From the NCBI RefSeq assembly GCF_964355755.1, contig NC_092680.1:5557001-5621000 (forward strand): 64,000 nt of DNA, given 5' to 3'. The translations under genes were made by a program, and so were the position numbers. The DNA comes from Antedon mediterranea (Eukaryota > Echinodermata > Crinoidea > Comatulida > Antedonidae). The notes under the pieces were generated by a model. It did not search any database and was not told the origin of the DNA. It saw only the letters and a program-made list of their open reading frames with translations. Shown in pieces: positions 1 through 64,000 of this stretch; position 1 is the first letter of the stretch; the number at the start of each line of letters is the position of its first letter.

Positions 1-430
1 GTACACTTTTAATAATGTTTGTAGTGGTTGGATCTGTAGTTTTGACACTGTTGGTATGATTTTCTATCTTCATACTCTTCCAAAATCAGAGACAAAGACG
101 ACAAAAAGATTATCGAAAACAAGAAGAAATTCTGACAATAAAAACCAGTCTAATACAAATGGGAATTAGCGCGATGCCCTCTAAACAGTATGTCATTGTC
201 AGAGAATATTTCTCACGAAACTAGTGTTTTCAATTTTCATACCTGAACTAACCTCTTCAAGACATTCTTGTGAAAGGCATACCGATATAACTGATAGAAA
301 TGAGACTGAAGGAAGAAATAGCTCCGAAACATCGTCATTGGAAAACAATGAAAGCAATGGTAAAGTTAATAAGACTAAAATCGGACACGAATTAATGAAT
401 ATTCTATATTTGGTATTAAACAATATATAA
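1..430 (+). pseudogene. 3' remnant of a long-tail Ig receptor (transmembrane segment and tail)
   Basis: The window opens inside a decayed receptor. Bases 3-56 encode a helix like TLLIMFVVVGSVVLTLLV, which aligns with the TLLIILVVAGAVVLILLV helix of the genes at 16680 and 18399. The next codon is TGA at 57-59 where the relatives have TGT (Cys). After further frame changes, bases about 250-340 read SSRHSCERHTDITDRNETEG, matching the SIHSYERRIDITARDENEG stretch of the intact tails. The 3' flank (TTTGGTATTAAACAATATA at about 409-427) recurs after the pseudogene at 4051, so both derive from the same duplicated unit. The Ig domains lie outside the window. The nonsense codon plus frame loss make this a pseudogene. 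Confidence 0.8.
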
Positions 431-714
431 ATTATTTACACACCAGGTATCGTTTGAAGTTATACGGTATGTAGCATAAATTATATGTTAGTATTTCGAA
501 ATTTTAAATTTAAGCAATTAAATGAAGAAAGGGAAGTTCTATTAAACTTTTCTAATCGTTCCTATTTATTCCTCGACATTTCTTGGGATTTTTAAGCAAT
601 GCTTTAGTTATATATAGATAGAAAATCCAAATTAAAAGAAAAAATTACTTTTTATTAAATTGTTAGAATCTACATTAATATTTACAACATGTCTACAATA
701 ATGGTGGTAGGAAA
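431..714. other. AT-rich spacer
   Basis: This is low-complexity AT-rich sequence between the remnant above and the upstream module of the next gene. I see no ORF, RNA gene or clear repeat in it. Confidence 0.5.
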
Positions 715-1013
715 GATTTTTATAGGTGACCCGTAGATGTTTTGAAAAAGAAATTCAATTCAATACCGGTACTGTTGTTAACGGTAAGTAAATATTATTT
801 ACACACATTGAATACAATGTGCCATTGCGTGTCATACACAACAAAACATAGATTGAAATACAGTATAATAATAGACGCGTTTAACCGAGACCAACAGACA
901 ACCATCGATAACACTAATCAATCGTTTCAGTTTCTGTGAATCATAATACATTTGGATAAGATAACTTCTCGTTTTTTTTATATATTAAACATCATTTTTG
1001 AAATTAAAGCAAG
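715..1013 (+). promoter_or_regulatory. Upstream module of receptor 1 with ISRE/GAS-like site
   Basis: This block ends at the start codon of receptor 1 and recurs, with variation, before the left-clade receptors (about 3765, 8630/9597, 12657, 16398 and 18207, plus an orphan at 7370). Shared words in order are TTTTTATAGGTGA, GTTAACGGTAAGTAAATATT (contains a good 5' splice donor, G|GTAAGT), TGTGCCATTGCGTGTCATAC and TTTAACCGAGACCAACAGAC. Then comes TTTCAGTTTC (925-934), which fits the ISRE core TTTCNNTTTC and overlaps TTCTGTGAA, which fits the STAT/GAS core TTCN3GAA. The donor suggests a 5'-UTR intron. Binding by IRF or STAT is inference from the consensus only. Confidence 0.6.
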
Positions 1014-2294
1014 ATGGTATATTTGTTTGTTATTCGGTGGTTGTTAATGTTGGTTTATTGCAGCTGGTTTGTTGATGCTCGTACCACTATACATCCTACT
1101 GAAATCCACGCGTTGGTTGGAGATAATGCTACAATTGAATGCAGTACTAGTAGAACGCCGTCAGATACGACGATATGGTGGTGGTTTAAAACATTTAGTC
1201 ACTCAACTATACAAATAGCGATTGAGGAAACATTTGTCGATGTCAGATATGAATTAAACATTGATGACGATAGAAGGAAGAGTACACTGACAATATTAAA
1301 TGTTACAGTGGAGCATGGTCACGTTCAATATTATTGTCAATATGGAACTGTGTCAACAATGAATGCTACACTAATTATTACAGGAACAAAATTAGATTTA
1401 CAATATCCAGAATGTCAATCTGATAACAGTGTCGCCAATACAGAGAAAAAAATTACACTAACATGCAGTGCAATTGGTGGCGATCCAAGACCATTATTAC
1501 AGTGGTATACAGATGGCGAAAGGGTTACAGAACAAATTCAAAGTTATTGCGACTGTGATGGTATATCTTATATTTCTATGTTGACGCATGTGCTGATTGC
1601 TAAATATGAGTCGGCAATATTTACATGTAAAGCAGAAGGTATAGCAGCAACTGTTGACCAAAGTTGTTCCATAACACCAGCAATTCCACCAACGGTCATT
1701 ATCATTGCAAACACAACCACTTTTGCAGATGGCGACTCTTTAGAATTCACATGTACGGTAATGACCCCTTGGAACATTACAAATTATATTTGGACGATTG
1801 ATAACCAGTTACTCACTTTGAGTAGATTCAGGTATAGAATGAAAAACGACGGAAGTGTTCTTACAATATTTGATCTAGATCAAACTCATTACAACATCAG
1901 ATGTAACGTAACCACTGCATCTGGATTACTTGGTAGTGACGATGTTGAAATTACCTATGTAGGCCTAGATGAAATGGATAATGATTCAAACAATTTAACA
2001 CTGACTCTATGTCTTTCACTTGGTATGTTTTTAGTTGGATTTATCATGGGTAGTCTGGTTACATTTCGGAAAAACCTGAAATTTTTCTGTGTGAATGAAC
2101 CTCAGTCTGAATCAAAACCACCTGCTGAAAATACTCATCTAAGCTTAAGTTCTTCTGTTGATAAACCTTACTATCAGGAAACAATCATTTCGTCTGAACA
2201 GATTGTTTGCTCCGAAACTGATTATTCAGAACTAACTCCAACGACTCCTTCAATATACAGCGAATTAAACGAACTGAAGGTGCAGAAGAAGTGA
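1014..2294 (+). CDS. Three-Ig-domain transmembrane receptor, short ITAM-like tail (receptor 1)
   Basis: The product is a 426-residue single-pass type I membrane protein in one exon. Residues 1-22 form a hydrophobic signal peptide. Ig1 (V-like) has C43, the WWWF tryptophans and C108 in YYC. Ig2 has C151 and C205 plus an outer pair, C134 and C218, conserved across the family, and the signature CSAxGGxPRPxLQWY. Ig3 has C247 and C297. The transmembrane helix is about residues 328-350. The tail ends with TDYSELTPTTPSIYSEL. The tyrosines Y404 and Y415 give YxxL-x7-YxxL (ITAM spacing), and SIYSEL alone is a canonical ITIM. Many N-glycosylation sites occur. The start follows AAAGCAAG and aligns with its paralogs. 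It is probably a cell-surface recognition receptor; the ligand is unknown. An AATAAA lies at 2628-2633. Confidence 0.9.
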   Translation: MVYLFVIRWLLMLVYCSWFVDARTTIHPTEIHALVGDNATIECSTSRTPSDTTIWWWFKTFSHSTIQIAIEETFVDVRYELNIDDDRRKSTLTILNVTVEHGHVQYYCQYGTVSTMNATLIITGTKLDLQYPECQSDNSVANTEKKITLTCSAIGGDPRPLLQWYTDGERVTEQIQSYCDCDGISYISMLTHVLIAKYESAIFTCKAEGIAATVDQSCSITPAIPPTVIIIANTTTFADGDSLEFTCTVMTPWNITNYIWTIDNQLLTLSRFRYRMKNDGSVLTIFDLDQTHYNIRCNVTTASGLLGSDDVEITYVGLDEMDNDSNNLTLTLCLSLGMFLVGFIMGSLVTFRKNLKFFCVNEPQSESKPPAENTHLSLSSSVDKPYYQETIISSEQIVCSETDYSELTPTTPSIYSELNELKVQKK

Positions 2295-2998
2295 ATATAC
2301 GATTGTCATAAAAGTTGTTCTTTATACAGGAACACTCGTTGGAGTTTATGTTATTATTTGTAAATATATCAAAAGGCGGAAATATAAAAATAAGATGCTG
2401 AGATTGATTTTGAAGAGAAAAAGAAGAAATACTAATAGATCAAAAAACTTTATTATCGGTATCTTTAATGGTTGGTAAGTTGCCTTTTCCTTGCACGTTT
2501 AGGAACCCGGCCTTGTTTTTTTGGTGTTTGTGACTTTTCTTACAGTACTTCTTTATATTTATATATTTTTTGCTTTTTAAAATGAATTGTAAATATCCAA
2601 TCTTATATTTTTTTATATATTGTTTGCAATAAAGATGAATATGAATGAATATGAATGAATAATGTTTCGTCTTTTTTTAGAGAATTTAAGTCTTTATGAT
2701 ATCTGAAATGAAAGTTGCTAGGAACCAACATACTGTAGTTATTAGTGTTATTAAACTAATCTAACAATTGTTCAAATTTTCTATAATTCATCAATTTATA
2801 AAAAATCATTTCAAAATGTGTTGTTTCAATTCAATTTATTAATGATCTGTTGAGATGAAATAATTAGTAAAAATGCTTTATGAAAAGTATGCTGAAGTAC
2901 GTTTTGTTATTGTTATTAGAGTCACATTAATATTTATAATAGGTCTAAGAATAATGGTACTAGTGATATTTTAAAGATATTTATAGGTGAAGTTTAGT
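2295..2998. other. 3' flank of receptor 1, possible retroelement tail
   Basis: This holds the 3' UTR with AATAAA at 2628-2633, followed by a short tandem GAATATGAAT-type array to about 2660. Such terminal short repeats are typical of some LINE 3' ends, but no reverse transcriptase sequence is visible here. The rest is AT-rich with no ORF. Confidence 0.4.
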
Positions 2999-3290
2999 TA
3001 ACATAGTCATGCTAAATTAAATTAATTGGATCAAATCGCGAAGCATAAAGATATTTTAATAACGATTGACGGTAAGCAAATATAATTGAGGACTACATGC
3101 CATGTGATCAAAAGAAAACCAACGAGCAATAACCAAACGACAGTTGTATTAGTTTAAATGAATTATTCTTTATTTTAGATCAGACAAGTTATCGTTTTAT
3201 TTTACATTAAAATTTATTTTGACAAAGTAAAGGAATATGGTATATTTTTACGTTGTTACGTAGTTCCTAATTTTATTCTTGATACAAATT
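2999..3290 (+). pseudogene. Orphan upstream module plus decayed first codons of a receptor
   Basis: This matches the block at about 12960-13160 nearly word for word: GGATCAAATCGCGAAGCATAA, a GTAAGC donor-like site, GAGGACTACATG, and TATTTTAGATCAGACA with a good 3' splice acceptor. It runs into an ATG at about 3238 that reads MVYFYVVT and then a stop, as in the signal peptide of the left-clade receptors. No Ig domain follows. It is the broken-off 5' end of a former receptor gene. Confidence 0.6.
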
Positions 3291-3764
3291 AGTGTTTTTT
3301 TAATAATTTGTCAGAGTGAAGTGCGCTTTTACTATACTTACTCCTCCCATGCGAATTAGTATACAAACACATAATAAGGCAGAAAAAGGGTAATTCTAGT
3401 AATAATAATAAATAAATAAATAAATAAATTATTTATATCTGAAAGTGGCCTATATTTGCAGTAAACTTGTTACGTTCTCTTATGGATCTATTTTTTTTAA
3501 ATACTAACATTTCACAACATAATAATACTTATTAAAATCCAAATATGTTTAATTTTTTTTTAAAAATTTGAGACCAAAGTTACTATCTATTTCGCCATAG
3601 TTAATGTAGGCTTCATGCGTACGATGCGCCCTCTGTCAAAGTATTTATAAAGCTATAATTAAATGTATTCCTATGAGATGTTCAAATACTACTGTCCTGG
3701 TATTACTATAGTTATTGTTCAACATTTTAATAATTCTACACAAATAACAGTGCTATGGGATATT
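3291..3764. other. AT-rich spacer with AAAT microsatellite
   Basis: An (AAT/AAAT)n tract lies at about 3399-3430. The segment with CTATTTCGCC, GGCTTCATGCG and GCGCCCTCT is also found near 8130-8165 and 15715, so it belongs to the duplicated intergenic unit of the cluster. No gene was seen. Confidence 0.45.
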
Positions 3765-4050
3765 GTTAAAGCAATTTATATATGAAGCTAGTTGACATCA
3801 GTCATGCTAAATTAAAGGTTTTGGATAAATTATACGAAGCATAATGGTGTTTTGAAAATAAACTAAACTCAATACCCTTGTTAACAGTAAGTAAATATTA
3901 TTAGGACCCACAGTTAATAAAATGTGCCAGGCGCAACAAAACACGTCGTTGCTATTGTGAATCACACATTCGTTAATTAGATAGATATATACATACATTA
4001 TATCTAGATTCTTCTTTTCACTAAACATTATTTTGAGGAAGTAAAGCAAG
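3765..4050 (+). promoter_or_regulatory. Upstream module of pseudogene receptor 2 (degenerate)
   Basis: This keeps TTAGTTGACAT, the GATAAATTATACGAAGCATAA word, TTAACAGTAAGTAAATATTA (donor-like) and CCCACAGTTAATAAAATGTGCCA. The ISRE-like part has decayed: only CTATTGTGAATCAC remains near 3955. It ends with TTTTGAGGAAGTAAAGCAAG immediately before the ATG at 4051, as in the paralogs. Confidence 0.5.
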
Positions 4051-5530
4051 ATGGTTCATGTGTACGTTTTTCAATGGTTGTTAATGCTGGCTTATTGCAG
4101 CTCATTTGTTAATGCTTTTACAACTATACATCCTACTGAAATCAAAGTGTAGGTTGGAGATAGTGGTACTTTTGAGTGTAACACAACTGCCACGTTACCT
4201 TCAGACAAGAAATGGATGTGGTTTAAGACGTATAGCTACCGCACGATACTCTTAGTGACTGAGGGACAAGAGTTTAACGATGCCAGATACGCATTAAACG
4301 TTGACGACGATAGAAAAAAGAGTACACTGACAATATTAAATATTACAGTGGAGGATGATCAATATAAATATTACTGTCAATTGGGATCTGATGTATCAGC
4401 AATAAATGCCACACTCATAGTTATTTCAGGAACTAAGCTAGAAATACAATTTCCTCTGTCTCAATATAATAACAGTATAGCGAATACTAATAAAACAATT
4501 ACACTGACATGCAGTGCAATTAGTGGTGATCCAAGACCACTATTACAATGGTACAGAAACGGTAAAAAGCTCACAGAACCGGTTCAATACCAAAGTTATG
4601 TCAATGAAATGCATTATATTGCTGTGTTGGAGCATTTGTTGACTGCTGAAGATGAGACAGCAATATTTACATGTAAAGCAGAGGGTGTTGCAGCAACTGT
4701 CAATCAAAGTTGTTCCATAAAACCAGCAATTCCACCGACGGTAACTATCATTACAAACACAACAACTGTTGCTGTTGGGGACTCATTAGAATTTACATGT
4801 AAAGTGATGAGTCCGTGGAATATTACCACTTATATCTGGAAGTATGATGATCAACCGATTGATTTGACAAGTAAAACGTTCAAACTCAACAGTGACAGAA
4901 CTGAATTAACTATTTCAAATTTACAATCAGCAGATGCTGAGAAAGTAGTAAAATGCATAGCGAATACGTTATCTGGATTGAGTGGTAGTGATTCTGTAAT
5001 AATTTCAATATATGATTCGAATAAGCAGGAAAATAGAACACTTTTAATAATATTGGTAGTAGCTGGAGCTGTAGTGTTTATAGTTTTGGTATGTATTGCG
5101 ATTTTCATATTATGTCAAAATCAAAACCGGCAAAAAGAAAACCGGATGAAAAAAGAAAATTCAGCCGACTACGCTATCGTTTTTAAAACAAATGACAACA
5201 TGCGTGGTGTACCTCAAAACAATCTAAATATTACGGAAGATATTTCTGGTAAAACTGGTGATATAGTTCCCGAACTAACAACTTATTCACATGAGAATCG
5301 TATAACTGCTAAAAATGAGACTGAAGGAACATATAGTTTCGAAACGTATGGACATTCATCAGACCATGATGGAAATACGACAAACGAAGATGGTATTGAT
5401 GCTTTGTATGCACAACCGGTAAAACCTAGAAAATCGGATATTCGTTGTAGGCCTACCACCAGATTTTAAAGAATTATATGCAAAACCAATGAAGGAAACA
5501 AAAGGAAAAGTTAACATACTTTTACATTAA
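4051..5530 (+). pseudogene. Three-Ig receptor with YAxP tail, disabled (receptor 2)
   Basis: The paralog-aligned start is at 4051 (MVHVYVFQWLLML...). An in-frame TAG at 4150-4152 replaces the Leu codon of EIKVLVGD just before Ig1. The reading frame then stays open to 5469 through Ig1, Ig2 (CSAISGDPRPLLQWY), Ig3, a helix LLIILVVAGAVVFIVLVCIAIF and a tail with one DALYAQPVK. Near 5440 a 2-base deletion relative to receptor 4 shifts the frame. The original frame would read GLPPDFKELYAKPMKETK and end at 5530. A secreted or leaderless product from the ATG at 4216 is possible but would lack a signal peptide. Two lesions against a long intact frame suggest recent loss. Confidence 0.8.
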
Positions 5531-5837
5531 AGGGAACCACTCGGTATAAAATGTGTATCCACATTGAAAATCTCACTAGTTTTATAATGATTTGCACAAT
5601 TGAAAGCTAATGCCTATTTGGTATTAAACAATATAATTAATTTAAACCTGGAAGTGTGAAATCTTATGGAATATGGAAAAGAAAGTATATTTATAGTTGT
5701 ATATGTTTAGCCTGTAACTATTTAATTGGTCAAACAAGCAAATTAAATTGCATTATTAAATATACGCAGGGGTAAATGTATCTATTTTATTGTATAATTG
5801 CAATAGCTGGCTGCTCCCAAAGTTGTTATGAAAAAAA
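5531..5837. other. 3' flank of receptor 2
   Basis: This carries TTGGTATTAAACAATATA, shared with the flank of the remnant at 1-430. The rest is AT-rich and I see no gene in it. Confidence 0.4.
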
Positions 5838-6239
5838 TTGATACCTGTCATAGGTCCCAAGAACTATTATTAATGTGAAATATCCGAAAAAGATTAGCAA
5901 TAATAAGTTATATTTGGTAACAAATACTAAACCTTTATCTGAGAATGTAAATAAACTTAGGTGGTCTATGCATGGAGTTGTTATTAGATAACAACTCCCT
6001 GGTCTATGCTTGGCCATATACTTAGAATGAGTGAAGATACTCCTGCTTTTTCAGCATTGGTGTTTGGTATAGTACACTCTAATCCAATACAAGGGCGAAT
6101 TGGAAAACATCAAACCAATCTGTTAAGTACACTTAGAAATGATTTATTTATCAGAAATGTTAAGATAAATAATTTAAACGACCTAATTAATTTGCGTGAG
6201 ATTGCCAGCAACAGAAATAAGTGGCTTTTGTTATTTTGA
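5838..6239 (+). mobile_element. Non-LTR retrotransposon fragment, C-terminal end of reverse transcriptase protein
   Basis: Translated pieces read IDTCHRSQ, then after a frame change NVKYPKKISNNKLY and KPLSENVNKLRWSM, then LGHILRMSEDTPAFSAL. The end reads LLSTLRNDLF...NDLINLREIASNRNKWLLLF. The order 'LRW..LGHILRM ... NDL..L..IA.NR.KW' is the usual end of several LINE clades. It is interrupted by a frameshift near 5860 and by an inserted palindrome at 5973-5998. Only the C-terminal end is present, as expected for a 5'-truncated insertion. The clade cannot be assigned from this piece. Confidence 0.7.
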
Positions 6240-6539
6240 ATCTTTATTTTTACGTTATTTTATATTTTGTGTTGTTGTAGGATGCATGCATATAAGAACG
6301 TATCAGATTTTGTAAATCCACAGTGCGTAGGTTTTTTACATTTTTTGGAATAAAGTTACCTATATATATAAATGTATTTATAAAGTGTAAGCAAAATGCA
6401 TTTGTAAACAACTGTAATACACCAACTATTATTAGTAGTTATAATGTATATGTTTCAGATCACTTGATCATCTGGCCGCATATAGATAACCAGTAGGCCT
6501 AGAAATTAATCGTTTAATTGATCACCTGTCAATTAGTTC

Positions 6540-6665
6540 ATAGATCAAGTTATAGCATACAAATATAATTAATTTGGCCTCATATCACGTGGTGCGACAT
6601 TATTAAATTCACTCTACTTCAGACTTACAAAAAACCTTCTCTTTATAATTATATGCAAATCCAAA
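6540..6665. repeat. Interspersed segment shared with 22320-22440
   Basis: Both places carry AATTATAGCA(C/T)AC, a CATTATT(A/G)AATTCA stretch, TTCAGACTTACAA, TAATTATAT(G/T)CAAATCC and CAAATAA. This is either a dispersed repeat or a piece of an older duplicated upstream region. No coding content was seen. Confidence 0.45.
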
Positions 6666-6837
6666 TAATCAATTCTAAATTGGATCAATTATTAAAAAGC
6701 ATAACAAAAAATGTTCCGAAAAGAAACTCAATACCGTTGTTAATATTAATACTTCTTTCTTGGAGATCCAAGAAACATTTATTATATATGGCCTTTGGCC
6801 CAAATAATATACAATGTAATACAATATTAAATAAATA

Positions 6838-7310
6838 TCAGTTGAGTGCGTTTAGAAATTCTGTTCTACGTTTAAATGAAAAGAATAAATATTTTCCAAG
6901 TTTAACAATAAGATCAGTATTTGTGGCAGACATAAGATAAATATATTTTAATTTAGTTGGGTTGTTTGTATAAAAGGAAAACATATATTTAGTTCTAATA
7001 TCTGAATAAAATGGACAAACTAAAGTGAAATGATATTCATCTTCAATTGATTGTAAAGCACATAATTTGCATAATCTTTCATTTCTATTTATACAATTCC
7101 ATCTTCCTTTTTCAATTTCTAATTCTAAAATTCCTAGTCGTATCTTAGTCATAATTTGTCTATGTTTGTAATTTGTTACTTTTGTTAGATATTCTTCAAT
7201 TCCAAACTTATATTTAACGTGCTTGTAATATTGGAGCTTAGAGTGTAGCCTAGTATCTTCGTAGAATTTCTGTCGTTCAATGTCTGTAAGCCTTTGTTTA
7301 AAATTTGAAA
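6838..7310 (-). mobile_element. LINE fragment on the minus strand, C-terminal end with CxxC...HxxxC motif
   Basis: Reading the minus strand from about 7310 down to 6838 gives one open frame. It contains KQRLTDIERQKFYEDTRL, then YKHRQIMTKIRLGILELEIE, then GRWNCINRNERLCKLCALQ, IEDEYHFTLVCPFYSDIR, and a Lys/Phe-rich end. 'LTKLR...E.GR....INR.ER.C.LC....IEDEYHFL..CP.Y..IR' is the standard C-terminus of many metazoan LINE proteins. It differs from the fragment at 5838, so two LINE families are present. The downstream 6660-6837 is probably its 3' UTR. Confidence 0.75.
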
Positions 7311-7369
7311 TAAAAGTATATATATTATTAACCTGTTATGCAAGTAGTGTAAAGTAAACATTATATAAC

Positions 7370-7520
7370 CCACAGTGAATAAAATATCAAAACAAAACAA
7401 AACATGAATTAATTATAACAGGCGCGTTTAACCGATACCAACAGACAATCATCGAAGAAACACTAATCAATCGTTTCAGTTTCTGTGAATCATAAATAGA
7501 TCAGATAAGTTCTCCTTTTT
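7370..7520 (+). promoter_or_regulatory. Orphan copy of the receptor upstream module
   Basis: This holds CCACAGTGAATAAAAT, GGCGCGTTTAACCGATACCAACAGAC and CACTAATCAATCG followed by TTTCAGTTTC at 7474-7483, overlapping TTCTGTGAA. The ISRE/GAS-like core is intact, but no receptor start or Ig sequence follows. It is a leftover of a deleted or never completed duplicate. Confidence 0.55.
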
Positions 7521-8327
7521 CTGATATGTTATTATGTCTGTTATTATTTATTTATTTTATGTAAATTGATAACATTATCATGATATCCGTAATTTTTTTT
7601 TTTTGAAAACTAGTACAGTACAGTTATTTAATAACGGTATAGCAGTCACTATTTTATTTTGTATTAAATGATTCTATCGGTTAATTAATGTATCGGTTAA
7701 AAATAGTGGACTTTAAAAAAAAATATGTTCCGCCATAGCACTACATCTGATTTCCAACAGAGATGATGATTGATTGATCAATACATGTGTTACAGTAATG
7801 TTAGCTTTAACTTAACTGATTTTTTTTTATTGTTTAGGAACATTATTTTGATAGTAATAATAATGGTATTCTTATATAGCGCTTAATACAATATTTCTAA
7901 GTGCTTATCACACACATATGATGGCCAGTGTGCTTGGTGTATAAATATATTGAAGCTTTACACATAAACTTGAGATTGATCTGTTTGGTTTTATAAAAGA
8001 TCTATTTTTTTTTAAATACTAATATTCAACAAAATAATAATATGTAATAAAAGACATTAGAAGAGAAATATTATGTATTTCTTTTGTTTAAATTTAAGAC
8101 CAACATTAATATAATAACTACCATACTTGTTGGCCTCGTTAATTTAGGCTTCATGCGCCCTCTACCAAGGTATTCATAAAGCTATAATTTGTGTTTGTGA
8201 GAATAGTAACTTCATGAAAGACATGTTCAAATACTATTTTCTGGTAGCGATATTTCTTATCGTACATGAATTGGAGACCCTTCATGGAAAGTCACAAAAT
8301 AAACATAAATATTCATTAGTCACATTC
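7521..8327. other. Spacer with duplicated intergenic sequence
   Basis: The stretch with TACAGTACAG, GTATAGCAGTCACTATTTT, TTGTATTAAATGAT and TATCGGTTAAAA at 7610-7700 is repeated at about 14805-14885. A segment at about 7850-7990 (TTATATAGCGCTTAATAC) resembles LINE/SINE 3' ends in reverse. No gene was seen. Confidence 0.4.
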
Positions 8328-8530
8328 ATAAGCTATGGCGTAAGAGCTAATGCAAACGATTTCCGTTGAAACTATGGACTTTGCATGCCGATGTATGGGG
8401 TTCGAATCTTCTTTTTACTTTATAGTGAGAGAGATTATTCAGAGGGTTAGGTTAAATTATATTTGGAAGTAGTTCAGGTATCTTACACATAAAGAATTTT
8501 TCATTGTTCACTTATGACGAAACATTATAT
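8328..8530 (+). mobile_element. tRNA-derived SINE-like copy
   Basis: An A-box-like TATGGCGTAAGAGCTAATGC (about 8335-8354) is followed at the right distance by a B-box-like GGTTCGAATC (8399-8408). The tRNA arms do not fold into a complete functional tRNA, and the unit continues into non-tRNA sequence, which is the usual SINE design. The 3' limit is uncertain. Confidence 0.45.
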
Positions 8531-8629
8531 ATATTTTTATTGGAGCTAATATTATTTATTTATATATTATTAAATTATTATTATATTTGGTTCTACACAA
8601 GTATTAGTGCTATGGGATTTTTTGACAGC

Positions 8630-8800
8630 AATTTATAGGTGAAACTTAGTTGACATAACATGCTAATATAAAGGTTTTGGATCAACTATACGAAGCATAA
8701 AGGAAACAAGATGTTTTTGAAAAGAAATTAAACTCATTACCATTGTTAACGTTATGTAAATATTGCCATTGCGTGTCATGTACAACAACAAGGCCAACAG
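8630..8800 (+). promoter_or_regulatory. 5' part of the receptor 3 upstream module, split by a MITE
   Basis: This contains TTTATAGGTGAAACTTAGTTGACATAAC, GGATCAACTATACGAAGCATAA, AACGTTATGTAAATATT (donor site lost: GTTATGT instead of GGTAAGT) and TTGCCATTGCGTGTCATG. The rest of the module resumes at 9597 after the element at 8806-9594. Confidence 0.5.
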
Positions 8801-8805
8801 CCATT

Positions 8806-9594
8806 AAGTCGCGTGCTACAATGCATAGTGATACCGGACCGACAGACAAACAGACCGACAGACAGACAGACCGACAGACAGACGGACCGACCGACATAGT
8901 AAATTATACTGACCGAAATTACTGAACATGTTTAAAAATGTTGAAATGTTTAAAAACATTTATATTTTTTTAATTTACACGTGCGTAGCCTGTAACTTTT
9001 GACGTGCTCGTATAACGTAATTTCGAGTTGAAAAGTAAGTCAAGAAAACAGAAATCGGGCAAAATGAGTGCGCAATAACATTTAACGCGCAGTGCGCGCG
9101 CAAAAATCTGCGCACTGATGGCAATTTTGTAAACGCTTAAAATTGCCTGAAACGTACTCTTATTTCATCGAAAATAAATTTTGAAAATTTTAAGCGCGCG
9201 TACGCATGCGTTACATGCGCTACGCACGTAATTGTATTGCCATATGATGATTTATGCCCTGAAATTTATGAGTACCAAATTTTATTTAATTGTGATTCAT
9301 GGTTGTTAAGATATGATTACAAACGTGATTTCGTTAAATCGTGCGTAGACTGCGTAATTTTTTATTGCGCACCGTGAAAACATAACCACATCGATTCCTG
9401 GCCATAAGGAACATTCTGTGAAAAATTGACTTAGCTAGATTAAACTGATATCAAGATAAGGTCATAAAGCGATAAAACGCATAGTGATACCGGACCGACA
9501 GACAGACAGACCGACAGACAGACCGACAGACAGACCGACAGACAGACCGACCGACCGACATAGTGAACTATAGAGTCGCTTCCACGCGACTAAA
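8806..9594. mobile_element. Inverted-repeat element with AGTCGCGTG ends and (CCGACAGA)n arrays
   Basis: It opens with AGTCGCGTGCTAC and closes with CCACGCGACT, an inverted pair. Near each end lies CATAGTGATACCGGACCGACAGAC leading into a CCGACAGA-type microsatellite (about 8832-8902 and 9488-9562). The interior is rich in GCGCGC/TGCGCA words and has no ORF. It interrupts the upstream module of the gene at 9755. Related copies lie at 44188, about 48700 and 54901. It is non-autonomous; the family was not recognised. Confidence 0.65.
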
Positions 9595-9596
9595 AA

Positions 9597-9754
9597 CGAA
9601 TTGAAATATAACACACGCGCTTAACCGAGACCAACAGACAACCATCGATAACACTAACCAATCGCTCCAGTTTCTGTGAATCAGGAATACATTTAAATCA
9701 GATAAGTTCTCGTATTTCTGATAGTAAACATCATTTTTGGAAAGTAAAGCAATT
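9597..9754 (+). promoter_or_regulatory. 3' part of the receptor 3 upstream module
   Basis: This resumes with ATTGAAATATAACACACGCG, then ACCGAGACCAACAGACAACC. The ISRE-like site is degenerate here (CTCCAGTTTC at 9665-9674), but the overlapping TTCTGTGAA is kept. It ends with GTAAAGCAATT before the ATG at 9755. Confidence 0.5.
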
Positions 9755-11018
9755 ATGGTATACTCTTACGTTGTTTGATGTTGGTTAATGTTGATTTATT
9801 ACAGTTTGTTTGTTAATACTCAAATGCCTACAATATATCCTACTGAAATCCACTTGTTGGTTGGAGATAAGGCTACCTTTGAATGCAGTATTAGTTCGCC
9901 GTCAGAGATGAGATGGCAGTGGTTTAAAACATTCAGAAGCGTTATAGTTTTAGCGCATGAGGGAGAGATTTCCAATTCCAGATATGAATTCAACATTGAC
10001 AACGATAGAAAGAAGAGTACACTAACAATATTAAATAGCACAGTGGAAGATAGTCAATTTAAATATTACTGTCAACAGGGATCGGTATCGATGAATGTCA
10101 CACTCATCGTTATCATAGGAACAAAGTTAGATTCAAAATATCCAGCGTGTCAATCTGAAAACAGTATTGTCAATACGGATAAAACACTTACAATGACATG
10201 CAGTGCAAATGGTGGCGATCCAATACCAGTATTACAAAATGGTACAGAAACGGTAAAAAGGTTACAGAACAGGATCAAAGTTCTGAAAATGAATTATCTT
10301 ATTTTGCTGTTTTAAGCCGTGTGTTGACTGTTGATGATGAGACGGCAAAATACACATGTAGAGCAGAAGGAGTAGCAGCAACTGTTAACCAAAGCTGTTC
10401 CATAACACCAGCAATTCCACCAACGGTTATAATCATTACAGCATATTTTGCTGTTGGCGAATCTTTAGAATTCACGTGTAAGGTAATGACCCCTTGGAAC
10501 ATCACAAATTATATTTGGACGATTGATAACCAGTTAGTCACTTTGAATAGATTTAGGTATAGCATGAACAACGACGGGAGTGTTCTGACAATACTTTATT
10601 TAGATCAAACTCATTACAACATCAGATGTAACGTAACTACTGCATCTGGATTAGTTGGTAGTGACGATGTTGAAATTAACTATGTAGACCTAGATGAAAT
10701 TGATGATGATGCAAACAATTTAACACTAGCTCTATGTCTTTCAGTTGCTACGTTTTCTGTTGGATTTATCATGGGTATTCTGGTTACATTTTGGAAAACC
10801 TTTAAATCTTTTTGTGTAAATAAACCTCAGCCTGAATCAAACAACCAGCTGAAAATACAAATCTAGGCTTAAGTTCTTCTGTTGATAAACCTTACTATCA
10901 GGAGACAATTATTTCGTCTGAACAGATTGTTTCCTCAGAAACTGATTATTCAGAACTAACTCCAACGACTCCTTCAATATACAGCGAATTAAACGAACCG
11001 AAGGTGCAGAAGAAGTGA
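9755..11018 (+). pseudogene. Three-Ig receptor with ITAM-like tail, three lesions (receptor 3)
   Basis: Alignment with receptors 1 and 5 gives a start at 9755 (MVYSYVV). The next codon is TGA (9776-9778) where the paralog has CGA, a CpG-type transition. Ig1 is then open from the ATG at 9788. A 2-base insertion in the LQWY codons of Ig2 (about 10234-10240, ACAAAATGG for ACAATGG) moves the frame. Ig2, Ig3 and the helix continue to 10866 in the new frame. A 1-base deletion near 10840 (ATCAAACAACC for ATCAAAACAACC) then shifts into TAG. The ITAM-like tail is still encoded out of frame down to 11018. All three lesions are small, so the copy is young. Confidence 0.85.
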
Positions 11019-12204
11019 ATAGACGATACTATAAGATTCATCTCTGGAATGTGTATTCTTTATACTGGAATGCTCTAATAGTTTTATTCTATTATTTATA
11101 CGTTATCATACCAAACTCACAGTTCAGGTTTGGACTATTTAACTGGTTTTATTGTTCTTGTTTTGATTTTCTGATCGTTGACTTTGTACATTTTGATGAG
11201 TAAGTTGTTATATATATTTTAATCTTATGTATTTATATTTGAGTCTTTAATGCCTCCTGTAATTGGCAACATCGCTGTTGGATGTATGCGAAATAAAATA
11301 AAATAAAAGAAAATAAAAATGTTTTGATTATGTTTAAAAAACTTTAAGTAGAGAAATTTTATATTATTATTTTTACATAATTATATGCTTTGACAATTTT
11401 ACATGTACATTTTTTTTTTTTTTAATATTTAACATGAACATTGCCTGTATTGTGCAAAAACTAATCGTAGGACATGATAACGTTTTACAGTTTAGAGGCA
11501 CGATTATTTTTATTAACGACGCATGCATGCACGTTCATAAACAGATTTTAGAATAAGCGCTGTAATATGAACATTTTTTTTTACGCTGCTACGTCCCATG
11601 AGGACGACTCATTCATAAGCTAAAGCAAGCAGCAGTTATAGTATCTAAGGTCGACAGTTTTGCTAAAATATAAACTCGACTATAATTTATAGATTTCAGC
11701 TGCTGGACCCAAAAAACGCCTGTGAAAGGAGTCTATGAGGGCTCATGGTTGAACGATTTTGCATTTTCGCCATTTGACTGGTTGACGCGAATCAAGTCAT
11801 GTTGTCTCTAGAGAGGGTATTTAGTTGCATGCCAAACAGTTTGAGGTCACATCAAAGATTTTATGTAGTTGAAGGCTTAACCTCACTGGGTCACACACAT
11901 TTTTAAATGGGCATGTGAATCATAATCAAAGAACTATCTTTGATTTGTGTGTATTTTTGCGATTAAGGGACATCTTTTTGATAATTAATCATAAATATAT
12001 CTGAAGAAAGAACAATGATTAATTTTAAAATGTCGAGCTGCGTTTTATGTCATGACGGAGTCATAGAGTATGGACCTACTTTTTTATATACTAATATTCT
12101 ACAACATAATAATACGTAAAAAAAATACATTGGAAAAGAAATATTTATTTGTAATTTGAGACCAAAATACCTATCACTCAATACTTTTCGGCATTGTTGT
12201 ATGC
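11019..12204. other. Spacer with SINE tail
   Basis: The 3' UTR-like part is followed at 11255-11322 by CCTGTAATTGGCAACATC, CGCTGTTGGATG and an (AATAAA)n run, the same tail as the SINE at 31395. The stretch at about 11440-11560 (TTGTGCAAAA, ATCGTAGGACAT, ACGTTTTACAGTTTAGAGG, GCACGATTATT) recurs after receptor 5 at about 14650-14720. A poly-T stretch and a hairpin-prone CGTCCCATGAGGACG (about 11590-11604) are also present. No gene was seen. Confidence 0.45.
11255..11322 (+). repeat. 3' tail of the SINE family seen at 31395
   Basis: TCCTGTAATTGGC, then CGCTGTTGGATG, GCGAAATAAAATAAAAT and an A-rich run match the end of the copy at 31590-31664. The 5' tRNA-like part was not found here, so this is either a truncated copy or the tail of its LINE partner. 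Confidence 0.55.
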
Positions 12205-12656
12205 GGTCAGATCCGCCAATATGGTGGTGGTTTAAAATATTCAATGAACTGGCTACACAAATAGCGACTGAGGAAGGATTTATCGATGTCAGATATAGAA
12301 GAAAGAGTACACAATATTAAATATTACAGCAGAGGATGATCAATCGCAACATTACTGTCAATATGGATCTGTATCAATGCATGCCAAACTCATCGTTACC
12401 ACATGAACAAAGTTATAGACACAAAATATCCAGAGTGTCAATCTGATAACAGCGTAGTGAATAGAAAGAAAATACTTTACACTAACATGCAGTGCAAGTG
12501 GTAGCGATCCAAGGCCATTATTACGATGGTACAGAAACGGTAAAAAAGTTACAGGATCAATATCAAAGTTCAGAAAATGAATTATTTTATTTTGATGTTT
12601 TGAGCCGTTTGTTGACTGCTGATAATATGTATACACTAATGGTTCTATTGATGATG
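12205..12656 (+). pseudogene. Fragment of a left-clade receptor (Ig1 to start of Ig2)
   Basis: Pieces of Ig1 and Ig2 are recognisable in changing frames. ATATGGTGGTGGTTTAAAAT corresponds to WWWFK, AACATTACTGTCAATATGGA to HYCQYG, and ATGCAGTGCAAGTGGTAGCG to CSASGS. The frame is lost after DVRYRR by a deletion of the LNIDDD codons, and TGA (in GTTACCACATGAACAAAG) ends the Ig1 edge. Homology stops at about 12656, where a receptor upstream module (GCGCTTAGTTGACATGTTTT) joins directly. The signal peptide and Ig3 are absent. The join looks like an unequal-crossover scar. Confidence 0.8.
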
Positions 12657-13150
12657 CGCTTAGTTGACATGTTTTGAAAAAGAAATTCAATTCAATACCG
12701 TAGTTAACGGTAAGTAAATTTACACAATTGAATAAAATGTGCCATTGCGTGTCATACACAACAAAAATGGATTGAAATACAGTATAATAATAGACGCGTT
12801 TAACCGAGACCAACAGACAACCATCGATAACACTAATCAATCGTTTCAGTTTCTGTGAATCATAAATACATTTGGATCAGATAAGTTCTCGTAACCAACA
12901 TACTGTATTGTTTCAATCAATTTATTAAGGATCTGTTGAGATGAAATAATAATTAAATGTATTGGATCAAATCGCGAAGCATAACAATATTTTGAAAAAG
13001 ATTGTCGGTAAGCAAATATTATTGAGGACTACATGACATGTGAAGAACCAACGACAGTTGTATTTGTTTATATTTCTTATTATCTATTTTAGATCAGACA
13101 CTTTATCGTTTTATTTTACATTAAAATTAATTTTGAAAAAATAACGGAAT
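12657..13150 (+). promoter_or_regulatory. Compound upstream module of receptor 5 (two variants in series)
   Basis: The first variant (about 12657-12895) has GTTAACGGTAAGTAAAT, TGTGCCATTGCGTGTCATAC and TTTAACCGAGACCAACAGAC, and TTTCAGTTTC at 12844-12853 overlapping TTCTGTGAA. The second (about 12960-13150) is the GCGAAGCATAA / GTAAGCAAATATTATTGAGG / TATTTTAGATCAGACA form also found at 2999. It ends next to the ATG at 13151. Having both variants in tandem suggests a fused promoter region, possibly giving alternative 5' leaders. Confidence 0.5.
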
Positions 13151-14425
13151 ATGTTATATGATTACGTTCTTCGATGGGGCTTAGTGTTGATGTATTACAA
13201 TTTGTTAGTTGATGGTCTTACCACAATACATCCTACTGAAATGCAAGTGTTGGTGGGAGATAATGCTACCTTTGAATGCAGCACTAGTGGTATTCGAGAT
13301 ACGACGAGATGGTGGTGGTTTAAAACATCCAGTCACGATATTACATTAATAGCAAATGAGGAAGGATATTTCGATGTCAGATATAAATTAAATATTGACG
13401 TTGATAGAAGGAAAAGTACACTGACAATATTAAATATCACAGTTGAGGATGGCAAAGCTCAATATTACTGTCAACAGGGATCGGTATCAATGAATGCCAC
13501 ACTCATCGTTATCACAGGAACAAAGTTAGACACAACATATCCAGAATGTCAATCTGATAACAGTGTCGTCAATACAAAGAAAACACTTACACTGACATGC
13601 AGTGCAAGTGGTGGCAATCCAAGGCCATTATTACAATGGTACAGAAACGGTACAAAGGTTACAGAACAGGATCAAAATCAAAATTCGGAAAATGAATTAT
13701 CATATTCTGCTGTTTTGAGCCGCTTGTTGACTGTTGATGATGAGACGGCAATATTTACATGTAAAGCAGAAGGTATAGCAGCAACTGTCAACCAAAGTTG
13801 TTCCATAAAACCAGCAATTCCACCAACGGTCATTATCATTGCAAACACAACATATTTTGCAGATGGCGACTCTTTAGATTTCACGTGTAAGGTAATGACC
13901 CCTTGGAACATTACACATTTTATTTGGATGATTGATAACCAGTTAGTCACTTTGAGCACATCCAGTAAAAACGACGGGAGTGTCCTTACAATATTTGATC
14001 TCGATCAAACTTATAACATTATTAGATGTAACGTAACCACTGCATCTGGATTAGTTGGTAATGACGATGTTGAAATTAACTATGTAGGCCTAGATAAAAT
14101 GGATGATGACTCAACAGCTACCAATTTAACACTGGCTCTATGTCTTTCAGTTGCTACGTTTTTAGTTGGATTTATCATTGGTAGTCTGGTAACATTTCGG
14201 AAAACCCGTAAATCTCACTGTGTAAATGAACCTCAGCCTGAATCAAAACAACCTGCTGAAAATACAAATCTAGGCTTAAGTTCTTCTGTTGATAAACCTT
14301 ATTATCATGAGACAATCATTTCGTCTGAACAGATTGTTTCCTCGGAAACTGATTATTCAGAACTAACTCCAACGACTCCTTCAATATACAGCGAATTAAA
14401 TGAACCGAAGGTGCAGAAGAAGTGA
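13151..14425 (+). CDS. Three-Ig-domain transmembrane receptor, short ITAM-like tail (receptor 5)
   Basis: This is an intact 424-residue paralog of receptor 1. The signal peptide begins MLYDYVLRWGLVLMYYNLLV. Ig1 (RWWWFK, YYCQQG), Ig2 (CSASGGNPRPLLQWYRNG with the extra cysteine pair) and Ig3 (TPWNITHFIW) follow. The helix TLALCLSVATFLVGFIIGSL leads to a basic RKTRK stop-transfer. The tail carries YYHETI and TDYSELTPTTPSIYSEL, with Y402 and Y413 at YxxL-x7-YxxL spacing. The ATG is aligned to its paralogs but lies in a different leader (ACGGAATATG). It shares long near-identical stretches with pseudogene receptor 3, so gene conversion or recent duplication is likely. Surface expression and signalling are inferred from the architecture only. 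Confidence 0.9.
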   Translation: MLYDYVLRWGLVLMYYNLLVDGLTTIHPTEMQVLVGDNATFECSTSGIRDTTRWWWFKTSSHDITLIANEEGYFDVRYKLNIDVDRRKSTLTILNITVEDGKAQYYCQQGSVSMNATLIVITGTKLDTTYPECQSDNSVVNTKKTLTLTCSASGGNPRPLLQWYRNGTKVTEQDQNQNSENELSYSAVLSRLLTVDDETAIFTCKAEGIAATVNQSCSIKPAIPPTVIIIANTTYFADGDSLDFTCKVMTPWNITHFIWMIDNQLVTLSTSSKNDGSVLTIFDLDQTYNIIRCNVTTASGLVGNDDVEINYVGLDKMDDDSTATNLTLALCLSVATFLVGFIIGSLVTFRKTRKSHCVNEPQPESKQPAENTNLGLSSSVDKPYYHETIISSEQIVSSETDYSELTPTTPSIYSELNEPKVQKK

Positions 14426-15570
14426 ATAGACGATACTATAAGATTTTCATAAGATTCATCTCTGGAATGTGTATTTTTTATACAGGAAGGCTAGTTTTTA
14501 ACTAATTTTGTTTGTGCACATGACACCAAATTCACAATTTAGGTTTTGACTTAAAAACTTTTAGTAGAGAAACCTTATTAATTATATGCTTTGAATATTA
14601 CATGTACAGTTTTTATAATTTTAAAATATTTAACATGAAAATTGCTTGTATTGTGCAAAACCTCATCGTAGGACATCAAAACGTTTTACAGTTTAGAGGT
14701 ACGATTATTATTAAGCATGTACGTTCATAAAGGATTATGGAATAAGCTCCGTAATGTGATCATTGTTTTGCATTATGTAAATTTGGTGGCATTTAAACAA
14801 GTACAGTACAGTATACCAGTCACTATTTTTTTTTTGTATTAAATGATTGTATCGATTAATTAATTAATGTATCGGTTAAAAGTAGTGGACTTTTTTTCTA
14901 ATAAATTGAGTCGGAATAATATTATTCTATGATGATGATGATGGATGCTATATTATTGTTTTAAATGTAATATATTGAATCCTGGCATAATAATGTATGT
15001 ATTTATTTTACGTGTGATTTATCCGTTTGGTTTCAAATTGCTCGTGTTATGATGACCTCTTATTTGACATGTACATATGCAAGTTGTCACTTTCTAATGC
15101 GCATCCTAGATTAATATTCACACAGCACACATTCACATAGCGTCTTTTATTTTCGTAAAGTCTTAACACAATAAAGTTTCATATCCAGTATTGCTTTTTT
15201 TTAAATTTTTTAGCTTACATTATTTCAAAGTGAAGACATTTTTTTTTAATTTGACAGCACTTTTATCAGGGAAGAGTGCGCTTTTATTATACTTACTCCT
15301 CCAATGCAAATTAGTATATAACCACATAATATTTAGGCGAAAAAATAACTGCTAGTAACAATAAGTTATATAGCGTACATATCCACTGCTCAAGGTGTTG
15401 GCTTGTATTTGCAAAATGCATTACACTTGTACGTTCTTGCTAGAAACTCTATCAAAACCTCTTATGGATCATTTTTTAAATATTTATAATACGTAATAAA
15501 ATCCATTTCTTTTGTTTACAATTTCAGACCAAAATTACTATCACTACAATACATTTCGGCATTGTTTATT
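14426..15570. other. Spacer after receptor 5
   Basis: The beginning duplicates the 3' flank of receptor 3 (GCTTGTATTGTGCAAAAC, CATCGTAGGACAT, TTTTACAGTTTAGAGG). The rest is AT-rich, with short poly-T tracts and ATGATGATG repeats near 14930. No gene was seen. Confidence 0.45.
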
Positions 15571-15712
15571 AAAGCTTGGTTCCCACGCGGACATAACGCA
15601 ACGTAAGCAATCTAACCAATCACCAGTGATGGATTATCCGAACTGTCGCTTATGATTGGTCAACTTGTGATTGGTCAACCTTGCGTTGCGTTCTAGTGGG
15701 AACGAAGCTTTA
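15571..15712. mobile_element. MITE with AAAGCTTNGTTCCCAC terminal inverted repeats
   Basis: Left end AAAGCTTGGTTCCCAC and right end GTGGGAACGAAGCTTT are inverted copies. The interior carries GCAACGTAAGC ... CTTGCGTTGCG and repeated TGATTGGTCAA, so the whole unit is largely palindromic. Related units lie at 30739-30898 (full), 48190-48274 and 49310-49410 (half). There is no ORF, and it is about 140 bp. A hAT-like or other DNA transposon parent is possible but not shown. Confidence 0.7.
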
Positions 15713-15896
15713 TGATTTGTACGTACGGTGCGCCCTCTACATAGGTATAGGGCTAGATGTGTTCCTATGAGAATAGTAACGTCATAAAAAACATGTTCAA
15801 ATACTACTGCCCTGGTATAGCTATCGCTATATTGTAATGGTTCTAAACAAATAATAGTGCTATTGGATTTTTTAGAGTAATTTATAGGCGAAACTT

Positions 15897-16397
15897 AAGG
15901 CCTTTTCACACAGAACTTCGGCAATATTGCGGTAAGCAAGCCGGCGTTATTGCCGGTCTAAACCCATTCACACAGAAGGTAATTATTACTAACTAGGGCC
16001 TAGGCTTACGTACGTTACAGCAAGTTAAATAATCTTTGGACCAACATCTGTTATGTTTTTATTATTATTGGCCGTATTTTTCCAGTGTATTATTTACAAA
16101 CTAACCTAAAAATATATATATATAATGGATATAATCTAATAATTTGGCCTAAAGTAATTGCCACAGTCTTTCTCAATCAAGGAAAATGTCCCGAATTTAT
16201 CCTTGCTTCACTGCTTAAGCAGGTGTTATATCGTGGACTCTTTCACACAGATCAGGCTTACGACCGTGACGGTAATATTACCGCAATTTTACTAGGTCCA
16301 GAGGCGGTCTAACGGAAGCCGGCATTAAGGGGTTTTTACCCTTTCACACATAAGCCGGCGTTCGCGAATTACCGCAATATTACCGTCTTACAAAGGG
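15897..16397. mobile_element. Fold-back element with TTCACACA and GGTAATATTACCG words
   Basis: CTTTTCACACAGAAC, GGCAATATTGCGGTAA and GCCGGCGTTAT near the left end are mirrored by ACGCCGGCTTATGTGTGAAAG and TTGCGGTAAT on the other strand at the right end. A further TTTCACACAGA copy lies inside. It interrupts the receptor upstream module: GGCGAAACTTA stops at about 15896 and TTTAGTTGACATAAC resumes at about 16403, where other copies run straight through. A small ORF at 16085 shows no family resemblance. Confidence 0.5.
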
Positions 16398-16679
16398 GCT
16401 ATAATTTAGTTGACATAACCGAAACAATATGTTTTTGAAAAGAAATTTAACTCAATACCTTTGTTAACGTTATGTAAATATTATTTATGACCCACATTGA
16501 ATGAAATGTGCCACTGCGTGTCATACACAAAAAAACATAAATTGAAATATAACACACGCGTTTAACCGAGACCAAAATACAACCATCGAACAATCGTTTT
16601 AGTTTCTGTGAATAAGGAATTCATTTAGATCAGATAAGCTCGCAATAAACATCATTTTGACGAAGTAAAGCGCAGTAAG
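16398..16679 (+). promoter_or_regulatory. Upstream module of receptor 6
   Basis: This has TTTAGTTGACATAAC, GTTAACGTTATGTAAATATT (donor-like site altered), CCCACATTGAATGAAATGTGCCA and ACGCGTTTAACCGAGACC. The ISRE-like site is TTTTAGTTTC (16597-16606, one mismatch to TTTCNNTTTC), and TTCTGTGAA is intact. It ends with AAGCGCAGTAAG before the ATG. Confidence 0.5.
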
Positions 16680-18206
16680 ATGGTATACTCTTACCTTGTT
16701 CGATGTTGGTTAATGTTGATTTATTACAGTTCCTTTGTTAATACTCAGATGAAACCTACAATACATCCTACTGAAATTCAAGTGTTGGTGGGAGATAATG
16801 CTATTTTTGAATGCAGTACTAGTAGTACACCGTCAGATGAGAAGTGGTGGTGGTGGTTTAAAGTATTTAGTCACTCTACTATAACAATAGCGAATGAACA
16901 AGGGTTTAGTAATACCAAATATGAGTTAAACATTGATGACGACAGAAAGAAGAGTACACTGACAATATTAAATATTACAGAGGAGGATGGTGAGGTTCAA
17001 TATTACTGTCAATATGGAATTATATCAACGAATGCCACACTCATTGCTATCACAGGAACAAAATTAGACTCAAAGTATCCTCAGTGCCAATCTGATAACA
17101 GTGTAGTCAATACTAATAGCAATCTTACCCTGACATGCAGTGCAAGCGGTGGCAATCCTAGACCAGAATTACAATGGTACAAAAACGGTAACAAGGTTAC
17201 AGAACAAGATAACGTTCCGAGCTCTCTCGATGAATCTTATTCTGTTGAAGAGTTGACTTATTTATTAACTTCTGAAGATGAAAGGGCTATATTTACCTGC
17301 AATGCAGAGGGTGTAGCAGCAACTGTCAATCAAAATTGTTCCATAACGCTCACAATTCCACCGACGGTCACTATCATTACAAACACCACATCCTTTGCTG
17401 TTGGAGACTCATTAGAACTTACATGTACCGTAATGAGCCCGTGGAATATAACTTTATATACATGGAATTATGGTGATCAGCCAGTTAAGCAAAGTACAAA
17501 GTTCAAACTAAACAGTGACAATACTGAATTAACTATATTAAATTTACAATCAGAAGATGATGAGAAAGAAGTAGAATGTACAGCTGTGACGTCATCTGGA
17601 TTGACTGGTAATGATTCTGTAATAATTACAATATATGATTCGAAGGAGGAGGAGGAGAAGAAAAATAGCACACTGTTAATAATACTGATAGTAGCTGGAG
17701 CTGTAGTTTTGATACTATTAGTATGTCTTGCGATGTGCATACTATGTCAAAATCGAAAACGGAAAGGGCGAAGAGAAAATCGAAATAAAAACGTAACTTC
17801 AAGCTACTATGATAATGTGCTAACGGAACAAGCAACTTCCATTCATTCGTATGAAAGGCGTATAGATATAACTGCTAGAGATGAGAATGAAGGAACAGTG
17901 AGCTACGTAAATACTTTAGACACTTTTGGAAGTAGGCCTAGTGGTACGTTCGTTGGCTTTGATAAAGACCAGGAGGGAACTGCGACAAATGAAGATGATA
18001 TTGATGCTTTGTATGCACAACCGGTAAAATCAAAAGCAAGCGTTGCAGGCCTACCAACAGATTTTGGAGAATTATATGCAAAACCAATGAAAGGAATAAA
18101 AAGTGAAGTTAGTAACCCTAATGAGGAAGTAGAAGATTTTGGAGAACTTTACGCAAAACCAAATAAAAGCAAAACAGTTCATTTGAACACAATGACGAGG
18201 AAGTAA
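16680..18206 (+). CDS. Three-Ig-domain transmembrane receptor with YAxP-repeat tail (receptor 6)
   Basis: The product has 508 residues in one exon: signal peptide MVYSYLVRCWLMLIYYSSFV, then Ig1 (WWWWFK, YYCQYG), Ig2 (CSASGGNPRPELQWYKNG) and Ig3 (SPWNITLYTW). The helix is LLIILIVAGAVVLILLVCLA, with a basic RKRKGRR stop-transfer. The tail has YYDNV and YVNT (YxN, Grb2-SH2-like) and three YAxP motifs: DALYAQPVK, GELYAKPMK and GELYAKPNK. YxxP motifs in series are the hallmark of docking proteins such as p130Cas that bind Crk/Nck SH2 domains. This role is inferred. The end (LNTMTRK) is out of frame with the repeat consensus because one A is missing in the HAKHN codons. Twenty bases after the stop the next upstream module starts, so the normal 3' flank is lost. 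Confidence 0.88.
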   Translation: MVYSYLVRCWLMLIYYSSFVNTQMKPTIHPTEIQVLVGDNAIFECSTSSTPSDEKWWWWFKVFSHSTITIANEQGFSNTKYELNIDDDRKKSTLTILNITEEDGEVQYYCQYGIISTNATLIAITGTKLDSKYPQCQSDNSVVNTNSNLTLTCSASGGNPRPELQWYKNGNKVTEQDNVPSSLDESYSVEELTYLLTSEDERAIFTCNAEGVAATVNQNCSITLTIPPTVTIITNTTSFAVGDSLELTCTVMSPWNITLYTWNYGDQPVKQSTKFKLNSDNTELTILNLQSEDDEKEVECTAVTSSGLTGNDSVIITIYDSKEEEEKKNSTLLIILIVAGAVVLILLVCLAMCILCQNRKRKGRRENRNKNVTSSYYDNVLTEQATSIHSYERRIDITARDENEGTVSYVNTLDTFGSRPSGTFVGFDKDQEGTATNEDDIDALYAQPVKSKASVAGLPTDFGELYAKPMKGIKSEVSNPNEEVEDFGELYAKPNKSKTVHLNTMTRK

Positions 18207-18398
18207 CCGAATGTAAATATTATTTATAACCCACATTGAATCAAATGTGCCATTGCGTGTCATGCACAACAAAACAGACGCGTTTAACCAAGACCAACAG
18301 ACAACCATCGAAGAAACTTTTCAGTTTCTGTGAATCAGGAATACAAATAACTTCTTGTTTTACTGATATAGAACATCATTTTGAAGAATTAAAGCAAT
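18207..18398 (+). promoter_or_regulatory. Upstream module of receptor 7, joined to the receptor 6 stop
   Basis: GTAACCGAATGTAAATATTA fuses a YAxP-repeat codon run (GTAACCGA) to the module word ATGTAAATATTATTTATAACC. TGTGCCATTGCGTGTCATGC, ACGCGTTTAACCAAGACC and TTTCAGTTTC at 18319-18328 overlapping TTCTGTGAA follow. The 5' third of the module (TTAGTTGACAT part) is missing. It ends with AATTAAAGCAAT at the ATG 18399. Confidence 0.55.
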
Positions 18399-18432
18399 AT
18401 GGTATTTTCCTACGTTATTCGATGTTGGTTAA

Positions 18433-19570
18433 AATGAACCTGAAATGGATTTTCGATTTTCAAGAAATTCACACATGTTATTTAAATGTATCAAATTAAC
18501 ACAAACCCATACAAATAAAAACAAAATGTATAGTATTTTGAGTAAAAATGAAATTTTAAGATACCATGGTAAATTAGCGAAAATTACTCACGCCATTGCA
18601 ATATATTATTTCAACGGCCGTCGGAAGCCCCTATATTCACGACGTCACATATACACACGATGATATCGAGAGCGTGTATGCCGCCCGATAGTCAGTGAAT
18701 GATCGACGGCCTGGAAAGATACCCGAAGCGTTGACACTAATACTAATTTATTCAATATCTAATGTTGTTGAAATATAGGTCCCTAAAATGTACTTCGTTT
18801 GTTCTAAAACCCGAATTTAGAAGGCCTACCTCCCAAACCTTTACTAGGCCTAACTAGGCTAGGCCCCCAATCCAGCGGAGTCGATCCACTACCCACATCA
18901 TGCGGCGAGGCTCCGTTTCATGTGCATCCAAGGACCAAAGCGATATCAACAACTTGCTGCGCTCATTGTCAAGCCAAAGTAAAATATGAATAAAATTCGT
19001 TTTCGAACTGCCTGATTCGTGACAAATAAATTATCATCTCATATTACTAATTTAATTCTGCTAAACTAAAAACTAAAGAAACTAACTAACACATTTTAGC
19101 AGTATAAATTACGAACGATATACAAAATACACGAACGGAAAATATGGATACGCATCATTGCGCACGGAGCTGTATCCCGGACAACGTTGCCAGGCCAACT
19201 TCGGTATTGCCAGAAAAAAACCGTTGATTTTAAGATTTTAAATCGTCATTTACTTGATAAATAACCGTTTATACGGTAATAATTTTATCTAAAAAAATTC
19301 TAAATACGTTTCTGCAAATGCACAAGCATTTTTTAGAAAATACTCCATAGATTTCAAGAGTTATAGCCAAAAAACTGCAAATTGTCCATTGGAGGGATAG
19401 GAATATATTCGCAAAGTGACGTCACCCGCGAATTTTTTTGATTTTCAAATAGGGCTTTCCTCAAAAGGGCCAATTTATATTTTGTAACAATATACATTCT
19501 ATCAACACCTAATAGCCCCCAAAACATCATTCTAAAATGAAAAAAATCGAAAATCCATTTCAGGTCCATT
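18433..19570. mobile_element. 1.14-kb non-autonomous element with TTAA target duplication
   Basis: The left end is AATGAACCTGAAATGGATTT and the right end, reversed, is AATGGACCTGAAATGGATTT. The inverted match extends about 28 bases with one mismatch. TTAA flanks both sides (18429-18432 and 19571-19574). The paralogous empty site at about 9780 and 16707 (TTGGTTAATGTTGATTTATT) has a single TTAA. Exact TTAA duplication is typical of piggyBac-type transposition, although the termini are not the usual CCY...GGG. There is no transposase ORF. The interior includes a GC-richer stretch (about 18600-18960) unlike its surroundings. Confidence 0.8.
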
Positions 19571-21015
19571 TTAATGTTGATTTATTACAGTTCGTTTGTT
19601 ATTACTCAGATGCCTACAATATATCCTACTGAAATCAAATCGTGGGTTGGAGATAAAGCTACCTTTGAATGCAGCACTAGTGATATTTCTTTAAATATGA
19701 CAAAATTGAGGTGGTTTAAAACATTCAATCAAATGGCTACACAAATAGCGATTGATGAAGGATTTATAAATGTCAGATATGAATTAATCATTGATGGATA
19801 TAAGAGTACATTGACAATAATAAATATCACAGTAGAGGATGGTAAATTTCAATATTCCTGTGAATATGGTTCTGTATCATCAATGACTGCTATACTCATA
19901 ATCATTAATGGAACTAAGTTAGACTCAAGGTATCCTGAGTGTCAATCTGATAACAGTGTAGTCAATACCGAAAAAAAACTTAAAATGACATGCAGTGCAA
20001 GTGGTGGCGATCCAATGCCATTGTTAAAATGGTATAGAAACGGCAACAATGTTACAGAACAGGACCAATCTCAAAGTTCTGTAGATGACTTATCTTATTT
20101 TGCTGTGTTGAACCATTTGTTGACTGCTGATGATGAGTCTGCAATTTTTACCTGCAAAGCAGATGGTGTAGCAGCAACTGTTGACCAAAGTTGTTCCATA
20201 AAGTTAGAAATTCCACCGATGGTCACTATTATTACAAACACAACTTTTGTTGCTGGGAGCTCATTAGAATTCACCTGTAAAGTAATGACTCCGTGGAATA
20301 TTACCACTTACATATGGAAGTATGGTGATCAACTAGTTGTTCCTAGTACAAAGTTCAAACTAAACAGTGACAATACTGAATTAACTATATCAAATTTACA
20401 ATCAGAAGATGACAAGAAAGTAGTAGAATGTACAGCTATGACGTCATCTGGATTGAATGGTAATGATTCTGTAATAATTTCAATATATGATTCGAATGAT
20501 CCGAATGAGGAGCAGGAAAAAAGCACACTGTTAATAATACTGGTAGTAGCTGGAGCTGTAGTTTTGATACTGTTGGTATGTCTTGCGATGTGCATACTAT
20601 GTCAAAATCGAAAAAGGAAAGGGCAAACAGAAAATCGAAATCAAAACGTTACTTCAAGCTACTATGAGAATGTGCTAAACAAAAATGAAACTGGTGATTT
20701 GGAACTAGCAACTTCCATTCACTCGTATGAAAGGCGTATAGATATAACTGCTAGACATGAGAATGAAGGAACAGTGAGCTACGTAAATGCATCATCATTG
20801 GACACATTTAGAATCAGGCCTAGTGATACGTCTGTTGGCTTTGATAAAGACCAGGAGGGAAATTCGACACATGACGACGATATTGATGCTTTGTATGCAC
20901 AACCGGTAAAATCAAAAGCAAGCGTTGTAGGTCTACAAACAGATTTTGGAGAATTATATGCAAAACCAATGAAAGGAGTAAAAGTGAAGTTAGTAACCCT
21001 AACGAGGAAGTAGAT

Positions 21016-21354
21016 GATTTTGGAGAACTTTACGCCAAACCAAACAAAAGCAAAAAAGTTCACGCGAAACACAATAACGGGGAAGTAACCGATTTTGGAG
21101 AGATTTATGCAAAACCAAATAAAGGTGGAAAAGATCACACAAAACACAATGATGATGAAGTACAGGATTTTGGGGAACTTTACGCAAAACCAAATAAAAG
21201 CAAATCAGTTCACACGAAACACAATAACGAGGAAGTAACCGATTTTGGAGAGCTTTATGCAAAACCAAATAAAGGTGGAAAGGGTCATATGCAACACAAT
21301 AATGACGAAGTACAGGATATGGGTGACCTATATGCAAAACCAATAAAACTTTAA
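21016..21354 (+). repeat. Out-of-frame 75-bp coding repeat array, five YAxP units
   Basis: Units begin at 21016, 21091, 21166, 21241 and 21316, exactly 75 bases apart. Each would encode D(F/M)G(E/D)(L/I)YAKPxK followed by a variable basic spacer ending in EVT or EVQ. Units 1/3 carry NKSK and units 2/4 carry NKGG, so a 150-bp pair was duplicated. The frame is open to the TAA at 21352-21354. It sits in the wrong frame for the upstream CDS because of the lost A near 20980. Confidence 0.85.
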
Positions 21355-23188
21355 AAATAGAAATATATATTTATGCTTCCTTTTCAGATATATTTTAGTT
21401 GGTTGATTTTTTACATTTCTGTGATAAATTTTTTTAGTTTTATATAAAATATAAGCATGTGTAACAACATTGCTAAAAATCTCACTTGGTTCAAATTTTC
21501 AAATAAAACTCTTAATCTTATCATAAAAAATAGATATTACAGGTGTTTTGAAATGTACCGTATTATTCTAGTATTAAAAGTGTTTTTCGATAATTTTGGC
21601 CTAGAGGTTATAGGCCTAATTCTTTGTATATATCAGACGATACATAATTTAAACCTATCATCACAAATCATAAATTTATTCATTTAAGCGAGTGAAGAAG
21701 AAAGTTGTATTTACTTTGCATCAGCTTAAAATAATATTTGAATTTGTCAAATAACCTCAAGATAATGTAGGATATGCTAGACATATTTAGTTTATTAAGC
21801 ATTTATTAACGCAGGGGCATAGAGTGTACGACCATCACATTTCTATTATCGATTTATGTGTACACACAATATCATCATAAAAGTCTGATAGCCTACTGAA
21901 AGAAAGCTATAAATAGTCCATAACTTTTGTATATACGAAACTGAAACCTGTGAATTACAATTTTTTCAGTTCGATTCACTTGATTATCACTATACTTTAT
22001 TTAAGCTTGTAATCTATTACCTATTAAAGATGTATTGCCTCCTGAAAAAATAATTCGTAAACATTTGTTTGTTAAATATGCCATTTGAATGTCCCATAAT
22101 AGTTATCCACTTTGACCAAAAATTTGATTGAAAAAAATGTATTTACCTGAAAAACTGTAATTTAAAGCAAAACTTAAAAGAAATGGTCTGCCAGCCAATG
22201 AATTTTTGGTTTTTTTCTACTGAAGTGATTAACTTTATTAAAACTACAAAATAACCTATTAAAGGTCTCATTTAATTTTTCATGTTTTTGGGGGAAAATA
22301 TACATCTTTAATTAATTAGTTAAGATGAAAAATCAAATTATAGCACACATAAAATAAATGCATTATTGAATTCAGACTTACAACCAACCTCCATTGTAAT
22401 TATATTCAAATCCAAATAAAGGAAGAAGTTAATCATACAAGTAAAGTATCTGATTTGAGAAATTTATTTAAAAATCAAAATTTTACATAAAGGTTCTCGA
22501 CGGTTACTTGGATCTTTGATAGTGCACAACGTAATTGAAGTGTCTAATCAGGATCACATTATAAAAAGTCTTTCAAATATATTTAGGCATTATTATTAAT
22601 GATCAGGGGTTCACTTTGACTTATATAAACTATTATTCTTTTCATTATGTAAACGCAAACGGTGTCAGTTTAATAAATCATTATAACATTTACGTTACTT
22701 ACTGTTTTCTGTGTTGTTTTTGGTTACTTTTTGTACAATCTGAAAAATAATTGAATAGCAAGATTTAATTTTTAACACTGTGTTGTTGAATAATATAAAC
22801 TAGAACATCAAATATTGAAAACTTTGGCACAATCGAGACTCGAATTTGCTCGATATTAAGATGTACAATATACTGTTGATAATATTATTTATGTTGATTT
22901 TTATTGGTTAACAATACTCGGAAATTGACCTTTAAAAAATCGTCTGTACTTTAAACCTAAGTGACTAATTACCGGTAAGACAAGGAAGCTATACAAATTA
23001 GAAAAATGCACGTTTAGATGTTTCTACAAGCAAAACGGATACAATATAATCACAATAAATAACACTTGATAAATAAAATGTGGGAAAATGTTACAAATAT
23101 TTTACTACTAAGAAAACTGCGGCTAGAGGAATATTCTTGTAGCCGGTTACGACTTCGTACTGCTACAGTACTACACTCTTTATTGAAA
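21355..23188. other. Spacer between receptors 7 and 8
   Basis: This is AT-rich. A segment at 22320-22440 is shared with 6540-6665. Small ORFs, including 21457-21687, show no family resemblance. A possible leader for the next gene begins somewhere after about 22900, but no element of the left-clade upstream module is visible. Confidence 0.4.
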
Positions 23189-25075
23189 ATGGAAAGATAT
23201 TGCTGGTGTGGGAAAATTAGATACTTGTTGCTTTGTATTCTCATACAATCTTGTTGCTTTTCTTTTGGATTCAGTAAAATTATAATACATCCAGCAGAAC
23301 AGCATGTTTTTGTCGGAGAAAATGCGATAGTTGAATGCAATAATCATCACGACGAGAAACAGTTTTGGAAATGGTATAGCGTGACCGAAAACAATCTCAA
23401 CGCCAAATTAATATGGAATGAACGTTCGAATGTTATTAAACAAAGTAGGTTTAACTTTGAAGTTTATGAGCAAAGGAAAAGTAGTTCCAGTAGACTGACG
23501 ATAATGGGTGTTACAGTTGCTGACCAGGCTAAATACATCTGTTCACATGGAACTTTTTTAGCAATTGCTAACATTTCAGTGACCATTGGTAAACGATTGG
23601 ACTCCAATTATCCAGAGTGCAAAACACACTTCTCAGAAGTCAACACAGAGAAAAAAGTACAGATGAATTGCACTGCAAATGGCGGCGAACCAAGACCAAC
23701 ATTAAAATGGTACAGAAACGGTGAAAAATTAAAAGAATTTGATAAATTTCTTCTTTCTAATGGGACTTGCACGAATAATGTTGAATATTTATTGACACCT
23801 AATGACGAAGGGGCTGTGTTCACATGTAGAGCAGAAGGCGTGGCAGCAGATGACAATCATAGTTGTTCCATTTCTTTAGAAACTCTTCCAACGGTCACCA
23901 TTATTGCAACTGAAACATCCTTCACTGTTGGTAACTCAATGGGGTTCACATGTATGGTAATGAGCCCGTGGACCGTCACAAGCTACAGGTGGACGTTTGA
24001 TAATCAGATGGTGCAGTTATCAAATCCAGAATTTAGACATGATATTAATAATAGTATGTTAGTTAAATTGAATTTACAAGAAGACGATGAAGCTAAAGAA
24101 ATTGAATGCATTGCGATGACGGCCTCTGGGTTAAATGCTAGCGATTCTGTGCAAATTTCACTTGCACATAAAAGTCGCAAAATTGTTTTAAAAGCGGTTG
24201 CAGGAATAGTAACTCTGTTATGGGCGTGTATTATCATATTGGTTATAATAAAGAGAAATCCAATTAAATCATTAGTTACTAATTGTAATGTATCTACAAG
24301 GGATAGGCATACTGTTATAAATGATGTATCATCACCGTCCAAAACAAGCAGCAACTCTATACATAACGATATAAAATCGCAATCAGAAGAGTCAAATAGT
24401 TTTCCTATTAGAAGAAATATTGAACAAGAAAGTGTTTCATTCGATACTAATGCTGACTCTTTCGACACTTATGGAAGTATTAGTAATTTACAAGATTTGG
24501 ATTCACAGGAACGCGAACATGTTTGTAACAAGCAAACCGTTACAGGAAGTGACGATGTTCTTGACTCTCACGATACGTATGTATCGATGTTAGCCCGACC
24601 TCATAAACCACATAGAAGAACTTATTTCGTTGATTTAAATTCAAAACCAATAAAAGAAACCCACGGAACACCATCAGTTAGTAAGTTAGTCCATTCTAGA
24701 ACTATATATGCAAAACCACTGAATATGACGCAACACCGACGTTCACGATCGTCTGGGACACTGGCCGATTTTAGATATCTTTATGCAAAACCAAATAAAA
24801 AAACTAAACGACACGATAAACCACACTTGTATAGAATACATGGTTATAAAGCTATCTATGCAACGCCTACTATACGTCCCAAATCAATACATCAATCACT
24901 CGAAGATATTTCAAAAGTAACTAAAAATGACTCGTATAAAAACCGGTTGGGATCAGTTGATAATTTGTACGCCCAGCTTAACAGTAATTCCTTAGGAATG
25001 AATTCAGGAATGTATACAGGTTCTGATAAAGGCTTAAATGCACATGATGCAATGTTTCTTTTCTCCAGAATGTGA
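23189..25075 (+). CDS. Divergent three-Ig-domain receptor with long YAxP tail (receptor 8)
   Basis: The start at 23189 (MERYCWCGKIRYLLLCILIQ) gives a good signal peptide. The frame is open to 23066, but the extra 41 residues precede the leader and lack paralog support. The product is 628 residues. Ig1 starts at IIIHPAEQHVFVGENAIVEC and is longer than in its relatives. Ig2 has CTANGGEPRPTLKWYRNG and Ig3 has SPWTVTSYRW. The helix is AVAGIVTLLWACIIILVII. The tail has SFDTYGS, DTYVSMLARP, TIYAKP, YLYAKPNKKTKR, AIYATP and NLYAQL, plus SIHQSLEDI, which recurs in receptors 13 and 14. It links the left-clade ectodomain style (HPxE) with right-clade tail motifs. Confidence 0.88.
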   Translation: MERYCWCGKIRYLLLCILIQSCCFSFGFSKIIIHPAEQHVFVGENAIVECNNHHDEKQFWKWYSVTENNLNAKLIWNERSNVIKQSRFNFEVYEQRKSSSSRLTIMGVTVADQAKYICSHGTFLAIANISVTIGKRLDSNYPECKTHFSEVNTEKKVQMNCTANGGEPRPTLKWYRNGEKLKEFDKFLLSNGTCTNNVEYLLTPNDEGAVFTCRAEGVAADDNHSCSISLETLPTVTIIATETSFTVGNSMGFTCMVMSPWTVTSYRWTFDNQMVQLSNPEFRHDINNSMLVKLNLQEDDEAKEIECIAMTASGLNASDSVQISLAHKSRKIVLKAVAGIVTLLWACIIILVIIKRNPIKSLVTNCNVSTRDRHTVINDVSSPSKTSSNSIHNDIKSQSEESNSFPIRRNIEQESVSFDTNADSFDTYGSISNLQDLDSQEREHVCNKQTVTGSDDVLDSHDTYVSMLARPHKPHRRTYFVDLNSKPIKETHGTPSVSKLVHSRTIYAKPLNMTQHRRSRSSGTLADFRYLYAKPNKKTKRHDKPHLYRIHGYKAIYATPTIRPKSIHQSLEDISKVTKNDSYKNRLGSVDNLYAQLNSNSLGMNSGMYTGSDKGLNAHDAMFLFSRM

Positions 25076-25734
25076 ATGATATCTATAGCATTATGTATTC
25101 AAGCATTGCCTAGACATTTATGATACAGATGTTGATGATACAAACGCCCAACTATCGTTGACCATGAAGAACAGAGATGAACGGTTTGAGTCATTGTGCT
25201 ATAAATAGTATAACATTCTATATCTCTAGAATCTATATTATTTGACACGAGTGATATTAGGAAGACGATTTACACTACAAACGATAATATTTCAATATAA
25301 TTGTTGCAATTTGTAATGTTTAATTATACTAAACGACTGAGTAAATCATTAATTAAGAAAATGCATGATTCTAAAAATATTATAACAATCCTCTTAAGAA
25401 TGTTTAAGCACCATTCTTTATGATAAGTACCGCACACATGAAAGAAGAAGTAACACATTGTGATATATTGTTTGTTATTGAATTTTTATAGATATGTACG
25501 GAAATTGTTGAGATACCTCGGAAACCATGTCTATTTTTCCTATCTATTAAACAACTGCTTTCGGAAGCTATTCACATAAAACCATTCTCGGAAAACATAC
25601 TTTGAAAGCGTAATATGTCACAAGACAATCTATATTATTTATAAATTGGAAGTACAACGGGTATTACGTTTAGAGTAGAAAATCTGTTGCTCAATAAACA
25701 ACATATTACATGTTTTATCTTTTTACTATATCAT
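25076..25734. other. 3' flank of receptor 8 and leader of receptor 9
   Basis: This is AT-rich with no coding signal. The region immediately before the start (GTTTTATCTTTTTACTATATC) lacks the duplicated leader of receptors 10 and 12. Confidence 0.4.
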
Positions 25735-27198
25735 ATGATGGTGTTCACTGGACGTTGCATGTTTATTTTTATTTGCAACATATTGTTCAATTATTGTTTA
25801 ATTCCTGCTGCTGCTGTAACAATACAACCGTTGAAAATAGATGTATTTGCTGGAGAAAATGCTGTATTTGAGTGCAATACTGATACACTAAGTTCTACAT
25901 CCAAATGGATTTGGCTTAAAGGTGCTGCTGATTTAATAGCCAAGGAAGATGTGTTTGTAAGCAATGGATATGAAGTATTGATCAGCAAAAATAGAACAAC
26001 TAGCGTATTGACAATACTTAATACTACCATTGAGGATGAAAGTATATATCATTGTCAACTTAGCTCATCATCGCCAAAAGCCACTCTAACAGTTTTGGAG
26101 GGAGTGAAATTAAACTCACTTTATCCACAGTGTGAATCGGACACCTCGTTACTAAACACAGAAACAACAGTCCAAATAAAATGTTTTGCAGAAGGAGGCA
26201 AACAAAGACCAGAATTACAATGGTACAGAAACGGAATCAAGCTAACAGAACAGACCGATCTCTTCGATGGTAAGTCTTCATACTTTGACGAGTTAACACG
26301 TGTACTGACTATCGATGACGAAGATGCTGTTTTTATGTGTAAAGCAGAAGGACCAGCTGCCGATGAGAATCAGTCATGCCAGCTACAGTTAACGGTTCCC
26401 CCAGACGTTCATATAATCTCTAACGGAACAACTTTTACCTCTGGAGGATCTCTGTTTTTGACTTGTATAACAGTAAGTCCTTGGAAAATAACAGACTATA
26501 TTTGGAAAATTGATAACGAGTTATTAATTTCGAGTAAATTAATGTATTCCATAGAGAACAATGGGAGAAACATTGCAATATTTGATCTCAATCAGAATTA
26601 TAATATCGTAATTGGTTGTGACGTAACCACGTCTTCTGGATTGGTTGGTAACGATACTATTGAGCTAAAGTATGAAGATAAAACGTCTAATGATCACAAT
26701 TATTTAATCCTAATTGTGTGTCTTTCAATTAGTATGTGTTTTGTTGGATTATTGATTGGTAGTTTGGTTAAATTCAGAAAATTGTTTAAATCGTTTAAAT
26801 GTTTTTGTATCATTAATGATAAATGTAATCAGAAACAAAGTATAGTCACATCATGCCCCAAAACAACTAGGTCATCTGATCAGACAATTTCTGGTGAAAT
26901 AGTGTATTCAGGGTTAACTACGTCATCTGATCAGACAATTTCTGGTGAAATAGTGTATTCAGGGTTAAATACGTCATCTGCTCAGACAATTTCTGGTGAA
27001 ATAGTGTATTCAGGGTTAAATACGTCATCTGATCAGACAATTTCTGGTGAAATAGTGTATTCAGGGTTAAATACGTCATCTGATCAGACAATTTCTGGTG
27101 AAATGGTGCATTCAGGGTTAGTTCCAACAACTTCCTCAATATACACCGAACTAAACCAAACAAATGTGAATGAATCACCATACGAATCATTAACTTGA
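25735..27198 (+). CDS. Three-Ig-domain receptor with tandemly repeated ITIMs (receptor 9)
   Basis: The start is set at 25735 (MMVFTGRCMFIFICNILFNY), matching the MMFTG start of the right clade; the frame is open upstream to 25687. The product is about 487 residues: signal peptide, Ig1 (TIQPLKIDVFAGENAVFEC, YHCQL), Ig2 (CFAEGGKQRPELQWYRNG), Ig3 (SPWKITDYIW) and the helix YLILIVCLSISMCFVGLLIG. The tail holds five 17-residue repeats SSDQTISGEIVYSGLNT. The first four have IVYSGL, a perfect ITIM; the fifth has MVHSGL (Tyr to His). SIYTEL, another ITIM, follows. An inhibitory role through SH2 phosphatases is inferred. Because of the His, the ITAM-spaced pair of its relatives is lost here. Confidence 0.9.
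   Translation: MMVFTGRCMFIFICNILFNYCLIPAAAVTIQPLKIDVFAGENAVFECNTDTLSSTSKWIWLKGAADLIAKEDVFVSNGYEVLISKNRTTSVLTILNTTIEDESIYHCQLSSSSPKATLTVLEGVKLNSLYPQCESDTSLLNTETTVQIKCFAEGGKQRPELQWYRNGIKLTEQTDLFDGKSSYFDELTRVLTIDDEDAVFMCKAEGPAADENQSCQLQLTVPPDVHIISNGTTFTSGGSLFLTCITVSPWKITDYIWKIDNELLISSKLMYSIENNGRNIAIFDLNQNYNIVIGCDVTTSSGLVGNDTIELKYEDKTSNDHNYLILIVCLSISMCFVGLLIGSLVKFRKLFKSFKCFCIINDKCNQKQSIVTSCPKTTRSSDQTISGEIVYSGLTTSSDQTISGEIVYSGLNTSSAQTISGEIVYSGLNTSSDQTISGEIVYSGLNTSSDQTISGEMVHSGLVPTTSSIYTELNQTNVNESPYESLT
26869..27123 (+). repeat. 51-bp coding minisatellite, five units, in the receptor 9 tail
   Basis: Units start at 26869, 26920, 26971, 27022 and 27073 and are nearly identical. Unit 3 has CTGCTCAG for CTGATCAG. 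Unit 5 has ATGGTGCAT for ATAGTGTAT, which removes the tyrosine. Near identity implies recent expansion, so copy number may vary between individuals. Confidence 0.95.
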
Positions 27199-28194
27199 AC
27201 ATTTTCTATATATCTGAATATGTTGCATCAGATTCGTGCATATTTTTAACCATTGCTTCTTTAATGTACAAAGTAGTTGCTTTGTATTAAAAAACAAGTC
27301 TGCATATCTATGTATTACACTAACAGTAGCAATAACAGTTTGAAATTTACTTACAATTTTACTCAAAATATGGGAAAAAATATTGCTGTTGTTACAGAAA
27401 ACCATAATAAATGCTTAAAATTTATTTCATATACAATAATTTTCATTTGATTTCACTTCAGTGATTATTATAGTACTTCATTGTCATTTTTCAACATTTA
27501 ACAATTTGATATCTCATAATGGCTTTTGTTTAGCAAATGTTATCAAGATTGCCATATTAAATGCTATATGATGCATATTTTGCACTGATATTGTATGTAT
27601 ATAAAGTATTTCCGAAATAAATAATGTATGACAGCATGATTTTAAGGTTATTGTAGATTAATTGTAAATGATAGTCTGGTTTGTAATTATAAATTCTTAC
27701 ACGAGCAGCTTTTTTAGAAGAATCTTCTCGCCGGGAGAATTATAAAACATGTTTAAAGTTCTCCCGACAACCTAAAAACGGGATTTAAGATGTCTTCGTG
27801 CCTCGTCATTCGATGCTGTCTGAGTTGGCCTTAAGGAACAACGAAACTGTTAAGAAGGTATTCAACATCTAATTTTATATTTTTACCATTGGTTTAATAA
27901 AAGAATTGTATACATTCATTTGCATTGTAGATGATGGTAGGTCTGTAATATTAAAATGAAATTGCACGCACGCGTAACAGAGGTTAAATTGATACGCCCT
28001 CAAACTTATGGACAGGAGTTAAGAAATGTTAAAGTTTCAAACTCAAAATATCGTTGATATGTTGATCATGTGTGTTATGCTTGCCTGCAACTAATTGATA
28101 CAAACCCTGTATCATGAAATCTAAATCCTTAGACTTTTTCAAACAAAATATGTAACCATGTTTGTTTTCAACTCTGTATGCATATTCATAAATG
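27199..28194. other. Spacer after receptor 9
   Basis: This holds an AT-rich 3' UTR and flank with AATAAA-type signals near 27617. A small GC-richer stretch at about 27720-27850 has CTCGCCGGGAGAA and GTTCTCCCGACAA, which can pair as a hairpin. No gene was seen. Confidence 0.4.
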
Positions 28195-28548
28195 AAAAGT
28201 GTATTTTACAACGTTTTAGATTGTTCTGCATAAATAAATGCCATTAGAAAAAATAAAATAAACACAACGGGCAAAAGAATTGCATGCATTTGAATAAAAA
28301 TGGAAACACCTCACGACGATTTTACAGTGTGAATTAAGAAGTAAACATTATAGTGTGGAGCGTGTGTTCTACAGTATGCTGTTCAAGTACTACCGTACAC
28401 CAAGACAGACGTAGATCATTGTGGCTTACTGATTGCAGGATATTTTGGAAGGAAACAACTTAAATATTGGAAAAAACAATTGTATATATTTATGTTATTA
28501 CTGGATGTGTACTAGAAGTATGTTTTGATTATACCGTACTAGGACGCC
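28195..28548 (+). promoter_or_regulatory. Right-clade upstream block, duplicated at about 35700-36050
   Basis: The two blocks share TTCTGCATAAATAAATGCCATTAG, GAATTGCATG, GGAGCGTGTGTTCTACAGTATGC, AGACAGACGTAGATCATTG and TACTGGATGTGTACT. Both end at the MM(F/L)T start. This is the leader/promoter of a right-clade subgroup. It has no ISRE/GAS-like composite, unlike the left-clade module. Confidence 0.5.
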
Positions 28549-29813
28549 ATGATGTTCACCGGCCGTTTAATTTGGTTTATATTTCCTGTTGTGTGTAACT
28601 ATTGGTTACTGTCTGAAGCTGGTATCACTATACAACCAATGAATCTTGAAGTATTTGCTGGTGAAAATGCTGTATTTGAGTGCAGTGTTGATACAATAAG
28701 CTCTTCATCCAAGTGGCAATGGTTTAAGGGTGATGATGGCATAATATACAAGGAAGATGTGTTTGTAACATTTGGATATGAAGTAATGATAAGCAACGGC
28801 AGAACAACCAGTTCATTGACAATACTGAATACTACTACTATTGATGATGATGGAGACTCTTATCATTGTATGTTTGGTTCAGTATCACCATTCGCTAGCT
28901 TAGCAGTTATTGAAGGAATGAGGCTAGACTCTATGTATCCGCAGTGTGAAGCTGAAACCTCGTTACTGAACACAGAAACAACAGTCCAAATAACATGTAT
29001 TGCAGAAGGAGGTAAACCAAGACCAGAATTACAATGGTACAGAAACCGAATCAAGCTAACAGAACAGTTTGATCTCTTCGATGGTAAGTCTTCATACTTT
29101 GACGAGTTTTAACACGTGTACTGACCATCGATGACGAAGAGGCAGTGTTTATGTGTAAAGCAGAAGGTCCAACTGCAGATGAGAATCAGTTATGTCAGGT
29201 ACAGTTAAGAGTTCCCCCAGACGTTCACATATTCTCTAATTCAACAGCTTATAAATCAGGAGATCTAGAATTGACTTGTAAAACAATGAGTCCATGGAAA
29301 ATAACGGATTATATTTGAACGATTAATAACGAGTTATTAATTTTTAGTGAATTAAAGTATATCTTAAAGAACGATGGGAGAAACATAGAAATATTTGACG
29401 TCAATCATAATTGTAATATCTTCATTCGTTGTGACGTAACCACGTCTTCTGGATTGGTTGGTAACGATACTATTGAGGTAAAGTATGAAGATAAAACATC
29501 TAATGATTCAAATGACTTACCTATAAGCTTAATTGTGTGTCTTTCATTTTGTATGTTTTTTCTTGGATTGTGTATTGGTATTTTAGTTAAATTCAGCAAA
29601 GTTTTAAAATCAATCAGATCGATTCTCATGAATAAAACTAAATCTGATCAAAATGGATCTGAGAATCACGATACGAGCACTGCTGAACCTTGTTACCAGA
29701 ATACAATTATAGAAAATGATCAGACAATATCTGGTGAAATGACGTATTCAGGGTTAGTTCCAACAACTCCTTCAATATATAGAGAACTAAATCAAATAAA
29801 GGTTAATGAATAA
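28549..29813 (+). pseudogene. Three-Ig receptor with ITAM-like tail, frameshift and nonsense (receptor 10)
   Basis: It starts MMFTGRLIWFIFPVVC. Ig1 and the first half of Ig2 are open. At about 29107-29110 there are two extra T (GAGTTTTAACACG; paralog GAGTTAACACG), producing TAA. In the restored frame the Ig3 tryptophan of DYIW is TGA (29316-29318). The frame then runs on to 29813 with the helix and MTYSGLVPTTPSIYREL. From about 29110 onward the sequence is nearly the same as receptor 11, including the 3' flank, so the lesions arose after that duplication or conversion. Confidence 0.88.
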
Positions 29814-30725
29814 GAGTCATAATACATCAGATTCTGTCTAAACATGTTCTATTCTGTCTGAATTACTATAAGGCATTTAATGTATGCATGATAGTTTGTC
29901 TATCGAATGGTAACAACTGATTTACATTGGTAGTCTGTTTCTTTACGTACTTTATTACAGTACCCGATGTAACTATTCTACTTTTGCTTTGTGCTTTATA
30001 ATAAAAGAAAGGTCAAGTCTGCAAATATAATGTAAAACCGTTAGATATATAGATTTTGGTTTTTTTATGCATGTATTTATGAAAGAATATGTTATTATAT
30101 GATACAAATGACAAAAAGTTTTTTAAAAAAATGTTTTGTATACTGTAGTCTTAATAATCGAAGTTTAATAATATAATCATTCACTATGTTATTGGTTTTA
30201 AATATATATCTGTAGTAAGCATAATGATGAGTCTTAAAATAATTACCCTATAATAAAAAAGATAATGTTATGTTGTTACACCTATGTTATGTAAATAAAT
30301 ATTATATTAAATATTAAATTGTGTTGTAATAATTGTACAGTCAGCAAGGAATATAAGATGACTTACCAGACTATATGATAGTATATATCAACCTTTTACA
30401 GTCAGTATACTTTTTCTATAGAATGATAACTGTAGGCACGATGATATTTATAGTGTTAATAGAAGAAAATGATAATGATCCTAAATAAATTACGATTGTG
30501 ACATTAATGATTATAATAAAGAAAAGATGACAAATAGTGACAAATAATAATAAAAGAGGGTGCACTCGCCGATGAGGCCAGTTTAAATTGGAAGCGGCAA
30601 TATTATTATGGTCAGTATGCAAAACAACAGGGCTAACGTGTTTGGTTTTTCTCAAATATGAAACATTGCTGTGGGTATAGAAACACTTATACACATACCG
30701 GTACATTCGGTAAACTGACAACACG
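29110..30725 (+). repeat. Segmental duplication, copy 1 (second copy about 32227-33840)
   Basis: From mid-Ig2 through the stop codon and about 900 bp of 3' flank, this stretch matches 32227-33840 with scattered substitutions and small indels. Shared flank landmarks are TAAACATGTTCTATTCTGTC, AGTCAGCAAGGAATATA and AACATTGCTGTGGGTATAG. The 5' halves of the two genes are much less alike, so the duplicated block begins inside the genes. Confidence 0.85.
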
Positions 30726-30738
30726 TCAAACTAAGACT

Positions 30739-30898
30739 AAAGCGTGGTTCCTACTATGACGCAACGCAAGGACGTAGACGCAACGCAAGCGAGTTGACCA
30801 ATGACAAGCAACTGTTCGAATAATCCATCGCTTGTGATTAGTCAAATCACTTACGTTGCGTTACGTCGTTGCGTTGCGTCTCTAGTGAGAACCAACCC
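30739..30898. mobile_element. MITE of the GTTCCCAC family, with a paralogous empty site
   Basis: The left end AGCGTGGTTCCTACTA and the right end TAGTGAGAACCA are imperfect inverted repeats. The interior has GACGCAACGCAAG ... CGTTGCGTTGCGTC and CAATGACAAGC, as in the units at 15571 and 49310. The duplicate region at about 35135-35150 reads AAACTAAGACTAAGCAACAGC without it, so this copy inserted after that duplication. Confidence 0.75.
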
Positions 30899-31394
30899 TC
30901 TAGCAACAGCAAATGTGACCAAACAGAGCCCTCAGTCCCTATATACACTCAATGAAACTATATCTGTCTAACTCACATGGCACTGTTTTTAACAACATTA
31001 TCCTAATCACATGGGCCTAGACTATCTAGACTAGACCATACTATCTTTGTTGCAAGAAGCAATAGTCTACCTGGCGGTTTTCGGACATGTGAATAGATAC
31101 TAAAATATCCATATTGAATTCAGGAAGTTACTTTAAAAATAATAATATTATACTATACTTATACGTCACTGCACTGACTGAAGAATTCTTTCTTATATTA
31201 ACACAAAAGAGCATAAAAGATGTCCATGCTTAAGCACTACCGATGCATAACAATTTAAAAAGTCGAGTCAGTGTACTATTACATAGTACGACGCATAATT
31301 TTAACGTAGCAGGATGCAAATCATTCGTGTGGTTCTGATGTTTATAGATACTCGGGCGTACTTTTAAATTCTACAGGACTGGAGGTATGTTTTG
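30899..31394. repeat. Intergenic block shared with about 35150-35400
   Basis: AGCAACAGCAAATGT, AACAGAGCCCTC, ACATGGCACTGTTTTTAAC, TAGACATGTGAATA-type words, ATATCCATATTGAATTCAGG and AAAGAATTCTTTCTTAT occur in the same order in both. This is a third duplicated segment, in the leader of receptor 11. No coding content was seen. Confidence 0.6.
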
Positions 31395-31664
31395 ATGGAG
31401 TGGAGCTGTGGCTTGGTGGTTATGATGCTTGGCTACCAATCTAAGGGTCCTGGGTTCAAGTCCTGTCATATGTCAGGGTTTTTTCTCATGACAATTTACA
31501 ACTCCACTCCCAAAGACTTAATAATAAGTCTTTGTTTATGTAGAGCATCTTGTGTATTTGTTTGTCTTGTGAAATTTTAAATAGTTTATCCATCCTGTAA
31601 TTGGCGGGTTACTCGCTGTTGGATGAGTATGAAATAAATAAAATAAAATAAAAATAAAAATAAA
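31395..31664 (+). mobile_element. tRNA-derived SINE in the leader of receptor 11
   Basis: The A box TGGCTTGGTGGTTA (31409-31422) and B box GGGTTCAAGTCC (31452-31463) are at tRNA spacing. A non-tRNA body follows, then CCATCCTGTAATTGGCGGG, CGCTGTTGGATGAG and an (AATAAA)n tail ending at 31664. The same tail lies at 11255. The element ends a few bases before the receptor ATG at 31670. Confidence 0.8.
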
Positions 31665-31669
31665 ATGTC

Positions 31670-32941
31670 ATGATGTTCACTGGCCTTTGTAACGTTATAT
31701 TTGTTTGGTCTATATGTTCTATTGTGTGTAACAACTTATTAGTTTCTGAAGCTGTTACAACAATACAACCATTGACACTTGAAGTATTCGCTGGAGAAAA
31801 TGCTGTATTTGAATGTAACGTTGACACACTTGAACCAATATTCCCTTGGCAATGGTTTAAAGGTAGAGATGTTAGAATAGCACTGGAAGATATGTTTGTA
31901 AAAAATGGATATAGTGTTAGTATCAGTAACAATAGGAGAACCAATGCGTTAACAATATTCAACACTACGCTCAGTCATGGCCAAAGTCAGTATGCTTGTC
32001 AATATGGTTCTGTATCATCATTCGTTAATCTGACAGTATTTGAGATAATGAAGTTAGACTCAACGTATCCAAAGTGTGAGGCAAACATAACGTTGATAAA
32101 CACTTTGAAAACAGTCCAACTAAAATGTAGAGAAAAAGGTAGCAATCCAAGACCAGAATTACAATGGTACAGAAACGGAATCAAGCTAACAGAACGGGTT
32201 GATCTCTTCGATGGTAGTTCTTCTTACTTTGACGAGTTAACACGTGTACTGAATATCGATGACGAAGAGGCAGTGTTTATGTGTAAAGCAGAAGGTCCAG
32301 CTGCAGATGAGAATCAGTTATGTCAGGTACAGTTAAGAGTTCCCCCAGACGTTCACATATTCTCTAATGCAACAGCTTATAAATTCGGAGATCTAGAATT
32401 GACTTGTAAAACAATGAGTCCATGGAAAATAACGGATTATATTTGGACGATTAATAACGAGTTATTAATTTTTAGTGAATTAAAGTATATCTTAAAGAAC
32501 GATGGGAGAAACATAGAAATATTTGACGTCAATCATAATTGTAATATCTTCATTCGTTGTGACGTAACCACGTCTTCTGGATTGGTTGGTAACGATACTA
32601 TTGAGGTAAAGTATGAAGATAAAACATCTAATGATTCAAATGACTTACCTATAAGCTTAATTGTGTTTCTTTCATTTTGTATGTTTTTTCTTGGATTGTT
32701 TATTGGTATTTTAGTTAAATTCAGCAAAGTTTTAAAATCAATCAGATCGATTTTCATGAATAAAACTAAATCTGATCAAAATGGATCTGAGAATCAAGAT
32801 ACGAGCACTGCTGAACCTTCTTACCAGAATACAATCATAGAAAATGATCGGACAATATCTGGTGAAATGACGTATTCAGGGCTAGTCCCAACAACTCCCT
32901 CAATATACACAGAAGTAAATCAAATAAAGGTTAATGAATAA
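31670..32941 (+). CDS. Three-Ig-domain receptor, short ITAM-like tail (receptor 11)
   Basis: This is an intact 423-residue protein. The signal peptide is MMFTGLCNVIFVWSICSIVC, then Ig1 (LEVFAGENAVFEC, WQWFKG, YACQYG), Ig2 (CREKGSNPRPELQWYRNG, MCKAEGPAADENQLC) and Ig3 (SPWKITDYIW). The helix is LPISLIVFLSFCMFFLGLFI. The tail has YQNTI (YxN) and MTYSGLVPTTPSIYTEL, a YxxL-x7-YxxL pair whose second tyrosine is also an ITIM. The Ig2-to-tail part nearly equals pseudogene receptor 10. The SINE directly upstream replaces most of the conserved leader, so expression could differ from its paralogs. Confidence 0.9.
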   Translation: MMFTGLCNVIFVWSICSIVCNNLLVSEAVTTIQPLTLEVFAGENAVFECNVDTLEPIFPWQWFKGRDVRIALEDMFVKNGYSVSISNNRRTNALTIFNTTLSHGQSQYACQYGSVSSFVNLTVFEIMKLDSTYPKCEANITLINTLKTVQLKCREKGSNPRPELQWYRNGIKLTERVDLFDGSSSYFDELTRVLNIDDEEAVFMCKAEGPAADENQLCQVQLRVPPDVHIFSNATAYKFGDLELTCKTMSPWKITDYIWTINNELLIFSELKYILKNDGRNIEIFDVNHNCNIFIRCDVTTSSGLVGNDTIEVKYEDKTSNDSNDLPISLIVFLSFCMFFLGLFIGILVKFSKVLKSIRSIFMNKTKSDQNGSENQDTSTAEPSYQNTIIENDRTISGEMTYSGLVPTTPSIYTEVNQIKVNE

Positions 32942-35699
32942 TAGTCATCATACATCAGATTCTGTCTAAACATGTTCTATTCTGTCTGAATTACTATAAG
33001 GCATTTAAGGTATGCATGATAGTTGTCTATCGAATGGTAACAACTGATTTACATTGATAGTCTGTTTCTTTACGTACTTTATTGCAGTACCTGGTGTAAC
33101 TATTCTACTTTGCTTTGTGCTTTATATTAAAAAGAACGTTTAGTCTGCAAATATAATGTAAAACCGTTTGATATATAGATTTAGGGTTTTTTATGCATGT
33201 ATTTATGAAAGAATATGTTATTATATTTTATGATACAAATGACAAAATATATAATAGTCGTATATTGTTGGCTTAATAATTGAAGTTTATTAATAATATA
33301 TTCGTTCAATATGTTATTGGTTTTAAATATATATCTGTAGTAGGCACAATGATGAGTCCTAAAATAATTATGTTGTTACACCTATGTTATGTAAATAAAT
33401 ATTCTATTAAATATTAAAGTGTGTTGTAATAATTGTACAGTCAGCAAGGAATATATGATGACTTACCAGACTATATGATAGTAAATATCAACCTTTTACA
33501 GTGAGTCTAATTGTTCTATAGAATGATAACTGTAGGCCCTGATGATAATAGTGATAATGAAGAAAATGCTGATGATTCTAAATAAAATTACGGTTGTGAC
33601 ATTAAGGATTATAATAAAGAAAAGATGACAATAAATAGGAAAAATAATAATAGAGGTTGCACTCTGATAAGGCCAATTTAATTTGGAATTAATGATGATG
33701 ATTAATATGATTACGGCCAGCATGCAAAACAACAGAGCAAACATGTTTGGTTTTCTCAAATATGAGACATTGCTGTGGGTATAGTAACACTTACACACAT
33801 CTATATATAAATTATGGTTAATTCTGACATAGGCGAGCACAATGCAAAAACTTCTCTACAAATCTCCGCCTTGGATACCTACCTTATCTATCCGATATGT
33901 ACCGCGAAACGTAGATTTGATAACATTAGTGTGCACGCCGACGCTATTGTTCCATATTTATATCTTAGGAAGATATTATAAAGAGTTTTTTAACAACATT
34001 TATGATTTCAACATTGGATTTTCCTCTCAATTTCAATTCTTCCCGGTCAAAGTAATTTCCGGGTTTAAGATAAGTTCACCTTAGTTTCAAATATTTTCTC
34101 TCTTTTATACACAAGGGAGCAGTTAAAATAATAGATTTGACCCTAAAGGTGACTGGAAACAGGCACTTTCCATCAATCAATACAGTGTCCCTTTGAAAGA
34201 CGAAAAAAAAAATTGGCCATTAATCATAGCCATTTCAGTTTTTTGTTTATTTTAAAACATACCACACGTGTGTGAAGGTACAGTAGTTAAATAATAGGAA
34301 TTATACTGCAAATTAATAAAGATCAAATTAAATATACGCCATAAAGAATCAGAATATATTGTGGGGAATAGTATTATAAAATTACATAGGGAGATTTGAT
34401 AAGACATTTTTCGAGTGAAATCCCGATAGCTGAGTTTTATTGAGTAAGCTTGCAGGAATAACTGTAGGCTATCTTCCTGTGTCCCGTTAGGACCGAGATG
34501 TCTGCCCATGTTGCAAGCCGTAATGTCTTCTTTCTTGGGCCCACTCTGTCACGGCAGTTAGTTTCAAAAGATGATTAAATTAAATAATGTATTAATAATT
34601 ATTACAGGATGGTATTCATTTGAATAAACGCCAATAAAACATCACTTTGAATAATAACCCCCCCCCCCCCCCCCCACACACAACCCAACTATCTAATAAA
34701 CGTCCATTCACATATTTATAATAAGACAATTATACTATTTGTAGTAGAATTCACCGCACTGTTATCTGCAATTTACCAAGCATTTGTTATTCTTTTTTAC
34801 CACTTTTCATATCTATGAGAGGATTTCATTTGATTATAAATGTTACCATATTATTAGAACTAAAAAATTGAACATATATCCCTCCAATAAGCACCTCCCT
34901 CAAATGACCTCCGCCTCCCCAAAGGGCCCTACCAAACAATAAAAACTATACTTTAAAATGTTATTAATCATCTAAAACACTGTGAAACAAAGTAGTTTAG
35001 TTTTACGAATGTCAAGCATTTTCAATAATGGTAACCGACAGAAAAGGTATAAGGAGAACATTATCATTCCGAGAACCATCGTCTACACTTCCTAGAGGGG
35101 GAGCGAGCGAAGCGAGCTCACCCTCTAGTACGTCAAACTAAGACTAAGCAACAGCAAATGTCACCAAACAGAGCCCTCGATCCCTCTATACACTCAATGA
35201 AGCTCTATCTTACATGGCACTGTTTTTAACATTATCATAATCACATGAGCCAAGACTATCTCAAGTTGTGGAAACAGTAGTCGGACATGTGAATATACAC
35301 TAAAATATCCATATTGAATTCAGGAAGTTACTTTAAAAATAATATTACACTACTTATACGTCACTGAGTAAAGAATTCTTTCTTATGTAAACAAAAATAC
35401 TATACACTGAGCATATTTATGAAAGAAAGGTGTATTTTACAACGTTTTAGATTCATAGATACGATATATAATGTATATTAATTATAAATTAACTGTATAT
35501 GATGACTAATGATTAATTATGAGAAAATAACATACTGTAGCTAACGTATTTTCGAATAATATGTCAACGTATATAATCTTAAACAGTGTCCGTTTCACAA
35601 TGATGTTATAGTCGATAAATATTTTGTCATCATAAAACATCCAATTTTTTTAAGTATCTTGCGGTATTCAAACTTCTCGATGATATAATTATATTATAT
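32942..35699. other. Spacer with duplication copy 2 and simple repeats
   Basis: The part up to 33840 is the second copy of the segmental duplication. A poly-C run of 18 followed by CACACA lies at about 34658-34681. A palindromic GGAGCGAGCGAAGCGAGCTC lies at about 35100-35119, next to CTAGAGGG ... CCCTCTAG, an inverted pair. From about 35130 the block shared with 30899-31205 starts. No gene was seen. Confidence 0.5.
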
Positions 35700-36050
35700 T
35701 GTTAAACAAGTTGAATGCAGGAACTTGTTCTGCATAAATAAATGCCATTAGGAAAATAAAATAAACAAAAATACAAAAGAATTGCATGGATTTAAATAAA
35801 AAATTTAAGAACAACCGATGCATAACGATTTAATGGTGTAAAATAAAAAGTAAACATTTTTGTGCGGAGCGTGTGTTCTACAGTATGCTGTTCAAGTACT
35901 ACACCAAGACAGACGTAGATCATTGTGGCGTACTGATTGCAGGATATTTTGAAATGAAACAACTCAAATATTGAAAAAAATCGTATATATTTATGTTTAT
36001 TACTGGATGTGTACTAAAAGTATGTTTTGATTATACTGTACTGGAATGAC
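35700..36050 (+). promoter_or_regulatory. Right-clade upstream block of receptor 12
   Basis: This is the duplicate of 28195-28548, as listed there. It ends with CTGGAATGAC before the ATG at 36051. Confidence 0.5.
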
Positions 36051-36866
36051 ATGATGCTCACCAGGCGTAAGGTATTTGTTTGGTTTATATTTCCTGTTGT
36101 GTGTAACTACTGCTTAGTTTCTGAAGCTGTTACTACAATACAACTAATGAATCTTGAAGTATTTGCTGGTGAAAATGCTGTATTTGAGTGCAATGGTGAT
36201 ACAATAAGCTCTTCATCCAAGTGGCAATGGTTTAAGGGTGGTGGTATAATAATATACAATGAAGGTGAGTTTGTAGTAAATGGATATGAAATAATGATAA
36301 GCAACAGTAGTAGTAGTATCGGTTGTTCTACTGTTGCTTATCATTACTTCATATCCATTTACTACAAATATATTCACAATATTGAATACTACCATTGAAG
36401 ATGGAAGTGTGTATCATTGCCAACTTGGTTCAGCATCACCAGAAGCCACTTTAACAGTTTTGGGAGTGAAATTAAACTCACTGTATCCGCAGTGTGAAGC
36501 TGACACCTCATTACTGAACACAAACAAAACTGCACAAATAATGTGTAGCGCAAAAGGAGGTTACCCCAGACCAGAATTACAATGGTACAGCAACGGAGTC
36601 AAAGTATCGGAAAATGAAGATTTTTTTTTAATTTTGCTATTGGCATATTGGTTAAATTTAGCAAACTGTTAACACCATTCACATCTTTTTGCATGAATAA
36701 TACTGATTCTGATCAAAATAGTGGAAATCAAGAAATGCGCACTGCTGGACCTTGTTATCAGAATACAATCATAGAAAATGATCAGACAGTATCTGGAGAA
36801 ATGACGTATTCAGGGCTAGTTCCAACAACTCCCTCAATATACACAGAACTAAATAAAATAAAGTAA
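36051..36866 (+). pseudogene. Truncated right-clade receptor with inverted duplication and deletion (receptor 12)
   Basis: It starts MMLTRRKVFVWFIFPVVC and enters Ig1 (LEVFAGENAVFEC, WQWFKG). At 36270-36368 an inverted copy of the local sequence breaks Ig1. Coding similarity then resumes (TILNTTIEDGSVYHCQLGSA) into Ig2 (CSAKGGYPRPELQWYSNG). After SENEDF a deletion jumps straight to FAIGILVKFSK in the helix, removing the rest of Ig2 and all of Ig3. The tail YQNTI and MTYSGLVPTTPSIYTEL remain, in another frame, to the TAA at 36864. It cannot make a receptor. Confidence 0.9.
36270..36368. repeat. 41-bp inverted duplication (hairpin) inside receptor 12
   Basis: The left arm 36270-36310 and right arm 36328-36368 are reverse complements with one mismatch, separated by 17 bases. 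The right arm read in reverse continues into GCAACAGTAGAACAACCGAT, which resembles the paralog sequence AGCAACGGCAGAACAACC, so it is a flipped copy of the normal exon. Confidence 0.9.
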
Positions 36867-38091
36867 ATGAATAATAGTCATACATTAGACTCTTTTTCTG
36901 AAGATGTTATATGTCTGGATCACTATGAATTCAATCTATGCATTTTGTACATGGTAATCACTGATTTACGTTGGTAGTCCGTTTCTTTGTGTATATTATT
37001 GTACCATATTAAATGATAGTGCGTGTACGTTTAAAAGGTATCTAACAATGTGGTGGAATGGTTATACATTCATTCGAAATGGATTCTGAAACAAAACATA
37101 TAGTTTAGCAATAATATTCGAAAAGTTGGCTAATCTTCTTCCAAACTATGTTTGGTTTTGTATATGCTAGTATAATAATCTAATTATTATGGTAATTATA
37201 CTTCTCCAAAATGGTATTGGTTATAAAAGATATATGTAATAAAAACAGAATACTATATAAAATTATTGTGACTCGAATTACTTACTTTATATTGTAAACT
37301 GATTTATAAGAATAAATATTACACTATTATCATTCACATGTGCTGTAATAACTGAACAAATATGATTGGACAGGGTACAAGGATCATACAAATTGCCATG
37401 ATTTTAAAGTTGCATCCATTAGAAATTATGAATAAGTTATAGTTATTAGACGACCTAACTAGGTCAGGTCAATCGGTGTGTCGTCGGTCATCGCTTAGAC
37501 CTAGAACCATCAAACCTATGTCGAGGAAACACTCCCAGCGCACAGTGAATTGAAATTACTTTGGTCGCATGTCTTGCTTTTGAAATAATGCATATTGCGT
37601 GCCTGGCAAACTGACTAATCGAAAGATTAAATTATGAGAGAAAACACACAAACTTCATTAACTTTAATTCCGTAGCTATCATATTTTTTTCTGTATATAA
37701 ATAACCTAATACTGTAATACAAACACATTTTGTAAACTCTTCTTATTGTTCATGAACACTATGTTGCGTTGCATGAGAAATGGGGAAAACCTATGACCAT
37801 TAAATTACAGGGCGTGTATCATATGTGCTACTCATAGAAAATGTATCATTCATCATAAATATTATCTACAAAAGTACAGCAAATTATTGTTATAACAGTA
37901 ATTACTAGGTACACTAAAGAAAATGTACTTTCTAACAATGGAGTAGTATAAATATCACTAGTGCATAACGATTTGATGACATAAACGAGATTTAAAGTAC
38001 AGTCTCAGAGTGAATGACGACGTATAACGTGACGAACCTGTTGCTCTGCTATTTTAAGAGAAAACAGACCAAAAGTATATTAAATTCTGCA
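36867..38091. other. Spacer before receptor 13a
   Basis: This is AT-rich. A small GC-richer patch at about 37440-37620 (GACGACCTAACTAGGTCAGG) contains a short palindrome. The leader with GTGCATAACGATTTGATG at about 37962 resembles the CCGATGCATAACG words before receptors 10, 12 and 14. No gene was seen. Confidence 0.4.
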
Positions 38092-39419
38092 ATGGTGTTC
38101 ATCGGTTGTTTTAAGCTTTTCTTTGGTCTATATGTCTTATTTCGTCAAACTACTGTTTAACCTCTGAAGCTTTTACCATAATTGAACCACTGAATCTTAC
38201 TGTACTTGCTGGGGAAACCGCTGTATTTCAGTGTAACACTGATCGGGTAGACCAGGCTCTTTGGCAATGGTTTAAAAATCGAAATAAACCAATAGCTGTG
38301 GAAAATGGATATGTATCAGATGAATACATTATGTCGGTTAGTGGAAGAACAAGTGAGTTGATGAAACATAATACTACTACTGAGGATGATCAAAGTCAGT
38401 ATCATTGCCAGTATATTTCTTCCTCGTTATACGCTAATCAAACGGTTATCGAGAAGTTGGACGTTATGTATCCATTATGTGAAACGACTATAACGTCCAT
38501 AAACAGTGATAAAACTGTCTCAATATCATGTAGTGCAAAAGGAGGCAACCCAAGACCAGAATTACAATGGTACAGAAACGGAGTCAAACTATCAAAAAAT
38601 AGCGGTAAGTCCACATACTACGACGTGTTAAAACGTTTATTGACTTATGAAGATGAACAAGCAGTGTTTGTGTGTAAAGCTGAGGGATTGGCTGTTGACG
38701 GAAAACAAACATGTAGTGTGAACTTAAATGTTCGTCCAGAAGTCATAATAACTTACACAACAATTTCTTTCGAGGTTGGAGATTCTCTAGAATTTAAATG
38801 TAGAGTAATGACTCCGTGGAAGATCATAGATTACGTTTGGAAAACCAATAACACGTTGGTGACTACGTCAGGCTATAGTTTTATTCTAACAGATGACAAG
38901 ACAGTGCTCATAATTAATAATTTAAAATCGAGTGACACAGACGTAGAAATAAAATGTCAAGTGACAACGGCATCAGGTCTAACCGGTAGTGATTCAGTAA
39001 CAATTTCACTAAGTGACCGTGAATCAGATTGGTTATTTGTTGTTTTATTTGCTGGAGGAATCATCTTTATGTTTATTTTTATATCAGTATGTCAGAAAAA
39101 ACAAGAGAAAGCATCAGTCGCCACAATACTTGAAACACTTCAAACGCCCAATCAATCAAACGCTGACATACAAAACATTGTTTCCCAAGAAAATCCTACC
39201 TTAACATATGACCAAACAGATGATGAACGTGGGTCATCATTAGTTGCCATCATTAATAGTAGCAGTGAAGAATCGTCAGAAGCCGAAACTGAACGTGTAA
39301 CACAAAGTCCAACGCCTTCGAACGAATCTACAGGGAATCAGACGTCCGACGTTGATGAAGACAGTAGCATTGGCAGCTTTTGTAGTTTCTATAGTTTTGA
39401 TGACGAAGATACCGAATAA
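38092..39419 (+). CDS. Three-Ig-domain receptor with acidic tail; signal peptide out of frame (receptor 13a)
   Basis: The paralog-like leader ATG at 38092 (MVFIGCFKLFF) ends at a TAA (38158-38160). The mature part is open in another frame from about 38120 (NYCLTSEAFTIIEPLNLTVLAGE) to 39419. So the signal peptide is displaced by a small indel near 38110-38140, unless an upstream exon supplies a start. From the first in-frame ATG (38298) 373 residues remain. Ig1 end (YHCQY), Ig2 (CSAKGGNPRPELQWYRNG), Ig3 (TPWKIIDYVW) and the helix WLFVVLFAGGIIFMFIFISV are intact. The tail has TLTYDQ and SIGSFCSFYSFDDED but no YAxP. Call it a gene with a broken start, or a very recent pseudogene. Confidence 0.7.
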
Positions 39420-40157
39420 TTTCCTAACAAGAAAATCATTTTGATGCTGTACAATTAGACATCATGATATATTATATAATGTGTTTGATTAGTTATTCAA
39501 TGTATCTATTCTTTTCAACTACTAATATTTTAGTGGTAATTTCCACACACAAATGTGTAGTTTAATAATCAATATCTTTACAGTAAATCATTATTCATAA
39601 AGTATAATCAAAACGATAATTATACTAGGCCTACTTTTAGATAATGATGACTATAGAAACTGTAATGTATATTTTATAGTTAGTTTATTGATATTTTAAA
39701 CCGTATTTGTTAAAAAGAATTGTAATTATTATTATTATAATGTTACTGAAAGTTTCAAACGAATTTAAGTGGGTCGCCCCCACGAAAAAGAAAAAAAAAG
39801 ATAACAACTTGGCAATGATTAATTACATTAGGCCTAAATTAAAAATATGAAATATCAATTTTAGTTTAAAGCGTAGTATCTTGAAATATAAAAATCATAC
39901 TATTTATATGAAATCATGTTATTCGTTTACACATCGTAATTAAAAATATATTATATGGGGTTACAACTGAGAAATATTGATATCGGTTCCATTTTTACCA
40001 TATAGGCCTATTTAGTTTAATGTAGACTGTTATTCAATTCAATTGAATTGCATTCTCTGGCTCATAGAAAATAAACTAAATGAACAACATTTAAAAGTGT
40101 GAGTACAATATATCAGAATACCATTCTATCTGGAGAGCATCTTTGATTCATATGATG
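39420..40157. other. Spacer after receptor 13a
   Basis: This is an AT-rich 3' flank with no ORF of note and no recognisable repeat except short A-runs. Confidence 0.4.
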
Positions 40158-40825
40158 GTAGGGTGCCTCAATGGGAAAAATGACAAGAATCGTTACACGA
40201 ATGACAAAGTTTTCAAATGTTGCATATATGTTCACTAGGGCATATTATAGACTCGAAAAATACTGTAGCAAAAAAAAAAGTTGTTGGCTACGACCATATA
40301 TGAGGCATTTTCAAAATGACGGCCAAAACTAAAATATGGTCTATATCTCGTTCATTTTAGTGTCAAAATGCTCAGAACATAATATATTTCTATTCGTAAT
40401 AATACCTTTTTTGTCAGGAAATGGCCGGAATCACAATTTCCGTAATTGTGACCTTTGACCCTAGTGTGCTCATATCTTGATAACTACTTGTTGTAGAGAC
40501 ATGCGATTGGGCTTAACTTGTTACCGACATATATGTTAAAATGTTGTCCTAAAGTGACTGGAAACCACGGTATTGACCCTTGATAGTCTCAAATTTCGGT
40601 AACTGATGGGCATAAAATCGTAATATTGAGCTTAAATTATGCAAGACGTATACTATTTATATTTGAATATAATGACTAAATGTGTTTGTAATTTGGTCTA
40701 ATTAACTGTTTGTAGCCAAACAATTTTTTTTTTGGCTATAGTGATTTTTCGAGTCTATAAGCCCTAGTGAACATATATGCAAACTTTGTCATCCGTGTAA
40801 CGATTCTGACTCAAAGACACCCTAC
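40158..40825. mobile_element. 668-bp DNA element with long terminal inverted repeats
   Basis: The ends are GTAGGGTG and CACCCTAC. Inward, GAATCGTTACACG, ATGACAAAGTTT, GCATATATGTTCACTAGGGC and ATAGACTCGAAAAATCACTAT-like words appear in mirror order on the right (40690-40825). The inverted repeats reach about 130 bases with mismatches. No transposase ORF was found. Long imperfect ends with a spacer suit a Mutator-like or other MITE; the family is not established. Confidence 0.75.
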
Positions 40826-41414
40826 TAAATATATTGTCTAATATATTTTCACGTGTATTAGATCTACACATCAGGCCATGTATCGTTTTTCTTTTAAAAT
40901 TATAAAAATAATTATACACTCTGTAAACATGAAGATGACACAATGTCGAGGCTTTTACATCAATATTCTTAAATCATCACTATACTGTATACCGAGATCA
41001 CAAGACCCTAGATTATAGTATGTAGTAGGCTATAACACATTATTTAAGTTATGACCACATGAAATTGTAGTGTGCATTGGCATGGGAGAAGCTAGTAATC
41101 AGAGAACTATCTCCACTCTCCCCCTCTCTGTTCTTTCCCCTCTCCTATCCAAATTACATTTACAACTCTCTTGATCAGGAAGTTAACAAAATAAATGGTC
41201 TCTTACTAGTATTTCTAACAAAATGACTACACACAAAGATCACAAAAGAACCCGGATACTCGTACGGTAAGTTTAAGCATCGGAGCATAACGACTTTATA
41301 ACAAGTGTATATACGATGTTACAGCACTACACCAAATGGTTGACTGATTGCGTTGACTTTTTGGTTGCACGTTGGAGTAGGACTGGATATATGTTTTGAT
41401 GATACTAAGATGTT
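40826..41414. other. Leader region of receptor 13
   Basis: This contains a CT-rich patch (41115-41160). The late part AAGCATCGGAGCATAACGAC and GGACTGGATATATGTTTTGATG resembles the right-clade leader. No coding content was seen. Confidence 0.4.
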
Positions 41415-43469
41415 ATGATGTTCACTCTTTGGTCTATATTTTCTGCTCTGTATCTGTACTCATTAGTTTCTGAAGCTGTTACCACTATAAAACCATTGAA
41501 TCTTGAAGTATTTGCTGGCAAAAATGCTGCATTTCAATGTAACACTGATCAGAATGGGACAGCTTTATGGCAATGGTTTAAAAATCGCAGAAATCCAGTA
41601 GCCACAGAAAATGGATATGTATCAGAAGGATACAGTATGACTGTTAGTATAGGAACAAGTGAGTTGACAAAATATAATACTACTATTGAGGATGACCAAA
41701 CTCAGTATCACTGCCAGTATATTTCGTCTTCGTTATACGCTTATCTAACGGTTATCACGAGGTTAGACGCTATTTACCCGTTGTGTGAAACAAATACAAC
41801 GTCAGTAAACAGTGATAAAACTGTATCAATATCATGTAGTGCACAAAGAGGTAACACAAGACCGGAATTACAATGGTACAGAAACGGAGTTAAACTAACA
41901 GAACGAGTTGATTTCTTTAATGGTAAGTTATTCATTGACGAGTTAATACGTGCACTGACTTATGACGATGAAGGAGCAGTGTTCTTGTGTAAAGCCGAGG
42001 GTTCAGCAGTCGGAGAAAACCAATCATGTCAGGTAAAGTTGAATACTCGCCCAGACGTCATCATAACTTATGCAAACAAATCTTTTACCGCTGGAGATTC
42101 TCTAGAATTTACTTGTACAGCAATGAGTCCATGGAAGATCATTTCTTACGTTTGGACAATAAACAATGAGTTGGTAACTGCGTCAGGGCACAGCTTCAGT
42201 CTAAAAGATAACATGACAACGCTAGTTGTTAGTGATTTACAATCTAGTGACGATGACGCAGAAATAAAATGTGAAGCAATGACAAAATCTGGTCTTACCA
42301 GTACTGATTCAGTCACAATTTTATTTAACGACATTCCAATAACCACTGACAGTGAATCTGTTTTTCCAATTTTCATTTTATATATTGGAGGAGTCCTGCT
42401 CTTGATATTAATATCCATCGTAATTGTAATATTAGTAAAACGTAGGAAAAAACAAGGGAAAACATCCATAACCAAAACAGAACGTGTAAGATTTCAAAAT
42501 TCAACTCATTCAAAAGATGGAATAGTGAACATTATTTCTCTAGATAATCCCACCTTCACATATGATCCAGAATCTGTTAACGAGATTAACGAAGATTTTA
42601 ATAATCCTCATGTCGTGAAGATTAGACTTAATGATTATGATATTGGTGATAACGGTACTGATGAATTTAGGTCATACGAAGAACAAGGTTTTGAAACTTA
42701 CGCAAATGCAGAATCCGCTGCAAGCATTGGAAGCTTTTGCAGTTTTAACAGTTTTGATCAAGATGATGGAGATTTTCGTCCTGTTTATGATGATGTTGGA
42801 AGCCAACCTAGTATAGATATTGGTCTTGATATGCAAGAAAGTCAGATGAACAGGCACACTAATACATTAGTAGAAACAATTAGTGTTGATGATTTATACG
42901 CAAAACCAATAAAGAAGAGACGGGTAAAAGGTGACACCAGATCTCTTGATGGAATCGATAATGTTGAAGAACAATACGCAAAACCGATTAAGAAGAATAA
43001 AAGTAACCTACTACATCGGCAATCAATACACCAATCTCTTGAAAACGTACTAAGACCAAATATAAAAAATGACACGTTTTATAGCACAGTAGAGTCATTT
43101 GATGATCTATATGCTAAGCCTAATAAAACTCGTGTAACTGGACAGCCTAAAGAGTTCAAATCTAAACAGAGCTTAAAGCCGAAACTCCCGCCAAAACCTA
43201 CGCATATTGATGGGCGTTCTACCATTCGTAAAAAGTTAGACCCTGAAGCGAGCGACAAACCGAAACCTCCTACCAAACCTAGCCCTATCAATGGGCGCTC
43301 TTCGGTTCGTGAAGACTCCGACCAAAAGCAACGTACCAAACCAAAACTTCCTCCAAAACCTAGGTCAACTAATAGTGATCATAAAACACTGTCAAATGTA
43401 CCATCTGGCAACCAGCTCATGCTAACTTCATTACCCTCAATGGATTTTACATATTCGAGTATTGCATAG
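41415..43469 (+). CDS. Three-Ig receptor with long YAxP and proline-rich tail (receptor 13)
   Basis: The product has 684 residues. The signal peptide is MMFTLWSIFSALYLYSLVSE, then Ig1 (FQCNTD, WQWFKN, YHCQY), Ig2 (CSAQRGNTRPELQWYRNG) and Ig3 (SPWKIISYVW). The helix is about residues 315-340 (IFILYIGGVLLLILISIVIV), followed by KRRKK. The tail is about 340 residues: FETYANAES, SIGSFCSFNSFD, PVYDDV, DDLYAKPIKKRR, EEQYAKPIKK, SIHQSLENV and DDLYAKPNK. Three proline-rich units (KPKLPPKP, KPKPPTKP, KPKLPPKP) fit PxxP SH3 ligands. It ends in FTYSSIA. The layout suggests a membrane-bound docking protein recruiting SH2 and SH3 partners; this is inferred. Confidence 0.9.
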   Translation: MMFTLWSIFSALYLYSLVSEAVTTIKPLNLEVFAGKNAAFQCNTDQNGTALWQWFKNRRNPVATENGYVSEGYSMTVSIGTSELTKYNTTIEDDQTQYHCQYISSSLYAYLTVITRLDAIYPLCETNTTSVNSDKTVSISCSAQRGNTRPELQWYRNGVKLTERVDFFNGKLFIDELIRALTYDDEGAVFLCKAEGSAVGENQSCQVKLNTRPDVIITYANKSFTAGDSLEFTCTAMSPWKIISYVWTINNELVTASGHSFSLKDNMTTLVVSDLQSSDDDAEIKCEAMTKSGLTSTDSVTILFNDIPITTDSESVFPIFILYIGGVLLLILISIVIVILVKRRKKQGKTSITKTERVRFQNSTHSKDGIVNIISLDNPTFTYDPESVNEINEDFNNPHVVKIRLNDYDIGDNGTDEFRSYEEQGFETYANAESAASIGSFCSFNSFDQDDGDFRPVYDDVGSQPSIDIGLDMQESQMNRHTNTLVETISVDDLYAKPIKKRRVKGDTRSLDGIDNVEEQYAKPIKKNKSNLLHRQSIHQSLENVLRPNIKNDTFYSTVESFDDLYAKPNKTRVTGQPKEFKSKQSLKPKLPPKPTHIDGRSTIRKKLDPEASDKPKPPTKPSPINGRSSVREDSDQKQRTKPKLPPKPRSTNSDHKTLSNVPSGNQLMLTSLPSMDFTYSSIA

Positions 43470-44183
43470 ATGTATTCAGTATACAGTTGAGCTCAAAATT
43501 GCTTGGTAAATACAATGTTTTGAATTGAAAGGAACGATGCCGTTACTCATACCATGCCAAAAGACGATGAAATTCCTTTGACCATGGAGACTCAAAATAC
43601 AATGTTTAAAATATATTAAAACGTAGTTGCGTTGTAAAGTATACATTTAAAAAATTGCGCTCTTTCTAATTTTAAAATAGGCACCGAAATGGAACTGGGA
43701 TACATCAACTGAATTGATTTATGAAATTTTAGTTTCTTGATAACGGAAAATTTCGGAAGATTTCAGTATACTATGTTTATAGATGACAATTATTTCAGAA
43801 TGTTTATACATGTACGGTATTCATTTACATTGATATTAAATCCTTCACCCCTCTGTCTATAGGCCTAATTAGTATATAATCTGAGATCTTGAATACTTGC
43901 TTGTTTTGTATTTCGTATTGCAAAGCAAACGGACAATAGCGCTATAGAAAACATCTAAAGTTGATGATATGATTATGAAAGTTAAAGAGAAATTGAAAGT
44001 TCGAATAACAAAAGAAACACAACGTATAACTACTGAACTGAACTGAAGTATTATAATAGCAATACAGTATGAATACTGAATGCTCTGATTGAATAAAAGT
44101 GGTATTTTACAAAAGAAAGAATGTATAGTATGCCATATCGAAGTGTATTTTGTAATGTATAAATAGATAGGCAATCGCAATCA
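43470..44183. other. Spacer after receptor 13
   Basis: This is an AT-rich 3' flank. I see no gene or repeat that I can support. Confidence 0.4.
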
Positions 44184-44311
44184 TTTTTAGTCGCGTGCAA
44201 TGCGACTCTACAGCTCACTATGTCGGTCGGTTGGTCGGTCGGTCGGTTGGCCGGTCGGTCGGTCGGTTGGTCGGTCGGTAAACGCTAACTCAAATTTGAG
44301 CACGCGACTAC
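44184..44311 (-). mobile_element. Short copy of the AGTCGCGTG element with (GGTC)n array
   Basis: TTTTTAGTCGCGTGC at 44184-44198 and GCACGCGACTA at 44300-44310 are inverted. Between them is a GGTCGGTTGGTCGGTC array followed by AACTCAAATTTGAGC, itself a palindrome. The orientation is opposite to the copies at 8806 and 54901, as the complementary CCGACCAA strand shows. Confidence 0.7.
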
Positions 44312-45631
44312 AGTCTTGTTAATATTAAAAATTAATATCAAATTTAATCATTTTAATAAATTTTTCCAAATTGTTTATTGTATATAATAAATTATTTTGT
44401 TATACTTTTAAATATTTTCTGTACTTTTCTATTTTTACGCATTTTAAACTGGAGTGTATTAAAGATATTATTATTTGTATATTTGAAATTTTAATTGTTA
44501 ACATTGCCATTGTAAAACTGTATTGGGTAAACGTAACCGAAACAATAAACTTGTACAGTTTAATGATTACGCCTACACATTGTATTATTTTCCTCATGTG
44601 TATTAATAACTTTTGGAAATATTTTATTATGAACATTTTTACACTTTTTAAATGTGTCTATTATACTTGATAACAAAGTATAAAGAAGGTCCAGTACACA
44701 ACACACTATTAGACTGCAATTTATACGTGTACGTTATAAAATTCATTAGAATTGTTACAACGTTTAGATATTATATTTAAGTGTAATTGTGATTTGTAGG
44801 CCTACGCTCGTGAAAATATACTGGTATGTGTCATCTTATCATGAGTAATTTGTGATAATATATATGTTTGAAAAACGGTACACACGCACTTGCCAGCAGA
44901 GAATGTATCCAAAAAAAAGTGCGTATCCATGCGCGAGTACAATAGCACAAATACATTAAACGATTACAACGGTCATCATAATAAAGAACAATTTATCGAA
45001 GCCTACAAGCGGCAAATGAACAAATCAAAAAGTTAGTTCATATCATGGGATATGAGAAATCTAATAATAGACCAGCGAGAAACGAAATTTTACGCCATGG
45101 GCTCCAAATGGGTGGGGAATATCGGCGCTATATAAGTTTTCATTTATTATTATTAAGTATGAGTCCGCAAATGAAAACCTAATGAGTCACTAAAAATAAA
45201 AATAAATCTATCAAAATACAGGAAGTGAATTCCAAAATCTTTCGTCATCGTAAAAGAAACAATTTCTTTTGTTAAATGTCTATACAAAAGTATGGCCTTA
45301 CCACACATAAAGATTGGTTTAAAAACTTAGATCATAGGCAGCGATGCATAACGCTTTGGTAGTTGACAATGAAAATACAGTATTTTAGAATAGGGAAGCG
45401 TGAATGTTAATCACTGTCATAGGGTATCTGTATCAGTTAAACTGGAAGTAGCCTAAAACACTGGGCATATACAAAACTTTTCAATAATATTTGAAAATTA
45501 ATAGACATTGAAGACTATAGAAGAATATATCTGTGGCGTTTGAAATGTAAACAAGGCTGTTACTGTTTCGAACTATAATATTATATTTGATACTGCTGGA
45601 CATTTCATTTGAAATTTTTACTTATGATGCC
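44312..45631. other. Spacer and leader of receptor 14
   Basis: At about 45090-45165 the words GGTGGGGAATATCGGCGCTA, TATAAGTTTTCATTTATT and ATTATTAAGT look like the 3' end of a LINE or SINE. The leader words GCAGCGATGCATAACGC (about 45337) resemble the other right-clade leaders. No gene was seen. Confidence 0.4.
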
Positions 45632-47527
45632 ATGATGTTCACTGACGGTTGTAAGTTTACATTTGTATCATCTATATTTCTTGTTTTGTTTAACTACTGT
45701 TTAATTTCTGACGCTGTTGTCACTATACAACCATTGAATATTGAGGTATTTGCTGGTGAAAATGCTGTATTTGAGTGCAATACTGTTATAGGCCTACTGA
45801 GTTCTACATCCAAGTGGCAATGGTTTATTGGTACTGATGGGCACTTGATAGCTAATGAAGACGCATTTGTAACAGATGGATATGACGTAATGATAAGCGG
45901 CAATAGGACAACCAGTATATTGACAATATTAAATACTACAATCATTAGGAACAATGGAAGAGTGTATTCTTGTCTATTTGGTTCATCATCACCACAAGCC
46001 ACTCTGACAGTTATCGATGGAATGAGGTTAGACTCAATGTATCCCCAGTGTGATTCAGACATGACGTCAATAAACACCGAGAAAACAGCACAACTAACAT
46101 GTAGTGCAAAAGGAGGGGATCCTAAACCAGAACTGCAATGGTACAGAAACGGAGTCAATTTATCGGAGAATCAAGATTTTGAAAGTTATGATTCTTCATC
46201 ATCATACTTTGAACAGTTAACACTTGTATTGACTATCGATGACGAAGATACAGTGTTTATGTGTAAAGCAGAAGGTCTAGCTGCTGACGAGAATCAGGCA
46301 TGTCAAGTTCAGTTAAGAGTTCCTCCGGACGTAGAGGTAATGTCTAACAAAACATATTTTACTTCTGGAGAGTCTCTAGAATTTACTTGTATAGCAATGA
46401 CTCCATGGAAAATTATGGAATATATTTGGACTATCAATGACGAGATAATGTCTACCTCAAAATATACCTTTATTCTAACAAATAACATGACAACGCTCGT
46501 CATTGATGATTTTGACGCTGATGCAGAAGTAAAATGTGAAGTGATAACAGCAACTGGTTTAACAGGTAGCGATTCGGTCACAATTACATTTTTAACTGTA
46601 AATGATGAATCAAATTGGTTACTTTTAGCGATAATATTGGTTGGAGGAGCAATGTTATTGTTACTTGTATTCATTATTGTTTTCATATTTGCAAAACGTC
46701 GTCAAAAACAAGGTAAAACATCGATAACCAAAACAGAACGAGCAACATTTCGAAATGACATGACAGATGGAATTGTACACATAGTACCGGTGCCTTTAGA
46801 TAATCCGAACTTTATCGACGAGAGAGATTATGAGGTTGATATTGATAATCCAAATGTGTTGAGGATTAATTTTGAAGATAATATGGAAGGTTATAACATG
46901 GATGATAATCATATGGATGATGACTATATGAATGATGATCATATCGATGGTAGTTCGGATATAAATGATGGCGGTAGATCATACGAAGAGAAGCCTGGTT
47001 TTGAAACTTACGCAAATGCAGAATCAGTTGCCAGTCTTGGAAGCTTTTGCAGTTTCAACAGTTTTGATCACGTTGATAACCGTCATAGTAGATATGTTGG
47101 CCATATGATCGACACTGGATCTCAAGATAGATTGACTGAGTTTGACGATCTATACGCAAAACCAAACCAGAGTAGGCAAAGTAAAGTGGACACAAAATCA
47201 GTTGATGGAATAGATAGGCCTAATGTTGAAGAACTGTATACAAAACCGAATAAAAAGTACAGGCAATCAATACACCAATCTCTTGAAGACATTTTAAAAC
47301 CAAGCACCGATAATAACAGAGCAGAATCATTTGATGATCTATACGCTAAGCCTAATAAAAAGCGTGCAACTGGACAGCCTATACTTTTTAACGAGTTATA
47401 CACTAAACATGACTTCAAACCCAAGCCACCACCAAAACCTAGGCCGATTAAGATTTCAGTATGTGATGATCAGATGAGTTCGTCAAACGTAATTGAACAT
47501 GATTTTACATATTCAAGTATTGCATAA
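45632..47527 (+). CDS. Three-Ig receptor with long YxKP, acidic and proline-rich tail (receptor 14)
   Basis: The start at 45632 (MMFTDGCKFTFVSSIFLVLF) matches the clade; the frame is open to 45587. The product is about 631 residues. Ig1 is LEVFAGENAVFEC-like (NIEVFAGENAVFEC, WQWFIG), Ig2 is CSAKGGDPKPELQWYRNG and Ig3 is TPWKIMEYIW. The helix is LLLAIILVGGAMLLLLVFII, with KRRQK. The tail has an acidic stretch (MDDNHMDDDYMNDDHIDG), FETYANAES, SLGSFCSFNSFD, DDLYAKPNQ, EELYTKPNKK, SIHQSLEDIL, DDLYAKPNKK and ELYTKHD. One proline-rich unit, KPKPPPKPRP, follows, and the C-terminus is FTYSSIA. It is the close paralog of receptor 13 with one instead of three PxxP units. Confidence 0.9.
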   Translation: MMFTDGCKFTFVSSIFLVLFNYCLISDAVVTIQPLNIEVFAGENAVFECNTVIGLLSSTSKWQWFIGTDGHLIANEDAFVTDGYDVMISGNRTTSILTILNTTIIRNNGRVYSCLFGSSSPQATLTVIDGMRLDSMYPQCDSDMTSINTEKTAQLTCSAKGGDPKPELQWYRNGVNLSENQDFESYDSSSSYFEQLTLVLTIDDEDTVFMCKAEGLAADENQACQVQLRVPPDVEVMSNKTYFTSGESLEFTCIAMTPWKIMEYIWTINDEIMSTSKYTFILTNNMTTLVIDDFDADAEVKCEVITATGLTGSDSVTITFLTVNDESNWLLLAIILVGGAMLLLLVFIIVFIFAKRRQKQGKTSITKTERATFRNDMTDGIVHIVPVPLDNPNFIDERDYEVDIDNPNVLRINFEDNMEGYNMDDNHMDDDYMNDDHIDGSSDINDGGRSYEEKPGFETYANAESVASLGSFCSFNSFDHVDNRHSRYVGHMIDTGSQDRLTEFDDLYAKPNQSRQSKVDTKSVDGIDRPNVEELYTKPNKKYRQSIHQSLEDILKPSTDNNRAESFDDLYAKPNKKRATGQPILFNELYTKHDFKPKPPPKPRPIKISVCDDQMSSSNVIEHDFTYSSIA

Positions 47528-48189
47528 ATCGAATAATTCACATTCGGGATAAAACACTTGTGGACAGTCTACAACACAGCTCTTCTCTTTGATTGCCCAT
47601 AAAGATAACTTCTCATTTGTGCCGTTTCACCGAACAGAAGACGTCACTGTTCAAAACGGCAACGTCCTGTACTTTATACCTATCACTGTGTGAACAAACT
47701 AAACTTTGAACTATGAAATAATAATGTACAGTCCTGCCATAGATTTGATTTTTCAAGATTTGTCAATGTGTTTATCTTTCAATTTATAACCTATTTTGTA
47801 TTAATTGGTCAGATACTTTGCCCTACTCTGTCGTAAATACAATTACAACCTTATTTTGTATTATCTAAATATAATACTTGGTATTAAGCTTATAATCAGA
47901 AACACTAATTATATACAGTAATTATATATTTCAATACAATTTGTATACAATTTTCGCAAATTAATTATTAAATTTACCTGGTCATTTCTGCACTGTGTGT
48001 AACATGTTATGGGTAAATTAAGCCTAACTGTATTAGCCGTGATTTCATTATAACGCTTTTGCAGATAATCAAAGAAGAATAACAAAGTATCTAATTCGAG
48101 ATAATTACTAAATTAATTTAAAAGGGTAAATCTCACAAATTGTTGGCAAGCATTTTTGTACACTTTTTTATTCCAACTAAGACCATGTA
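47528..48189. other. 3' flank of receptor 14
   Basis: This is an AT-rich flank without a recognisable gene or element. Confidence 0.4.
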
Positions 48190-48274
48190 TGGCTTAGTTC
48201 CCACTAGGTATGGACACATCACAAGTAGTTCAATTCACGTTATGATTTATTAGTCTTCGTGTGAACTAAGCTTA
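48190..48274. mobile_element. Small MITE of the GTTCCCAC family
   Basis: GGCTTAGTTCCCACTAG at the left and GTGTGAACTAAGCTTA at the right are inverted. It is about 85 bp with no ORF. The ends match the AAAGCTTNGTTCCCAC type at 15571. Confidence 0.55.
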
Positions 48275-48639
48275 ACCTTCACTAAAACCAAACTTTATAT
48301 AAAATACGTGTTCTTTTTTATGCTTTTAATGCATTATGAAGAGCGTGGCTATGGTTACAGCTTTGCGACAGCTAAATTGCGTTTTTGAGTTTAAAAACAT
48401 TTAAAAAGCCAATTAGTAATAACAAGTAAATGGAGTAAAACTAAGCTAACTAAGCTAAGCTAATCAGAAAGGACACCATGTTTTATTTCCTGAAGGTGAA
48501 CCTTTGTGAAATAACAAAACACATATTTGAAGTATTTACCTAAGTTCCGTAATAATTCAATAAGCCTACTCTATACTTAGTAAAGCTGTTCGTGAGGGGA
48601 ATCGGAATTCGTACCCTATTCGTACCCCTTTTTTATTTA

Positions 48640-50690
48640 CTTCCTCATAGTTGGATTAGTTACACTTGCTATGTTGTTTTGTTATATAGTTTTATATATA
48701 GTCACTAGGTCGGTTGGTCGGTCGTTCGGTAGGTAAACACTAACTCAAATTTGAGCACGCGACTGCAGCCATGTATGTCTTGTTATCTCAAAATGACATG
48801 AGAATAATTGAGTAACGTTGATACAATTATTACTATAGACAAATTCAAAATATATACTATATAATAAATGTAAAATGTAAATTAAATGAAATCACTAATG
48901 GACGTGGTTCTGTCTGGATTAATACATCCGGATAGAAAACTAATACTAATAAAAATTAGTACAGATTAAGGAAACTATTGAAAAAGGGTTTATTTTGGTG
49001 TATTAGGCAAATACAAATACTAAAGTCTATTTCCTTATATTCGAATTAGTTCCACTTGTCTGTCTGATAATAGAATAACGTAATTATTTACTTTTGATTG
49101 ACGTTGAAATAAAATTATTCGCTGATATCCTAATAATTATTCGTCAAATAACACGTATAAGCCTAAATGGCCGTTGCTGGTCTAAAACAACATAAGTTAA
49201 ATTGTGCGCAATTTGTTCTACCTAAACAGTGAAAAATTCACAAGTGACAGAAGTTCTGGTAACCATCGTGTCCTGATTTGTAAAATCACTATGGTGCGGA
49301 TGTTCTTGAGTTGGTTTCCACAATTAGGCCGTCACGCAACGACGTAAGCGCAACGCAAGCGAGTTGGCCAATGACAAGGGGCATTTTGGATAATCGCATC
49401 ACAAATCGAGACAATTTGTACAAACTGAGGAAACGTATTGGTTTAGCTGATCACGGTCTCTTCATAAATGAGGGGAAATGAAGGGGAATTTATTTTGAAA
49501 TGAATTCCACTTTTAAGATGCTTTGATATTGTAACTGTGTCAATCACAAATAGTAGTTTATTCACCTGTATTGGGCCTGGTTTTCTTATATAGTAATGTC
49601 TCTCACATAATAATTGTGTATACGAATCATTTATGTTGTTGATGTTTCAGGTGTGGCATGCCTAACCAGAAAAGGTGAGCAGCTTTTGAGTACTAACCAT
49701 TTAAATTGGTAAAACGGTTGTTTTAACTGTAAATGTTTGTTCTATAGGTAAATGAAACGGGGTATTTCCTTAAACTCGGATTAGTTCCACTTGTTCAGAT
49801 GCTTTGTGTCTAGCAAACAACAAATGAATCACAGTGACGTGGATACTTCTAATAATAGGACAGTTCAAAACGATTATTTACTTTTAAATAACTTTTGACT
49901 TTTACATAATATTAGCCTTAGGCTAGTAATCGTCTAGGCCTATGCTTTATGAAGTCATTTATGGTGAATTCTAAACGTTTGTCACATACTTAATTTAAGT
50001 ACGAACACAAACGACTTCACCAACAAGATTTTCGAATAATCGTAGTTTTTTCAAGAGGTATTAAAATGAAATGGGTATTTCCTTATACGCGGATTAGTTC
50101 CACTTGTTCAGATGCTTTGTGTCTAGCAAAGAACAAACTACTCTAATAACAGTGACGTGGGTACTTCTAATGAAAATATAGTTGACTTTATAATCTTTTA
50201 AAATAACGTTTGACTTTTCCATAATACTGAATTAGCCTAGGCTACTTAATCTATGGGGAGCCATATGGTGAATTCTACACGTTTGTCTTTATGTTAGTAC
50301 AAACACAAACGATAGGTAAAACAGGGGGCAGTACTTCAATATCTTCGTGAGATGTAATGTAAAATGAAAACAAACAAATGAAAATGTGTGAACTATTTTA
50401 AAACGGGATAGAGGATAATGATGATCATGTCAAATGTATATAAAAATATAAGAACATTAATGAAAAAAGGAGTAATACGGAATTCATATATGTTAGAATG
50501 TTACTTATGAATTGTAACGACATTTACAATGTGTTAAATAATATGATTTTATGTAATGACATGATATAATAAGAATGTGAATAAAAGTGGTGTTTGCGCC
50601 ACAAAAGAGAAAAAAAAAATCTTCGTGAGATGAATAAAAGGTTATTCTTTTAATTCGGATCAGTTTTACTTGTTAAGATACGTATTGTGT
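48640..50690. repeat. Degenerate direct repeats around GGATTAGTTCCACTTGT
   Basis: GGATTAGTTACACTTGC (about 48653), CGAATTAGTTCCACTTGT (49043), CGGATTAGTTCCACTTGTTC (49779) and CGGATTAGTTCCACTTGTTC (50091) are followed by shared downstream words (GATGCTTTGTGTCTAGCAAA, CAGTGACGTGG, ACTTCTAATAA, GTGAATTCTA). A weaker copy, CGGATCAGTTTTACTTGT, is near 50659. The 49779 and 50091 copies are about 312 bp apart. Inside the array lie a partial AGTCGCGTG element (about 48700-48765) and a half MITE (49310-49410). No coding role is evident. Confidence 0.6.
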
Positions 50691-50950
50691 ATCATTATAC
50701 AACGATCAATGTATTATTCAAATTATGAGGAAGGACTATTATAATTATTATCTATATATATAAATAATACTAAAGATGCAATACTTTAAAGAATATACAT
50801 TCAATAAGATTCCTCTTTCGAATGATGGTATGTGCCATTTTTAACCTAAGAATTCTATCTTTGATTGTATTATCTATTATTGGACCTAATTAGCTATATT
50901 GAAGGAGTTATGGCAGATTTCGAGATTTGTTTTAATACTAAAAACGTAAT

Positions 50951-51130
50951 AATAGAAAAGAAAAACAACCAACAAATTCTAAAAATGGAGGCAATTCTAA
51001 ACAAAATGAATATCAGGAATTCAAAACTATGGGAGATAGTTGCAACGCATTTGACGAGAATGTATACGCTGAACCGACAACACGTAGTGTGCCAAAAAAA
51101 CAGTCACATATATCTACGAAAACACTATAA
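50951..51130 (+). pseudogene. Orphan ORF resembling a receptor tail (VYAEP)
   Basis: The frame 50951-51130 reads NRKEKQPTNSKNGGN, then NEYQEFKTMGDSCNAFDENV, then VYAEPTTRSVPKKQSHISTK and a stop. NRKxK after a former membrane segment, YQEF and xxxVYAEPxxR resemble the juxtamembrane and YAxP parts of the long-tail receptors. There is no ATG, and no transmembrane or Ig sequence lies upstream. It is either a decayed tail or a separate terminal exon. Similarity is limited to short motifs, so this stays tentative. Confidence 0.4.
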
Positions 51131-52749
51131 TGTAACGTTATATTATTGTTATAATGTCTACCTGAATTAAAGAACGATAAAGTCACTAAAGTGAAGACAC
51201 GAATGGTGATATTCCTCCATAATAGAGTTTTCAGTTATTATGCCATTTATGTTAGTTATCAAATTTATTCTGGGTTTCCGCTGAAAAAATCGTAAAGAGA
51301 AAACATGCTGTCAGATAACGTCATACCTATTTATGATACATTAATATTACGAAAAAAATCAAAAAGCCCGCTGGTGGCGCTCGTGCTGTAAAGGCTAACG
51401 AAGTTTGATGTAAATTATTACTTCCGTCTTTTATTTGATCTCTTAAAGGAATAATTACAAACACGATATTAAGATTGAGTTTAGTCCGGCGTATAAGTAA
51501 GCGTCATATAATATATTTTCATTAAGATAGATATATCAAATTATAAAATAGCTGAAAAATATATTGATTTTTATAAGAATCAACTGTCTGTAGGCCTATG
51601 TAAAAAAGAGACACGAGACAACGTTTTACCCGCTGCGCCACGCAATTTGCTTAATTGAAGACATTAATTAACTAAACTATTTAAACTATGCATACATAGC
51701 ACCATCATGTGTTATTCGCCCTCTCTAAACGCGCTGAAACATCGGAACATCAGCTAGCGCTTCGGGAAATATATATTCTTTCGAGAAAAATATCATCTCT
51801 CGATGATGTCAAATCTTATATTTTACATCTAATCATGCAATATCTGTATAATACAACATTTCATTGGTATCACATGTGATCCTTGTATCATGTACGTTTG
51901 TGCTAAGGGTTAGGTTATGGTATATTAAGATACCATGTAAACACATGGGTTATTGTATTACCAAATATTCTAATGAAACCGGAGAAATCTAGATACTATT
52001 TCGCGGATTGGGTGCACCGACAGTTGACGCACAATACTTAGTGTGAACCAAAAATAATGCTTGAGCGTCACTTGATAAACAGTGACTTATCACTATGGTA
52101 ATGAATTACATTGAATAGTTATTGATTTCTACTATAAGCCTACCTACATGTATGTAATGAGAATAAGATTGTGTTTCTCCTGTTAATAATTAAGGAGTAG
52201 ATGACAGCACGAATAAGAAATCACTGAAGACACAGTACACATCACATACCGGTAACTTATAATAATAACACTGGATGTAGGTGTACTCCTCCTTTGAGAG
52301 ACACTATCCTTTTCCATCAAACAAAGGAGGATAAATCATGTTTTAAAATACGGCCAACCATAGTAGGAGCTCTAACGTATTATAGTATGAGTTATTATTA
52401 GAGAGGTCGGTAATTATCACAAGGCAATAAATAACAGCTTACTCTATTAGAGAATGGAATAGCGACAAATGTATATTTCTATTCTACAAGATATTAACAA
52501 TTACAATAATTGATAGAGTATATTGTGTTAAAAATATGTCTATTATGTGTGCGTATGCACGTTAATTTGTTGTACTATGCGTATCCTATCCTCAATCAGG
52601 ATATGGCCAATCACGCAAATATTTCATTCCATGCATGAGAGGCATATTCTAGTAAAACAATGTACACCAACACATTCAATAGTGCAACACATTAGGATAG
52701 ATTCGCTTTCGATAAAAGGGAAAACTAATGCGTTACACTATCTATTTTA
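51131..52749. other. Intergenic spacer
   Basis: This is AT-rich with occasional GC-rich words. I found no gene, RNA or repeat that I can support. Confidence 0.4.
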
Positions 52750-53530
52750 TAAGTGAGAGAGTTTGTACGTTTGTTTGTTCGTTATACAAATTTTTGTTAC
52801 TGCACATAACCTTTCATACTGGGTATCAAAATGACCGGAAAGTTCTAAACTACATCACCCGCCACCTAGGATCCAAGTTAGGGCCAAAATGGGGTCAAAA
52901 TGGTCCGCTTTTCCCCACTTTCGATGTTTGTTCGGTATACAAATTTCTGTTTCTGCACGTAACCATACATTATGGAGTATCAAGACGATCGCAATTGACC
53001 GGAAAGGTTTTAAACTACATTTGGGATTTGATGGGAGAGAGGTTGGAGAGATAGGTTATGGGAGTTAGGGTTGAGGGGATAGTGGGGATTTTGCTCAGGC
53101 TAGGGGTAGTAGGCTATCAAATTGACCAGAATTGTGGTAGGAAATTGTTAAAGTACTTTAAGTATCCCTGAGAACTGGCTGGGAGTTTTGGGTAGGGATG
53201 TAGGCCTATCACCATGACCGACTGTACTACATTTGAAAACAGCCAGTGAGGGATTATGGGTTGGGCGTGATGGCATAATAAAAACATAATTTATACTGGA
53301 AACGTCTTAAACTAATAACCCACTATCTGGGGTGTGTTGGTAGAGAGGAGGAGGGCGGAAATACTGGCGTAATGAAGTATAACATGATTGGAATTGCACT
53401 AGGAAAAGTTACTAGGCCTACATTTGAACTGTCTAGGGGAGGAATGGCGGTTGATGAGGATAGGGAGACACTGGCGTCGGGTGTTATGTACTGAGAAGAC
53501 TTTAACTAAATTTGAAATCCGCCCTGGGGC
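52750..53530. repeat. Degenerate tandem repeat with TTTGTTCGKTATACAAATTT
   Basis: TTTGTTCGTTATACAAATTT (52777) and TTTGTTCGGTATACAAATTT (52928) start two units about 150-160 bp long. Each continues with CTGCACRTAACC, GTATCAA, GACCGGAAAG and TTCTAAACTACAT or TTTTAAACTACAT. Weaker units with ATCAAATTGACCAGAATTG, CCATGACCGACTGTACTAC and TGATTGGAATTGCACT follow. The region is G-rich (GGGAGAGAGG, GGGTTGAGGGGATAG) compared with its surroundings. Confidence 0.5.
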
Positions 53531-53929
53531 GGGTATAATTGCTAGTATATTGTATAAGAACACCCGAACCAAAAAATTGGAACAACAATTGGCAGGAAAT
53601 AAGAATAAAAATAACAACATACAGCATGCAACCAACAGAATCACTCTGTTTCGAATAGCTACTGCATTGCCAGCTCATTACACAAATTAAATCATAATTA
53701 CAGCATGTAAGCAGCATGTACAGAAATGTATGTTTCGTTTTCAAAACCAATACCTTAGACAGGAAGTATTAATAAAGGAGGAATTCCTGTATTGTTGAAA
53801 ATAATTCCTGACGTCATTTTTCTTGAGTATCCTAGCTATTTTATAAGGAACTAATGATAGTTAGTAGGCCCCACTTCTATATCAGAAGGCTAGGAAGAAA
53901 CTTGCTGTAAGAAGAAAAATAGCAGTATA

Positions 53930-53977
53930 ATACACTACACTATTGAACACTGAAATAAAAAATATCTTTGGGTTAAG
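53930..53977 (+). other. Probable 5'-UTR exon of the TIR/death gene (5' limit unknown)
   Basis: A strong donor, TTAAG|GTAAGTT, lies after 53977. A matching acceptor, TGTGATTTTCCAG, ends at 54203, 17 bases before the first ATG. This predicts a non-coding first exon and a 226-base intron. The transcription start is not determined. Confidence 0.45.
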
Positions 53978-54220
53978 GTAAGTTGTTTTGATATTGAATA
54001 GTAATACTGATTTACTGATTTGGTGTTCTTAAAATCTTATTTGCAAATTAATGTGATTTTATTGGGCAAGTTCAATTGCCAAACACAAACATTATGATCA
54101 TTAGGAGCAGCAGTGGAAACCGAACCTTACGGTATAACTTGGCTATCACATCCCAATCATAATATCATAAGCTTACAGTAGGCGTTTACTTGTGATTTTC
54201 CAGTAGCGAAGATAATAACA

Positions 54221-57200
54221 ATGAAACGAGAAGAGGTCGAAGCGTTTGTAGAACAAATCTTAGAATCAATTGGTGATTTTAAGAAGTACTTGCCGAAGCT
54301 GATAAAAGCAGTGAGTGAATTTGAAGAGGAAGAGGAAGACGAAAATGAGCGGAACATGCAAGTATTAACGGATGTTATTGAGCAAGTGCTTTCTGCTGCT
54401 GAAAAAAGGTGATACGACATGTTATTATATTACTACAGCATCATTTGATCGTTTTATAAGAGATAAGAGATCGTAGTTCATACATAGATGATTTTATAAT
54501 AACATAAAAATAAAATGTCTATATTTGTCTTTGAAATTGCTGTATGGCGTAACCAAAATCTTATCATAAAATTTGTTTGGATACAGCAAGGGTAAACAGT
54601 CAAAGGTATTCGCCGAACTTGCAGTTGCCATGGCAGAGAAGAAGATGTCTGAGTATTATCATATTCTTGAACGCTTATTTAGGGACCGGAACATCGTAAA
54701 TTGGAAAGTAAAAATTATTGTTTTAATTAAAAATGTTTACTAATGTATGCATGATTCCATTTCATTCTTTATCAAATTTAGACCAATTTATTAGTATAAC
54801 CTAATAATAATATAATAATATTTATTGGTTACTCTCCTTTAAAACGGAGGAACACTCTTGTAACAAGAGGTTCGACCCATTTTTGTACTAAACAGCCACA
54901 AGTCGCGTGCTCTCAGAAAAACATTTCAAAAAGTAATGTATATCAAAACAGTTTAAAAAGTACAGAAAAACGATAAAACGCATAGTGATACCGGACCGAC
55001 AGACAGACCGACAGACCGACAGATCGACCGACCGACATAGTGAACTATTGAGTCGCGTTCACGTGACTAAAAATCATGTTTCTGAGTTATCTATTTTATT
55101 TATTTAAGAATCAATCAACAGAAGCCATACAAATAATCGAGACGTTCATGGAACCGCCAGCAATTAAAATGACAAAACGTGATGAAAGTTTTTATGGCAC
55201 CGAGGAACCAGAAAGATATGAAATGTCGAGCCGAATCGAAGACTGCACAAACGTATTGGTAGAAGCATTCATGTAAGTATGGAAAGTTCTTACTTTGGAA
55301 ATGCAACTGTTCCGAGTTACCTCTTTGCCCGTCTTTGCTTTCCTACATATTCAGTATTTTATTTCTCCTTCAGAACATAGCAATCCATTGCATGACATAT
55401 CTATTTCAGCCATTATTTCATCCTCTTTCAATTCTCTACCAGTTGTTTTCATATTTCCTCAGACCATCTCTTCATCTCATTTTGGTTTGCCTCTTTTCCT
55501 TTTCCCTACCCTTTTCCATTAAATTATCATGGAGTCTTGCAACGTGGCCTGCCTATTTTCACGTACAGGTATGTTTGGAGCAGATTTTTATCTTTCCATT
55601 ATTACTTGAATGGTACTTTGTTCATTATTACTCAGCCAAGCTCTCTTCGTTCCAAAACTCAATAAGTCTCCACGTCAATCAAATCTAATAATCGTAATTA
55701 TTTATTTTTAACAGACGAGATAAGTTAACGAAAAAAGTTCAAATCCCACTTCTACGACTATTGATAAATTCTCTGAAGAAATCTGAGATTGTCCATCTTA
55801 TGATTGCCAAGGGATTGTTAGATGGTTGGGATTTTAATGTTGAAGTAAGTTGTTCGTTTAATTAATTTTAGTAATGAAGATTTAAAGACGCAACACATGA
55901 AAAAGGATAAAATCAAATATTTGATTTTTAAGAAATGTTTTTAAGAAATGGCCTAATTTATTTTCGTTAAAAAAAACATGAACAAAAAAAGACAAAATAA
56001 ACGGTTACATTTTACTGTGGTTGACTCAGGTAAATATTTGTTTAAAAATCTTATTTTCGGTCAAAATAAACTGTGGTGACATTAAAATGGCCTATTAAAA
56101 AATGCCTACTTGTGCACGTGAAGTTGTCAATCCGAAAAAATGGCGGTATCAAATAATCATCGTGTGCAAGGTTCAAAATATTTGGGAGTTTTCAGCATTT
56201 TTTGTAGGGTTGGGTTTTCATAAAATGTTTAATCATATAGGACGGTGACACTAAAACTCTGATACCCGAGTTACTAAAGACGGTTGATGAGTGGACAAGA
56301 AAGTTTGACGAGAAGTTGTCAAGCGACGAACATCCAATTGAAGAAAACTTTGCAACAAATTCGTTGACAACTGCATTCAACTCCAACTGGTAAGATACCG
56401 ACATCTGTTTTAAAAACATTTTGACCTTTTTTAAAATGTTTAAAACTCCAACAATATTTAACAAATTAAGTATTTTACCTATAAATTTTTCCTAGAATAA
56501 AATGTATACGTGTATCTATACCGTTCCACGGCTGTCATTGCAGGTAATACAACATAACAAAAGATAGCCTACTGTTCGCGTGCTTTTAATAGGATGGATG
56601 AAATTAGCTGGTCACGGACGAAGTGAATAACTGAAATAAATTGGCGTAAGCCTATAATCATAATTATGCTAATTCCATTTTTTAGCCCTCCCAAGTTATA
56701 CATTAACCATGTTATATCGATATGGAATAACACATTGACGAAAGAGTTAGACGGTCAGCCAATGAATGGATGGGGGTTAATTGCCAGTAGCATACTAGGT
56801 AATTTCATCGTTGCAAAGGTAAATATTTACTTTTACATTTACTTGCTCCCGTTTTATTATTCAAGCATCATTTGATCTAGCGCATTTTTCTGAGCGTTTT
56901 TATTTTATATTTATAGGCTACTAAGATTGATATGACTGATTTAGTTCCTGGTGTAATGAGGCTAATACGGACAGACATCGAGGTATTGAGAACACTTTCA
57001 TCTGGCGTTATAGCATCCATGTATCAAAAGATTGACGCACTCGTGCCTTGCGCAGAAGAAGTTGTTGAGGTTTTTCTGGACTGCGAAGACATGTTTTTTA
57101 TGGGAAGTATGTGCTCAGATTTTATAAATTTGTATATAATATAGATGTGCAGGCCTATATAATTTTGATGACGACAGCTAAAACAATAATAATATGTTTT

Positions 57201-60200
57201 CCTTTCGTGTAAATTAATTATATAATAATTACTATTTCTATACACATTAGTTGTATAATACAAAGAATTTAAAATAATTTACGTAATTATTTAGTCTCCA
57301 ACTTAGTTGAAAATTATATCTAATTTGTAGAAAAATAAGAAAGATGATGCGGAAACGTCGTAATTGTTATATTTATGAACCTTAATCGCATAATTGTGGA
57401 AAAAATTGTTTTATTTAGTGTCATTAAAGTCACTGTATGCTAAATGTCCTGAGAAAATTATGAGTAAAGTGGATTTAATCTTGAGAAAGTTACCAGACAT
57501 GGAAGATGCAAAGAAAACATACGTTTACCTATTATTGGATGATATTTCAAAAACTTCCCCCCAGGTAAGAAATAACCTCATACGACAAACAAAAAATTAA
57601 TAATAAAAACAAGTTTAACAATTCATAATAAAAATAAATTGTTATAATTGTTATTTATTAAAATAATATAATATATATTAATTTTTTTTTCTTTCAATAA
57701 AGAAAATAGATCGAATAATTATTAGCCTACGAATGAATTTTTTTCTAACTTCCATATTCTAGTAAGAAAGTCTAGTAGAAAAACAACTATCCAAATTTAT
57801 TTTTTTATACAGACACTTGCACCACACATTGAAACCTTAATGGAGGACATTGATGAGCCGGGTATTCAACACCACTTACTTATGGTTCTTGGCGAAATTT
57901 CTGCAAAATACCCAGAGAAATTTGTAAATCACGTTGAAAGTCTTACCAGGGTATTACAATCACAGCCAGTGGTATTGTATCACGTAGATAAAATTATTGC
58001 AAGTGTTGGAACCATTAATAAGGTAGGAATAATTGTCAGAAGTTAAACTCTAAATTCTTATTGCTATTCACTCATTCAACAGAAGACAATATCTGCTTAA
58101 TTACATCGTAATACAGATTTTAGACAAATATAATAAATTAAATAAATTGATTTATATAGACCTACTATTATAACAAATTTTTCTAGGAATGGGCAATCAA
58201 AATCCTAAATATTTTAGCTGATCAACTTCAGACAGTACAAGCATTATATCAGTCAATTGTTTTATTGGAGATGAAAAGGATAGGGCAAAAGTTTCCTGAA
58301 TGTTTAACAACCCACAGAGCTAAGATAGAGGCGATGAAGAACAGCCCGCAGATGGGGATAGGAGACCTGGTGATTTCACTAATAGATTTTATGGAAGGAA
58401 GAAGGTAAGTTATTGGAGAAAGACGTAAATTAAAAGACTGTGGGCGGCTAGCTGGCATAAAATATTACTAATTTATAGAGAAAATAGTACAGACTATCTA
58501 TATTGTATTCTGTAGTAACTCTTCTGAAAATATCACTAAACGTTGAAGATACAAGCACAAATACAATAATCTTATCTTTCTTGGTAAATTAGCTGTACAC
58601 AAAATACTGTATTTTCTATAGTCTAGGGGTTTTACACGAGGAAATTATAGACCAGCGAGAGGACATCGAAGTCCTAGACACACGGGTGACAGCCACGGAA
58701 AGTAATGTTGCAGAAGTTACAGAGAATGTTGAGGAACAAGGAATGGACATAACGGCGGTGAAAACAGACGTCGCAGAACAAGGAAAAGCGTTGGAAGAGT
58801 TAGAAGATGTTGTTGATGAAACCGTTGTAAAGGTTGATGAGATAGACCATAAGGTAAAGTAGTTTTGTAATTACTCGGTAGTAACGTATACTTTTTATTT
58901 TGGTTCATACTGCTACTCTGTATTGTTTTTAGACGATTACGAATGCCCCTAAATGGTCTCGTGATGTTTCAAAACTGCTAAATCCAGAAGCTGATTATGA
59001 TTGGAGATTTTTGGCGATACGTCTCGGCTATTCGGTCGAAGACATTCGGAACTGGGTGTTGTCACCCGACCCGACTATGGCAATTCTAGCCGAATGGTAC
59101 ACGACTCATAAAAGTAGCGATGCAACATATGCAATACTGACGGCGTTAGAAGATATGGGACAAACAGAGGCTGTAAAGATAGTTGAAGAATCTTTAGAAC
59201 AAGCAGGTAGGCCTAATCAAGAACACACACATAACAAATGTGATGTGACCGATACTATTTTAACGTTATCTAATTTGTTACTTACCATTAGTACACTTTA
59301 TAATGAAAATATTCAACAATAATATCCCTAATTTAGATTTTTATTGAAATCGATAGATGCAATGGTTCCGAAATTAGGACCAGAAATATCAGAGAAACCA
59401 CCAAAAGTATTCATTAGTTACCAATGGGATCATCAACCTGAAGTGAAGGCTGTAAGAGATCATCTCGAGATGGCAGGGTTTGCTTGCTGGATGGACATTG
59501 GTCAGATGGGAGGTGGAGATAACTTATATGCAAAGATCAATGAAGGAATGAGAGCTGCTAAAGTTGTTCTGTGTATGACAACTGAGAAGTATTCGAAATC
59601 AGAAAACTGCAACAAAGAGGTAAAAAGAAATTTACTGGGCTATACATCTACGACGCTTTTCAACAAATCTATATTATATAAATTTACGTAAGGGCAAAAT
59701 TCGGTAAATCGCGCCTTACTTCTAGAAAAGTTGGTTCGTACTTTCGGTACTGATTTTAACCGCCTGATGTAACCCTGTTTACTAATTAAATTGAGTTAGA
59801 TAATTAGTTATTGACGATTAAAACGAATTTAGGTTCAACGATTTGCCCCAAATAGGGGTGTTTTCCGATCGTGGTATACACTGTCTAATGGATGTCCATC
59901 TTGAAAAATACCCGCCAAAAAAATGCGAGGAGGCTTCGCATTTTTCTATCTCCTCCTACGATAATTGTTTTTAATAGCTGAAAACCGGTTGAACAGCTAG
60001 AGTACACCATCATAATGTTGAAGACAGGCCGATTTTCTTTAAAAAATACTATTTTGATAGATTTAATATACGATTATACAAATGTATTGATTTGCGATGA
60101 ATGGAACATCCCAATCTCTCAGTCTGCCAGAGTTTGGTTTAACACAAGTACTGTAGGTAAATTTATGAGCCCTTGGTTTAACACATACGGTAGGTAAATA

Positions 60201-63079
60201 TATGGGCCCTTTGAGAATAAACTTGCAATAGGTTCGGAAAATGTTAAAAACCAATTTATATTATTTGAATCGGTAAACAGTTTCCATTTATTATACATTG
60301 ATAATGAAACATGAAATATTCCTATTTATGTCCCTCGAGGTTCATTACAATTTATATTTAGTAGTCCCACGGACTTCATCTTAGCCACTCCCCCGAGTGC
60401 TAAGGCCAAATTTATGATACCCTACTTTCTATGTAAGTTTAGTTACAGTTAGTTCTTGATAATACAACGAATTTAGGTTACACCCTTCGGCCGCGAAAAC
60501 GTTTCTGTACAAATATGATACCGATTGGCTTTATTTCATTCAACAGCGACCATAATCTCGCCAATTACAGGATAGATAAACTATTTTATTATTGATGTGC
60601 TTATAAATTAAGACTCATGTAAACAGCTTGATTACATCATTTTACAGACAAACGAAACTTTTTTAAACCTACTGTTTCAATAACTGAGTATAATACTGTA
60701 TACGTTTTCATAAGTAAGTGCATATACATTTTCGTGTTTTCATTGACGAGATTGTAATAGTAACTTCAGTAACTATTACAGTACTTATTTATTATACGAC
60801 ACAAGACAATTGTATCTGACAGGTACGTACATTATTCTAAAAAATAAGTCTAGATAGATCCCTTAGGCGTCATAAATCACAGGCCAACAAATCAGTACTC
60901 ATGACAGAAATTCGACCCAGTTTGGTTCACACAAATGTTTACAGGAATTTCAACCACCACAACCGATGATTTGCCCTAAATATTTAGGTAGACTACAGTT
61001 TAATTTTTCACTGAATAGGAGCTTGAATTTCCGATTTCCATTTCGCAGAATGTCTAGGTCTATTTATTTAGTTTGGTTCTTATAATATATAAATACAATC
61101 AACTTTATTACTGCGGTTCCATCACCACCACCACGTGCCGCCCAATTCCCCGGTACATACATTTCCATTTCTCCCTAATTTCTTTAGTCCACATAAATTA
61201 ATTGTCCTTTATGGAATCCAGTATTGGTTTTGTTGTCTCTATTCTATTCTACTGTATTCGAGAACCATCTGTGAGCACCCCTAGATGGTACGCGAGCGAA
61301 GCGAGCGTGCCATCTAGTTATTTAAATTACTTTAAATACTAAATACTTTATTTTGTTTATCCTTATTACAGGTGAACTTGGCGAATCTGCTCAACAAGCC
61401 AATCATACCGATCCTTATTGAGCGTACAGCCTGGCCTCCAGAAGGACCAATGAGCATGCTTTTTGCACAGCTTCTTTACATTCAATTTTTCACGGATAAG
61501 GATTACGTCAGAGGAGATAAATTCTGGGTTGATGCCAAGTTCGCTGAGTTATTGGCGCAAGTTAGTTATTATGCTTCCCCTGATCCAGATAAAATAACCG
61601 ACGGTAGGTAATTTTACTCGAAACTTTGTTTTAGAAACACTGAAAACATTGTCGTCACTCATTATCGTTATGATACTGCAGATACTTTTTAATGAATGTT
61701 CGTTTTCATCAAGAATCGAGTGACAATCGATTAAATTATTTTTCCAGAATACAAAAGTTGGGTACCAACAGTTGAAACACCTGACAAAGAAATAAAGAAA
61801 GCCAAGAAAGATGAACAAAGTGGTGAAACAAGCGCTTTAGCTTCTCAACCGGTACGTAGGTCCCACATAAATTACACAATAAACCTAACTTCACTGAAGC
61901 AATTGTTTTAAGGGTAGTTTAGTCCCCTTAACAGAAAAATCATTTATAGGGTATTGTATTTTTTTTATCAGGAATACCATATTTTTCTCCTCACCCCGGA
62001 CAAACCCGCTATGGACTGGTTCTCTTAAACATATAAATAAATAGGAATAAATGGAGTGGTGTGTTTAGCAGCTATATTTTTAAATACTGAAAGGTTCATA
62101 AACAAACTCTTTTCCAAATATATTAGTTCTCTTCTTTACTTAGAAAGCGGAAATCGAACCAGAGGTCTTTATATCATACCAATGGGATCATCAACCGCAG
62201 GTTAAGGTCTTGTACAAACGACTGACCAGTCTTGGTTATTCGTGTTGGTTGGATATCAAACAAATGGGCGGTGGAGATCCATTATATAGTAAAATTGACA
62301 AAGGTCTTCGCAAAGCTAAGGTAATCCAATTTTTATTTACGTTAAGTTTTTGATATGCAGATAGGTTACCTCACAAAATGAACTTTGAAGAGTCAACTCA
62401 GTTTTAATTTTAATTACTAGAATAAACGTTTTTAAGTAACTAAATCAGTAAATCTATGTGTTAAAAAGACAAAACTGGGATTGGAAGTGGCTGGTTGTTC
62501 ATTTTGTATAGGCCTACGTACTATTTTAACAATAATAGATTTAGAGATAAAGATAAATAATGCACATCTCCAAAACAAAGACGTTAAAGACAAATTTCTC
62601 TATTTAAAACATTCTGATACGCATTAATGTATTGAAACTTATAGGTTGTAATTTCCTGCGTTACACCGAAGTATTCATTGTCAGCCAACTGCCGTCGTGA
62701 AGTCAGTCTATCAGATGCTCTCCGTCGACCAATCATTCCAATCCTTCTCCAGCAGATGGCGTGGCCACCAGAAGGTCCAATGAGCATGACATTTACGCAA
62801 CTTCTCTACATAGACTTCACCAAGGAGTCAAATCAGGAAAGTTTTGCTGACGAGAAATTTGACGAACTTATTGCAAAAATTAGCGAGCATTCGCAGCCTG
62901 TAAAAGGAGGTGACACTCCTGCTAAACCATCTGCACCGGAATCAGTTTCTGGTGAGCCGAAACCCGAAGAACCAAAGTCCGAAGATCTAAAACCCGATCA
63001 GGTACAGACTCCTACAGAAACTCCGTCTGAACAAAAAAAGCAGCAACCTAAACCATCTAAAAGATGCTGTGTTTCATAA
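54221..63079 (+). CDS. ARM/HEAT-like, coiled-coil, death-domain, double-TIR protein with CaaX-like end (17 coding exons)
   Basis: Exons, all with GT/AG borders and matching phases: 54221-54408, 54587-54707, 55109-55272, 55715-55844, 56241-56389, 56686-56818, 56917-57106, 57419-57564, 57813-58022, 58187-58404, 58622-58853, 58933-59206, 59357-59619, 61372-61603, 61748-61851, 62144-62320, 62645-63079. The total is 1,121 residues. Residues 1-550 are helical, in ARM/HEAT-like repeats; the arrangement recalls Melted/VEPH1 N-termini (weak). Residues 550-627 are coiled coil. Residues about 628-718 are a death domain ([12 protein letters not shown]...[11 protein letters not shown]). TIR1 (about 735-870) and TIR2 (about 925-1060) start [11 protein letters not shown] and keep SENCNKE and SANCRRE. 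The SxxCxxE glutamate is the position of the catalytic residue in NADase TIRs such as SARM1. The end SKRCCVS suggests prenylation. AATAAA is at 63437. The role in innate signalling or cell death is inferred. Confidence 0.85.
54901..55069. mobile_element. AGTCGCGTG element in intron 2 of the TIR gene
   Basis: AGTCGCGTGC at 54901 and CACGTGACT ending at 55068 are inverted ends. GATAAAACGCATAGTGATACC, then a CCGACAGA array and CATAGTGAACTATTGAGTCG match the element at 8806-9594. It ends about 40 bases before exon 3 and so lies close to the branch-point region. Confidence 0.7.
59620..61371 (+). other. Large intron splitting TIR1, with palindrome
   Basis: This is the longest intron of the gene (1,752 bases); the others are between about 80 and 950 bases. 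It splits TIR1 just after the SENCNKE motif. It contains TAGATGGTACGCGAGCGAAG and GCGAGCGTGCCATCTA (about 61282-61317), an inverted pair that resembles the GCGAGCGAAGCGAGC word at 35100. No ORF with family resemblance was seen. Confidence 0.6.
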
Positions 63080-64000
63080 CTTCTTTTTAAATGACATCTG
63101 CCGGTGATTTTATAATAATTCAGTGTGTGCTGGGTGGTAACCGGTTAATGCTGTAATTTTCTTCTTCATCTACATTTATACTGCATAATTGTATTCATGA
63201 GAAACCTTTCATAATTACTCAGTTAACATGATCGAGATAGATATTATACATTGAAGTTGTACTGAATTCCATTGCTGGTAAATTGTAATATAGGCATATG
63301 AAATCATTATAAGGACATGTTGAATGGAATTTTTTTTTCTACAATTACAGATGTCTTTTTGTATATGATATGTTAGATAGTGCAAAGAGTTATTGTTGAT
63401 CATAGATCACAAAACAAATGGTGGAGGTATGTTTGAAATAAAATACATTAGTATAATGAGAGCGAAACAAACAATATCGGGAGTGATGCCAGTCACAATT
63501 TTTTTTGTATTTGCCAGTTACAATTTTAACAATTGTATCAGTATGTCTAATGTTTCTAAATCTTAATTATTTTGTTTTGGAAATATATTGCTGGATTAAA
63601 TTTACAATTAATATCGTAAATTTTAATATTTTCACTCTCTATAGACCTTAATCTGTATTTCAATTACTGAATTATATTTTGATTTAAATAAAATGTTGAA
63701 TTTTTAATTAAAAAAAAGCTTCCCGTCGTACACTATTAATACATTATACAACATTATTTATTTGTTATATTATATATTTTAGTATATACATTGTTACGTA
63801 GTATGCATATAAAGCAACCAACTGTCTGTTGGCCTCCTAATTATAATACCAACACAATAAGTTATCATCTTTTCCATCTAATTTAATTTTTATTTTTGTT
63901 AATAAAAAAAATGCAATCGGTCCTCTAACCTACAATGTTGGAAAAAAGATAAATATATTAGTTAAACTAATCAGAATTACGAAAATGGTTTTGAACGCGA
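63080..64000 (+). other. 3' UTR and flank of the TIR gene
   Basis: The 3' UTR probably ends soon after AATAAA at 63437-63442. Other AATAAA-like signals lie near 63690. The remainder is AT-rich with no gene. Confidence 0.45.

Follow-up and report, generated by a model that had tools for sequence, protein, structure and literature searches.

It is reasonably probable, judging from the sequence, that the array in this DNA is a tandem set of paired receptors, in which R1, R5 and R11 activate through an ITAM-type tail on a single chain, the first two Ig domains (D1-D2) have been homogenised across different signalling modules, and R9 is probably an inhibitory variant. The window, that is, the whole stretch of 64,000 nucleotides that was analyzed (C11:5557001-5621000 of an 18-contig, 354-Mb animal assembly in which about eleven contigs are large; GC content 33%), carries a tandem array of single-exon receptors, which we call R1 to R15 as in the original prediction. 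COX1 had no match in the assembly, which therefore probably lacks the mitochondrial sequence. The array receptors are built from a signal peptide, three Ig domains (assigned by Pfam), a transmembrane (TM) helix and a tail, and all features of the array given here lie on the plus strand. In R1 (1014-2294, a single exon with signal peptide and three Ig domains), the TM helix spans 1992-2066 and the tail 2067-2294. The AlphaFold model of R1 contains three beta-domains and a helix, with a pLDDT below 50 for the tail residues 354-426, so the modeled tail is probably disordered. Among solved folds, the receptor ectodomain comes closest to those of nectin-like proteins, SIRP-alpha and SYG-2; the likeness is a family resemblance and nothing more. 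A charged residue was sought in the TM helix of the ITAM-like chains and was absent, suggesting that these chains need no ITAM adaptor; together with the predicted disorder of the tail, this supports the idea of a tail that would signal from a single chain.

The R1 frame ends with ...SETDYSELTPTTPSIYSELNELKVQKK followed by the stop codon, and this end contains the ITAM-like motif ETDYSELTPTTPSIYSEL at 2214-2267 (E-T-D-Y-S-E-L-(TPTTPSI)-Y-S-E-L). The two tyrosine codons are located at 2223-2225 and 2256-2258; the YxxL-x7-YxxL core occupies 2223-2267, and inclusion of the acidic residue at -3 (E-x-x-Y) moves the start to 2214. The motif had been placed at 2216-2260; it is real, but these coordinates are shifted by about 7 nt. 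Searched for with a degenerate DNA pattern, the tyrosine pair turned up at exactly six sites of the window (2223, 10947, 14354, 29745, 32873 and 36807), where shuffles expect 0, and these are the six genes in which it had been reported: R1; psi3 (9755-11015), whose reading frame is broken while its motif is still intact at 10938-10991; the intact receptor R5 (13151-14425; motif 14345-14398); the broken copy psi10 (28543-29813; YSGL-x7-YREL, 29736-29789); the intact receptor R11 (31670-32941; YSGL-x7-YTEV, 32864-32917); and the deleted or broken copy psi12 (36018-36866; YSGL-x7-YTEL, 36798-36851). When the pairs were tested for ITAM spacing (YxxL/I-x6-8(12)-YxxL/I), R1 and R5 passed the strict form with the acidic residue at -3, and R11, whose last half is YTEV, fitted only when V was allowed at the final position and missed the strict form. 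The strict pattern D/E-x2-YxxL/I-x6-8-YxxL/I appeared in 0.1% (R1) and 0.05% (R5) of residue shuffles of each tail, and the relaxed form in 1-3% of tail shuffles. The proposed ITAM spacing is thus upheld by the 7-residue spacer and the acidic -3 residue, with the strict fit limited to two intact genes that diverged recently.

Since hits to a 10-bp satellite, TACTCGGAAC, overwhelmed a genome-wide DNA pattern in which the gap could vary, the tail was searched for as protein instead. This tblastn-type search (E<=10) recovered seven copies of the tail family in the genome, all of them in the array, the seventh being R9. The arrays of this ~10-bp repeat lie near contig ends (C1:41366036-41371074 and C2:40902478-40904818) and are possibly subtelomeric. 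Among the intact members of the R1/R5/R9/R11 tail class, three of four keep both tyrosines, while three of the seven copies are broken. The pair is absent from most of the other intact members (R6, R7, R8, R13, R14 and R15), which have a different tail. Loss of a tyrosine in most intact paralogs had been named as the outcome that would speak against the motif, and the answer depends on the set: the tail class largely retains the pair, whereas it is found in no intact receptor of the array outside this class. In distant single-exon Ig receptors of the genome, an ITAM-spaced pair was found in 3 of 36 tails against 0.9 expected, a suggestive excess. One of these receptors (L051, C7:6412602 region) ends with DNYMDLTTSDVTGASAYMELTPTS, which reads as YxxL-x10-YxxL with an ITIM-like second half, and ITAM-spaced pairs also occur in L026 (YKTL-x9-YQNL) and L053. 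Single-exon Ig receptors whose tails are long and rich in tyrosine form additional clusters at C11:15.85-16.12 Mb, C7:0.03-0.9 Mb and C3:15.1-15.8 Mb, and a PDVYFEPKD tail site is common to many members of the C3 cluster.

SH2 and phosphatase domain searches of the genome gave two tandem-SH2 genes, one of the Syk type and one of the SHP2 type, so the absence of such partners, which would have counted against the prediction, does not hold. The Syk gene (C6, 536-545 kb, minus strand) contains N-SH2, C-SH2 and kinase exons. Its N-SH2 exon matches SYK/ZAP-70 in the PDB with an E-value of 5e-38 (next family, 1e-12) and is followed on its 3' side by C-SH2 pieces and by kinase exons with HRDLAARN, DFG and the AGRWPLKWYAPE segment. 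The SHP2-type gene (C3, 14.097-14.105 Mb) has consecutive N-SH2, C-SH2 and PTP exons with WPDHG, and its C-SH2 exon is closer to SHP2 (E 3.7e-39) than to SHP1 (1.7e-26). The genome also contains SH2 exons that we take, from their familiar signatures, to be Src-, Csk-, PLCgamma-, p85- and Grb2-like. Two further SH2 exons at C5:19081956-19095292 (L037, L038) have an ambiguous PDB match, SHP2 or SYK; the first of them resembles a Shark/HTK16-type N-SH2 and may belong to another kinase able to read ITAMs. The genome also has many tyrosine phosphatase domains in clusters (among them C5:7.6-8.1 Mb, C5:12.0-12.1 Mb and C6:26.3 Mb), apparently an expanded PTP family.

These data bear on an unlikely alternative, in which the YxxL sites would form no ITAM and would serve mainly as trafficking signals for AP-2 endocytosis (YxxPhi), or as Grb2/PLCgamma-type SH2 docking sites of an adhesion receptor. 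YxxL does match YxxPhi, the ectodomain resembles the nectin/SIRP/SYG adhesion folds, and R11 also carries a YQN (Grb2-type) site. However, the spacer of exactly seven residues and both tyrosines are retained on the R1/R5 branch as well as on that of R11, R1 and R5 are acidic at -3, and the genome encodes Syk, all of which speak against this alternative.

The second half of the pair had been described as an ITIM as well. The inner SIYxEL, SIYSEL in R1, does nominally fit S/I/V/LxYxxL/I/V, but 21 of the 65 YxxL/I/V sites (32%) in the 36 distant receptor tails also have S/I/L/V at -2, so roughly one such site in three shows the overlap by default. The human textbook activators CD79A and DAP12 behave in the same way: when the pattern was run on their known motifs, one half of each fitted it. 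Moreover, SHP proteins normally engage two sites, which a lone ITIM does not offer, and the R1 tail has one nominal ITIM. The ITIM label on the inner site is therefore nearly uninformative; that R1 gives both outputs from its one chain is possible, with no pointer to it in the sequence. The stated departure from the usual vertebrate split between receptor and adaptor did not hold up either, since vertebrates have single-chain ITAM receptors too, FcgammaRIIA being one. One-receptor plasticity is described for the catfish IpLITR1.1b (PMC4810170), and ITAM/ITIM receptors of invertebrates are published (PMC12065747, PMC11999971).

A multi-ITIM tail is found elsewhere in the tail class, in R9 (25645-27198), which falls in the R1/R5/R11 class by D3-TM-tail and has His in place of the first Tyr of the terminal pair (27109-27111). 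A 51-bp tandem repeat (26871-27120; 4.9 copies, 97% matches) multiplies the YSGL site, with ITIM-like GEIVYSGL repeats at 26893, 26944, 26995 and 27046; the SSDQTISGEIVYSGLNT repeats thereby provide four IVYSGL sites, in addition to SIYTEL and SPYESL. By pattern match, the R9 tail thus contains two or more ITIMs, and R9 appears to be a version of the R1/R5/R11 module that carries an ITIM array. We consider it quite unlikely that one chain gives both outputs, with Syk on the pair activating and SHP on the inner SIYxEL inhibiting according to the strength of phosphorylation. The fit of the inner site, the SHP2-type phosphatase encoded in the genome, and the inhibitory ITAM signalling and one-receptor plasticity published for other receptors (PMC4810170) are consistent with it, but a third of the YxxL/I/V sites in receptor tails of this genome fit the ITIM pattern, as do canonical activators, the inner site is single, and R9 acquired its multi-ITIM tail independently, losing the pair.

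The original prediction had the motif kept across paralogs with diverged ectodomains, and here two comparisons must be separated. First, the motifs of R1, R5 and psi3 are identical over 57 nt except for one silent change. This near-identity reflects recent shared ancestry or conversion, because the R1-R5 dS is 0.12 in the tail against 0.37 in D1D2 and psi3 is a pseudogene; for the same reasons, we ruled out the argument that motif conservation proves selection in these three genes. Second, selection can be addressed between R1/R5 and R11, where it is weakly indicated: the motif (19 codons) has a dS of 0.62 and a dN of 0.27, and the whole tail of R1 and R11 a dS of 0.90 and a dN of 0.48, these NG86 values being based on few codons and partly saturated. 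The motif dN/dS between the two branches is about 0.4 on few codons, so the dN/dS check, uninformative within R1/R5/psi3, suggests from sequence at most a mild constraint on the tail between R1 and R11. That this class of tail belongs to a lineage in decay, largely turned into pseudogenes and with a motif inherited without function, is very unlikely, since the broken copies, the pseudogene with an identical motif and the Tyr lost in R9 stand against three long intact ORFs, an intact R9 with a recent in-frame repeat expansion, and this motif dN/dS, few codons notwithstanding.

The alternative tail module of the array consists of DLYAKP repeats (YxxP) and PxxP stretches, YxxP being the site type that Crk-type SH2 domains bind. 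R6 (16680-18206) and R7 (19541-21013, truncated by a frameshift) combine an R1/R5-like D1D2 with a YAKP-class tail, which in R6 is joined to D3 and TM of the same class, and R15 (45551-47527) combines an R9/R11-like D1D2 with the D3-TM-tail of the YAKP class. R14 (41415-43469) belongs to the YAKP class with a PxxP-rich tail, R13 (38115-39419) falls in it by D3-TM and has a short tail without YAKP, and the divergent R8 (23063-25075) has YAKP sites. Beyond the early end of R7 at 21013, a 75-bp repeat array (window 20887-21354) continues in another frame with more DFGELYAKPNK units. Exons of death-domain and TIR-domain genes lie directly 3' of the receptor array (window 57726-63079).

The trees of the two receptor halves disagree as follows: the D1D2 tree groups the genes by array position (R1, R2, R5, R6, R7 versus R9, R11, R13, R14, R15; support 100/100), whereas the D3-TM tree groups them by tail class (R1, R5, R9, R11 versus R2, R6, R7, R13, R14, R15; support 99/99). 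AU tests rejected monophyly of the tail class in D1D2 (p 5e-34) and the position groups in D3-TM (R1, R2, R5, R6, R7, p 0.015; R9, R11, R15, p 0.00016), p-values that are somewhat optimistic because the groups were chosen once initial trees had been inspected. The same step is seen in dS, which between R1 and R6 is 0.50 in D1D2, 1.16 in D3 and saturated in TM, and between R9 and R15 rises from 0.57 in D1D2 to 1.13. By codon-window identity, R1 switches within Ig domain 3 at about 1740-1800 (CTVMTPWNITNYIW; BLAST ends 1780-1802), from R6-like (YAKP tail) on the 5' side to R11-like on the 3' side, and R11 switches at the homologous site, about 32405-32476 (CKTMSPWKITDYIW), from R15-like to R1-like. 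The two subclusters thus share the D3 position at which identity changes. As the D1D2 divergence between subclusters (R1-R11 dS, 1.23) greatly exceeds the divergence inside each, the exchange very probably took place in the two separately. Adjacent genes therefore have similar ligand-binding domains and different signalling modules, as seen in the trees, AU tests, dS step and switch site. This pattern, with D1-D2 homogenised between neighbours that carry different modules and the signalling module kept apart, is what characterises paired receptors. The partners share only 56-70% identity in D1D2, from which we infer that receptors alike in this region may have a ligand in common.

The ITAM-type reading would work as follows. 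Upon ligand clustering, a Src-family kinase would phosphorylate both tyrosines of R1, R5 and perhaps R11, the tandem SH2 domains of Syk would dock on the phosphorylated pair, and Syk would signal onward. The signalling module comprises the TM helix, the tail and, of Ig domain 3, the distal two thirds, and is one of two old modules of the array, the second being the YAKP (YxxP) repeats, through which the YAKP class may recruit adaptors. Exchange of D1-D2 between neighbours would wire similar ectodomains to different outputs, and receptors with different modules would compete for a similar ligand. R9, in which repeat expansion produced four IVYSGL sites and the ITAM pair is gone, probably recruits the SHP2-type phosphatase and inhibits. 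More tentatively, it is possible that a non-chordate, non-cnidarian animal has here an independent NK-style paired-receptor complex, with recurrent conversion of the recognition domains, a fixed switch point in D3, and ITAM, ITIM-array and YxxP outputs in cis on similar ectodomains.

If signalling follows the motifs, the array would be another independent invertebrate case of ITAM/ITIM-type wiring, in which one docking surface may feed different outputs, including the textbook ITAM-type 'on' switch. It displays in its sequence how paired receptors persist: exchange makes the recognition domains more alike, and the signalling modules remain separate. Whether one recombination route has given rise repeatedly to pairs of activating and inhibitory receptors could thereby be put to a direct test in an animal that lacks adaptive immunity.

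Several known systems share parts of this layout. One is the Botryllus fuhc locus, which has ITIM and hemITAM tails; the Botryllus fester co-receptors (FcoR) are likewise an invertebrate IgSF multigene cluster, and the tail that each related chain bears is of ITIM or of activating (hemITAM) type (PMC12065747). As described, however, FcoR proteins have V-Ig, sushi and C2-Ig domains and swap their motifs by splicing, whereas the array consists of single-exon three-Ig genes with full ITAM spacing and, as the alternative, a YAKP-repeat module that recombination within D3 has attached. The Alr allorecognition complex of Hydractinia, from a different phylum and likened here by its description, is an IgSF array with ITAM/ITIM tails and signalling partners in the genome (as cited in PMC12065747). 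The oyster CgIgIT2 is a mollusc single-chain Ig receptor with an ITAM, but it has five Ig domains and the available text describes no paired module (PMC11999971). In vertebrates, the ectodomains of CD300A and CD300C are kept similar by gene conversion while their tails are opposite in signal (PMC12447643); that pair joins an ITIM receptor to an activating partner, unlike the array with its YxxP-repeat alternative and ITAM in cis. The catfish IpLITR 1.1b has several tyrosine motifs on one chain and a context-dependent output (PMC4810170), but is a vertebrate receptor, experimentally tested, with different motifs. Amphioxus has an ITIM-type inhibitory LRR receptor (PMC8211107). The tail motif itself is thus of a kind already known, ITAM/ITIM in invertebrate receptors having been published; what is new is the trio of ITAM, ITIM array and YxxP in cis, with exchange inside D3.
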